DNA of 39,754 bases from a virus: the IMG/VR virus record IMGVR_UViG_3300011116_000526, positions 1-39,754 of that record. The stretch is one strand, 5' to 3'. The number at the start of each line of letters is the position of its first letter. The stretch's first letter is position 1. Positions 1 through 39,754 of the stretch are shown piece by piece. Under the pieces are notes generated by a model, which did no database searches, was not told the DNA's origin, and saw only the letters and a program-made list of their open reading frames with translations. A program made the translations under genes and the position numbers.

Positions 1-183
1 GGCTCATCTACTGGCAGTGTTGAGATTAAAGACGGTGGGTCGAGTGGAACAAGTAAGTTCATCATTAACACGGTTGCTAATGGTGAAACCTTTGCTGTAC
101 TTATTCCTGCTAATGGTGTTTGGTGTAAGACAAGTGCTTACGCCACACTAACTAACGCCAAAGTCACGGTGTTTTATGGCTAA
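1..183 (+). CDS. C-terminal end of a small phage virion-type protein (partial)
   Basis: The reading frame is open from the first base and ends in TAA at 181-183, giving the last 60 residues of a protein whose start lies outside the window. The visible part is rich in Gly, Ser, Thr and Val with alternating hydrophobic residues (for example KFIINTVANGETFAVLIPA), which suggests a beta-rich fold. No catalytic motif is visible. Its stop overlaps the next start by eight bases (ATGGCTAA), so it belongs to the same translationally coupled series as the following small genes. Phage structural or decoration-like protein is an inference from context only. Confidence 0.6.
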   Translation, partial: GSSTGSVEIKDGGSSGTSKFIINTVANGETFAVLIPANGVWCKTSAYATLTNAKVTVFYG

Positions 184-463
184 GGCCAAAGGGATGGGAA
201 TTGCCACTTCAGTGAAGTCAGGCAATTTCCGCCCTACGAAACAGGGTGCTGGCATGACTGAGAAAGGCGTTGCAGCTTATCGCAAGGCCAATCCGGGCAG
301 CAAACTTAAGACGGCTGTGACCAGTGATAACCCTGGCCCGAAAGATGCTGCACGCAGGAAGTCTTTCTGTGCGCGATCAGCCGGCCAGATGAAGCAATTC
401 CCTGAAGCAGCAAAAGATCCCAATAGCCGCATACGGCAGGCAAGACGTAGATGGAAGTGCTAA
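176..463 (+). CDS. Small basic phage protein, DUF6321-like
   Basis: A 95-residue, strongly basic protein. The middle reads ANPGSKLKTAVTSDNPGPK, followed by AARRKSFCARSAGQMK and a C-terminus rich in Arg and Lys ending RRRWKC. The RRKSFCAR core and the ANPGSKLKTAV segment are the pattern I associate with the DUF6321 group of small phage and cyanophage proteins; the assignment is from memory of the family. It has no membrane segment. The basic charge fits nucleic-acid or capsid contact, but the function is unknown. The start overlaps the upstream stop by eight bases and the next gene begins directly after its TAA. Confidence 0.75.
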   Translation: MAKAKGMGIATSVKSGNFRPTKQGAGMTEKGVAAYRKANPGSKLKTAVTSDNPGPKDAARRKSFCARSAGQMKQFPEAAKDPNSRIRQARRRWKC

Positions 464-715
464 ATGGATACCGGCGCTCTTATTTGGAATTTAATCACAT
501 CATTCTTTGTGGGTCTGGTGATGTTCATGCTTAAGCAAGCTTCAGATGAACAGAAGCGCATCCAGATCCTACTGAATAGAACCCGGGAGGAAATTGCCCG
601 TGATCACATCACTCGTGCAGAAGTTCGTGCAGACCTTGAAAGAATCATGGAAAGGTTTGACGCAGGTATTGGCAGGTTGGAAGCAAAAATTGATGCCCTC
701 GCTGAAAGGAAATGA
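464..715 (+). CDS. Small membrane protein with C-terminal coiled coil
   Basis: An 83-residue protein. Residues about 6-24 (LIWNLITSFFVGLVMFML) form one hydrophobic transmembrane segment. The rest is charged and strongly helical (KQASDEQKRIQILLNRTREE and onward, then LERIMERFDAGIGRLEAKIDAL), typical of a coiled coil. This architecture resembles the products of 17352 and 17633 in this window, and phage small holin-like or spanin-like proteins often look like this. It lies far from the lysozyme, so a lysis role is only a guess. The start follows the upstream stop with no gap and GGAAG precedes it. Confidence 0.7.
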   Translation: MDTGALIWNLITSFFVGLVMFMLKQASDEQKRIQILLNRTREEIARDHITRAEVRADLERIMERFDAGIGRLEAKIDALAERK

Positions 716-963
716 TGATGGAAAATGATCCTCGTAAAGGCCGTGGGCGCCATGGCGACACGAACTACAACCCTAATTACGATCTTGTACCCACCCAGAA
801 AGAACGTGGTGCGATGCAACAAGAAGTAGAGGATGCCAAGCTCCGCAAGATGGACCAGCGCCCAAACCTCGGCAGGATGTTTAAAAAGGGCGGTTATGTA
901 TCAGCCGCTGATGGTTGCGCTAAACGTGGCAAGACCAAAGGCACAATGGTCGTGATGAAGTAA
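712..963 (+). CDS. Small phage protein with C-terminal DGCAKRGKTKG motif
   Basis: An 83-residue hydrophilic protein starting at a run of three ATG codons; an SD-like AAGGAA sits immediately before them, so the true start may be the second or third ATG. The start overlaps the upstream TGA (ATGA). The N-terminal half is Asn, Asp and Arg rich. The C-terminus reads KKGGYVSAADGCAKRGKTKG and is the first of three consecutive or near-consecutive genes ending in a DGxAxRGKTxG element. I know similar tails from small proteins of environmental phages, but no function is established. A 22-bp palindrome begins at the last base pair of the stop region. Confidence 0.75.
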   Translation: MMMENDPRKGRGRHGDTNYNPNYDLVPTQKERGAMQQEVEDAKLRKMDQRPNLGRMFKKGGYVSAADGCAKRGKTKGTMVVMK

Positions 964-983
964 TTCCGCCCATGGGCGGAATT
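962..983 (+). repeat. 22-bp perfect palindrome, copy 1 (intergenic)
   Basis: The sequence AATTCCGCCCA is followed directly by its exact reverse complement, giving a perfect 22-bp palindrome between the stop at 961-963 and the SD of the next gene. The identical 22 bp occurs again at 27743-27764 inside a coding region. As RNA it would fold into a nine-base-pair stem with a CATG loop. A T-rich tail is essentially absent (only TTT), so a terminator role is weakly supported. Confidence 0.9.
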
Positions 984-1005
984 TGCTACTAAAGTAGGGG
1001 GTAGT

Positions 1006-1968
1006 ATGAAGAAGCGCAGGCGTTTCCAAGAGGGTGGCGACATTCCTGATATTGATCGGGAGCCACTAAGGGATAGCAGCGGCGAGATTGTTAGGGATAG
1101 TAGCGGTGAGGCCATTATGTCTGGCAGCACGCCAAAGAAACCCTTGCGCCAAGTTATGTCTGAAATGGATGACCAGCAGGGCATAGACCTTAGCAACATA
1201 CGTAAAGCCGAGTCTGCGCCGGTACGAACCGCTCGTATTGAATCAAAAGGTGATACAGATCTTGCTGAGCCTAGTACGGCCGGTTTTTCTCGTACGCCTT
1301 TGAAAACCGCGGCCCCAAAAGTTGAAGCGAAGCCCAAGGCAGAAGTTAAGTCGCAGCCCAAAGCAGAGGTGAAGCCACCGCCCAAGGTGGATGTTAAGGC
1401 TGAGATTGAGAGACTTAAGGCATATGACAAACCGCTTGAAGGGGTATACCCAGAGGCGGCACTTATTGGCGGACCGGGCTTGAAAGCCTTACGGACAATG
1501 CTTTCAGGCGCCGGAAGTAAGGCAGCAACGCAAGCAGCGAAGCCTCGTGTAGAGCCAAAGATTACACAAGAAGCAGCAAAGGTGACACCAAAGAAACCTG
1601 GTGCTGATTATTACTACGGAGCTAACTCGCCCAAGATGGCAGAGAAGCCTGGTGCCATGACAACAAAACCGTCACAAGGCGGAGAGCTTGCTACCAAGGG
1701 CGAGCTAGTTACCAAGGGAAGCGATCTGGCGAAGCGTCGTGAAGCCATGGCGCAGTTAGAATCACCTCGCAGGCGGCTACCCTTTGAGAAGGACATGGGC
1801 AAGGCTAGGCTTGAGACTCAGGCTAACAAGCGCAGGCAGCTTGGTGGATCTAGCCGCAGTAGCGATGTGATTGAGATGGGCATGAAGCGCGGCGGCAAAG
1901 TAGGATCAGCATCGAGCCGTGGCGATGGTATTGCAAAGCGCGGCAAAACACGCGGAAAGTATATCTGA
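1006..1968 (+). CDS. Lys/Pro-rich low-complexity phage protein with RGKTRGK tail
   Basis: A 320-residue hydrophilic protein. It opens with MKKRRRFQEGGDIPD, contains a duplicated REPLRDSSGEIVRDSSGE stretch, then Lys/Pro/Glu repeats around residues 105-135 (KAEVKSQPKAEVKPPPKVDV), and a second low-complexity segment near 195-245. The C-terminus reads KRGGKVGSASSRGDGIAKRG followed by KTRGKYI, the same tail motif as its neighbours. No enzymatic domain is visible. The start is supported by GGGGG about seven bases upstream. It overlaps the next gene by TGATG. Its role is unknown; a flexible virion-associated or scaffold-like protein is possible. Confidence 0.75.
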   Translation: MKKRRRFQEGGDIPDIDREPLRDSSGEIVRDSSGEAIMSGSTPKKPLRQVMSEMDDQQGIDLSNIRKAESAPVRTARIESKGDTDLAEPSTAGFSRTPLKTAAPKVEAKPKAEVKSQPKAEVKPPPKVDVKAEIERLKAYDKPLEGVYPEAALIGGPGLKALRTMLSGAGSKAATQAAKPRVEPKITQEAAKVTPKKPGADYYYGANSPKMAEKPGAMTTKPSQGGELATKGELVTKGSDLAKRREAMAQLESPRRRLPFEKDMGKARLETQANKRRQLGGSSRSSDVIEMGMKRGGKVGSASSRGDGIAKRGKTRGKYI

Positions 1969-2333
1969 TGGATAAAATTGGACGTGTAATGAAAGAGTTC
2001 AAGGAGGGAAAACTTAAGTCCTCCTCTGGGCAGAAAGTAACTAACCCCAAACAAGCCATAGCCATTGGCATATCGGAGCAAAAAGCTATGAAAGGTTACA
2101 AAGCGGGCGGAGAGCCCAAAGCAATGGTCAAGAAAGAAGTTGCCTTTATGAAAGCCAAAGGCGCACCTAAGTCGATGGTCAAGCATGAGATGGCCGAGAT
2201 GAAGGGCATGAAAGCCGGCGGCATGACCAAGATGGGCGCAGTAAAGACTGCCGCTCCAAGCAGAGACGGTGTTGCATCAAAAGGCAAGACAAAAGGCAAG
2301 ATGGTCAAAATGCGTATGGGCGGTTGTGCGTAG
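1968..2333 (+). CDS. DUF6496-like small phage protein
   Basis: A 121-residue Lys/Met-rich protein. Residues 1-36 (MDKIGRVMKEFKEGKLKSSS, then GQKVTNPKQAIAIGISEQ) match the pattern I know as DUF6496, found in many phage and bacterial small proteins. Two related segments follow: PKAMVKKEVAFMKAKGAPKS and MVKHEMAEMKGMKAGG. The C-terminus has SRDGVASKGKTKGKMVKM, a degenerate copy of the DGxAxRGKTxG tail found in the two genes upstream. The gene starts in a TGATG overlap with its neighbour. Function unknown. Confidence 0.8.
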   Translation: MDKIGRVMKEFKEGKLKSSSGQKVTNPKQAIAIGISEQKAMKGYKAGGEPKAMVKKEVAFMKAKGAPKSMVKHEMAEMKGMKAGGMTKMGAVKTAAPSRDGVASKGKTKGKMVKMRMGGCA

Positions 2334-2345
2334 TTAGGTTGAACC

Positions 2346-5300
2346 ATGGGAACACGGGCGGAGCTAGAGTGGCTTCTAGCTAATGGATTAGGCTGGCTTG
2401 TTGATGCCATGGGAGGACCATCGGCATTTCAAGACTCGCCTCCACCACCTCCTCCTGTATACGAACCTCCCCCTCCACCCGTATACCAACCACCCCCGCC
2501 CGTATACGAACCGCCACCACCGCCTCCGCCCGTATACGAGCCCCCACCACCGCCGCCTCCTCCCCCGGTTTATGAACCACCGGTTTATTACGAACCGCCT
2601 GTTTATTACGAGCCCCCACCACCGGCGGCAACAAGTGTTGCAGAGCTTGCCTTTAGCTATGGATTGCCATATCACATAGCCAATACCATAGTGTCACAAT
2701 ATCCTGGAGTGACATTAGGTGATGCGTTAAGTATTTATAACTCTCAGTATCTATCACCACCCCCACCACCACCTCCACCTCCACCCCCACCACCGCCACC
2801 CCCACCACCGCCACCACCCCCTCCGCCACCACCGCCGCCTGCACCACCACCTCCTCCGCCAGGACCAACGGCTGAGCAAATTGCAGAGGCTGAGCGCATA
2901 GCCGCAGAACAGGCAGCAGAAGCGGCGTATTACGAAGAGGAAAGGCAAAGACTTGCTGCTGAAGAAGCTGCAAGAAGGGCTGCTGCTGCGGCAGTGGAAG
3001 AGGAAGAAAGGATCAGGGAGTTAGAAAGACTTGCTGAGGCAGAGCGTTATGCTCAGACGCAAGAAGAGCAACGAAGGATTGCAGAAGCTCAAAGGATAGC
3101 CCAGGAGCAAGCTGCCGCTGCTGAGGCAAAGAGAATAAGGCTTGAACAAGAAGCTGCTGCTGCCGCCGCTGCTCAGGCTGCTGCTCTTTTAGAGATGCAA
3201 AAGGCTGCCGCCGAAGCCGCTGCAAAAGCAGAGGCTGAAGCACAGGCTGCAAAAGATCTTGCTGCTAAACAAGAGGCTGAACGCCTAGCGGCATATTATG
3301 AAGAACAACAAAAGCTAGCCGCAGAAGAGGCAAAAAGAGTAGAAGAGGCCCAAGCTCTTGCCGTGGCGCAGGGGACTGAAGCATTCCAAAAACAGCTCCA
3401 AGAGGCGGCCGGAAAGCTTTTACAAAATGGTGTTGGCGTCGATGAATTAAGGGCCATGGCCATCGATGACCTCAAAATCAATCCCAGTATTGTGGATAAG
3501 GTTCTAGCGAATGTAGTTGGCACCAAGACGCCAGAGCAGTTAGTAACAGATATTCTTGGGTTTAAAACAGAAATCGCAGGGAAACCTGGTGAATACAATA
3601 TTGATGTAGGCAAGATTGTTAATTACGCCAATCAAAACAAGCTGCCCTATACAAACGTCATCAATGATTTAAAAAGTACGCTGCCATCATTGACGCTGGA
3701 CATGCTGGTTTATGAAAACGACCGGCAGGTACTTAGTAAAATTGCGGATGACAAGGGACAGATAGGCTTTATCCCGGCGGTAACGCAAGCCATTAAAGAA
3801 GGTGTAGAGATACAGAATCTCTCCAAATTCTTTGGCAAGACAACGACAGAATTTACAGACATGCTGAGGGCCAACCTTGGCCCGGTTGCCGTGGCTTTAC
3901 GTAGTGCAAATATCAACCCAGAAAATAGCTTGTATGACTTAGCTGGTATTGATAAGAGCGGAACCACGGAAGTTCTGAAGACGGCGGATCTGCAAACAGG
4001 ATTAAATAAGTTAGCCAATACATCAGGCCAGATACCTCTTGATAAGGCACTTATTTATGCACAGGAAAACAGTCTGTCAAATAACAGATTGGCAGAGCTG
4101 CTTGGCATAGAGCCAACGGTTATTAATGACTTCCAAACAAGCCAGCGCATACAAACTGACCTTAACAAGCTTGCGGATAGTTCTGGTGCAATACCTTTTG
4201 ATAAGGCTATTAATTACGCCACAAGCCAAGAGATGAGCTTGGATGATTTGGCCAAATATCTCGGTGTAACTACAGACAAGCTAACAAAGTACCAAGATGA
4301 TCAGAAGATAAGATCCGGGTTGGATCTTGCTTCAGGAGAAGATAAGCAGCTTAGTTACGATGAAATACTGAAGTTTGCTTTAGACAATAAAATCAATCTG
4401 TCTGATCTGGTTAATTACATTGGGACCGAAGAAACAAGGACCGATTTACTTAAAGGTATTAATGATTACGTTGCGGCCAAGGAAGCTGATGCGAAACTAA
4501 CACCGCAAGAGAGATTGCTTGGCCAGCTTAATACGATTACGGATAACGGAAGCAAGAGCGGTACATGGGACAAGAACCGGGGTTGGGAGCATCACTCAAC
4601 CAAGATGGCGGATTATCTTGCCAATTATGGGATCAAGGATTTGTCTCAGGTTGGAACGCGCCAAGAAGTTCGATCGCTACCAAAAACAACCACCGTTCAG
4701 GATGGTAATGATTTCCGTGCTGTTGAAGGTGAAGAAGCAACCAACGTTATTGTTTACTACGACAAACTGACCGGAAAAGAGTTACAAGCCGTACCAACGA
4801 CCCAGAATAATGGTATGTGGGAGTTTGGGTCAGAAGGCGAGGGCTCTGGAAGTACAGGCTATTTCCTTGGTCCGGTGCAAGGTGGTGGTGCGGGTATAAC
4901 TAGCTCATGGCGAGAGAAGTATGGGGCGCAAGAGTACGCACTGCCAGTGGCTATCGTTGCAGCGGTTGCTGCACCTTATTTACTTCCTGAGCTTATTGGA
5001 ACGGCGGTTGGTGGTGTTGAATTAGCCGCTCTAGGCGGGGAAATGACCGCTGGCACTGGTCTCACAGGGATGCTCATGTCTGCCGGCATGTCGGCTCCTG
5101 CCGCTTCACTGACTGCATCAACCATGGCGAAAGGTATTTATAACGGGCTTGTAGCAGAAGCTACGGGTGGTGATTTCAATAAAGGATTTATTGCTGGCGG
5201 TGTTGCACCTGCTGTAGGTCAACAAGTCACAAACATCGTTTACGACAACTTACTTGGAACGATGGACAAGACGGCAGCGATTGCTGTAGCGCGTGCGGCC

Positions 5301-6710
5301 GGAAGCGCCGTTGGACAATTGGTTGCAAAAGGCGAAATTAATATAGCGCAAGCTCTTACTACCGCAGCCATGCCTACGGTAACCAAGGCTATTGTTGATG
5401 CCACAAATGGTGTGGTAACAGAAAATCAAGCCAAGTTCTTGGCGCAAACAGTGTTTAGTGGCGGCAATAACATCACGGCCATGGCTAGCAATCCGCTAGC
5501 AGTTTTGAACTTTGTTCAGCAGAACAAGGGCCTTATTGACGAAATAGCCTCTGGTATAAACCCAACAAAAACAACAAACCCAATTAATTTAAGTGCGCTT
5601 GATAACACGCAAACAAAATATCTGTCAGACGCAGGCGGGTTGATATACCCTGGTTCAACAATAGATCCGTCAAAAGGTACGGATGTAGCGGCGGTTGGCG
5701 ATGTACTGAGCTCCGTTAAATGGTCAGATGGATCGGGTGCCGAAGCTGTTGTTCAAACAGGCCCGGCTCAGTTAACCGTTTATGGTGTAAGAGGCGCCAT
5801 AGATCCGCTTGATATCACTGATGAGATTGGTGTACCAGTCAAAAAGCTTGTGGAAACCACTACGCCGCCGGCCACGGGTATTCCTGGACCAGCAACCGAA
5901 ACGATGACGCCTGCAACGACTGGCCCAATCTCGTTAGTGCCTACAGTGCCGACTACCGGTCCCGCTACAGGCCCAACTTCCGTGCCTTCAACGGGTCCAA
6001 CCACTGGTCCCACTGCCGGCCCTACGACCATACCGTCCACAGGTCCGACTACAGGACCAGCAACTGGACCTACTACTGGACCTGGCACTGGCCCCGGAAC
6101 GGGCCCCGGCACTGGACCTGGCACTGGACCTGGCACTGGACCTGGCACTGGCCCTGGAGCCGTTCCTGGAACAGGACCTGGCACTGGAATAGTTACCGGC
6201 CCAGGAACAGAAGTGGTAACGACACCTCCTGGTTCAGAAACTCCTATAACAGGACCTACAACTCCACCAGTAGTTACTCCTCCGCCGGTGATTACGCCAC
6301 CACCGGTAGTCACGCCAGCGCCTGTTACACCGCCTACGGTAACACCGCCAACAGTTACCCCGGCCCCGGTAGTAACGCCGCCCCCGGTAGTAACGCCGGC
6401 ACCGGTTACGCCACCACCTGTGATTATTCCTCCGCCGGTTATTATTCCACCGCCGATTACGCCACCGATAATTACACCACCCCTAGTGACACCGGCACCG
6501 ACGGGTGACAAAATAACGTATCCAGATGTTTTGCCACCAGAGCTAGGTGATTACTATGGAATACCTTATCCAAATTATCTGAGGCCACTGACGCCTTATA
6601 TGCCACTAGGTTTAGCGGCCCTCTTGGGAGAAAATTATGTTACGCAGCCGAGGTATGGGAGCAATCAACCCTTCCAAAATGCCGAAGGGATCTTTACGTT
6701 CCCGACGTGA
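2346..6710 (+). CDS. Giant proline-rich, coiled-coil, repeat-containing phage protein
   Basis: A 1454-residue protein with a visibly modular build. Residues 28-95 are PPPPVYEPP repeats. Around residue 138 there are 28 consecutive prolines. Residues about 175-360 form an Ala/Glu-rich TolA-like helical rod. Residues about 365-700 hold five or six related helical units of roughly 45-60 residues (for example LNKLADSSGAIPFDKAINYA and LNKLANTSGQIPLDKALIYA). Residues about 865-1040 are Gly/Ala-rich and hydrophobic. The last part has xTGP tetrapeptide repeats and then PPPVVTP repeats. It ends with a short Tyr/Pro-rich tail. The start has AGGT upstream. The family is unknown to me; an elongated virion rod, fibre or internal protein is an inference. 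Confidence 0.8.
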   Translation: MGTRAELEWLLANGLGWLVDAMGGPSAFQDSPPPPPPVYEPPPPPVYQPPPPVYEPPPPPPPVYEPPPPPPPPPVYEPPVYYEPPVYYEPPPPAATSVAELAFSYGLPYHIANTIVSQYPGVTLGDALSIYNSQYLSPPPPPPPPPPPPPPPPPPPPPPPPPPPPAPPPPPPGPTAEQIAEAERIAAEQAAEAAYYEEERQRLAAEEAARRAAAAAVEEEERIRELERLAEAERYAQTQEEQRRIAEAQRIAQEQAAAAEAKRIRLEQEAAAAAAAQAAALLEMQKAAAEAAAKAEAEAQAAKDLAAKQEAERLAAYYEEQQKLAAEEAKRVEEAQALAVAQGTEAFQKQLQEAAGKLLQNGVGVDELRAMAIDDLKINPSIVDKVLANVVGTKTPEQLVTDILGFKTEIAGKPGEYNIDVGKIVNYANQNKLPYTNVINDLKSTLPSLTLDMLVYENDRQVLSKIADDKGQIGFIPAVTQAIKEGVEIQNLSKFFGKTTTEFTDMLRANLGPVAVALRSANINPENSLYDLAGIDKSGTTEVLKTADLQTGLNKLANTSGQIPLDKALIYAQENSLSNNRLAELLGIEPTVINDFQTSQRIQTDLNKLADSSGAIPFDKAINYATSQEMSLDDLAKYLGVTTDKLTKYQDDQKIRSGLDLASGEDKQLSYDEILKFALDNKINLSDLVNYIGTEETRTDLLKGINDYVAAKEADAKLTPQERLLGQLNTITDNGSKSGTWDKNRGWEHHSTKMADYLANYGIKDLSQVGTRQEVRSLPKTTTVQDGNDFRAVEGEEATNVIVYYDKLTGKELQAVPTTQNNGMWEFGSEGEGSGSTGYFLGPVQGGGAGITSSWREKYGAQEYALPVAIVAAVAAPYLLPELIGTAVGGVELAALGGEMTAGTGLTGMLMSAGMSAPAASLTASTMAKGIYNGLVAEATGGDFNKGFIAGGVAPAVGQQVTNIVYDNLLGTMDKTAAIAVARAAGSAVGQLVAKGEINIAQALTTAAMPTVTKAIVDATNGVVTENQAKFLAQTVFSGGNNITAMASNPLAVLNFVQQNKGLIDEIASGINPTKTTNPINLSALDNTQTKYLSDAGGLIYPGSTIDPSKGTDVAAVGDVLSSVKWSDGSGAEAVVQTGPAQLTVYGVRGAIDPLDITDEIGVPVKKLVETTTPPATGIPGPATETMTPATTGPISLVPTVPTTGPATGPTSVPSTGPTTGPTAGPTTIPSTGPTTGPATGPTTGPGTGPGTGPGTGPGTGPGTGPGTGPGAVPGTGPGTGIVTGPGTEVVTTPPGSETPITGPTTPPVVTPPPVITPPPVVTPAPVTPPTVTPPTVTPAPVVTPPPVVTPAPVTPPPVIIPPPVIIPPPITPPIITPPLVTPAPTGDKITYPDVLPPELGDYYGIPYPNYLRPLTPYMPLGLAALLGENYVTQPRYGSNQPFQNAEGIFTFPT
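2758..2868 (+). repeat. CCN-repeat encoding polyproline
   Basis: A run of CCN codons encodes 28 prolines, one alanine and six more prolines. All four proline codons are mixed (CCA, CCC, CCG, CCT), so this is not a pure trinucleotide slippage tract; the protein-level repeat appears maintained while third positions drift. Upstream, at about 2450-2620, a looser repeat of CCCGTATACGAACC-like units encodes PVYEPP blocks. Confidence 0.9.
6108..6155 (+). repeat. 12-bp tandem repeat (xTGP-coding)
   Basis: Three exact copies of GGCACTGGACCT are followed by one variant (GGCACTGGCCCT). They lie inside a longer degenerate array, about 5950-6200, that encodes TTGP, ATGP and GTGP tetrapeptides near the C-terminus of the 1454-residue protein. 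The nearly identical copies imply recent expansion, in contrast to the diverged flanking units. Confidence 0.85.
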
Positions 6711-6921
6711 CAACACGGACTTCATGCAATACAAAGAAGGTGGTAAGGTGTCTAAGGTCAATGAAGCAGGTAATTACACCAAGCCAACCATGCGTAAGAA
6801 CTTGTTTAACCAGATTAAAAGCGCGGCGGTTCAAGGCACAGGGGCAGGAAAATGGTCCGCGAGAAAAAGTCAATTGTTAGCCAAACGATATAAAGCTGCC
6901 GGAGGCGGCTATAGGGACTAA
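6637..6921 (+). CDS. Small basic phage protein (NEAGNYTKPT...WSARKSQLLAK family)
   Basis: A 94-residue basic protein whose core VNEAGNYTKPTMRKNLFNQI and tail GKWSARKSQLLAKRYKAAGG form a pattern I recognise from many phage small proteins (similar to DUF5872); the function of that family is unknown. It contains the KEGGKV element seen in other virion-region proteins here. The chosen ATG at 6637 lies 74 bases inside the upstream gene and is backed by GGGAG at a six-base spacing; a later ATG at 6655 has a poorly spaced SD. An endonuclease gene follows one base after its stop. Confidence 0.75.
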   Translation: MLRSRGMGAINPSKMPKGSLRSRRDNTDFMQYKEGGKVSKVNEAGNYTKPTMRKNLFNQIKSAAVQGTGAGKWSARKSQLLAKRYKAAGGGYRD

Positions 6922-6922
6922 A

Positions 6923-7447
6923 ATGCCATACGCTACAAATGAAAAACGGCGAGCCGCAGAGGCAAAGAAGCGCGAAATGAATTTGCTAGCTAATGGCAAT
7001 GCAAAACTATGCACAAAGTGTTTTACCATGAAGCCGGTCGAATTGTTTAGAAGTCGCGGCGGATCAAATGCGCACCTTTTGAAAAGTGTATGCAACAAGT
7101 GCTTATATGAAGCTCACCGAACTTGGACAGAAAAAAACTCAGATCGTGTTCAAGAGTATCGCAATAAAGATAGCTGGACGCTTGCAAAACGATGTGCGCG
7201 TCGAGGCATAACGCCAGAACAATTGATTGACCGTTACGAACGCCAAGAAGAGTGTTGCGCAATATGCAAGAAGGAGGTAGCTCTAATAGATAGTGCTATT
7301 GATCATAACCATGACACCGGAGAGTTTCGCGGTGTATTGTGTAAACAATGCAATCGAGCGCTAGGTATGTTTAAAGATAGCCCAAATATTTTACGAAACG
7401 CCGTAGAATATCTTGAAGCCTTTGGGAGTTACGGGGATGGTGATTAA
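6923..7447 (+). CDS. Recombination endonuclease VII-like HNH nuclease
   Basis: A 174-residue protein. The N-terminal half carries two CxxC pairs (C30/C33 and C57/C60), likely a zinc ribbon. The C-terminal half has CCAIC at 111-115, then DHNHDTGEFRGVLCKQCN at about 127-144, the signature of the endonuclease VII family, followed by the NxxxxLRNAVEYL-type tail. Family members cut branched DNA or act as free-standing homing nucleases. It sits alone among virion genes, one base after one gene and overlapping the next, so a homing-type insertion is likelier than a T4-like resolvase role. Cutting specificity cannot be read from the sequence. Confidence 0.88.
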   Translation: MPYATNEKRRAAEAKKREMNLLANGNAKLCTKCFTMKPVELFRSRGGSNAHLLKSVCNKCLYEAHRTWTEKNSDRVQEYRNKDSWTLAKRCARRGITPEQLIDRYERQEECCAICKKEVALIDSAIDHNHDTGEFRGVLCKQCNRALGMFKDSPNILRNAVEYLEAFGSYGDGD

Positions 7448-7688
7448 AGCTCCGCAGCAATCTTTGAAAGCCTGGGGAGACCAAAAGTGGCGAACACGAA
7501 GTGGTAAAAGGTCATCAGATACTGGCGAACGTTATCTGCCAGAGGCGGCGATCAAATCTCTTTCACCAGCAGAATATGCAGCAACAACAAGAGCAAAACG
7601 CGCAGGAAAAGCCAAAGGAAAGCAATTTGTTGCTCAACCAAAAGCAATTGCAAAAAAGGTGGCCCCTTTTAGGAAGATAGGAAAGTGA
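7437..7688 (+). CDS. Small basic phage protein (PPQ...W...GERYLPEAAIKSL family)
   Basis: An 83-residue basic protein, MVIKAPQQSLKAWGDQKWRT at the start and GERYLPEAAIKSLSPAEYAA in the middle, with a Lys-rich end. I recognise this pattern from many environmental phages, where it is conserved but uncharacterised. The ATG at 7437 is chosen because GGGAG lies eight bases upstream; the longer frame would need a TTG at 7413 with no SD. The start overlaps the end of the endonuclease gene by 11 bases and the stop forms a GTGA overlap with the next small gene. Confidence 0.75.
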   Translation: MVIKAPQQSLKAWGDQKWRTRSGKRSSDTGERYLPEAAIKSLSPAEYAATTRAKRAGKAKGKQFVAQPKAIAKKVAPFRKIGK

Positions 7689-7843
7689 AGGATTACACTA
7701 AGTTTGAGGTGCAAAAAGAAATACTGATGGAGTATTTACAAGTTATGGTTGCGCTTCAAGACTGGCACGGCGTTGCCGATGTGGCAATGGATCTCCGAGA
7801 ATTAGAGGCTAAACATGAGCACCACAGGAACAACAAGTTTTAA
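7685..7843 (+). CDS. Short hypothetical protein, GTG start
   Basis: A 52-residue protein starting VKDYTKFEVQKEILMEYLQV and continuing with WHGVADVAMDLRELEAKHEH. It is predicted to be helical. The GTG start overlaps the upstream TGA (GTGA) and AGGAAAG-like purines precede it. The end runs 29 bases into the next gene. The composition (DWHGVADVAMDLRELE) looks like a real protein conserved between tube-related genes in related phages. Function unknown; no membrane segment. Confidence 0.6.
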   Translation: MKDYTKFEVQKEILMEYLQVMVALQDWHGVADVAMDLRELEAKHEHHRNNKF

Positions 7844-8789
7844 CCCAAACTTAAATGAGCTTGTTGAAGAGGCATTCGAGCGATGCGGCAGAGAGTTGCG
7901 CTCCGGCTATGATTTGCGTACAGCTCGACGCAGCCTGAACCTATTAGTTACCGAGTGGGCTAACCAAGGGATTAATCTCTGGACTATTGAACAAGGTGCA
8001 ATCCCGCTTTATACAAATCAAATTACCTATCCTTTGCCCATCAATACAGTTGATCTTGTTGAGACGATCATTCGTACAGGTGTTGATCAGAATCAGACAG
8101 ATATCAACATCAGCCGAATCTCGGTAAGTACGTACTCGACAATACCTAACAAGCTAGCAACTGGCAGGCCGATTCAAATTTATATTGATCGGCAGGGTGG
8201 CCAGACATACACATTCACAGGAACCTTGGCGGCTAATATCAATGCATCAGTCACGACCATCCCCATGTCATCCCTCTCAGGGGTTCCATATGCAGGATAT
8301 GCAAACATTGGAGCGGAGACGGTTTATTACTACGGTACTAGCACCCAAGCCGAAAATGTGGCGACGGGTGTTTCAGCCTATGCAACGCTTAATAACGTGG
8401 TGCGTGGACAAAACAATACGACGGCTGCAAGTCATACATCAGGCGCTCAGGTAAGCAATACCAAGTTTCCAAACGTGACGGTATGGCCTGCACCGGATCA
8501 AGGATCTATCAGCAACCCGTATTACACCCTTGTGTACTGGCGCCTGAGAAGGATGCAAGATGCAGGTAACGGTGTTAATGTGGAAGACATACCATTCCGT
8601 TTCCAAGAGGCATTGGTAGCAGGTCTTGCATATAAGCTTTCCATGAAGGTAGAGGGCGGCCTAGAGCGCATGCAATTTCTGAAGGCCCAGTATGATCAGG
8701 CTTGGGAGCTTGCATCAACCGAGGATCGGGAAAAAGCGCCTATTAGGTTTGTACCAAGGCAGGGATTTTTAGGCTTCGGAGGCTACTAA
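7815..8789 (+). CDS. Tail-tube/adaptor-like virion structural protein
   Basis: A 324-residue protein. The N-terminus FNPNLNELVEEAFERCGREL and RTARRSLNLLVTEWANQGIN, the middle ISRISVSTYSTIPNKLATGR and the C-terminal YWRLRRMQDAGNGVN match a widespread phage structural family often annotated as tail tubular protein A-like or head-tail connector. A beta-rich stretch at about residues 131-221 (YTFTGTLAANINASVTT and NVVRGQNNTTAASHTSG) interrupts the segment that is continuous in the shorter relatives I know, so it looks like an inserted domain. It would act in the portal-tail junction. The next gene starts in a TAATG overlap. Confidence 0.78.
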   Translation: MSTTGTTSFNPNLNELVEEAFERCGRELRSGYDLRTARRSLNLLVTEWANQGINLWTIEQGAIPLYTNQITYPLPINTVDLVETIIRTGVDQNQTDINISRISVSTYSTIPNKLATGRPIQIYIDRQGGQTYTFTGTLAANINASVTTIPMSSLSGVPYAGYANIGAETVYYYGTSTQAENVATGVSAYATLNNVVRGQNNTTAASHTSGAQVSNTKFPNVTVWPAPDQGSISNPYYTLVYWRLRRMQDAGNGVNVEDIPFRFQEALVAGLAYKLSMKVEGGLERMQFLKAQYDQAWELASTEDREKAPIRFVPRQGFLGFGGY

Positions 8790-9352
8790 TGACGCATAAA
8801 GACCCAGAGGCCAGAAAAGCTTATTTACGCGAATACGCAAAAAAGAACCCGTCGTACGAGCGTGTAAAAAAATGGAAAAAAGAGAACCCAGAAAAGGTTG
8901 CTGAGGCTAATAAACGCTATGCCGAAAAGCACCCAGAAAAGTTGCGAGAAAAAGCTCTGAGGCACAGAGCCAAAAATATTGAAAAAGTTAGGGAGAAAGA
9001 CCGTATAAACGCGGCTATTTACAGGGAGAAAAACAGAGAAACTGTTTTGGCCAACAAGCGTAAATATCAAAAAAACAATATGCCCAAAATTAACGCGGCA
9101 GTTGCAAAAAGGAAGTCGGCTTTATTGCAAAGAACCCCCGTTTGGTTAGGTGAGGATGACTTATGGCTTATAGAGCAAGCCTATGAGTTAGCGGCGCTAA
9201 GAACAAAAATGTTTGGATTCAAGTGGCACGTTGATCATGTATATCCGCTCCAAGGCAAGATTGTTTCAGGGCTGCATGTTCCAGAAAACTTGCGCGTAAT
9301 ACCTTGGCGAGATAACCTCCGAAAAGGTAACAGGATAGAAGTCCATGCCTAA
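8789..9352 (+). CDS. HNH endonuclease (free-standing, paralog of 18408 gene)
   Basis: A 187-residue protein. Residues 1-110 are Lys/Glu/Arg-rich helical repeats (PEKVAEANKRYAEKHPEKLR), probably DNA binding. The nuclease domain has WHVDHVYPLQGKIVSGLHVP at about 146-164, then NLRVIP and downstream Asn and Lys residues, matching an HNH fold seen in phage homing endonucleases. The 18408 gene has the same C-terminal domain. It begins at TAATG overlapping the upstream stop with GGAGG six bases before, and ends eight bases inside the next gene, so it is translated as part of the structural operon. It lacks the N-terminal zinc ribbon of its paralog. Confidence 0.88.
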   Translation: MTHKDPEARKAYLREYAKKNPSYERVKKWKKENPEKVAEANKRYAEKHPEKLREKALRHRAKNIEKVREKDRINAAIYREKNRETVLANKRKYQKNNMPKINAAVAKRKSALLQRTPVWLGEDDLWLIEQAYELAALRTKMFGFKWHVDHVYPLQGKIVSGLHVPENLRVIPWRDNLRKGNRIEVHA

Positions 9353-9770
9353 TAGATTTGCCAGTGGCAAGTTTGCGATCGCTCAGTGCGATAGGTGTAA
9401 CTTTCGCTACAAGCTTAAACAGCTAAAGCAGCTTGTAATAAAAACCAAGAATGTTAACATCTTGGTGTGCCCAGAATGCTGGGAGGAAGATCAGCCGCAG
9501 CTACAGTTAGGAATGTGGCCCGTGGACGATCCTCAGGCCGTTAGGAATCCACGTCCCGATTCCAACTCGTATTACCAGTCAGGCTACAACGGGATGCAGA
9601 CCAACAATACCGTAGGGACAAATCCGCTTTATACGGGGGTCCCACTTGAAGGGAGCCGCATTATTGAATGGGGTTTCAATCCGGTAGGTGGTTCAAGATC
9701 TTACGACTACAACTTGACCCCCAATCATTTAGTTGGTCAAGCCCTTTTAAACAGTGTCACAGCCTCATAG
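9345..9770 (+). CDS. Zinc-ribbon phage structural-region protein
   Basis: A 141-residue protein. Two Cys pairs, CDRC at 15-18 and CPEC at 42-45, form a zinc ribbon. Then DQPQLQLGMWPVDDPQAVRN and PRPDSNSYYQSGYNG lead into a Gly/Asn/Tyr-rich C-terminus. I know this combination as a conserved but unnamed protein between tail-tube and adaptor genes of environmental phages. The start overlaps the HNH gene by eight bases (ATGCCTAA) and AGGATAG precedes it. A virion or assembly role is inferred from position. Confidence 0.75.
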   Translation: MPNRFASGKFAIAQCDRCNFRYKLKQLKQLVIKTKNVNILVCPECWEEDQPQLQLGMWPVDDPQAVRNPRPDSNSYYQSGYNGMQTNNTVGTNPLYTGVPLEGSRIIEWGFNPVGGSRSYDYNLTPNHLVGQALLNSVTAS

Positions 9771-9778
9771 GAGCAGAC

Positions 9779-9937
9779 ATGAAAACGATGGAAGCACTCA
9801 AAAAGCACATGGCCAAAGGTAAAGGAGCCCACCCTGATTCGGATGTTAAGAAGATGAGAAAGGGCGGACCGACTTCTGAAATGATGCGCCGTGAAGGTCG
9901 CAACATGGCTCGGGTAACCAACCAAAGGGGTAAATGA
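9779..9937 (+). CDS. Short basic phage protein
   Basis: A 52-residue protein, MKTMEALKKHMAKGKGAHPD at the start and KKMRKGGPTSEMMRREGRN near the end. AGGAG seven to eight bases before the ATG at 9779 decides the start over a longer in-frame TTG or GTG version that would run through the previous gene. It carries the basic GG element common to other small proteins in this region, and the MxRxGRNMARxxNQ-type end that I have seen in phage small proteins. It overlaps the next gene by ATGA. Function unknown. Confidence 0.72.
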   Translation: MKTMEALKKHMAKGKGAHPDSDVKKMRKGGPTSEMMRREGRNMARVTNQRGK

Positions 9938-10197
9938 TGGCCAAGTATTCCATGAAAATGGGTGGCAAGGAAGTTGGTTCGGCCGCTGTTTACGCAGAGC
10001 CTCATACGATGGATGGTGCCAAAGTTGTTGCCTCTCCACAGCCTGGTAAGCAAATGCCTTACAACATGGTTAAAGATTGGCAGCCAACTGCTGGTGTTGC
10101 GATGAATCCCAACAGCCAAGTAAAAACCACGGGGATTAAAATGCGTGGTGCCGGCGCGGCGACTAAGGGCGTAATGTGCCGAGGGCCAATGGCATAA
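9934..10197 (+). CDS. Small phage protein (GKEVG...TTGIKMRGAGAATKG family)
   Basis: An 87-residue protein with GGKEVGSAAVYAEPHTMDGA and an end TTGIKMRGAGAATKGVMCRG that I recognise from many environmental phages as a conserved uncharacterised protein. Two ATG codons sit at 9934 and 9937; AAAGGGG lies upstream and the first overlaps the previous stop. It is small, Gly/Ala-rich and without a membrane segment. The next gene starts nine bases after its stop. Its consistent position before the adaptor gene suggests a virion role, which is inference. Confidence 0.75.
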   Translation: MMAKYSMKMGGKEVGSAAVYAEPHTMDGAKVVASPQPGKQMPYNMVKDWQPTAGVAMNPNSQVKTTGIKMRGAGAATKGVMCRGPMA

Positions 10198-10206
10198 GGA
10201 GTTGCT

Positions 10207-10881
10207 ATGAACTGGGGGGATCTCAAAACCGCAATACAAGATTATTGCGAAACGACGTTTGAGACAGCAACGCTGCAAACGTTTGCTAAGCAGGCAGAGC
10301 AGCGGATATTTAATACCATTCAGTTTCCGTCACTTAGGAAAAACGTGACGGGCGTCTGTACGTTAGACAATAAATATCTGCAAGCCCCAGATGATTTTTT
10401 GGCGCCCTACTCGTTGGCGGTTATTGATACAGATGGCTCTTACCATTACCTTCTCAACAAAGATGTGAACTTTATTAGAGAGTCATTCCCTATACCAACG
10501 GGCACTGGGAATACAGGAAGGCCTTATTGTTACGCCTTGTTTGGCACGGACTATCCGACCAATACAAAAGAGCTTGTGTTTATGCTTGGGCCCACGCCAA
10601 ATTATGCTTATGGCGTAGAGTTGCACTATTTTTATTACCCAACCTCGATAGCTGCAACGGATACAGATTCAAATACAACATGGCTAGGCGATAACTTTGA
10701 TTCTGTTTTATTGTATGGATGCTTAATTGAGGCTTATACTTTCTTGAAGGGTGAGCCTGACATGGTTAATTTGATTAACTCAAAGTACAAAGAAGCGCTC
10801 ATACTTGCCAAACGACTTGGCGACGGGTTGGAAAGAGAGGATGCATATCGATCCGGCCAGGTGAGGGATAAGGTGGTGTAA
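10207..10881 (+). CDS. Phage adaptor protein (SU10 adaptor-like)
   Basis: A 224-residue protein, MNWGDLKTAIQDYCETTFET at the start, with FAKQAEQRIFNTIQFPSLRK, DDFLAPYSLAVIDTDGSYHY, and a C-terminal helix ALILAKRLGDGLEREDAY. This layout (an opening helix, LP/RK, a beta core, then a helical end) is the family I know as phage adaptor proteins that seat the tail on the portal ring. GGAG lies just upstream of the ATG. It overlaps the next gene by TAATG. Together with the 7815 product it would make the head-tail junction. Confidence rests on pattern similarity and position. Confidence 0.75.
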   Translation: MNWGDLKTAIQDYCETTFETATLQTFAKQAEQRIFNTIQFPSLRKNVTGVCTLDNKYLQAPDDFLAPYSLAVIDTDGSYHYLLNKDVNFIRESFPIPTGTGNTGRPYCYALFGTDYPTNTKELVFMLGPTPNYAYGVELHYFYYPTSIAATDTDSNTTWLGDNFDSVLLYGCLIEAYTFLKGEPDMVNLINSKYKEALILAKRLGDGLEREDAYRSGQVRDKVV

Positions 10882-11315
10882 TGGCAATCATTCAAACATT
10901 AACCACATCCTTCAAGGTAGAGGTAGTTCAAGCGCTTCACAACTTTACCGCGGGGACGGGTGATGTCTTTAAACTGGCCTTATACACCGCCAATGCGGAT
11001 CTCGGTGCCTCAACCACTACGTACACGTCATCCGGGGAGGTGTCCTCCAGTGGAACCAATTATTCGGCTGGAGGCATTACGCTCACAAACATTACCCCGA
11101 CCTTTCAAGGAACTACTTCTTACTGGACCTTTGACGACGCAACCTTCACTAACGTCACGTTAACAACCAATGGCGCTTTAATTTACAACAGCACTAATGG
11201 AAACAGGTCTGTTTGTGTGCTTAATTTTGGTACAAACATTAGTAAGACAGCTTCTAATCTAGTCATTACCTTCCCCCCGGCTAATGCAACTAACGCAGTC
11301 TTAAGGATTGCCTGA
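10881..11315 (+). CDS. Beta-rich virion structural protein
   Basis: A 144-residue protein, IIQTLTTSFKVEVVQALHNF then GDVFKLALYTANADLGASTT and TYTSSGEVSSSGTNYSAGGI. This is a pattern I know as a conserved phage structural protein located near tail or fibre genes. It is rich in Thr, Ser and Asn, with alternating hydrophobics, so beta-structured. The start overlaps the upstream stop (TAATG) with AAGGTGGT before it. It ends one base before the following 30-residue gene. Possible roles are tail knob, decoration or fibre-attachment protein; nothing decides between them. Confidence 0.72.
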   Translation: MAIIQTLTTSFKVEVVQALHNFTAGTGDVFKLALYTANADLGASTTTYTSSGEVSSSGTNYSAGGITLTNITPTFQGTTSYWTFDDATFTNVTLTTNGALIYNSTNGNRSVCVLNFGTNISKTASNLVITFPPANATNAVLRIA

Positions 11316-11316
11316 T

Positions 11317-11409
11317 ATGTGGACTCAGATCTCAACAACACAGACGGCTGGTTGGACAACGATTAGCCCTGGTGTTACCACGACTTGGACGCAAGTGAGT
11401 ACATCATGA
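11317..11409 (+). CDS. 30-residue Trp-repeat peptide gene
   Basis: This is a 30-codon frame between two confidently called genes. It reads MWTQISTTQTAGWTTI and then GVTTTWTQVSTS, a threefold W-T-x-[IV] pattern spaced by Thr/Ser-rich linkers. AAGGA lies about nine to ten bases upstream. The stop overlaps the fibre start as ATGA. Short W-repeat peptides in this position occur in other phages I know of. Expression is plausible from the tight spacing but not proven. Confidence 0.5.
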   Translation: MWTQISTTQTAGWTTISPGVTTTWTQVSTS

Positions 11410-14400
11410 CTGTAAATTACACATCGCTTTTAAAGCTAGCCCAACCCGTTAACGGCAGTGAAGACGGAGCATGGGGCACGGTAGTCAATGAGTCGCTTAC
11501 TTCGCCGGTCGAAATAGCGATTGCCGGCGCGGCCACGATTGATGTCACATCAGGCAATGTAACGCTCACCAATGGTGATGGGTCTGCATCTAACCAGTCG
11601 CGTTATGCCATTTTGTTGGTCACTGGTACGCCCGGGGTTACGAGGAACGTTATTGCCCCGGGTACTAGCAAGATATATCTTATTAAGAACAGCTCCGATG
11701 GCTCAGTTGTTATCAAAGGGGCATCGACCACAGGGGTAACCATACCTGCCGGCGAAGAGGTATTTGTATTTTGGAATGGCAGTGATTATGAGATTGCCTC
11801 TATTGCAGGGCCGTCGGTGGCCACAGACAATGCGGTGGCAAGGTTTGATGGCACCACGGGGAAGATCTTACAGAATTCTGCGGTCACAATTGCAGATACG
11901 ACGGGTGATATTACTGGTGGTAAGTACAACGGATTAACGATCAGTACGACCACGGGTACGTTGACTGTTGCCAACGGAAAAACGCTCACGGCAAGTAATA
12001 CGATTACATTGGCAGGGACGGATGGTACAACCATGACGTTCCCAGGCACGAGTGCTTCTGTAGCGCGTACAGATGCCGCTCAGACATTTACTGGTGTACA
12101 GACATTTTCGTCGTCGCCTATTATTTCAGCGCTAACAGCAGATAAGCTGGTATTTACGGATTCATCAAAAGCGCTTGTGTCCTCGGGATCGGTCGGTACG
12201 GATCAGGGTGGCACGGGCCAAACGACTTATACCGCCGGTGACATGGTGTATTACGCCACTGGCACGGCCATGACCAAGCTTGGTATTGGCACAACCAATT
12301 ATGTATTGACATCTAGTGGTAGTGCGCCTCAGTGGTCCGCCCCTGCATCTGTTGTTATTGGCACGGCGACCAATATCCAAGGCGGTGCGGCTGGGTCGGT
12401 TCCTTATCAATCCGGTGTAAGTACCACAACATTTCTTGGTATAGGTAGTGCTGCTCAGGTATTACAAGTTAATGCTGGCGGTACGGCGCCTGAGTGGGTA
12501 TCAAGTACAGGTACGGGCAGTGTTGTTCGGGCTACATCACCGACGCTTGTAACGCCAGCTTTGGGTACGCCAAGTACTATAAATCTGACTAACGCTACGA
12601 ATCTGCCGCTTGGCAGTATTACAGGACTGGGTACCGGTGTAGCGACTGCTTTAGCTATTAATGTTGGTTCTGGTGGCGCATTTGTACCGACCACGGGATC
12701 AGGTGCTTCTGGCACTTGGAGCATTTCTGTCACTGGCAGTGCAGCGTCTGCAACGACATCAACGAACTTGGCAGGCGGTGCGGCCAATCGAATTGCTTAT
12801 CAGACAGGATCTGATACAACAGCGTTTATAGTCGCACCAACAACAAGCAATACATTCCTTAAATGGAATGGCACGTCATTAGGATGGGATACGGTTTCAG
12901 GTGGCGGGGGCGGTACAACAACGAACCCGGTTACGTTTAACAACACAGGCGGCGGAGCCTCATCAGGTACTACATTTGATGGCAGTTCTGCTGTAACAAT
13001 CAGCTATAACACGATTGGCGCACCATCAACAACAGGGGGTGGTGCAACAGGCAACTGGAATATTAATATTACAGGTAGTGCCGCATCTGCAACAACCGCA
13101 ACATCTGCAACAAGCGCCACAACCGCAACGACGGCAACCAATATAGCTGGTGGAACGGCGTCTCAGATTCCGTATCAAAGCGGTGTTGGTGCAACGACGT
13201 TTGTCACAGCCCCTACAACATCTGGATCTTTCCTTAAGTGGAATGGAACGACTTATGTTTGGGATGTTCCGGCAGGTGGCGGTGATGTGGTGGGTCCAGC
13301 AAGCGCCACGGACAATGCTATTGCCAGGTTTGACGGCACCTCTGGGAAAATCATACAAAACTCCGCAGTAACGATTGCCGATACTACAGGGGACATCACA
13401 GGCGGTAAGTACAACGGTCTGACAATCACAACATCAACGGGCACGTTGACGATTGCTAACGGCAAGACGTTGACGGCTAATAACACACTCACGTTGAGTG
13501 GTACCGACTCAACCACGATGACATTCCCGGCGGCTTCTACAACCGTTGCAGGTCTTGGAACCACGCAAACATTTACGGGTATCAATACCTTTACACCTGC
13601 CGCAAGGACATCAGGAGCGGCGTCTTACTTTACGGTAACGACACCTGCGGATACTGGGCAGACTGCTAGCACTGAAGTTATAGGTGCAAACTATACGGCG
13701 GCCACACGTCAATGGTCGACTGGGGCATTAACGCTTCAAAGAGAGCGCGTTTTTGCGGCCCCTACATATAGTTTTGTAGGTGCATCAACACTAACCACAG
13801 CGGTAAACGTTGATATCGCTACGCCGGTACAAGGAACTAACGCCACTATAACTAATGCTTATGCTTTACGGGCTGGAGCAAGTTATTTTACAGGCACGGT
13901 TGTGGCCGATGGGAATGCGACATTCAACGCCAACGTCACCCTTGGCGATCAAACCTCAGACACCATTACAGCCACGGCAAGACTAGCAAGTGACTTAGTA
14001 CCATCTACGAATAATGCCCGTGACTTAGGTACCTCAGCACTAGCTTACAGGTCTGTCTATGCGGGTACGTCTTTTGTGGAAGCCGGCTACAACGTTGTTA
14101 CACAGACCGACATTGGAACTGCCCCTAACGAAATCCCGTTGAATCAGTATCTGGGGAGTATGGCGTATCAGGATGCTGATACCTCAGATATAACAGTTTA
14201 CGGTGTAAGAGTAGGCCGTGGCGCAGGTGCTGTGGCCACCAACACTGCGGTGGGTGCGAGTGCGTTGGCGGCGAATACAACTGGAGCGCAAAATGCCGCA
14301 TTTGGCTGGACTGCTGGTCAGGCGCTTACTTCTGGTACTTATTCGACCGCCGTTGGCTCCCGTGCGTTGCAAGCGACCACTACAGGCAACAGCAACACCG

Positions 14401-15071
14401 CAGTTGGTACTGAGTCGTTGTTCTCCAACACCACCGCCTCTAACAACACTGCTGTAGGTTATCAGGCACTTTATAACTCAACAGGCGCAGACAACACATC
14501 GCTCGGTTATCAAGCTGGCGATGTAATTACCACGGGTACGGGTAATGTCATCATTGGCAAGGGAGCAGACCCAAGTGTAAATAGTGCAACAGATCAAATC
14601 GTTATTGGTAATGGCGTAACAGGACAAGCCAATACCAACGTCACCATAGGCAACGCCACAGGCAAGATTTACAACGCTTATACAGTCAACGCCACATGGA
14701 CGCAAACCTCTGACGGTACGATGAAGAACGTCATTGGGCCTGACAGTTTAGGTCTTTCGTTTATTAACCGTTTGAACCCCATTCTCTTTACTTGGAAAGC
14801 GCAAAACGACTTACCGCCCGATCATCCGTATTACGCTGAAGAAAACAAGCGTGACACCACTAGAGTAATCCACGGGTTTGTGGCGCAAGAAGTCAAAGCG
14901 GCATTGGATGCAGAGGGATGCTCAACCTTTAACGGTTGGGATCAAGGCGATGATGGTATTCAAGCCATTAGCCGTGAAATGTTTATCTCGCCGCTAGTTA
15001 AAGCCGTTCAAGAACTGTCTGCTCAAGTTGATCAACTTAAAGCCGAACTTGCTGCACTGAAAGGAGCTTAA
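11406..15071 (+). CDS. Tail fibre with YadA-like repeats and peptidase S74 chaperone
   Basis: A 1221-residue protein. The N-terminus MTVNYTSLLKLAQPVNGSED is typical of the virion-anchoring part of phage fibres. Residues about 139-218 (ATDNAVARFDGTTGKILQNS and onward) reappear at about 634-713. Near 945-1060 are YadA/haemagglutinin-like repeats (NTAVGxxAL, NNTAVGYQAL). The last 120 residues form a peptidase S74 intramolecular chaperone: SDGTMKNVIG with Ser1102, Asp1103 and Lys1107, and the VAQEVKAAL element. In S74 proteins the fibre trimerises and self-cleaves before the Ser. The Arg usually found between Asp and Lys is Thr here. The ATG at 11406 is preferred over an in-frame TTG at 11385 because it overlaps the upstream stop. 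Confidence 0.9.
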   Translation: MTVNYTSLLKLAQPVNGSEDGAWGTVVNESLTSPVEIAIAGAATIDVTSGNVTLTNGDGSASNQSRYAILLVTGTPGVTRNVIAPGTSKIYLIKNSSDGSVVIKGASTTGVTIPAGEEVFVFWNGSDYEIASIAGPSVATDNAVARFDGTTGKILQNSAVTIADTTGDITGGKYNGLTISTTTGTLTVANGKTLTASNTITLAGTDGTTMTFPGTSASVARTDAAQTFTGVQTFSSSPIISALTADKLVFTDSSKALVSSGSVGTDQGGTGQTTYTAGDMVYYATGTAMTKLGIGTTNYVLTSSGSAPQWSAPASVVIGTATNIQGGAAGSVPYQSGVSTTTFLGIGSAAQVLQVNAGGTAPEWVSSTGTGSVVRATSPTLVTPALGTPSTINLTNATNLPLGSITGLGTGVATALAINVGSGGAFVPTTGSGASGTWSISVTGSAASATTSTNLAGGAANRIAYQTGSDTTAFIVAPTTSNTFLKWNGTSLGWDTVSGGGGGTTTNPVTFNNTGGGASSGTTFDGSSAVTISYNTIGAPSTTGGGATGNWNINITGSAASATTATSATSATTATTATNIAGGTASQIPYQSGVGATTFVTAPTTSGSFLKWNGTTYVWDVPAGGGDVVGPASATDNAIARFDGTSGKIIQNSAVTIADTTGDITGGKYNGLTITTSTGTLTIANGKTLTANNTLTLSGTDSTTMTFPAASTTVAGLGTTQTFTGINTFTPAARTSGAASYFTVTTPADTGQTASTEVIGANYTAATRQWSTGALTLQRERVFAAPTYSFVGASTLTTAVNVDIATPVQGTNATITNAYALRAGASYFTGTVVADGNATFNANVTLGDQTSDTITATARLASDLVPSTNNARDLGTSALAYRSVYAGTSFVEAGYNVVTQTDIGTAPNEIPLNQYLGSMAYQDADTSDITVYGVRVGRGAGAVATNTAVGASALAANTTGAQNAAFGWTAGQALTSGTYSTAVGSRALQATTTGNSNTAVGTESLFSNTTASNNTAVGYQALYNSTGADNTSLGYQAGDVITTGTGNVIIGKGADPSVNSATDQIVIGNGVTGQANTNVTIGNATGKIYNAYTVNATWTQTSDGTMKNVIGPDSLGLSFINRLNPILFTWKAQNDLPPDHPYYAEENKRDTTRVIHGFVAQEVKAALDAEGCSTFNGWDQGDDGIQAISREMFISPLVKAVQELSAQVDQLKAELAALKGA
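11818..12058 (+). repeat. Fibre internal duplication, copy A
   Basis: It encodes ATDNAVARFDGTTGK and the following roughly 65 residues through ADTTGDITGGKYNG and TMTFPGTS. A diverged copy lies at about 13303-13543. Protein identity is high while DNA third positions differ, so this is an older duplication kept by selection. Confidence 0.85.
13303..13543 (+). repeat. Fibre internal duplication, copy B
   Basis: It encodes ATDNAIARFDGTSGK, then ADTTGDITGGKYNG and TMTFPAAS, matching copy A at 11818-12058 almost residue for residue. Both copies follow a Gly-rich linker and a GPS/GPAS element and precede a different shaft sequence. Confidence 0.85.
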
Positions 15072-15074
15072 GCC

Positions 15075-15122
15075 ATGATAGCTTTCACCAGTGGCTACGT
15101 TGCCATAAGGAACTACAAATGA
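15075..15122 (+). CDS. Possible 15-residue leader peptide before fibre gene 2
   Basis: ATG through TGA gives MIAFTSGYVAIRNYK, ending in an ATGA overlap with the next gene. AAGGAG lies close upstream, near the fibre stop. It may serve only to couple translation between the two fibre genes, or be a chance frame. The composition gives no function. Confidence 0.25.
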   Translation: MIAFTSGYVAIRNYK

Positions 15123-16978
15123 GCATTGCATCCCTATACCCAAGCATCAACCCATCGCTCCTGCTGGACTTTGCCAACGTAAAGCGATTAGACCCACGCA
15201 TTACCTTCACCCGCACGACGACAGCTACCTACTACGATGGTGTGACCACGGCGAAGGCTGAGGAGAATTTGGTTTTATACAGTCAGGAATTTGATAATTC
15301 TTACTGGACGAAAACCGATACAACGATTACCGCTAACTCCGCAACGACTGCTCCAGATGGAACGACAACTGCTGATTTGTTGTATCCAAACTCAACTGGC
15401 ACAGATAGAACTGTTTATAGATCTAGTGTATCTGGCTTAATAAGCACTGTTTATACATTTAGTTTTTATGCAAAAGCTAGTGGAATAAATTGGATTTATG
15501 TTGGAACTTTTGGCGGCGGCACACCCCCAGCAACTTGCGCGTTTTTTGATCTTCAAAACGGTGTTGTTGGGCAAACAGGGTCGTTTTTTACGTCAGCAAC
15601 AATAACATCCGTTGGCAATAGTTGGTATCGATGTATTGTTATCGGAACAACCGCAGTTGCATCTATTTTTCCACTCATTGGTCTGGCAAACGGAAATAAC
15701 TCATCAACCGTAACTGCAAGTGGCACAAATGGTGTTTTATTATGGGGCGCACAACTAGAGCAACGCTCCTCTGCCACTGCCTACACAGCCACTACATCCC
15801 AAGCCATTACCAACTACATCCCTGTATTACAGACAGCAGCAGCAGGGCAGGCTAGGTTTGACCACAACCCAACCACGGGTGAGTCTCTGGGGTTGTTGAT
15901 AGAGGAGGCGAGGACGAACCAATGCTTGTATTCGGGCGATTACACAAACGCAGCTTGGCAGACATTTAATGCGTCGAAAGAAACGACGGCAACCGTCGCC
16001 CCAAATGGGACATTGACAGCTTGTAAAATAATTGCTACTGCGACGAGCGCAAACCATGGTACATATCAGCAGATCACACCATCATCGACGGGTGTATATG
16101 CTACTTCCATTTATGTCAAAGCCGCTGGCTATAACTTTGCGTGTTTGAGAACAAGCCTTGACGGCGACACAAAGCGATATGCCGTTGTTGTTAATCTTAC
16201 AAACGGCGCGGTCACAGCTACCCAGACAAACGGCGCGACAAATACGTCCTATTCGGTGCAAGACGTAGGAAACGGGTGGTATCGAGTCTCCGTTACTGCA
16301 TCACAATCAAGCAGCTTTATGTATGTCACGGTATCGCCAAGCGATGTTTCCAGTCCGTCGTTTACAAACGAGTTGCCTTTATTTACGGGCAACGGCTTCT
16401 CAGGCATCTTCATCTGGGGCGCACAGCTAGAAGCAGGCTCATTCGCCACTTCCTACATACCCACAGTAGCCTCATCTGTAACCCGCAATGCAGATGCTGC
16501 CAGCATGACGGGGACGAACTTTAGTAGTTGGTTTAACAATGCGAATATGTCGGCTTATATAGAGGCGGCGACGAACGCACCTCCAGCTTCTACAAATACA
16601 ACTGGATTTTCTTTAAATGACGGAACTCTTAATCGAACTAACTTTTTCCAGTCTGGTGGTGGTTCGCTTTCTTCAGCAAGGGCATGGTTATTTGCTTATA
16701 ACAATGGTGCAACCATAGTTTCATTGAACTCAGCAGCAACTGCCGTTACACAATCTGTTATGGCAAAGTCTTGCGTGGCGATCAAGACAAATGACTTTGG
16801 GTTTTCTCTAAATTCCGGTGCTGTTCTAACAGATACAGATGGCACACCTGTTGTTCCCACTCAAATGAACATCGGAGCAGATTACAACGCAAGTGCGTAT
16901 CTCAACGGCACTATCAAAAAACTCGCCTACTACCCCATCCGCGTCACTAACACCCAACTTCAAAGTTTAACGGTTTGA
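15119..16978 (+). CDS. Tail spike/fibre protein with repeated carbohydrate-binding-like modules
   Basis: A 619-residue protein. After an N-terminal SLLLDFANVKRLDPRITFTR element there are two related modules: NLVLYSQEFDNSYWTKT at about 52 and NQCLYSGDYTNAAWQTF at about 268, each followed by APDGT or APNGT, then YTFSFYAKASG or YATSIYVKAAG, and GNSWYRC or GNGWYRV. These look like tandem jelly-roll carbohydrate-binding modules. Each ends in a WGAQLE element before the next segment. The last 150 residues resemble a LamG/concanavalin-like domain (LNGTIKKLAYYPIRVTNTQL at the end). It probably binds the cell surface. AAGGA precedes the ATG. A depolymerase active site is not obvious. Confidence 0.8.
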   Translation: MSIASLYPSINPSLLLDFANVKRLDPRITFTRTTTATYYDGVTTAKAEENLVLYSQEFDNSYWTKTDTTITANSATTAPDGTTTADLLYPNSTGTDRTVYRSSVSGLISTVYTFSFYAKASGINWIYVGTFGGGTPPATCAFFDLQNGVVGQTGSFFTSATITSVGNSWYRCIVIGTTAVASIFPLIGLANGNNSSTVTASGTNGVLLWGAQLEQRSSATAYTATTSQAITNYIPVLQTAAAGQARFDHNPTTGESLGLLIEEARTNQCLYSGDYTNAAWQTFNASKETTATVAPNGTLTACKIIATATSANHGTYQQITPSSTGVYATSIYVKAAGYNFACLRTSLDGDTKRYAVVVNLTNGAVTATQTNGATNTSYSVQDVGNGWYRVSVTASQSSSFMYVTVSPSDVSSPSFTNELPLFTGNGFSGIFIWGAQLEAGSFATSYIPTVASSVTRNADAASMTGTNFSSWFNNANMSAYIEAATNAPPASTNTTGFSLNDGTLNRTNFFQSGGGSLSSARAWLFAYNNGATIVSLNSAATAVTQSVMAKSCVAIKTNDFGFSLNSGAVLTDTDGTPVVPTQMNIGADYNASAYLNGTIKKLAYYPIRVTNTQLQSLTV

Positions 16979-16986
16979 GGTACAAC

Positions 16987-17355
16987 ATGAACGACTACAG
17001 ACTCCAACTACCCGACGAAGCTACATGGTGGACTTCTGCTGATGGCTGCGGCTGGGTAAAGTACGAATACGAACCACAGACCGTGGAAGTCGGCCAAGAA
17101 GCAGAACCCGTTGTAAAGCGTAAGTGGTTAGATACGAATGGAAGAGACTTCGACGTAATCGGAACCATCTACAAGCCCACAGGTAACATGATCCAGCAGG
17201 GTGATATGCAAGTACAGGAAATGGCAGCTATCCCAGGGCATCATGTCAACGTACGATTACATTTCTCGGAGCTACCTGAGTCTTTGAGACAGTACGTTGT
17301 TATCCCTAACAATCCTGTCCGTGGCTGGGCAGGTGGATGGTTTGAAGGTCGATGA
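16987..17355 (+). CDS. Hypothetical phage protein near fibre and lysis genes
   Basis: A 122-residue soluble protein, MNDYRLQLPDEATWWTSADG at the start and a C-terminus NPVRGWAGGWFEGR. The ATG at 16987 has GAGG six bases before it and is preferred over the TTG at 16975 that overlaps the fibre stop. It is rich in Trp, Val and charged residues, and probably globular. Its position directly after the spike gene suggests a fibre-assembly or accessory role. The family is not recognised. The stop overlaps the next start by ATGA. Confidence 0.7.
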   Translation: MNDYRLQLPDEATWWTSADGCGWVKYEYEPQTVEVGQEAEPVVKRKWLDTNGRDFDVIGTIYKPTGNMIQQGDMQVQEMAAIPGHHVNVRLHFSELPESLRQYVVIPNNPVRGWAGGWFEGR

Positions 17356-17633
17356 GTCTTGACCTTTTTGTGTTTATTCATAGTGTGGGTTTGCCTATTG
17401 CTTCCGCCTGTCTTGGTGGTTACTTTGTTTACCTGACGCTAAAGTACATCTTGGCAGGGGTCACAAATTCCATCAATTCAATTTCCAGCATCATCACTCA
17501 GTTGGAAAAGCGTGTGGAAACGATGAATACCCAGTTACAACGAATAGACATTAAGGTCACACATTCCTTGGGGCTGGAGCCGGATTACGACCGGATAGCC
17601 CGTGCCGAGAAAGACGACATTAGGAAAGACTGA
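17352..17633 (+). CDS. Small membrane protein, holin- or spanin-like
   Basis: A 93-residue protein with one strong hydrophobic segment at about residues 5-36 (FVFIHSVGLPIASACLGGYF and VYLTLKYILAG) followed by a charged helical tail (SIITQLEKRVETMNTQLQRI). It begins in an ATGA overlap and ends in a TGATG overlap. Two more small membrane genes and a lysozyme follow within 1.6 kb, so it belongs to the lysis cassette. Whether it is the holin, a pinholin partner or a spanin component cannot be decided from sequence. Confidence 0.68.
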   Translation: MSLDLFVFIHSVGLPIASACLGGYFVYLTLKYILAGVTNSINSISSIITQLEKRVETMNTQLQRIDIKVTHSLGLEPDYDRIARAEKDDIRKD

Positions 17634-17926
17634 TGGACATTAATGTCAGCAAACTGATTGAAGAATATGGCTTCCCAACATTGGCGGTCTGCGGTCTTGT
17701 GTATCTGGTGTATTACGTCTGGAAGTGGTCAACCGAGGAAATTGATCCGGTGCTTTCAACAGCCAAGAAGTCAGTTATATCCCTGATTGATCGGGTGCGG
17801 ATGCACGACAACGACCTGATCCGGCTGGATGAAAAGATTGATACCGTCCGGCGGCTGCGTGGAGAAAAGATTGACCGTGAGGCTAGACGCGCCAAGGAAG
17901 AGATCAACAAGAATGGAGAACACTGA
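17633..17926 (+). CDS. Small membrane protein with coiled-coil tail
   Basis: A 97-residue protein. Residues about 10-30 (YGFPTLAVCGLVYLVYYVW) form one membrane segment, followed by SVISLIDRVRMHDNDLIRLD and a charged helix to the end. This repeats the one-membrane-plus-coil plan of the preceding gene and of the 464 gene, so the three may be diverged relatives or convergent. It overlaps both neighbours by TGATG. A lysis role is inferred from the position between other membrane genes and the lysozyme. Confidence 0.68.
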   Translation: MDINVSKLIEEYGFPTLAVCGLVYLVYYVWKWSTEEIDPVLSTAKKSVISLIDRVRMHDNDLIRLDEKIDTVRRLRGEKIDREARRAKEEINKNGEH

Positions 17927-18411
17927 TGTTTGAGTTACTCGGTGGTGGTTTGCTTGGCAGCATCTTTGGTGGCCTGTTCCGGCTCGCCCCTGAAGTCTTA
18001 AAGTTCTTGGACAAGAAGAACGAGCGTCAGCACGAGCTATCCATGTTCCAACTCCAGACCGATCTGGAGAAGATGCGGGGCGAGTTCAAGATGGAGGAGA
18101 AGTATGTTGACTACTCTATCCAGCAGATGGACACAATTAAAGAGGCATTTAAAGAGCAAGCTGAAACGGCTAAAGCAGCGGGTTGGTTCATGTCTTTTAT
18201 CTCAGCCTCTGTTCGCCCAGGAATAACTTGGTTTTTGTTTTTTATGTACGCTGGGGTCAAGGCCGCTTCAATCACACTGGCTTTTCAAGCTGATGCGAAC
18301 TGGGCTGATGTCTTAGTGAAAAGCTGGGATGAAGATGATTTTGGGATGTTGTCAATGGTGCTTTCATTCTTTTTTGTTGGCCGCAGCGTAGAGAAGTACC
18401 AGAAATCATGA
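17926..18411 (+). CDS. Holin-like protein (GTA/3TM holin type)
   Basis: A 161-residue protein. The N-terminus MFELLGGGLLGSIFGGLFRL is Gly-rich and amphipathic. A charged helix follows (residues about 30-85). Two hydrophobic stretches lie at about 90-120 (GWFMSFISASVRPGITWFLF, FMYAGVKAASI) and 139-152 (MLSMVLSFFFVGRSV). This build is close to the family of three-segment holins found in phages and gene-transfer-agent lysis loci. It would form the inner-membrane lesion that lets the lysozyme out. It overlaps the next gene by ATGA, where an HNH gene has come between it and the lysozyme. Confidence 0.75.
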   Translation: MFELLGGGLLGSIFGGLFRLAPEVLKFLDKKNERQHELSMFQLQTDLEKMRGEFKMEEKYVDYSIQQMDTIKEAFKEQAETAKAAGWFMSFISASVRPGITWFLFFMYAGVKAASITLAFQADANWADVLVKSWDEDDFGMLSMVLSFFFVGRSVEKYQKS

Positions 18412-18974
18412 AAACATGTAGCCGGTGCAAAGAAACAAAACCGTTTGATAGTTTTTCGTTTTGCAAAGCCAATAAAGACGGTTATCAAGGATGGTGTCAG
18501 CCGTGTATAAACGAATCACGGCGTAAACCTGTGGAGCCTCCAGAGGTTATTGAGCAAAGGAAAGCCGAGCAACGCCGTATAAAACTGGAAAAGAAACGTC
18601 TTTATTATTTGGCAAACAAGGAAAAACACGCGGCTGACATGGCCGCAAACTACCAAAAAAACAAGACGGAAGTAAAACAACGTGTAGCCGAGTGGAAAAA
18701 ACAAAACGCGGCTAAGGTTAACGCCAACTGCATGAAACGTCATGCCCAAAAATTTAATGCTACTCCATCTTGGCTAACCGAAGATGATCACTGGCTTTTT
18801 GAAGAAGCGTACGACTTGGCAAAATTGCGGACACAAATATTTGGTTTTGTGTGGCACGTTGATCACATCATTCCGTTAAAAGGTAAAAACGTCTGCGGGC
18901 TTCATGTACCAATCAATCTGCAAGTAATACCGGCATCCGAAAATTGTTCAAAACGCAATCGGTTTGAACCATGA
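18408..18974 (+). CDS. HNH endonuclease with N-terminal zinc ribbon (paralog of 8789 gene)
   Basis: A 188-residue protein. CSRC at 4-7 and CQPC at 30-33 form an N-terminal zinc ribbon. A Lys/Glu-rich helical linker follows. The C-terminal nuclease domain has VWHVDHIIPLKGKNVCGLHV and NLQVIPASEN, closely matching the C-terminal part of the 8789 product (WHVDHVYPLQGK). The flanking text also matches: SWLTEDDHWLFEEAYDLAKL versus VWLGEDDLWLIEQAYELAAL. It lies between the holin and the lysozyme, coupled to both by ATGA overlaps, so it probably arrived as a mobile nuclease gene without breaking the cassette. Confidence 0.88.
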   Translation: MKTCSRCKETKPFDSFSFCKANKDGYQGWCQPCINESRRKPVEPPEVIEQRKAEQRRIKLEKKRLYYLANKEKHAADMAANYQKNKTEVKQRVAEWKKQNAAKVNANCMKRHAQKFNATPSWLTEDDHWLFEEAYDLAKLRTQIFGFVWHVDHIIPLKGKNVCGLHVPINLQVIPASENCSKRNRFEP

Positions 18975-19441
18975 ATGAAGATGCAAAGAAGCTTTGCAAG
19001 GATGTGCTGATCAAGCCCTTTGAAGGGCTGGCAAAGCGTTTGCCTGACGGACGAGTTCAAGCCTATCCTGACCCCGGAACCCGTGGGCATCCTTGGACAA
19101 TCGGTTGGGGAGCAACCGGCCCTGACATTAATCCCGGCACGATCTGGACGATTGAGCAGTGTGAAGATGCACTGGATCACCACGTTGAGTACTTTCTCAG
19201 GGGTTTGTTTAAGCTTTCCCCAAAGATTCAAGACGCTTTCCCAAGACGCATTGCCGCTGTGACTAGCTGGGTCTACAATTGTGGCTTAGGAAACTATCGG
19301 GTTTCCACATTCAAAAAGCGGGTTGATGCGGGAGATTGGGATGGTGCAGCAGACCAATGTATGCTCTGGAACAAAGCTGCGGGTCGAATTCTCCCCGGTC
19401 TTACACGCCGCCGTGCTGCTGAAGCCGCATTGATGAGGTGA
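18971..19441 (+). CDS. Endolysin, GH24 lysozyme
   Basis: A 156-residue protein, the usual length for phage GH24 lysozymes. KPFEGLAKRLPDGRVQAYPD then PWTIGWGATG gives the Glu18, Asp34 and Thr43 positions of the E-D-T catalytic triad. Near the end, AAVTSWVYNCGLGNYRVSTF and the WNKAAGRILPGLTRRRAAEA segment are family hallmarks. It cuts the glycan backbone of peptidoglycan. There is no signal peptide or signal-anchor at the N-terminus, so release should depend on a holin, consistent with the holin-like gene just upstream. The ATG overlaps the HNH stop by ATGA. Confidence 0.93.
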   Translation: MNEDAKKLCKDVLIKPFEGLAKRLPDGRVQAYPDPGTRGHPWTIGWGATGPDINPGTIWTIEQCEDALDHHVEYFLRGLFKLSPKIQDAFPRRIAAVTSWVYNCGLGNYRVSTFKKRVDAGDWDGAADQCMLWNKAAGRILPGLTRRRAAEAALMR

Positions 19442-19444
19442 ACC

Positions 19445-21589
19445 GTGCCACTTGTTAAGACACTCTACAAGCCTGGGGTAAACAGAGAAAATACTCGTTA
19501 TACTTCTGAGAACGGATGGTATGTCTCTGACAAGGTACGATTCCGCCAAGGCACTCCAGAAAAGATCGGTGGATGGGCTAGGATTTCTTCTAATACGTTT
19601 ATTGGAACCTGCCGGAGCCTGTGGAACTGGATCACCCTTACGGCAAACAACCTCATGGGCGTTGGTACAAGCGCCAAGTACTATATTGAAAAAGGCGGTG
19701 TGTATTTTGATATTACGCCAATACGCCAGTACAACTACACAACAACATTAACCAATCCATTTGACACAACCAGTGGATCAGACGATGTAACTGTTAATGA
19801 CACTGCTCATGGCGCTCAGGTCGGTGACCTTGTTTATTTTACTGGGGCGTCGGCAGTGGGTGGATTTACAGCATCCCAAATTAATACGCGCCATGTCATA
19901 GCTACAGTGGTCAATGCTAATAGCTATACGATCGTATTAGATACCAATGCAACCTCAACGGTAACCGGGGGCGGCGGCACGGTAACGGCAGAGTATTACA
20001 TCAACGCTAAGTTATTAGGCGCCAATCCTTTTGCAACAACAAGTGGATCACCAACCGTTACGGTGACGGCAACAGCACATGGCGGCTCATCCGGTGATTA
20101 CGTTACGTTTTCTGGCGCCTCAACCGTTGCTGGGCTTGATTTAAATAATCAATATGTCATGACTGTGGTAAGTGTGGACTCCTTCACTATTGTTGCATCA
20201 GCAAATGCAAGCTCGACAACAACCGGCGGCGGCTCAAGCGTAAGAGCGTCCTATCAAATTACAATCGGCCCAGGCTTTCAGGTCCCCCAAGTTGGATGGG
20301 GCGCAGGTAATTGGAACCAAGGAACCTGGGGTGGTGTAGGTACATTTGTAGGTGACGCAATCAGGCTATGGTCTGCCAATAACTTTGGAGAAGATTTGGT
20401 ATTTGGCCCTCGCGGTGGTGGCGTGTACTACTGGGATGCGACCAATGGCCTAAGCGCTCGGGGCGTTAACATCGAGACCTTGCCCGGGGCGATTGATACA
20501 CCAGTAATACAGAACCTTGTATTCGTATCAGATATCTATCGGTTTGTGTTCTGCTTCGGTACTAACGATATAGGCTCATCAATACAAGATCCCATGCTTA
20601 TTCGTTGGGCTGATCAAGAATCAGTAACCGATTGGCTACCTACAGCTACTAACCAAGCAGGATCATTACGGTTATCACATGGGTCCAAGATCATGGCCGT
20701 CGCACAGACACGGCAAGAGATCCTTGTCTGGACTGATACGGCTCTTTATTCTGTTCAATACTTGGGTGCCCCGCTGGTTTGGGGCGCACAACTGCTGGCC
20801 GATAACATTTCAATCGTAGGTCCAAACGCGACATCCGTTGCAGCCGGTGTTGCTTATTGGATGGGCGTTGATAAGTTTTACAAATACGATGGCCGTGTAC
20901 AAACACTTAATTGTGATCTAAGGAAATATATTTACCAGGATATTAATACCACGCAGTACCTACAGTATTTCTCAGGTACTAACGAAGGATTTAATGAGGT
21001 ATGGTGGTTTTACTGTTCTTCCGGTACAACTAATATAGACCGATACGTTGTTTATAACTACATGGAAAATATATGGTATTACGGAACCATGGCAAGAACA
21101 GCATGGTTTGACGCCGGACTAAGGGATTATCCGCAGGCGGCTACATATAGCAATAATCTGGTTAATCATGAATTTGGTAATGACGATAATGTAAGCGGCA
21201 TACCGTCAGCTATTAATGCTTATATTGAGTCAGCAGAATTTGATATTCAAGACGGACATAATATCGGATTTGTTTATCGTGTATTACCTGATATTACATT
21301 TACAGGATCAACTACCGATAATCCTCAAGTTACTATGTCGCTTATACCTATGATGAACTCAGGATCTGGGTATAACAATCCACAATCGCTAGCAGGACAA
21401 AGTTATGCGGCAGTGGCAAGGACATCAACGACAATTATTGAGCAATTTACTGGTCAAGTTTATGTGCGTGTCCGTGGCCGGCAGATGATATTCAAGGTTG
21501 AATCGTCTGACTTGGGTAGTGCATGGCAGCTAGGATCGCCAAGAATTGACATCAAGCAGGATGGCCGAGCTACAGGGAGCGGTGCATGA
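19445..21589 (+). CDS. Nozzle-like tail protein (tail tubular protein B type)
   Basis: A 714-residue protein with a GTG start supported by GAGGTG upstream. The N-terminus LYKPGVNRENTRYTSENGWY and VRFRQGTPEKIGGWARISSN match a widespread phage tail family whose members are probably the tail nozzle. Residues about 104-190 and 194-275 are two similar modules (NPFDTTSGSDDVTVNDTAHG and NPFATTSGSPTVTVTATAHG), which are an insertion in the beta-propeller-like core. The rest has many Trp and Tyr, with IMAVAQTRQEILVWTDTALY as expected for a propeller. The stop overlaps the next start. Confidence 0.78.
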   Translation: MPLVKTLYKPGVNRENTRYTSENGWYVSDKVRFRQGTPEKIGGWARISSNTFIGTCRSLWNWITLTANNLMGVGTSAKYYIEKGGVYFDITPIRQYNYTTTLTNPFDTTSGSDDVTVNDTAHGAQVGDLVYFTGASAVGGFTASQINTRHVIATVVNANSYTIVLDTNATSTVTGGGGTVTAEYYINAKLLGANPFATTSGSPTVTVTATAHGGSSGDYVTFSGASTVAGLDLNNQYVMTVVSVDSFTIVASANASSTTTGGGSSVRASYQITIGPGFQVPQVGWGAGNWNQGTWGGVGTFVGDAIRLWSANNFGEDLVFGPRGGGVYYWDATNGLSARGVNIETLPGAIDTPVIQNLVFVSDIYRFVFCFGTNDIGSSIQDPMLIRWADQESVTDWLPTATNQAGSLRLSHGSKIMAVAQTRQEILVWTDTALYSVQYLGAPLVWGAQLLADNISIVGPNATSVAAGVAYWMGVDKFYKYDGRVQTLNCDLRKYIYQDINTTQYLQYFSGTNEGFNEVWWFYCSSGTTNIDRYVVYNYMENIWYYGTMARTAWFDAGLRDYPQAATYSNNLVNHEFGNDDNVSGIPSAINAYIESAEFDIQDGHNIGFVYRVLPDITFTGSTTDNPQVTMSLIPMMNSGSGYNNPQSLAGQSYAAVARTSTTIIEQFTGQVYVRVRGRQMIFKVESSDLGSAWQLGSPRIDIKQDGRATGSGA
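19754..20270 (+). repeat. Tandem duplicated module in the nozzle-like gene
   Basis: Two adjacent segments of about 250-270 bases encode the same domain: an NPFxTTSGSxxVTV opening, xAHG, GDxVxFxGAS, then TVVxxxSxTI and TGGGG/TGGGS. Each carries an Ig/beta-sandwich-like pattern. The first begins near 19754 and the second near 20024. Confidence 0.8.
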
Positions 21590-22977
21590 CTTATGTTGTC
21601 ACCTCTGATTATCAGCTTACCAAGATTGCAGCGCCTAATCTTCCTTATGCGCCGCAACAATGGAACCCGCAGTATCAGGAGCAGCTAAACAACGTCTTAC
21701 GTTTGTACTTTAACCGTCTTAACAATTATTTATCACTGCTTATGGCAACCGATAACACATTACCAGTCACCTTCCCGGGGACGTACTTTGATGCGTTTGG
21801 TCGCCAACGGGTGAGTGAACCATATACCCTCTTTGATAGTCAGAACAGGTACGCTGCTGATAATCAATTCAATACCTCTACGTCTGGCACAGGGACCTCA
21901 ACCTTTAATACCAATCAGTCAAGCGTTAGCATGACTGTTACCAGCGGCGGCGTTGGTTCTGTGGTGCGTCAGTCCTATAGGAATATGCTGTACCAGCCAG
22001 GAAAAGGCTTGCTAGTGTTAGCAACCTTTCAGATGGATAACGGTACTTCTGCAAATCTTAATCAGAAGGTTGGATATTTCAACACGCAGAATGGTGTCTT
22101 CTTTCAGAGAACTGCTGGGGTTAATTCGTTTGTAGTGCGGTCAAATACTTCGGGTACGCCTAGCGATGCACGATCAGCCAGCCAAGCAAATTGGAATGGT
22201 GACAAGCTAGATGGGACGGGTGAATCTGGGCTAACGCTTGACTTAACACACCCTCAGATTCTGTGGATGGATTTTGAGTGGTTGGGTGTTGGATCAGTGC
22301 GTTGTGGATTCATTATCAACGGCCAGTATATTGTTTGCCACACCTTTGACACGGCAAATGTCTACGGTACAACGGTGTACATGACCACGGCTATCTTGCC
22401 TGTGCGTTATGAGATCACTACAACAACGTCGGCAGTGGCTGCAACACTTACACAAATTTGTGCGTCAGTTGTATCGGAAGGTGGGTTTGAGGCTACATCC
22501 ATTCAGCACGTTGCAAGACGTACAACCATTCTTAATACCATTAACACGGCTGCTAATTTCCTTCCGGTTGTTTCAATCAGGTTGGCATCAACGGCATTAG
22601 GTGCAGTGGTGCTACCAAACCGCATACAGTTCCAGCCAACGACGTTGCAAAATTACGAAATTGCATTGATCAAAAATCCGGTTCTTACCGGGGCAACCTG
22701 GGCTGCTACCGTTCCTTCTGATAGCAACGTAGAGTTTGATGTTGCAGCCACGGCTATTGCCACAGCAGGGACTATTGTGCAAACGGGTTATATCGCAAAC
22801 AGTGGTGGTGGCGGGCAAGCGGACACGTTATCCCCAACCGGGTTTAACTGGGACCAGCAGCTTGGTGTTTCATTGACAGACGTTAGTGACATCTACACCT
22901 TGGGTGTTCGCACTATTTCTGGCGCAACAACAGGGGATGGGGTTGGGTCCATTTCCTTCTATGACTTAACCCAATAA
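21586..22977 (+). CDS. Virion structural protein, beta-rich (tail-associated)
   Basis: A 463-residue protein. The N-terminal 50 residues are helical (YQEQLNNVLRLYFNRLNNYL). Then FGRQRVSEPYTLFDSQNRYA and LDLTHPQILWMDFEWLGVGS lead into a jelly-roll-like core. I know the RQRVSEPYTLFD element from phage and prophage tail or minor structural proteins. There is no protease or hydrolase motif. It overlaps the previous stop (ATGA). A 25-base gap to the next gene contains a small imperfect hairpin (GGCTACTT / AGTAAGCC) over its SD. Confidence 0.7.
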   Translation: MTYVVTSDYQLTKIAAPNLPYAPQQWNPQYQEQLNNVLRLYFNRLNNYLSLLMATDNTLPVTFPGTYFDAFGRQRVSEPYTLFDSQNRYAADNQFNTSTSGTGTSTFNTNQSSVSMTVTSGGVGSVVRQSYRNMLYQPGKGLLVLATFQMDNGTSANLNQKVGYFNTQNGVFFQRTAGVNSFVVRSNTSGTPSDARSASQANWNGDKLDGTGESGLTLDLTHPQILWMDFEWLGVGSVRCGFIINGQYIVCHTFDTANVYGTTVYMTTAILPVRYEITTTTSAVAATLTQICASVVSEGGFEATSIQHVARRTTILNTINTAANFLPVVSIRLASTALGAVVLPNRIQFQPTTLQNYEIALIKNPVLTGATWAATVPSDSNVEFDVAATAIATAGTIVQTGYIANSGGGGQADTLSPTGFNWDQQLGVSLTDVSDIYTLGVRTISGATTGDGVGSISFYDLTQ

Positions 22978-23002
22978 AATGGGCTACTTAGCGGAGTAAG
23001 CC

Positions 23003-24064
23003 ATGAGTACATCAAGCAATATTGATTATGTTTCTGGTAATTTATATGACCCAACAACCGGTCTTACTGTAGATACATCCTCTGGTAATACATCAGCTAG
23101 CGAGACTGATTTCTGGAAGCTTATTGGTTTAGATCCGGGATCTATTTCAAAGGATGGAACAAGTCCGACCAATGCAGAGATTGAGGCTTCTATTGGTCTT
23201 GGCCCTGAAGGCTCTTCTATATGGAAAAACGTACTCAAGGCCGTATTAGGAACACAGGGATCAAATGGAACTGGTGCCGGAATTGCACTAGGTCTTGGTG
23301 CTCTTGCTGCGGCTTTAACGCAAAATAAAGCGCCAGCGGTCAAGCAGCCTGAATACAAAGCTGCCCCTGTGTATAACCGTGCGCTTACTGCACCCATGTT
23401 CCCGCCTCAGCCGGCGCCACAAAAATCTGCATCGGGTCAGAATATTTACACGCCTATGAAAGGCATGCCCTTATTCTTTAATCCCAATCCGTTTCAGTTT
23501 GACGCAGCAGAAGCCGCCAAGCGTTATGGGCCAACGGCGGCACAGATTGCACAAGGCCAAGCTGGTTATGAAGCTGGACTGGCTTCGCTTTATAAGCCGA
23601 TGACTGTTGCTCCATTTACTTATGCCGGCACGTCTGCCGCTCCGGCTCCAACCACTGCTCCAACCACTGCTCCAGCCACAGCACCTGCGCCATCGAGTGA
23701 TAATGCTTCCCCTGTTGCTGGGGCTACAGGCGGTTCAGTCAGTGATATTTTGGTTGGGTATGATGGTGGCCAGGTGGGCTACAACCAAGGTGGTGATGTG
23801 TACATGGCGGCTGGTCGCTACCTTAATGGCGACGGCGATGGTATGTCAGATAGCATCCCTGCAACAATCAATAACAAACAGCCGGCACGTTTAGCAGATG
23901 GTGAGTTTGTTGTGCCTGCCGATGTTGTATCGGATCTTGGTAATGGATCATCAAATGCTGGCGCCAAGAAACTCTACGACATGATGAAGCGTATAAGGCA
24001 AGCGCGGCACGGTACAAAAAAGCAGCCGCCGGAGGTCAAGGCTGATAAGGCTATGCCGAGATGA
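23003..24064 (+). CDS. Virion-associated protein with ARLADGEFVVPADVVS domain
   Basis: A 353-residue protein. The N-terminal half is Ser/Thr-rich with one hydrophobic stretch at about 92-107 (AGIALGLGALAAAL). A Pro/Ala/Thr linker lies near 210-235. The C-terminal part has GGQVGYNQGGDVYMAAGRYL, then GDGDGMSDSIPATINNKQPA and RLADGEFVVPADVVSDLGNG, closing with AKKLYDMMKRIRQARHG. I know this C-terminal domain from many phage virion proteins; it has no assigned activity. Its SD (GCGGAG) lies nine bases upstream. It overlaps the next gene by ATGA. Confidence 0.75.
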   Translation: MSTSSNIDYVSGNLYDPTTGLTVDTSSGNTSASETDFWKLIGLDPGSISKDGTSPTNAEIEASIGLGPEGSSIWKNVLKAVLGTQGSNGTGAGIALGLGALAAALTQNKAPAVKQPEYKAAPVYNRALTAPMFPPQPAPQKSASGQNIYTPMKGMPLFFNPNPFQFDAAEAAKRYGPTAAQIAQGQAGYEAGLASLYKPMTVAPFTYAGTSAAPAPTTAPTTAPATAPAPSSDNASPVAGATGGSVSDILVGYDGGQVGYNQGGDVYMAAGRYLNGDGDGMSDSIPATINNKQPARLADGEFVVPADVVSDLGNGSSNAGAKKLYDMMKRIRQARHGTKKQPPEVKADKAMPR

Positions 24065-24432
24065 ATGACCCAGCGGTAAAGACAGATTGGGAGCGATGTG
24101 CTCCATGGCTACAGTCTGCGCTTGATCATGCAGGCAATCTGTTTTTACTTGAACATGTTTGGGATACAGTGGCGTCTGGGAAAGCGCAGTTCTGGCCTGG
24201 TAAGGCATGCGCGATAGTTACCGAGGTAAAGCAGTACCCCTTAAAACGTATTTTGAATGTGTGGCTTGCCGGTGGCGACTTGGAAGAACTTAAAGTGATG
24301 TCGCACTATGTGAGATCGTATGCAAAGCAGATGTACTGTGATGCAATGATGATCCAAGGCCGACCGGGCTGGCACAAGGTATTCCCACAACGATTGAAAT
24401 CAGTAACTTTGATGGAAGAGGTGTCCCAATGA
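24061..24432 (+). CDS. Small phage internal protein, GNAT-like fold possible
   Basis: A 123-residue protein whose pattern (AIVTEVKQYPLKRILNVWLA, then GGDLEELKVM and IQGRPGWHKVFP) matches a small conserved phage family that resembles an acetyltransferase-like fold. The acetyl-CoA binding signature is not clear, so catalysis is doubtful. The family usually sits beside genes for internal virion proteins. Here it is translated in overlap (ATGA) with both neighbours. A structural or assembly function is more likely than an enzyme role. Confidence 0.65.
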   Translation: MNDPAVKTDWERCAPWLQSALDHAGNLFLLEHVWDTVASGKAQFWPGKACAIVTEVKQYPLKRILNVWLAGGDLEELKVMSHYVRSYAKQMYCDAMMIQGRPGWHKVFPQRLKSVTLMEEVSQ

Positions 24433-25175
24433 GCACAGGCGGACCAGCACAAACAGTCACTCAGATGCCGCCGGAGTTTCAACTCCCGTACATTTCTGAT
24501 GTGTATCGCATGGGGCAGCAGATTGCCTATACCCCGTACACGCCTTACTCGCAGCAACGTTATGCCGAGACTGCACCGCTCTATCAGCAAGGCGTAGAGC
24601 AGGCGCAAAACATAGCATCCACGCCGGGTATTCTTGGGAATATCGATGTTGGTGGCAAACAAGTGGGTGTTATGCAGGCGTACATGAATCCCTATCAACA
24701 AGGGGTTACTGATGTCGCTAAGCAAAAAGCCATCATGGAATACGGCCAAGGTCTTCAGTCTTTGCGTGGACAAGCGGCTCAACGCGGGGCTTTTGGCGGG
24801 TCACGTCAAGCCATCCTTGAGTCGGAGCTAATGAAGAACCTTGGGGCTAACCTATCCAATATTCAGATGCAAGGATCTGCTGCTGCTTATGACAAAGCCG
24901 GCCAGCTTTATCAGCAAGACTTGCAAAACCAAATGCAAAAGGCTCAGACCTTGCAGCAGCTTGGGCTTACGGATGAGGCACGCCGTCAGCGTGATCTGGA
25001 TGCGATGTACCAAGAATTCCAGCAGCAACGTGATTACCCGGCACAGCAGGCAGAGCGATACAGGAACATTATTTTTGGGCTGCCCGGTTATGCAACGCAG
25101 TCGTCCTATCAGTCTTCTGGCAATCCGCTTACGCAAGGTTTAGGTTTGGCCCGTCTTTTATATGGAGGCCTATAA
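24429..25175 (+). CDS. Gln-rich helical virion protein
   Basis: A 248-residue protein rich in Gln, Ala and Tyr. The core GQAAQRGAFGGSRQAILESE with flanking helices (LSNIQMQGSAAAYDKAGQLY, then QKAQTLQQLG) is a pattern I know from environmental phage internal or injected virion proteins. The end (GLARLLYGGL) is hydrophobic. GAGGTG lies seven bases before the ATG, which overlaps the previous stop. The next gene begins directly after. It probably packs inside the capsid or tail with the two larger proteins that follow. Confidence 0.72.
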   Translation: MSTGGPAQTVTQMPPEFQLPYISDVYRMGQQIAYTPYTPYSQQRYAETAPLYQQGVEQAQNIASTPGILGNIDVGGKQVGVMQAYMNPYQQGVTDVAKQKAIMEYGQGLQSLRGQAAQRGAFGGSRQAILESELMKNLGANLSNIQMQGSAAAYDKAGQLYQQDLQNQMQKAQTLQQLGLTDEARRQRDLDAMYQEFQQQRDYPAQQAERYRNIIFGLPGYATQSSYQSSGNPLTQGLGLARLLYGGL

Positions 25176-26654
25176 ATGTTAGCTCAAGCAAATACGGGCC
25201 TTGGCGGGGATGTCAATATCCTCGAAGCCATGGAGATGTTTAAATCAATCCCTGATCAAGCGCTCCCTAAATATGCACAAGATCCTAAGCTGGCCATCTT
25301 TGCCGCGGCGGAAATGGCTCGCCGGGATGACATGCGTAAGCGTTATAGCCAGAGAGCGCAAAAACCAAATAAACCAGTGGTTGCTCAATTGGCGGACTCT
25401 ATATCGCCAAGTATGCCTATGCTTCCACCTGGCATGAATGCTCCTCAAGAGCAACAGCCCATGCAAATGGCTCCGTCGCAACAATCTCCTATGCAGCAAC
25501 CACAAGCAGGGCTTGCTGGGCTTATGCCTGAGCAGCGCATGGCGGAGGGCGGCCCTGTTGCATTCCAGTTTGGTGGCGGTGTTGGCGCAGAGTTTGGCGG
25601 CGATCCGGTTGTCGAAGAAGAAAAAGAGGTTCGTGTTCCTGCCATTATTAATGGTCAGCGTGTAATGGCTACACCAGCAGAATTGCGTGCGGCTGGCTAT
25701 CCTGAGTCTACGATTCAGCAACGCGTTAAAGAGGCGGCACCTAAGCCTGCACAACCGGCTACACAATCGGCTGCACAGCCCTCACAGCCCCAGCAAAGGC
25801 AGCCGGTTATTGCACCGCAGCAAGCACCTGCCGCTCCGGCTCCTATGGGTATTGAGCAGATCATCGCCATGGGCAAGAGAGCTATGGCCGGTGTACCTCA
25901 GATCCAGACTGAAGAACCTTACGAAACCGCTGGTCGGTCGCAACAGATTTTGAAAGAAAGGCAGGCGGCATTTCCAGACCAGATGTCTCCAATCATGGAG
26001 CAATTAAAGAAGTTTTATGGTCAGCAACCTAGTCAAGAAGATATTCAGAAAGCGGCTAACCGACAGATAGCTTTATCCATGATGGGTAGCAAGGATCGTA
26101 ATTTCCTTGCAGGCTTGGCTGGTGGGTTGCAAGCCGGCGAAGATGTTAAGAAGTCCATGGGCGCAGAGAATCGTGCGATGCAACAAGCTTCATTACAGGC
26201 GCAGTTAGCCCATGCCAAGTACCAAGATGCTATCCGTCGCGGCGATTACGATGCGGCTGATAGGGCGGCAAGAGAAGAGCGCACATATAGACTGCAAACG
26301 CAGAAGCTAGCGCAAGAGCAAGCAATGATGCCACTTGAAGTTGGCCTTGGATTGGCTAGGGCTATGCAGCCAAAGGGTAGTGGCGAAGCAGGCCTGAAAC
26401 CAAAAGACGCTGCTGAAATTCAAATGAAAGTAATGGCAGTTGCTAAGCCTGAATTAGATGCCCTTGAAACAGAGTACAAAAAACGCGCTAAGAATTGGTT
26501 TTTTGACCGAGGTCCACAAGACTATCAAAACGATCCTGAGTATAAAAAACGTAAGCAGGCTATTATTGAACGTGTTATGTCAGAGCAGGCGCCTCAACTT
26601 ATGGGCGTGGCTCAAGTGACACCAGCAGGAATGAGACAACTTGTGGGGCGCTAA
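25176..26654 (+). CDS. Internal virion-type protein, Gln/Pro-rich
   Basis: A 492-residue protein. The N-terminal 60 residues are helical (FAAAEMARRDDMRKRYSQRA). Residues about 75-255 are disordered and rich in Pro, Gln and Met, with an MAEGGPVAFQFGGG element near 123-136. Residues about 280-440 are charged helices (LLMEQLKKFYGQ-like, KAANRQIALSMMGSKDRNFL). I know the IFAAAEMARRxDMR opening from virion proteins located just before giant polyvalent proteins. GGAGG nine bases before the ATG supports the start. No enzymatic motif is seen. Confidence 0.72.
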   Translation: MLAQANTGLGGDVNILEAMEMFKSIPDQALPKYAQDPKLAIFAAAEMARRDDMRKRYSQRAQKPNKPVVAQLADSISPSMPMLPPGMNAPQEQQPMQMAPSQQSPMQQPQAGLAGLMPEQRMAEGGPVAFQFGGGVGAEFGGDPVVEEEKEVRVPAIINGQRVMATPAELRAAGYPESTIQQRVKEAAPKPAQPATQSAAQPSQPQQRQPVIAPQQAPAAPAPMGIEQIIAMGKRAMAGVPQIQTEEPYETAGRSQQILKERQAAFPDQMSPIMEQLKKFYGQQPSQEDIQKAANRQIALSMMGSKDRNFLAGLAGGLQAGEDVKKSMGAENRAMQQASLQAQLAHAKYQDAIRRGDYDAADRAAREERTYRLQTQKLAQEQAMMPLEVGLGLARAMQPKGSGEAGLKPKDAAEIQMKVMAVAKPELDALETEYKKRAKNWFFDRGPQDYQNDPEYKKRKQAIIERVMSEQAPQLMGVAQVTPAGMRQLVGR

Positions 26655-29600
26655 ATGCCTATCTTCAATGTACCTGGCCGTGGCCGTGTTCAATTACCTG
26701 ATGGCTATACACAAGAAGAGTATGCGTTAGCCATAAGTAAACTCAGTGGGGCTGACCAGTATCAGCCTCAGTTTTCTTTGGGGCAAAAGGCTTTTGCTCC
26801 GATTGCAAGGACGTTGCAAAACATTGGCACGTCCTTAACGACCGAACTCCCGGCCATGGGCCTTGCGGCTATTGGGAAAGATGAAGCCGCTCGTCAGTTA
26901 CTCGGTGAAGCAAAGCAACGCTATGCAGAGACAGAACGCATGGCGCCAAGGATGTACCAGTCTTATGAGGATGTGACAGGTCCGCTATCAGGATTAGGCT
27001 TTGCCTATGAACGGATTGGAGAGGCCTTACCTTATGGACTTGCTATGTTGTTACCTGGGGGCGCCGCTGCTGCTGGTGCTAGAGGTATTGCAGCAAGGGC
27101 TGGAACCGCTGCTACAGAAGCTGCCCTTGCCCGAGGCTTGCCTGCTGCGGCTGCTGAATCTCTTGGCGCAGCTCGTGCAACACAAGTTATGCAACGTGCA
27201 GGACTTGGAGGCGCTGGCATTGGGGGCTTTGCGTTAAACGCCCCTGAAACCTTTGCCAAGATTGCAGAAGAAACCGGTGAGCTCAGACCTGGTGTTGCAT
27301 CGGTTGCTGGAGCGGGTCAAGCTATCTTAGACCTTGTTGCTCCATCTGCATTTCTAAGTAAGCTGGGCTTGTTTGGAAAGCTAAAGGCTAGCGAAGAAAT
27401 TGCAAAACGCGCAGGGCTGAAAGAAGCTGCCAAGGACCTTGCGATCGCAGCCGCTAAGACTGCGCCCAAAGAAGGATTAACGGAAGGCGCACAAGGTGTA
27501 ATTAGTAATGCAGCTGTAGACTTTGTACGCGGCAGTGGTGATCTATTCTCACCAGAGCGCGTCAAAGAATACTTTGAGCAAATGATTTCTGGCACCATCA
27601 GCGGCGGTGCGCTTGGTGCTGCTGGCCGTGGCATTCAGCGTATTGGCATGCCTGTAGAACAAGCTGCACCTATTGAACAGCCCATAACCGCCGAGCCACA
27701 AGTTACACAGCCTGTTGCTGACGACACCCTACTAAAGTATCAAATTCCGCCCATGGGCGGAATTACCCCACAGATCGTTACAGATCAAGCACTTACGCCT
27801 GAAGCCTCAAGTGTTGGCTATCAAGTACCGCCCGAAACTTTCACAGAAACGCCTGTTGACCAGAAATATTTCAATCAATTTGTTGAAGATATTATGGGTG
27901 GGGCGGCGCCTGTTGAACCTGTACAGCCGCAAGATCAGCAGCAGTTTGCAGAAAATGTTCCTGCTCTTGAGGGGCCAAGGGTTCAAACTGTACCGGCCCT
28001 TCCGGCTCCAGAGCCTATAAACATCCCGGTGCCACCATCAGAAACACTCATGCTTGGCGCCCCACAAATGGCGCAAGAAGGTCCGGCCGAGTTTGTTGAG
28101 CCGCCTCCCATGGAGGGTCCGGCACCGCTGAGCGAAGAAGACCAAAGGATTACAGACGAAATAGCTGAGCTAGAAAAGCAAGCGGCTGAACTAGCGACGC
28201 AAAAAGAGGCCGTTGAAGCTAGGGAGCGCAAGCGTAAGACGCAAGGGGATACATTCCTTAATGCGTTGAAGAAGGCCGGTGTTAGCGCTAAGGATGTTGC
28301 AGATATACGCAGAACCCAATCTGACAAGAACCTTGATAGGGCTGTTGTTAGCGGCCTCTTGGACCCATGGCTCGGAGAGTTTTCATCTGCTGCGGTTGAC
28401 CCAACGGATGTGTTTGACCAGAAGATGAAGCAAAACGAGGCGGTCGAGTATCTCAAAGACCGCATCTTGAATTATGACTATGTAAGCGACACGACGAAGG
28501 CTGAGCTTGCTGATTTAGATTTCAAGCTTGACGAAGTGTTAACCATGATTAGGGAGTTTCGCAGTGAACTTGAAGCCAATTTTAAAGCCGCGGAAGCTGC
28601 CGATGAGCAAAGAGTTGTTTATGAGCAAGTGGAACAAGCTATCCCCGAAGGCGAAGAGCGAGTTGCTGAACCTGGCGAAGCTGCCGGACCTGAACGTGAA
28701 GCTGCCCGAGCTGAAGTAACCTTCACGCCTCAGTCTTATGCTGAGCAAATGATGGATGGTACGTTGCCTGATACAGATGAGGCTTATGCGTACTTCCAAG
28801 AGAACCAACAAGAGATTGAGCAGGCACTGTCTGACCTGGAAGAGCGCCGCGCTCAGCCGATGATGAAGGCTACGGCAGACCAGGCTAAAGCGTCACAGAT
28901 CCATGCGAATAATCTAGGTGGGATTGTGGTCTGGCAGGACGGTGATATTGCGCTCATTCGGGCTTATTCCGACAGAACCGGCGATCCTTTGTATGTCGTT
29001 ACCAATGGATCTTTCCGTTCGCGCACAGATGTAGAGAACTACACAGGCAATCTGATCAATGCACCACAAAAGGCGCGGTTAGTTGCGGTCAAGGAATCGC
29101 TTGAGAAGAAGGACAAAGCTCTGCATGACAAATCACCATTCATCAAGTTTGATGCCGATGGTGTCGCAGTGTCGCAAAGCGTTTCCCCGCAATTAGCCGG
29201 TGTGATTGCAGGATGGAAAAAGCTTCTTAAGATTCCGCAGAATGTGTATGTCACAACGATTGAAGATGTGGTGGCTAACCGTGGAAAGTTCACAGGCCCG
29301 CACCGGACGATCGGATCTGCCGCGCTTGGTGGTGAACTTGGTTCCATGCGAAAGATGGCGGATGGTAACTACTACATAGCCTTTACCAAGGACGCATCAG
29401 TTACACGGATGCTAGAGACGCTAGCCCATGAGTTTGGCCACGTCCATGAGCGTGAGTCATTTAAGAGTGCCGATCTTGCAACGCAGCGCTCCATACAAGA
29501 CGAGTTTGATAAGTTCCTAAAATCCTCCAAAGGCAAGTCGGCCAGGGATTACATCGAGTCCATGCGGGCGCGAGGCGTTGGTAAAGTTACTAAAGTCGGA

Positions 29601-32600
29601 GAGAAGACTAAGTTTGAGGATCTAACGCCTTACTGGAAGAGCTTTGGTGAATGGTACGCAGACCAAGTATCACGCTGGGCAACGACATCAGAAAAGCCGC
29701 TGACGGTTGTAGAGAGGTTCTTCAAGCGTCTTGCCGATGCGCTCAAGTCCTTTTACGCCAAGTTACGCAATCAGAAGTACCTGCCTAATGAAACCTTTAA
29801 GCAGTACATGGATAAGGTCACGGCTAGTGTCAAGGACATAGCCCCTGTTCGCGTGGAAGCTAAGCCACTTGGTGTGAAAGACCAGATGGCTTTGTTTATG
29901 CGTGCTATGCAAGCATCTCCTGAAAAAGATATACCGAAATTAATTGAGGATATTCCCAATGATGATTGGCTACAAGGAAAGATTGATTACGCAATAAGAA
30001 AAGGGCGAAACGATTATGGCGTGCCTTTTATGAGCACCGTTACTGGATACTTCCGTAAGCCGGTAGAGGTCCCATTGCGCGTCTTATCAAAACTTAAAGG
30101 AGAGCGTGACGAGCAAAACAACGTCCGCGAAGAATCACTTAAATATATCCGTGACAATTGGGATGAAGTTTCAAAAGAACCGCCGTATATTGAAGTTGCA
30201 TATAACGGCGAAGCATGGGTAAGCGAAGGCAACCATCGTATTATGGTGGCAGCCGAAAAAGGACTGAAATCCTTACCAGTCGAGATACGTTATTTCGACG
30301 GTGGGCAGCGCCGCTTAGGGCCGCTCCATCCATCAAGAATACCTTCCTTGGATGAAGCTTATTCATTAGAGCCAAGTGATACTGAAATTCAGTACATGCG
30401 CCGTAGCGTTGAAGGATTAACCGACGCCGGTAAGGATCTATCGCCACAAGAGCAACAAGATCTGTTCAACGCCGTGGACAAGATTGACGACACGCCTGCT
30501 GAAGGCATGAAGTCCATGGATACGATGATCAAAGACACGCCGTCTTTTGAAGCGACCAAGGAAAAGCTTCGCCAGTTCGTGGGCGATGCAAGCATGAATA
30601 GCTCTAAGAACCTGATGTCGTTCTTGAACATGCGCCAGCTATCAGAGCTAGCCAAGAAAGAGTTGCCCCAGTTTGCTGAGTACTACCGTGTGCTCACGAA
30701 CATGCTGAACGATCGGGATGCCAAGCTGACCGAGGCCGCAAAGACTTTGCAGGAATGGCAGGACTGGTCAAACAAGAATCCTAAGCTTGGCAAGGCGCTG
30801 GATGAAGTGATGCTGGACGCCAGGATGTCTGGCATTGATCCTACTGATCCCATCAAGGCAGAGAAGATTAAGAAGGAGTCTTTTCGCAAGAACTGGGAGA
30901 TGATCAAGGGCACGGAAGGCGAGAAGCTCTTCATCAAGATCCGTGACTTTTACAAAGCACAGCTCTTGCGTAAGAAGGACATCATCGAGCGCCGGCTCAT
31001 GACTGCGTTGCCGGACGGCCCTGTGCGTCAAGCTAATTTACTTGGATTGCGTAAGCAGTTTGAGAAGTTCTTAAACGACGGTCCTTACTTCCCGCTGAAT
31101 CGCTTTGGTGATTACTTCGTTGCCTACGATATTAAGATGCCCAACGGTGAGACGATCCCCTACCATGAGATGTTTGAATCTCAGTCGGATCAACGGGCTC
31201 ACCTACAAAGCATTGAAAAGGACATTGCGTCCGGCAAGGTAAAGAACCTCAAGACGGGTGTTGATTCCAAGGAGCTGTTCTCTCAAGGCGTCATCAAGTC
31301 AGCTTTCTTGAACGACATCTTTGATGCGATCGACAAGACAGACGTTGGCGATCTTGTATCCACGGATACCAAGGCGCGGCTCAAGGACGACATCTACCAG
31401 GCCTATCTGAGCATCATGCCGGATCTGTCTGTGCATAAACACTTCATCCATGCCAAGAAGGTAAGCGGTGCTAGCATGGATATGAAGCGTGCCTTTGCCG
31501 AGACGGTATTCCATAGCACCTACCATCTGGCTAGGCTTGAGTATGGTGGTTCGTTGGATGCGATCGTTGGTGACGCGCAGAAGTATTTCAATGCCCGGGG
31601 TGGGAATGCTCGCGGCCGGTATCTGAACGAACTAAAGCAGCAACATGCAGAGTTCAGTGCGCCCCAGAAGCAGAATCCTATCTGGTCCAAGATCAGCAAC
31701 TTTGCGTTTATGTTCTACCTGACCGCCCCTGCATCGGCACTGGTCAACTTAACGCAGACACCGATCATTGGTATGCCTACCTTGGCAGGTAAGTTCAATG
31801 TTTCATTTACCAAGGCGTCTTCTGCACTAGCCGGTGCATCGAAAGACTTCATGTCGTCACGCACGAAGCTCTTGGAGTTTGACCTTGAGGGCATGTTACG
31901 CAAGGCTGGTAAGACCTTTGAAGCTGATGCACTGAAGGCTTTGGAAAGTACGATCAACCGTACACAGACGCTATCGCTTGCTGGTATTGCAGAGCGACCC
32001 AGTGCGCTCTATGCCTCGGGTATCCGTGGCGCCATGCAGTCCAAGGGGCTTGGAATCTTTGAGAAGGTATCGCTTGGGCTTGGCTACATGTTCAACCAGG
32101 CTGAGCTTTTTAACCGCCAGGTTACAGCGCTTGCTGCCATTCGTTTGGCCAGAGAGATCAATGCTCAAGAGGTTGCAGCCGGCCGGGTTCGTAAGTACGG
32201 TGACGGTGAGATCATTGGTTTGGCAAGGGATCTTGTAGACCAGATTCACTTTGAGTACGCATCTGAGACCAAGCCAAGGTTTATGCGTGGGCCGATCGGT
32301 CAGGTGGTATTGCAGTTTAAGAACTACGCCCAGCAGATGACTTACTTGCTTGTTGATACGTTCAACAAAGCCTTCCTAAGCAACAAAGACTTAGAGCTTC
32401 TTAGGCTCAAGACTTTAGACAAAGGGCTTAGCGAGGAAGAGCGTGCAGATGCCAAGCGTATCTACAACGACGCACTTATGCTGCGTAAAGAGGCCCGCAA
32501 GAAGTTCACTGGGATCATGGGTATGACAGCACTCTTTGCCGGGTATGAAGGACTGCCTTTGTACTGGGTGATTGAAGGTGTGATGAATACGCTCTTTGGT

Positions 32601-33356
32601 GATGATGATGAGCCGTATGACTTTAGCCTAGAGATGAAGGTTGCCATGGCCGAGTTGTTTGGTGACAACTTTGCTAGGGCCATGAGCCGCGGCCCCATGT
32701 CAGAGTTGCTGCAAATAGACCTGGCCAGCCGTACCAGCGCGAACGGCATCTGGTTTAGGGATGACGCAACAGCCAAGGATGAGGAGGAATGGGTCAAGAA
32801 CATGGTGATTGACTTGCTTGGTCCTTCTGTTGGTATTGTGGTCAACACGGGTGATGCGATCAAGAAGATCAACGAAGGTCATTACGCCCGCGGTATGGAA
32901 GCCATGATGCCGCCCATCATTAAGGACTTCTTCAAGGCTTATCGATTCTCGACAGAGGGTGCGACGACCCTGCGCGGGGATCCGATCGTTGCTGATGTTG
33001 GGCTCTTTGGAATCTTTGCCCAAGCGGTTGGCTTTACACCGCAGGATGTGGCCAGATCCTATGAGGCCATGGGCGAGATCAAGGGTATTGAGAAGGCGTT
33101 GGATATGCGCAGGACAAGGCTGCTTGGTAAGTTATGGCTTGCACAGCAGGCTGGTGACTATGAAGCCTTTGCAGACCTTGGTGACGAGATCGTGAAGTTC
33201 AATGCTGCCAATCCCAGTGAAGCAATCGATGACAAGACAATCCGTCGATCGTTTGCTCAGCGTGAGAAGGCTGCATCGAGGGCAGAGCGTGGGATTATCG
33301 TGAGCCCCAAGCGAGAGTACTTGCTTGAGAAGACAGCCTATTTAGATGAAGAGTAG
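26655..33356 (+). CDS. Giant polyvalent/internal virion protein with HExxH, ParB-like and PLxRFG motifs
   Basis: A 2233-residue protein. Residues about 100-340 are Ala/Gly-rich with hydrophobic stretches (GLAMLLPGGAAAAGARGIAA). HEFGH at 925-929, with a downstream EWYAD (Glu999), forms a zinc metallopeptidase-like centre. SEGNHR at 1190-1195 (AWVSEGNHRIMVAAEKG) resembles the ParB/Srx catalytic motif of polyvalent proteins. PLNRFG at 1480-1485 is the PLxRFG signature. The C-terminal 350 residues (RGPIGQVVLQFKNYAQQMTY) look like the LPD38-type membrane-associated end. Such proteins are thought to be injected with the phage DNA. Domain calls are motif-level only; activity is inferred. A copy of the 22-bp palindrome encodes residues 364-370. 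Confidence 0.85.
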   Translation: MPIFNVPGRGRVQLPDGYTQEEYALAISKLSGADQYQPQFSLGQKAFAPIARTLQNIGTSLTTELPAMGLAAIGKDEAARQLLGEAKQRYAETERMAPRMYQSYEDVTGPLSGLGFAYERIGEALPYGLAMLLPGGAAAAGARGIAARAGTAATEAALARGLPAAAAESLGAARATQVMQRAGLGGAGIGGFALNAPETFAKIAEETGELRPGVASVAGAGQAILDLVAPSAFLSKLGLFGKLKASEEIAKRAGLKEAAKDLAIAAAKTAPKEGLTEGAQGVISNAAVDFVRGSGDLFSPERVKEYFEQMISGTISGGALGAAGRGIQRIGMPVEQAAPIEQPITAEPQVTQPVADDTLLKYQIPPMGGITPQIVTDQALTPEASSVGYQVPPETFTETPVDQKYFNQFVEDIMGGAAPVEPVQPQDQQQFAENVPALEGPRVQTVPALPAPEPINIPVPPSETLMLGAPQMAQEGPAEFVEPPPMEGPAPLSEEDQRITDEIAELEKQAAELATQKEAVEARERKRKTQGDTFLNALKKAGVSAKDVADIRRTQSDKNLDRAVVSGLLDPWLGEFSSAAVDPTDVFDQKMKQNEAVEYLKDRILNYDYVSDTTKAELADLDFKLDEVLTMIREFRSELEANFKAAEAADEQRVVYEQVEQAIPEGEERVAEPGEAAGPEREAARAEVTFTPQSYAEQMMDGTLPDTDEAYAYFQENQQEIEQALSDLEERRAQPMMKATADQAKASQIHANNLGGIVVWQDGDIALIRAYSDRTGDPLYVVTNGSFRSRTDVENYTGNLINAPQKARLVAVKESLEKKDKALHDKSPFIKFDADGVAVSQSVSPQLAGVIAGWKKLLKIPQNVYVTTIEDVVANRGKFTGPHRTIGSAALGGELGSMRKMADGNYYIAFTKDASVTRMLETLAHEFGHVHERESFKSADLATQRSIQDEFDKFLKSSKGKSARDYIESMRARGVGKVTKVGEKTKFEDLTPYWKSFGEWYADQVSRWATTSEKPLTVVERFFKRLADALKSFYAKLRNQKYLPNETFKQYMDKVTASVKDIAPVRVEAKPLGVKDQMALFMRAMQASPEKDIPKLIEDIPNDDWLQGKIDYAIRKGRNDYGVPFMSTVTGYFRKPVEVPLRVLSKLKGERDEQNNVREESLKYIRDNWDEVSKEPPYIEVAYNGEAWVSEGNHRIMVAAEKGLKSLPVEIRYFDGGQRRLGPLHPSRIPSLDEAYSLEPSDTEIQYMRRSVEGLTDAGKDLSPQEQQDLFNAVDKIDDTPAEGMKSMDTMIKDTPSFEATKEKLRQFVGDASMNSSKNLMSFLNMRQLSELAKKELPQFAEYYRVLTNMLNDRDAKLTEAAKTLQEWQDWSNKNPKLGKALDEVMLDARMSGIDPTDPIKAEKIKKESFRKNWEMIKGTEGEKLFIKIRDFYKAQLLRKKDIIERRLMTALPDGPVRQANLLGLRKQFEKFLNDGPYFPLNRFGDYFVAYDIKMPNGETIPYHEMFESQSDQRAHLQSIEKDIASGKVKNLKTGVDSKELFSQGVIKSAFLNDIFDAIDKTDVGDLVSTDTKARLKDDIYQAYLSIMPDLSVHKHFIHAKKVSGASMDMKRAFAETVFHSTYHLARLEYGGSLDAIVGDAQKYFNARGGNARGRYLNELKQQHAEFSAPQKQNPIWSKISNFAFMFYLTAPASALVNLTQTPIIGMPTLAGKFNVSFTKASSALAGASKDFMSSRTKLLEFDLEGMLRKAGKTFEADALKALESTINRTQTLSLAGIAERPSALYASGIRGAMQSKGLGIFEKVSLGLGYMFNQAELFNRQVTALAAIRLAREINAQEVAAGRVRKYGDGEIIGLARDLVDQIHFEYASETKPRFMRGPIGQVVLQFKNYAQQMTYLLVDTFNKAFLSNKDLELLRLKTLDKGLSEEERADAKRIYNDALMLRKEARKKFTGIMGMTALFAGYEGLPLYWVIEGVMNTLFGDDDEPYDFSLEMKVAMAELFGDNFARAMSRGPMSELLQIDLASRTSANGIWFRDDATAKDEEEWVKNMVIDLLGPSVGIVVNTGDAIKKINEGHYARGMEAMMPPIIKDFFKAYRFSTEGATTLRGDPIVADVGLFGIFAQAVGFTPQDVARSYEAMGEIKGIEKALDMRRTRLLGKLWLAQQAGDYEAFADLGDEIVKFNAANPSEAIDDKTIRRSFAQREKAASRAERGIIVSPKREYLLEKTAYLDEE
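27743..27764 (+). repeat. 22-bp perfect palindrome, copy 2 (inside the giant gene)
   Basis: This is identical base for base to the palindrome at 962-983 (AATTCCGCCCA plus its reverse complement). Here it lies in frame and encodes IPPMGGI in a low-complexity linker of the 2233-residue protein. Two exact copies 26.8 kb apart, one intergenic and one coding, are not expected by chance in a sequence of this size. Confidence 0.9.
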
Positions 33357-33631
33357 AACCGCTCGATGGTCATGGCAAGAAGGTCTAACTCGCTAAGCTT
33401 GTAGCGGGTATAAAACCCTCTCTCGCCAAGGCCATGGACGCCTGAGTTTCCTTGATGGTGCTCAGGGCACAAAGGAACTACAAGAAAGTTGCTAGCCCTC
33501 TGGCTCATACCTTGACCCTCCCGGATGTGGTGGATATGAGCCGGTGTCTCCCCAAGGTCTAGGTGTTTGCACAGGATGCACCCCATACTGGCGACGCGAT
33601 CCATGTGCGCTTTATCTGCTTTCCTAGTCAT
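33338..33631 (-). CDS. Ref-type HNH nuclease (RecA-dependent nuclease family)
   Basis: A 97-residue protein. CILC (Cys18 and Cys21), AHIHHIREG at about 31-39, then VVPLCPEHHQGNSGVHG at about 51-66 and GFYTRYKLSELDLLAMTIER match the small nuclease family related to the C-terminal domain of phage P1 Ref. P1 Ref cuts DNA held in a RecA filament; that activity here is inferred. The gene ends 19 bases inside the end of the giant + strand gene, so the two operons converge. It is the last gene of the - strand cluster and starts in an ATGA overlap. It probably acts with the recombination genes upstream. Confidence 0.88.
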   Translation of the reverse strand: MTRKADKAHMDRVASMGCILCKHLDLGETPAHIHHIREGQGMSQRASNFLVVPLCPEHHQGNSGVHGLGERGFYTRYKLSELDLLAMTIERFYSSSK

Positions 33632-33882
33632 GCTTGGTCAGTGTCCCAAAGCTTCCATTCTTCACCACCTTGGACGACCTTCTTGGCATCTTCAACTCCT
33701 GCGTCATAGCCGGCGCGAAATGCTCTTCCGTGAGAAGAGCGTGAAAACATAAACCTGTTGGCTTGTATATCTACTTTAAGCTCTTTGTACCACTTGGCCC
33801 ATGCGTCGTAGGCTGGATGAGTTTCCGCGGGGCAGCTTCTACCTTGGTTGCAATAACCGTGGCATGGAGGACATGATTTCAT
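33628..33882 (-). CDS. Small Cys-rich phage protein
   Basis: An 84-residue protein beginning MKSCPPCHGYCNQGRSCPAE; four Cys in the first 17 residues could bind zinc. The rest contains AYDAWAKWYKELKVDI and the RAFRAGYDAGVEDAKK helix that I often see in small phage proteins. The ATG at 33882 is chosen since GGGAG lies five bases upstream and it overlaps the previous stop as ATGA; a longer start at 33894 is possible. Function unknown. Confidence 0.68.
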   Translation of the reverse strand: MKSCPPCHGYCNQGRSCPAETHPAYDAWAKWYKELKVDIQANRFMFSRSSHGRAFRAGYDAGVEDAKKVVQGGEEWKLWDTDQA

Positions 33883-34073
33883 TTGTTCTCCCATATACCT
33901 ATGAGTTGGTCCTTGTGTTGACTGTAATCATTCATCACGTTGTAGGCCATTTTGATTTCTGTAATAGCTTCAAGGCATAGGCCCATGGCGGTCATGTAGT
34001 CATTACTCTGGCAAAGGTCATACACGCGATTCATCAGTTGGTCTGCTTTGATCAAGTGGCCCGAATAATCCAT
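33879..34073 (-). CDS. Small helical hypothetical protein
   Basis: A 64-residue protein, MDYSGHLIKADQLMNRVYDL at the start, mostly helical, ending QHKDQLIGIWENK. The ATG at 34073 has AGGA eight bases upstream and is preferred to longer starts at 34094 or 34139, which lack a good SD. It overlaps the end of the upstream RHH-like gene by 56 bases in a different frame. No family is recognised. Confidence 0.55.
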   Translation of the reverse strand: MDYSGHLIKADQLMNRVYDLCQSNDYMTAMGLCLEAITEIKMAYNVMNDYSQHKDQLIGIWENK

Positions 34074-34350
34074 CAATATGTTCCTGTAGTTCATCGCACA
34101 TAAGATCACTAAGGGTCTTGCCAAATACAGTGATGGCATTCCCCTTGGTGGATTTGGTAATAACCGTCTGAGCCTTTACGAAACCCTGACGGTAGCCCTC
34201 ATGATAATCAAGAGGGGCTTCACCGATCGTATCAATCGCCTGCCTTACAAGCTCTGAGGCCATGCCCGGTTTCTCGCGTAGCTTCTCAACTTGGTCGGGC
34301 CGCAGGTAGACCTGGTAAGGAACTAGCTTTCGCTTGTACTTCGCTTCCAT
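34018..34350 (-). CDS. Putative ribbon-helix-helix DNA-binding protein
   Basis: A 110-residue protein. The N-terminus KRKLVPYQVYLRPDQVEKLR then GMASELVRQAIDTIG gives a beta strand, helix and helix in the order of a ribbon-helix-helix repressor. The rest is variable with HEGYRQGFVKAQTVI, a helix seen in several small phage proteins. AAGGAG eight bases before the ATG is a strong SD. It is a candidate regulator of its own operon or of the inverted repeat near 38826, but nothing links them directly. Confidence 0.6.
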   Translation of the reverse strand: MEAKYKRKLVPYQVYLRPDQVEKLREKPGMASELVRQAIDTIGEAPLDYHEGYRQGFVKAQTVITKSTKGNAITVFGKTLSDLMCDELQEHIDGLFGPLDQSRPTDESRV

Positions 34351-34745
34351 TCTTCAAACTCCTTACGCAAATCAATCAATGCGCTTTGCGCTTCTGTATT
34401 GGAAGCAAGCTCTGATCGGGACTCAATATTCAGCGCCTCACATATAGCCCGTGCGGCATCATCCTCTGAGTGAGAGAAGCACCAACCAGTATCCACGCAC
34501 CAGCGCTGGAACTCTGGATCTTTAGCCAGGATGCCTGCGGTCTGTACAAAGCTACTGACCTTGGGTCTGACGTAAGGTTGCTCATCTTCACCAATCCGAA
34601 CCATAGCCACGGCGTAACGTGATCCTACAAAGTCACGCACAAGGTCTTGATTCAGATCATCTGGATGAATGGCCAGCGTCAGCATGAAGCCTTCTTTATT
34701 CTGGCGCAGGGATACTTTGACGCATTCAAAGTTAATGGGATCCAC
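34323..34745 (-). CDS. Conserved phage protein (VKVSLRQxKxGFxLTLxIHPD family), GTG start
   Basis: A 140-residue protein. FECVKVSLRQNKEGFMLTLA, then IHPDDLNQDLVRDFVGSRYA and VAMVRIGEDEQP, is a conserved unit I know from phages and prophages with recombination or replication modules. Its role is not established. The C-terminal half is helical and acidic. The start is GTG at 34745, supported by AGGAGG seven to eight bases upstream, and overlaps the upstream gene by 14 bases. It overlaps the next gene by 28 bases. Confidence 0.75.
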   Translation of the reverse strand: MDPINFECVKVSLRQNKEGFMLTLAIHPDDLNQDLVRDFVGSRYAVAMVRIGEDEQPYVRPKVSSFVQTAGILAKDPEFQRWCVDTGWCFSHSEDDAARAICEALNIESRSELASNTEAQSALIDLRKEFEEWKRSTSES

Positions 34746-35190
34746 CGAGGAGCCTCCTAAAGAACTGGCCTACCTTTTCAAGGAAGGTGGGTTGAGGCGG
34801 GATGAAAAAGATCTCTCCAGGCTTGGCATCAACCGGTGCTCCCTCAATCGCTGCAATACCTGCGGGCTTGGGATTTACGATGCGGTTAATAACCCAGACG
34901 GGTCTGCGATGGGCACTAGCAAGCATCGGTTGTTTGACGCCAGCATGGTGTCTTTGCATGATCAGATCACGTTCTTCAGAGCTAGGCGCACCACGCGCCC
35001 AGCCGTGATTAACGGGAGAGAACCGATCAGAGCAGAACTTATAAGCCGTCTTATCAGAGATCTTCAAAGCCTCTGCCATTTCGATGGGATGGTATCCCTC
35101 GTAATACATGATGGTTAATTGTTCTTTATCCTGGTCGGTGAGTCTGTAGCTCTTGCGCTTTATTGGCCGCCGCCTTCTGATCTTCTTCAT
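34732..35190 (-). CDS. Putative helix-turn-helix protein
   Basis: A 152-residue basic protein. The N-terminus is highly basic (MKKIRRRRPIKRKSYRLT). LTDQDKEQLTIMYYEGYHPI then EMAEALKISDKTAYKFC makes a resolvase/sigma-like helix-turn-helix at about residues 17-55. A second possible unit follows at about 69-110 (LIMQRHHAGVKQPMLASAHR). The C-terminus is Pro-rich, then FLEKVGQFFRRLLGG, an amphipathic helix. Its SD is weak. A regulatory or DNA-tethering role is likely; the target cannot be named. Confidence 0.65.
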   Translation of the reverse strand: MKKIRRRRPIKRKSYRLTDQDKEQLTIMYYEGYHPIEMAEALKISDKTAYKFCSDRFSPVNHGWARGAPSSEERDLIMQRHHAGVKQPMLASAHRRPVWVINRIVNPKPAGIAAIEGAPVDAKPGEIFFIPPQPTFLEKVGQFFRRLLGGSH

Positions 35191-35192
35191 GA

Positions 35193-35474
35193 TCAGAAAG
35201 GTACGTCCGAAAGATCATCCTCTTCTGGCTTGGGCTGGGCGTCCCTAACCCAACCTTCCTTGATATTTGCTCCGTAGAATTTACCAGCGGATGGGCCATG
35301 CTTTTCCCATATAGAAACTTGTATAAGTGGCGTTTCACCATCTTTAACTTTTTTCATGATGTACGCACATATCGCTGGCGACAGGGGTACGTTGCCGCTG
35401 AAGTCAGGGCTTCGATCTGACTTAAATTTTGGTGAAAAAAGATTTCCGTTGTCAGGGTAATTATTTCGTTCCAT
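35193..35474 (-). CDS. SSB-like protein with acidic DVPF C-terminal tail
   Basis: A 93-residue protein. NLFSPKFKSDRSPDFSGNVP and LIQVSIWEKHGPSAGKFYGA form a small beta-rich body similar to DUF736-like or OB-type proteins. The tail PKPEEDDLSDVPF has the acidic-plus-hydrophobic ending of bacterial SSB, which recruits repair proteins. It sits immediately downstream of the annealing protein gene, which supports ssDNA binding. The ATG at 35474 has AAGGA eight bases upstream; a longer start at 35483 has it directly adjacent. The body sequence is not a clear SSB match. Confidence 0.6.
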   Translation of the reverse strand: MERNNYPDNGNLFSPKFKSDRSPDFSGNVPLSPAICAYIMKKVKDGETPLIQVSIWEKHGPSAGKFYGANIKEGWVRDAQPKPEEDDLSDVPF

Positions 35475-36114
35475 TGATCTCATCCTTACGTGCTTTGAAC
35501 TTGCCTAATAGGTCCACGTACATCGACTCATCGTGGGCCTTGATCTTTGCTACTGCTTCTTTGTTTTCTTTCCAAAATGCGTTTAGTTCAGCCTCTGTTT
35601 TAGCCGAGGGCAGGAACTCGATGAACATGCCCATGGCGAAGTTAGCTACGCCTTCATTCGTTTGAACCGGCTTTGGTTCAGGCTTAGCTTCTACCTTGGG
35701 CTCAGGCTTGGTCTCTACTTTTGGCGCGGGCTTGGGCGCAGGCTTAGATGCTGCGTTACCGTCATCATCTTCTGGTGCAATACCGCAAGCTGCCATGAGT
35801 GAGTACCGACGCACATACGAAAGCGAGCTTGCATAGCCCTGAGCATCATGCTTGCTGGCTGGAAAGAATAGCTTCCCTGCTGACAACATCTCGCCGCTCT
35901 CATGGAGAAACACTGTCTCTGCCATGGCGCCGTCAGGTGTCTCATGCGTCATCTGCATGAGGTAGATACCGTTGTTGTTGAGCGCATCGATGACCGCCTC
36001 GACGCACGCGGCAAGGTCTGCGTACTTAGACCTGAAATGAGGATTGGTGCTGGTCTTGAGCGCAGGTCCAAATTCCTTTTGCGCCTTAACCAATGCTGTT
36101 GCTATCTGCTTCAA
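35461..36114 (-). CDS. ERF-family single-strand annealing protein
   Basis: A 217-residue protein. NPHFRSKYADLAACVEAVID at about 24-43, ETVFLHESGEML at about 66-77, and YASSLSYVRRYSLMAACGIA then PEDDDGN at about 94-120 are the hallmarks of the ERF family (Sak-like recombinases). These proteins anneal complementary single strands in phage recombination. Residues about 123-150 are a KPxPK-type linker that precedes a C-terminal helical domain. The start is TTG at 36114, with AGGAG six bases upstream and no better ATG nearby. It overlaps the nuclease gene upstream by 29 bases. Confidence 0.9.
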   Translation of the reverse strand: MKQIATALVKAQKEFGPALKTSTNPHFRSKYADLAACVEAVIDALNNNGIYLMQMTHETPDGAMAETVFLHESGEMLSAGKLFFPASKHDAQGYASSLSYVRRYSLMAACGIAPEDDDGNAASKPAPKPAPKVETKPEPKVEAKPEPKPVQTNEGVANFAMGMFIEFLPSAKTEAELNAFWKENKEAVAKIKAHDESMYVDLLGKFKARKDEINGTK

Positions 36115-36955
36115 TTGCTTCTCCTAGTTGTCTACCGAAATCACAGTACTGCCTTACATCACAAAAACTTGTACATCTTGTATTTGCCCCAGGGCGGTGA
36201 ACGACTTCCTGTCCTGGCTTTACTGCATCATTTGCTTCTTGCTCTAGCAGGAATACCTTCAGTGCTCGCTTGGCTCCCGGCTTCATGATGGCCCATGTCT
36301 CAGGCTTGGCCCATCGTTCGTCTGGCGTACAAAGTGGCGGATCATCCATGACCGTGGCGGCATGAAGTGCGATACGGCTTTTGATAAAAGCTTCTTGCTC
36401 TTCAAAGGTCCACAGGGGTACATCAATCTGTACGATCGGTGCTTCTGGGTAATCGGCTTGGCGGCCTACGTTCCTGCGAGCCCAGTCTCTTACGATCGCA
36501 TTGATCTTCAGGCCCACGACGTTATGGCCATGGGCACGGGCAAGATAGGCGTAGCAGTTCAGTTGGTATTCCCATTCGATCTTACCTTGCATGACTGCAA
36601 AACTGCTCGTAACTTTCCAGTCCTCGATGATGCGACCATGGGGCGTGACAACCTGGCGGTCGATCGCACCGGAGATCTTCCAACCGTTGATCTCTTTGAA
36701 GTAGCGCTGCTCGGTGATTACGTCTTCTTCTGAAAACTTATCGAGGATGTGATGCACGGCTGTACCGAATAGACTGAAGACGGTATCGCTAACGTCTTGT
36801 TCCATGTCATCGAAGTGCTTGTGCTTGAGTGCCACGACCCGCGGGCTATCAATAAGCTCAGTGACAGATAGCTTGGCATCTCCCTTGGAGTAGTTCTTGT
36901 TGCGTGCAAAGCGCAGCAGGACATCGGGCAGGTTGTATTTGTTAGTGATGTTCAT
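36086..36955 (-). CDS. Cas4/RecB-like PD-(D/E)XK nuclease
   Basis: A 289-residue protein. FGTAVHHILD at 63-72 (His68/69), SGAID at 95-99, IEDWKVTSS at 110-118 (Glu111, Asp112, Lys114), and YQLNCYAYL at 130-138 follow the motif order of PD-(D/E)XK exonucleases. Cys209, Cys261, Cys265 and Cys271 could bind an iron-sulphur cluster as in Cas4 and AddB. The family resects DNA ends. Placed directly upstream of the ERF protein, it is the likely exonuclease partner. The start overlaps the previous stop by ATGA with GAGAG before it. There is no nearby CRISPR array. Confidence 0.9.
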   Translation of the reverse strand: MNITNKYNLPDVLLRFARNKNYSKGDAKLSVTELIDSPRVVALKHKHFDDMEQDVSDTVFSLFGTAVHHILDKFSEEDVITEQRYFKEINGWKISGAIDRQVVTPHGRIIEDWKVTSSFAVMQGKIEWEYQLNCYAYLARAHGHNVVGLKINAIVRDWARRNVGRQADYPEAPIVQIDVPLWTFEEQEAFIKSRIALHAATVMDDPPLCTPDERWAKPETWAIMKPGAKRALKVFLLEQEANDAVKPGQEVVHRPGANTRCTSFCDVRQYCDFGRQLGEAIEADSNSIG

Positions 36956-37098
36956 GGCTTACTCTCTTCAAACTTCTCCATAGCCGCGAGCAAAAGTTGC
37001 AGTACTTCTGGGTTAGGCGCCTCAAGGTAACGGTGAATCCAGAACATAACGTCCTCCGCCGCAAGGATGGCTTCGTATAACCATCGCTCATGGTTCAT
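36952..37098 (-). CDS. Short helical hypothetical protein (48 aa)
   Basis: This small gene fills the gap between the 37095 gene and the nuclease. It encodes MNHERWLYEAILAAEDVMFW, then HRYLEAPNPEVLQLLLAAME and KFEESKP, a helical, amphipathic protein. AACGGAGGGAG lies directly upstream, a strong SD. Both ends use ATGA overlaps. Function unknown. Confidence 0.7.
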   Translation of the reverse strand: MNHERWLYEAILAAEDVMFWIHRYLEAPNPEVLQLLLAAMEKFEESKP

Positions 37099-37310
37099 CG
37101 CTCCCTCCGTTTAAGCATCTCGTCCGCCACAAGGTATGCAATATCTGCAAAGGCGACCTCAGGCTTTTGACTTGGTACTTGCCCCCACTTGCCTGCAAAG
37201 ATGCCGGTGATTACAGCCGCGGCTAAAAAATCTCTGAGCTCCATGCCTGCTGTGTTTGGTTCATGCAGGTGACCGACGTCATGTGGGAATGCGTATTTTG
37301 TTTTAGCCAT
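37095..37310 (-). CDS. Small phage protein, LRDFLAA...ADEMLKRRER family
   Basis: A 71-residue protein. MELRDFLAAAVITGIFAGKW, then FADIAYLVADEMLKRRER, follows the pattern of a small protein very common in proteobacterial phages and prophages (MxLRDYxAAxA...AYxxADAMLxxRE). Its function is unknown. The 37701 product has the same two elements, so these are paralogs separated by one gene. The start overlaps the next gene upstream by eight bases. Confidence 0.75.
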   Translation of the reverse strand: MAKTKYAFPHDVGHLHEPNTAGMELRDFLAAAVITGIFAGKWGQVPSQKPEVAFADIAYLVADEMLKRRER

Positions 37311-37704
37311 GATTCTTCTCCTTCAAGGCTTGCTCAATGGCGAGGTACAGATACAGCATCATCGGCGCCCACACTGGCCCAAGCTCTTTTTGAATCTCCT
37401 GCCATTCCCTGATGTTGTGGCGCTCCTCATCAGTCAGCCCAACCCATTCTCGCTTTGGTGGTGCGGTGTAGAGAGGGTTGCATTTAAATCCCATTTCATC
37501 CATATACCGTTTACTACGAGACACATCGCCGCCCTCTGATATCCACGCCACCGGCTCTTGTTGCGCTAATGCTGCATTCCAGCCACGCTCATACGCTTTC
37601 CCTAACTCGACGGCACGGTCGTGTTCAGTTTTCACGACACGTTTTTCCCATGCGTGTTCTGCAAGTTGCATTTTTGACTCGTAATCATCGTATGAATCGC
37701 TCAT
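37303..37704 (-). CDS. Phage protein with EPVAW...LYTAPPKREWVGLTDEE domain
   Basis: A 133-residue protein. YERGWNAALAQQEPVAWISE then NPLYTAPPKREWVGLTDEER is a widespread phage and prophage motif combination without known function. The remainder is helical (HNIREWQEIQKELGPVWAPM). GGGAGAA lies before the ATG. It overlaps the 37701 gene by ATGA. The N-terminal acidic segment (SDSYDDYESKMQLAEHAW) is unique here. Confidence 0.78.
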   Translation of the reverse strand: MSDSYDDYESKMQLAEHAWEKRVVKTEHDRAVELGKAYERGWNAALAQQEPVAWISEGGDVSRSKRYMDEMGFKCNPLYTAPPKREWVGLTDEERHNIREWQEIQKELGPVWAPMMLYLYLAIEQALKEKNHG

Positions 37705-37910
37705 TTCTCCCTCTCCCTCAACATGGCGTCTGCAATCATGTAAGCCTGCCTCGCGGTTGCATCAAAATAATTCCCCTGCGCCAGTGCTTGCATCGCCTTG
37801 GCTGCAAGGTAGTCGCGCAGGGACATACCTGGTTGGATTAGGTACGAGTGTGCGACAGGAAACGCTCCCCCACCATCTGCTGGTGTCTTTGCGTTTTTGT
37901 TTTCACTCAT
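37701..37910 (-). CDS. Small phage protein, LRDYLAA...ADAMLREREK family
   Basis: A 69-residue protein. MSLRDYLAAKAMQALAQGNY then ARQAYMIADAMLREREK matches the small phage family described for the 37095 gene, but closer to the common form. The first 30 residues are a Gly/Ala-rich, variable leader. Both stop and start use ATGA overlaps. Function unknown; having two related copies in one operon is unusual. Confidence 0.78.
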   Translation of the reverse strand: MSENKNAKTPADGGGAFPVAHSYLIQPGMSLRDYLAAKAMQALAQGNYFDATARQAYMIADAMLREREK

Positions 37911-38131
37911 CGCCTAACTCCTATGTTGTAGTAAGCAGATACCTTCCTCACTATCTCTATGAAGTCACCAAAGTTGTGAGCATTCTTCAAGGTATCCATG
38001 TCAATGGAATCCCATAGCTCCTCTGCCTCATCAAGCTTCATGGGCTCCACGTCTTCCTTGAGTCGCTCTAACTTGGCGATCACTTCTTTAAGCGCATCGA
38101 TCTGCTTCTGAATAAGTTCTGATGCCAGCAT
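37907..38131 (-). CDS. Small coiled-coil hypothetical protein
   Basis: A 74-residue protein, MLASELIQKQIDALKEVIAK, then LERLKEDVEPMKLDEAEELW, acidic and helical. It has three possible starts (38194, 38158, 38131). The last begins one base after the stop of the small membrane frame and keeps the operon's tight spacing, so I chose it. No family is recognised. Confidence 0.6.
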   Translation of the reverse strand: MLASELIQKQIDALKEVIAKLERLKEDVEPMKLDEAEELWDSIDMDTLKNAHNFGDFIEIVRKVSAYYNIGVRR

Positions 38132-38132
38132 C

Positions 38133-38213
38133 TCAATATCCCGTGGGCATACCGGCATGTACCCATCGGCCGGCATGGTAGAAAATAAACACAAGGGCCA
38201 AGAGCACGATCAC
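38133..38213 (-). CDS. Possible 26-residue single-pass membrane peptide
   Basis: A GTG overlaps the upstream stop as GTGA and reads VIVLLALVFIFYHAGRWVHA then GMPTGY, one strong membrane segment. The same frame is open back to an ATG at 38432, which would give a 99-residue protein overlapping the 195-residue gene by more than 220 bases. The short version fits the coupling style of this operon better. The SD is weak, so both forms are uncertain. Confidence 0.4.
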   Translation of the reverse strand: MIVLLALVFIFYHAGRWVHAGMPTGY

Positions 38214-38797
38214 TCGGAGGGCGCCTGACCATCGGCCGTGCCAAGTCCATTCTGAGACGGGCTGATTGAGGTAGACGTTTTGGATCCAGAGTTGGTCGGG
38301 TGGGATTTCTGTTTGCCACTTAGGCGCCGGCCTGACGTATCGACTTCCAATACGCGGCCTTTCTGGTCTAAGCGCGATATGACCTGCTTGATGGGTAGCT
38401 CTTGGCTTTCTTCTTCCAGTGATGTCCAACATACTTCTTTCTCCAGTTTGTAAAGTTTGTAATTGATACGGAAATGCCTACGCTGCTTATCGTCCACACG
38501 AACCACAATGTCCTTGGCGGTAGGCTTCTTGGGTCTATCGTCAAACATGTAATCAAGAAGCTTCTTGCGTAACCAGCCCGGATCAAGCGGCAGCCAGTTG
38601 CAGAAGTTCTCCAGCCCTTCGCCAAAGAGGAACTGAAAGGATGTGCGTGCATCTGTATGAAGCTTGTAATCCTTATGCTTCTTGGATTTGGTAAGCAAGT
38701 CACCCGCTATGATGGGCTGCTTACATGAGTCAAAGATGGCCACGTTAATAGCAGCCAGTAAAACACGCTGTTCAGGTATCAGTTGTTCGGCATTCAT
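38210..38797 (-). CDS. First gene of the early-type operon, hypothetical protein
   Basis: A 195-residue protein. The N-terminal half contains QRVLLAAINVAIFDSCKQPI and then FQFLFGEGLENFCNWLPLDP, with GWLRKKLLD after it. A middle Lys/Arg-rich part and a Ser/Thr-rich tail follow. The FxxxCxxLxLDPxWxRxxL arrangement resembles small phage regulators or DNA-modification-linked proteins I have seen, but the resemblance is loose. GGAGAG four to five bases before the ATG gives a firm start. It is the promoter-proximal gene facing the divergent control region. Confidence 0.7.
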   Translation of the reverse strand: MNAEQLIPEQRVLLAAINVAIFDSCKQPIIAGDLLTKSKKHKDYKLHTDARTSFQFLFGEGLENFCNWLPLDPGWLRKKLLDYMFDDRPKKPTAKDIVVRVDDKQRRHFRINYKLYKLEKEVCWTSLEEESQELPIKQVISRLDQKGRVLEVDTSGRRLSGKQKSHPTNSGSKTSTSISPSQNGLGTADGQAPSE

Positions 38798-38869
38798 TGT
38801 GCTCTCCAGTGAAAGAATGGTACTCTATGTTCACAACATATGGCAATACATATAGGAGGTATCCGACCA
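38798..38869. promoter_or_regulatory. Divergent intergenic control region
   Basis: Seventy-two bases separate the - strand operon from the + strand resolvase-like gene. They hold an inverted repeat (38826-38840), SD sequences for both sides (GGAGAG on -, AGGAGG at 38855-38860 on +), and AT-rich stretches that could be -10 boxes. No consensus -35/-10 pair is clear on either strand, so promoter positions are not assigned. Confidence 0.5.
38826..38840. promoter_or_regulatory. Inverted repeat, possible operator
   Basis: TATGTT, then CAC, then AACATA is a perfect inverted repeat of six-base arms with a three-base centre. It lies in the middle of the divergent region, a usual place for a repressor site. 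Which protein binds it is not known; the RHH-like and HTH-like products of the - strand operon are candidates by inference. Confidence 0.5.
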
Positions 38870-39394
38870 ATGGCAATCAATAGCAGACAGAAGGGCCGGC
38901 GCGGGGAGTTGGAAGTAGCCAAGCTCATATCGCAGGCGCTGGATTTCCAAGTCAAATTGAATTATGAACAGTCCGCCACGGGTGGCTATGATATGAAAGT
39001 ATGGGGTTGGGCTGTGGAGGTAAAGCGGGCCGAGAATCCTGACTGGCGTGCATGGCAGCGGCAGGCATTGAATAGTGCGTGGAAGGATGGTCTGATGCCG
39101 ATCCTATTCCATCGAAGGAATCATGCCAGGTACTGGGATGTGTATCTACCGATCAGTGTTTTTCTGGTGGTGTGGGGCGGGCAAGGACCATTTGATGAAA
39201 ATGATTGGATGCAGGTATCGTTTGAGGTAGCAATAGCAACAATGAGGATGACCCATGGATCCACGTATACGCAAGGCGATCGTGAACGAGATGATCGAAT
39301 CAATACCTCAGTCAGTGAAGCTTCAGGTGAAGCGGGAAGTGGCAGAGCGCACGGCACTGGAGTTGCAGATCAGGTCCATCAAGCTACTGGCTGA
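38870..39394 (+). CDS. Holliday-junction-resolvase-like PD-(D/E)XK endonuclease
   Basis: A 174-residue protein from the ATG at 38870, chosen because AGGAGG lies about ten bases upstream; an in-frame ATG at 38840 has no SD. RQKGRRGELEVAKLISQALD, then GGYDMKVWGWAVEVKRAENP (Glu13 or Glu15, Asp41, Glu50, Lys52) and WRAWQRQALNSA follow the archaeal Hjc-like nuclease pattern found in phages. It would cut four-way junctions made by the ERF and exonuclease pathway. After about residue 125 the sequence turns Ser/Gly/Thr-rich, exactly where a second gene overlaps in another frame (39255). Confidence 0.82.
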   Translation: MAINSRQKGRRGELEVAKLISQALDFQVKLNYEQSATGGYDMKVWGWAVEVKRAENPDWRAWQRQALNSAWKDGLMPILFHRRNHARYWDVYLPISVFLVVWGGQGPFDENDWMQVSFEVAIATMRMTHGSTYTQGDRERDDRINTSVSEASGEAGSGRAHGTGVADQVHQATG

Positions 39395-39437
39395 TACGCA
39401 GGCATTCAGTAAATGGCTCAAAAAAAACCCCGACTAG
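39255..39437 (+). CDS. Small helical protein overlapping the resolvase gene
   Basis: A 60-residue protein, MDPRIRKAIVNEMIESIPQS at the start, strongly helical with a Lys-rich end (SKWLKKNPD). AGGA seven to eight bases upstream supports the ATG. It overlaps the resolvase-like gene by 140 bases in a different frame; its own residue pattern looks more like a real protein than the resolvase tail there. Its last codons contain the A-run and the left arm of a hairpin. Function unknown. Confidence 0.65.
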   Translation: MDPRIRKAIVNEMIESIPQSVKLQVKREVAERTALELQIRSIKLLADTQAFSKWLKKNPD

Positions 39438-39448
39438 GGGAGCCGGGG
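39420..39448 (-). terminator. Candidate rho-independent terminator read on the - strand
   Basis: On the - strand, CCCCGGCT, loop CCCCT and AGTCGGGG form an eight-base-pair stem (one G-T wobble) followed by eight T. On the + strand the same stem has an A-C mismatch and no T-run, so the - strand direction is favoured. It would stop leftward transcripts entering from beyond 39448. No clear - strand gene is seen immediately upstream in the window. Confidence 0.55.
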
Positions 39449-39477
39449 GAAGACCTAAACAACCAGGAGACACGACC

Positions 39478-39606
39478 ATGGACATAGCCGTAAAAGTATG
39501 TTACCATGGTTTTGTTGTCGTAGCTGACAATGTTATGGAAGGCCGTTTACTCATGCTCTCGACCCTTGTTGCAAGACTTGGGTTCAGCTACCGAGAGCAG
39601 CAGTAA
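39478..39606 (+). CDS. Short hypothetical protein (42 aa) ending inside a hairpin
   Basis: ATG at 39478, with AGGAG eight bases upstream, gives MDIAVKVCYHGFVVVADNVM, then EGRLLMLSTLVARLGFSYRE and QQ. The protein is hydrophobic in the middle but not a clear membrane segment. The second half of the gene from 39539 is also the 5' half of a long stem-loop ending just past the stop. It is plausible as a real gene since the SD is strong, but a non-coding reading of the region is not excluded. Confidence 0.55.
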   Translation: MDIAVKVCYHGFVVVADNVMEGRLLMLSTLVARLGFSYREQQ

Positions 39607-39617
39607 GCGGCCTTTTT
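39539..39617 (+). terminator. Long nested hairpin with T-run, terminator-like or structured RNA
   Basis: The outer arms AAGGCCGTTTACT (39539-39551) and AGTAAGCGGCCTT (39602-39614) pair over 13 positions with one wobble. The inner arms GCTCTCG (39555-39561) and CGAGAGC (39592-39598) pair perfectly over seven. A further ACCC/GGGT and CTTG-TTG-CAAG hairpin lies inside. TTT follows the outer arm. It spans the last third of the 42-residue gene. It fits a terminator, but the length and nesting are unusual for one. Confidence 0.6.
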
Positions 39618-39754
39618 GCATTGAACGCACGGATTGCAGACCGAAGTTAGCTGCAAGCCAAGTGGGACTCAGAACCCAGCCGAAACCGATAACTTTGCGC
39701 AGCCAGACCGCTAGAAACGCCGCCGTAACTGCGCGAGAGGGCCACGGGGATCTG
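39618..39754. other. Right edge, no firm gene; several short stem-loops
   Basis: I see no well-supported gene in these 137 bases. Both strands have a frame open to the window edge without a supported start. Two inverted repeats are visible: GGATTGCAG/CTGCAAGCC (39631-39639 and 39651-39659, eight of nine pairs) and TGCGCAG/CTGCGCG (39696-39702 and 39729-39735). This may be a leader, a structured RNA or the edge of a gene extending to the right. Confidence 0.4.

Follow-up and report, generated by a model that had tools for sequence, protein, structure and literature searches.

A conserved C-terminal peptide on otherwise dissimilar small basic proteins encoded between the capsid and neck genes of aquatic phages

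Many small basic proteins encoded by a large uncultured group of aquatic phages end in variants of one short peptide (here, the tag), and the tag is confined to the interval between the capsid and neck genes of one capsid lineage. The motif, its register relative to the C-terminus, its behavior as a separable module, its confinement to the stretch between capsid and neck, and purifying selection on its core in two genes are direct observations. By analogy with a known phage system (see below), we lean toward the reading that this tail serves as a docking signal, a short linear motif at the C-terminus that recruits variable small basic proteins into the virion.

The window, by which we mean the whole stretch of DNA that was analyzed, is a complete IMG/VR virus record of 39,754 bases, and three of its genes carry the tag (Table 1). 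A preliminary description had reported shared C-termini on unrelated bodies for the ORFs that start at 712, 1006, and 1968, and both the ORFs and their ends (DGCAKRGKTKG, DGIAKRGKTRG, and DGVASKGKTKG, respectively) are as written there. The gap from core to stop is exactly three residues in the second protein, and it is 6 and 11 residues in the first and third, respectively. The bodies are indeed dissimilar: two pairs gave no alignment, and the third gave E = 0.07 in a single comparison, so the genes are not full-length diverged duplicates. A database search found no PHROG or Pfam match for the body of protein 1, which has 54 distinct relatives, 46 of them matching the tag regular expression and the rest, among the matches listed, carrying near variants. 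Protein 2 has 34 distinct relatives with lengths from 190 aa upward, and the tag is present in 32 of them. Protein 3 scores 34.6 bits against DUF6496 (Pfam gathering cut-off 24), and its C-terminal half is common to the SKxQHNFM (phrog_16759) family, where it follows the SKxQHNFM domain.

Table 1. Features of the tagged region (positions in the 39,754-base record)
Feature	Position	Strand	Basis or remark
DUF6321 small basic protein, without the tag here	176..463	+	PF19846, E=3.3e-15
Small protein with hydrophobic N-terminal segment	464..715	+	Often 5' of the tagged cluster
Tagged protein 1 (83 aa)	712..963	+	ORF
Tag of protein 1, KKGGYVSAADGCAKRGKTKGTMVVMK	883..960 (core 910-942)	+	Pattern match
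Tagged protein 2 (320 aa), low-complexity body	1006..1968	+	ORF
Tag of protein 2, KRGGKVGSASSRGDGIAKRGKTRGKYI	1885..1965 (core 1924-1956)	+	Pattern match
Tagged protein 3 (121 aa), DUF6496 N-terminal domain	1968..2333	+	PF20106, E=2.4e-8
Tag of protein 3, KAGGMTKMGAVKTAAPSRDGVASKGKTKGKMVKMRMGGCA	2211..2330 (core 2265-2297)	+	Pattern match
phrog_17747 small basic protein, downstream of the tagged cluster	6637..6921	+	E=5.7e-27
phrog_14910 small basic protein, downstream of the cluster	7413..7688	+	E=1.4e-35
Neck protein, downstream boundary of the tagged interval	7815..8789	+	Conserved neighbor

From its 5' end, the window encodes the DUF6321 protein (56.9 bits against PF19846, above the Pfam gathering cut-off of 28.5), the protein with the hydrophobic N-terminus, the three tagged proteins, and a 1454-residue proline-rich protein, then the small basic phrog_17747 protein, phrog_14910, the neck protein, and the tail genes. 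In the closest relatives of the record, the homologous genes are preceded by a capsid gene at a distance of ~2.5 kb, so the record starts just downstream of that gene. Among the matches listed, the protein with the hydrophobic N-terminus lies near the tag in 49 of 215 tag loci, and phrog_17747 and phrog_14910 are present in 130 and 92 of the 215, respectively. A homolog of the neck protein in another genome (G025, L139:4759-5682) is of the SU10 adaptor family (PF24175, E=2e-7).

Several other features of the window can be recorded here. The proline-rich protein (2346-6710, + strand) has long polyproline tracts and PGTGPGTG repeats, and no PHROG match. HNH-endonuclease-like ORFs, recognized by eye, are found amid the structural genes (6923-7447, 8789-9352, and 18408-18974 on the + strand; 33338-33631 on the - strand), and a small protein at 9934-10197 (+) has the C-terminal end VKTTGIKMRGAGAATKGVMCRGPMA. 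A second C-terminal motif, RGxGAATKGxxxRGPMA, occurs in 169 of 354 loci, mostly just past the neck gene; RGxGAATKG was rejected as a second tag, being mostly a single gene family per genome.

The set of tagged proteins pools two scans of IMG/VR, and it is a nonrandom sample whose totals are lower bounds: at least 353 distinct tagged proteins, with bodies in at least 102 families. In 40 whole records, the matches are on one strand and usually span only a few kilobases. The genes run in the order terminase, portal, probable scaffold, capsid (PF25209, Mu gpT-like), fiber/decoration proteins, DUF6321, and tagged cluster, and continue with phrog_17747, phrog_14910, the neck protein (SU10 adaptor family), and the tail. 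Among the matches listed, 35 tag loci have 6 kb or more of upstream sequence, and all 35 have the capsid gene there on the same strand; of the 50 that extend 6 kb or more downstream, 49 have the neck gene, again on the same strand.

Selection bias is removed when loci are picked by the capsid gene and not by the tag. In loci chosen this way, 29 of 33 capsid-to-neck intervals contain tags (one to five C-terminal tags each), with 69 tags in 138 kb of capsid-to-neck sequence and 0 in the other 361 kb. Three of the four loci that fail the regular expression have near variants (e.g., GGGIESRGKTRGKYC). The cellular background, which covers one bacterial class only, comprised ~370 gammaproteobacterial genomes; these yielded one unrelated match (DGDADKGKTHG) and four tag matches, all on a single short contig that is phage-like and comes from a metagenome-assembled genome. 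The motif was thus not found to be common in non-virion proteins, the outcome that the preliminary description had named as counting against a common fate, and the search it had proposed, for the motif near C-termini with gene position recorded, placed every capsid-selected tag between capsid and neck.

Among the isolates examined, Synechococcus phage MinM2 (OQ594354) has one tagged protein (MM2_5, 2274-3200), also between capsid and neck; the match to its 65,014-base record is equal in identity and length to that of Planktothrix phage Pag-Yong1 (OL906435). The tag was not found within the 50 kb examined of the isolates HTVC023P and CRP-901, whose capsids have 63% and 54% identity to the query capsid, and it is therefore not a universal need of the capsid family. 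A full-length DUF6321-plus-tag match attributed to HTVC115P was rejected: gp68 of that phage ends after WNC, and the record is without the tag.

The core pattern is DGxAx[RK]G[KR]T[KR]G, and the longer consensus reads GG, ~10 residues including SAS, then R-A/G-D-G-I/C-A-x-R/K-G-K/R-T-K/R-G-R/K-M/I/F-V/C/I; GIExKGKTKGK is one of its variant forms. Among the matches listed, the gap from core to stop is exactly three residues in 254 of 353 tagged proteins, the final residue is mostly hydrophobic, and Gly-Gly is present no more than 20 residues upstream of the core in 306 of 353; the Gly-Gly ~10 residues upstream is part of the motif. In 12 loci (including L039, L043, L056, L076, L090, L105, and L109), the core is instead near the N-terminus of a ~60-residue protein (MAYTRSADGIAKKGKTEGKNLGDSGP...).

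Chance does not produce such a pattern at the observed rate. The back-translated pattern has three forward matches in the window and none in the reversed control, and when the C-terminal 45 residues of each of the three proteins are shuffled, 3e-5 tagged proteins are expected against 3 observed. Across 1717 ORFs from the capsid-chosen loci there are 74 motifs, compared with 0.015 in residue-shuffled ORFs. Deleting one codon from the pattern leaves two matching stretches in the whole of IMG/VR, neither close to a C-terminus, whereas the true-spacing pattern and its Arg variant each match at least 120 stretches.

Libraries and structures offered little on the tag itself. No Pfam, PHROGs, or NCBIfam model covering it recurred across 78 scanned proteins, and the library hits that we inspected were N-terminal domains or at chance level. 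A tblastn search of 50,697 phage records with the bare tag as query returned nothing useful; because this query is short and partly of low complexity, and because MinM2 carries the tag after all, this result is not evidence of absence. A PDB search with a tag-containing profile gave chance matches only, and the literature on the motif, the DUFs, and Pag-Yong1 held nothing bearing on function. In the AlphaFold2 prediction for the tail, made with 80 tails, the tag has a pLDDT of 56 and no secondary structure; in the model of protein 3, the first 40 residues (DUF6496) reach 79-89, the tag region is at ~50, and residues 80-121, which include the tag, are poorly predicted. The tag is thus predicted to be disordered and without an autonomous fold, and the natural reading of these models is a short motif that would fold only upon a partner.

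Tagged proteins are short (median 125 aa), only 1 of 319 has a transmembrane segment, and all 319 complete ones are net basic (median charge +15), in each case among the matches listed. This basicity, together with the abundance of Lys, Arg, and Gly in the tag, is what would be expected if the tag were a nucleic-acid-binding tail that binds and condenses genome DNA in the capsid or during replication, with no specific protein partner. Charge alone does not call for the conserved Asp, three Gly, and Thr, nor for a conserved distance to the C-terminus, and the use of the tag in one genomic interval only also speaks against such a tail, which we regard as unlikely. Of the fates that the preliminary description had suggested for its three proteins, packaging or a common partner fits every test run, and simple DNA contact is less favored on account of the conserved residues and register.

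The tag also behaves as a separable module. The first scan gave at least 55 loci that have more than one tagged body, and in all of those listed the bodies belong to different families. DUF6321 proteins are tagged in 7 cases, within the cluster, and 75 homologs are untagged (among the matches listed); where relatives in other contigs carry the tag, it is placed after the terminal WNC. Likewise, a small KKPGALR protein is tagged once and untagged 12 times, and the occurrence of both proteins with and without the tag is what identifies it as separable. The SKxQHNFM domain, which is the N-terminus of the largest tagged family (e.g., L006:2406-2534), is also N-terminal in two PHROGs annotated as virion structural protein, and it occurs in jumbo phages too, including phiKZ (PHIKZ165.1, 72% over 43 residues).

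It could be argued that the tagged genes are one ancient family, expanded by local duplication, whose disordered bodies have diverged past recognition so that the tag is the surviving domain. The genes are adjacent, and their low-complexity bodies share recurrent [KR][FYM]xxGG motifs (122 observed vs. 4.2 in shuffles, among the matches listed). Protein 2 provides an example near its N-terminus (RFQEGGD, 1021-1041). However, the bodies include the distinct recognized domains DUF6321, DUF6496, and phrog_16759, and untagged DUF6321 and KKPGALR proteins are found in the same region, which leaves a single family distinctly improbable.

We give still less weight to the proposal that the tag is a stability or interaction signal in the infected cell (for protease protection, chaperone binding, or binding of a host target) with no part in assembly. 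The fixed register from the C-terminus and the mostly hydrophobic last residue do resemble C-terminal recognition signals, but confinement between the capsid and neck genes is unexpected for a signal that acts at the infection stage.

Comparison of tag copies within genomes shows that they do not derive from recent DNA copying: two copies use the same codon for a shared residue 47.6% of the time, compared with the 40.9% that pooled usage predicts. Synonymous sites are nearly saturated, and cores are identical in only 3 of 194 within-genome pairs. On this codon usage we rejected the hardly credible reading of the tag as a functionless peptide, encoded by a recombination linker or gene-conversion tract that serves body shuffling at the DNA level; the bodies do turn over while the 3' end persists, but the codons are nearly unrelated and the amino acids are conserved. 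In relatives of gene 712 the core has an N/S of 0.15 and the body one of 3.44, and in those of gene 1006 the values are 0.27 and 1.70, where N/S is a raw ratio of nonsynonymous to synonymous codon differences (not a model-based dN/dS) and some relatives have exchanged bodies. For gene 1968 the values are 1.07 and 1.35, so the tag there is not clearly constrained. As judged from these ratios, purifying selection acts on the core of genes 712 and 1006, and the bodies of these two genes change fast.

The docking signal that we favor would work as follows. As the head or neck is assembled, the tag would attach late, small, basic, and largely disordered proteins to a single phage partner that they share, candidates for that partner being the scaffold, portal, capsid, or adaptor protein. 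We infer a virion location for the tagged proteins, which would be built into the particle and perhaps injected from it. Observations that count against docking are the N-terminal cores in 12 loci, the core of gene 1968, which is not clearly constrained, the two isolates of the same capsid family in which the 50 kb examined showed no tag, and the lack of a clear T4-like cleavage site (see below). A broader version, which we suggest only tentatively, is that the motif amounts to a general C-terminal cargo code, by which this one aquatic capsid lineage would fill its heads with small basic proteins that evolve fast and form an open-ended set; new bodies would then become virion cargo by gaining the tail, as with bacterial secretion sorting signals. 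If the tag is a virion-loading signal, virion cargo would be predictable from sequence in a very common uncultured phage group, dozens of unannotated small genes would acquire a function, and a short C-terminal handle would be at hand for loading foreign proteins into phage heads.

Three known systems invite comparison. Phage large polyvalent proteins (Iyer et al. 2017, PMC5512222) are late-gene products for which packaging and injection have been predicted, and in this they are like the tagged proteins, but they are giant and multi-domain, whereas the tagged proteins are small and without recognized enzymatic domains. The window encodes a large polyvalent protein of 2233 residues (26655-33356, +) with an LPD39 domain, no such tag, and, by eye, a HEFGH metallopeptidase-like motif. 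In phage SPN3US, a C-terminal propeptide of the prohead protease is proposed to target the protein into the prohead core (PMC7411985). A C-terminal segment as proposed targeting signal is the shared element; that propeptide, however, has 64 residues, belongs to one protein, and is cleaved, and is not a module common to many proteins.

The closest parallel is with the internal proteins of T4, which are highly diverse and have only the capsid-targeting sequence (CTS) conserved (PMC3012670); the CTS is N-terminal and is cut off by the gp21 protease (PMC7411985). Like the CTS of IPI-III and Alt, the tag is a short terminal peptide common to variable, mutually dissimilar phage proteins, and it is because small basic variable bodies, a constant terminal peptide, and a head operon recur here that docking is proposed. 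The tag differs in being C-terminal and in having another sequence. A T4-like cleavage site is not clearly present among the matches listed ([LIVA]xE, 78 vs. 67 expected in tagged proteins; [LI]xE, 40 vs. 16 expected, in only 40 of 328 proteins or 12%). Given this and the C-terminal position, we do not claim membership in the T4 system. Should the tag prove to load proteins into virions, phages would have evolved, independently, a second answer to the task that the N-terminal CTS performs in T4.
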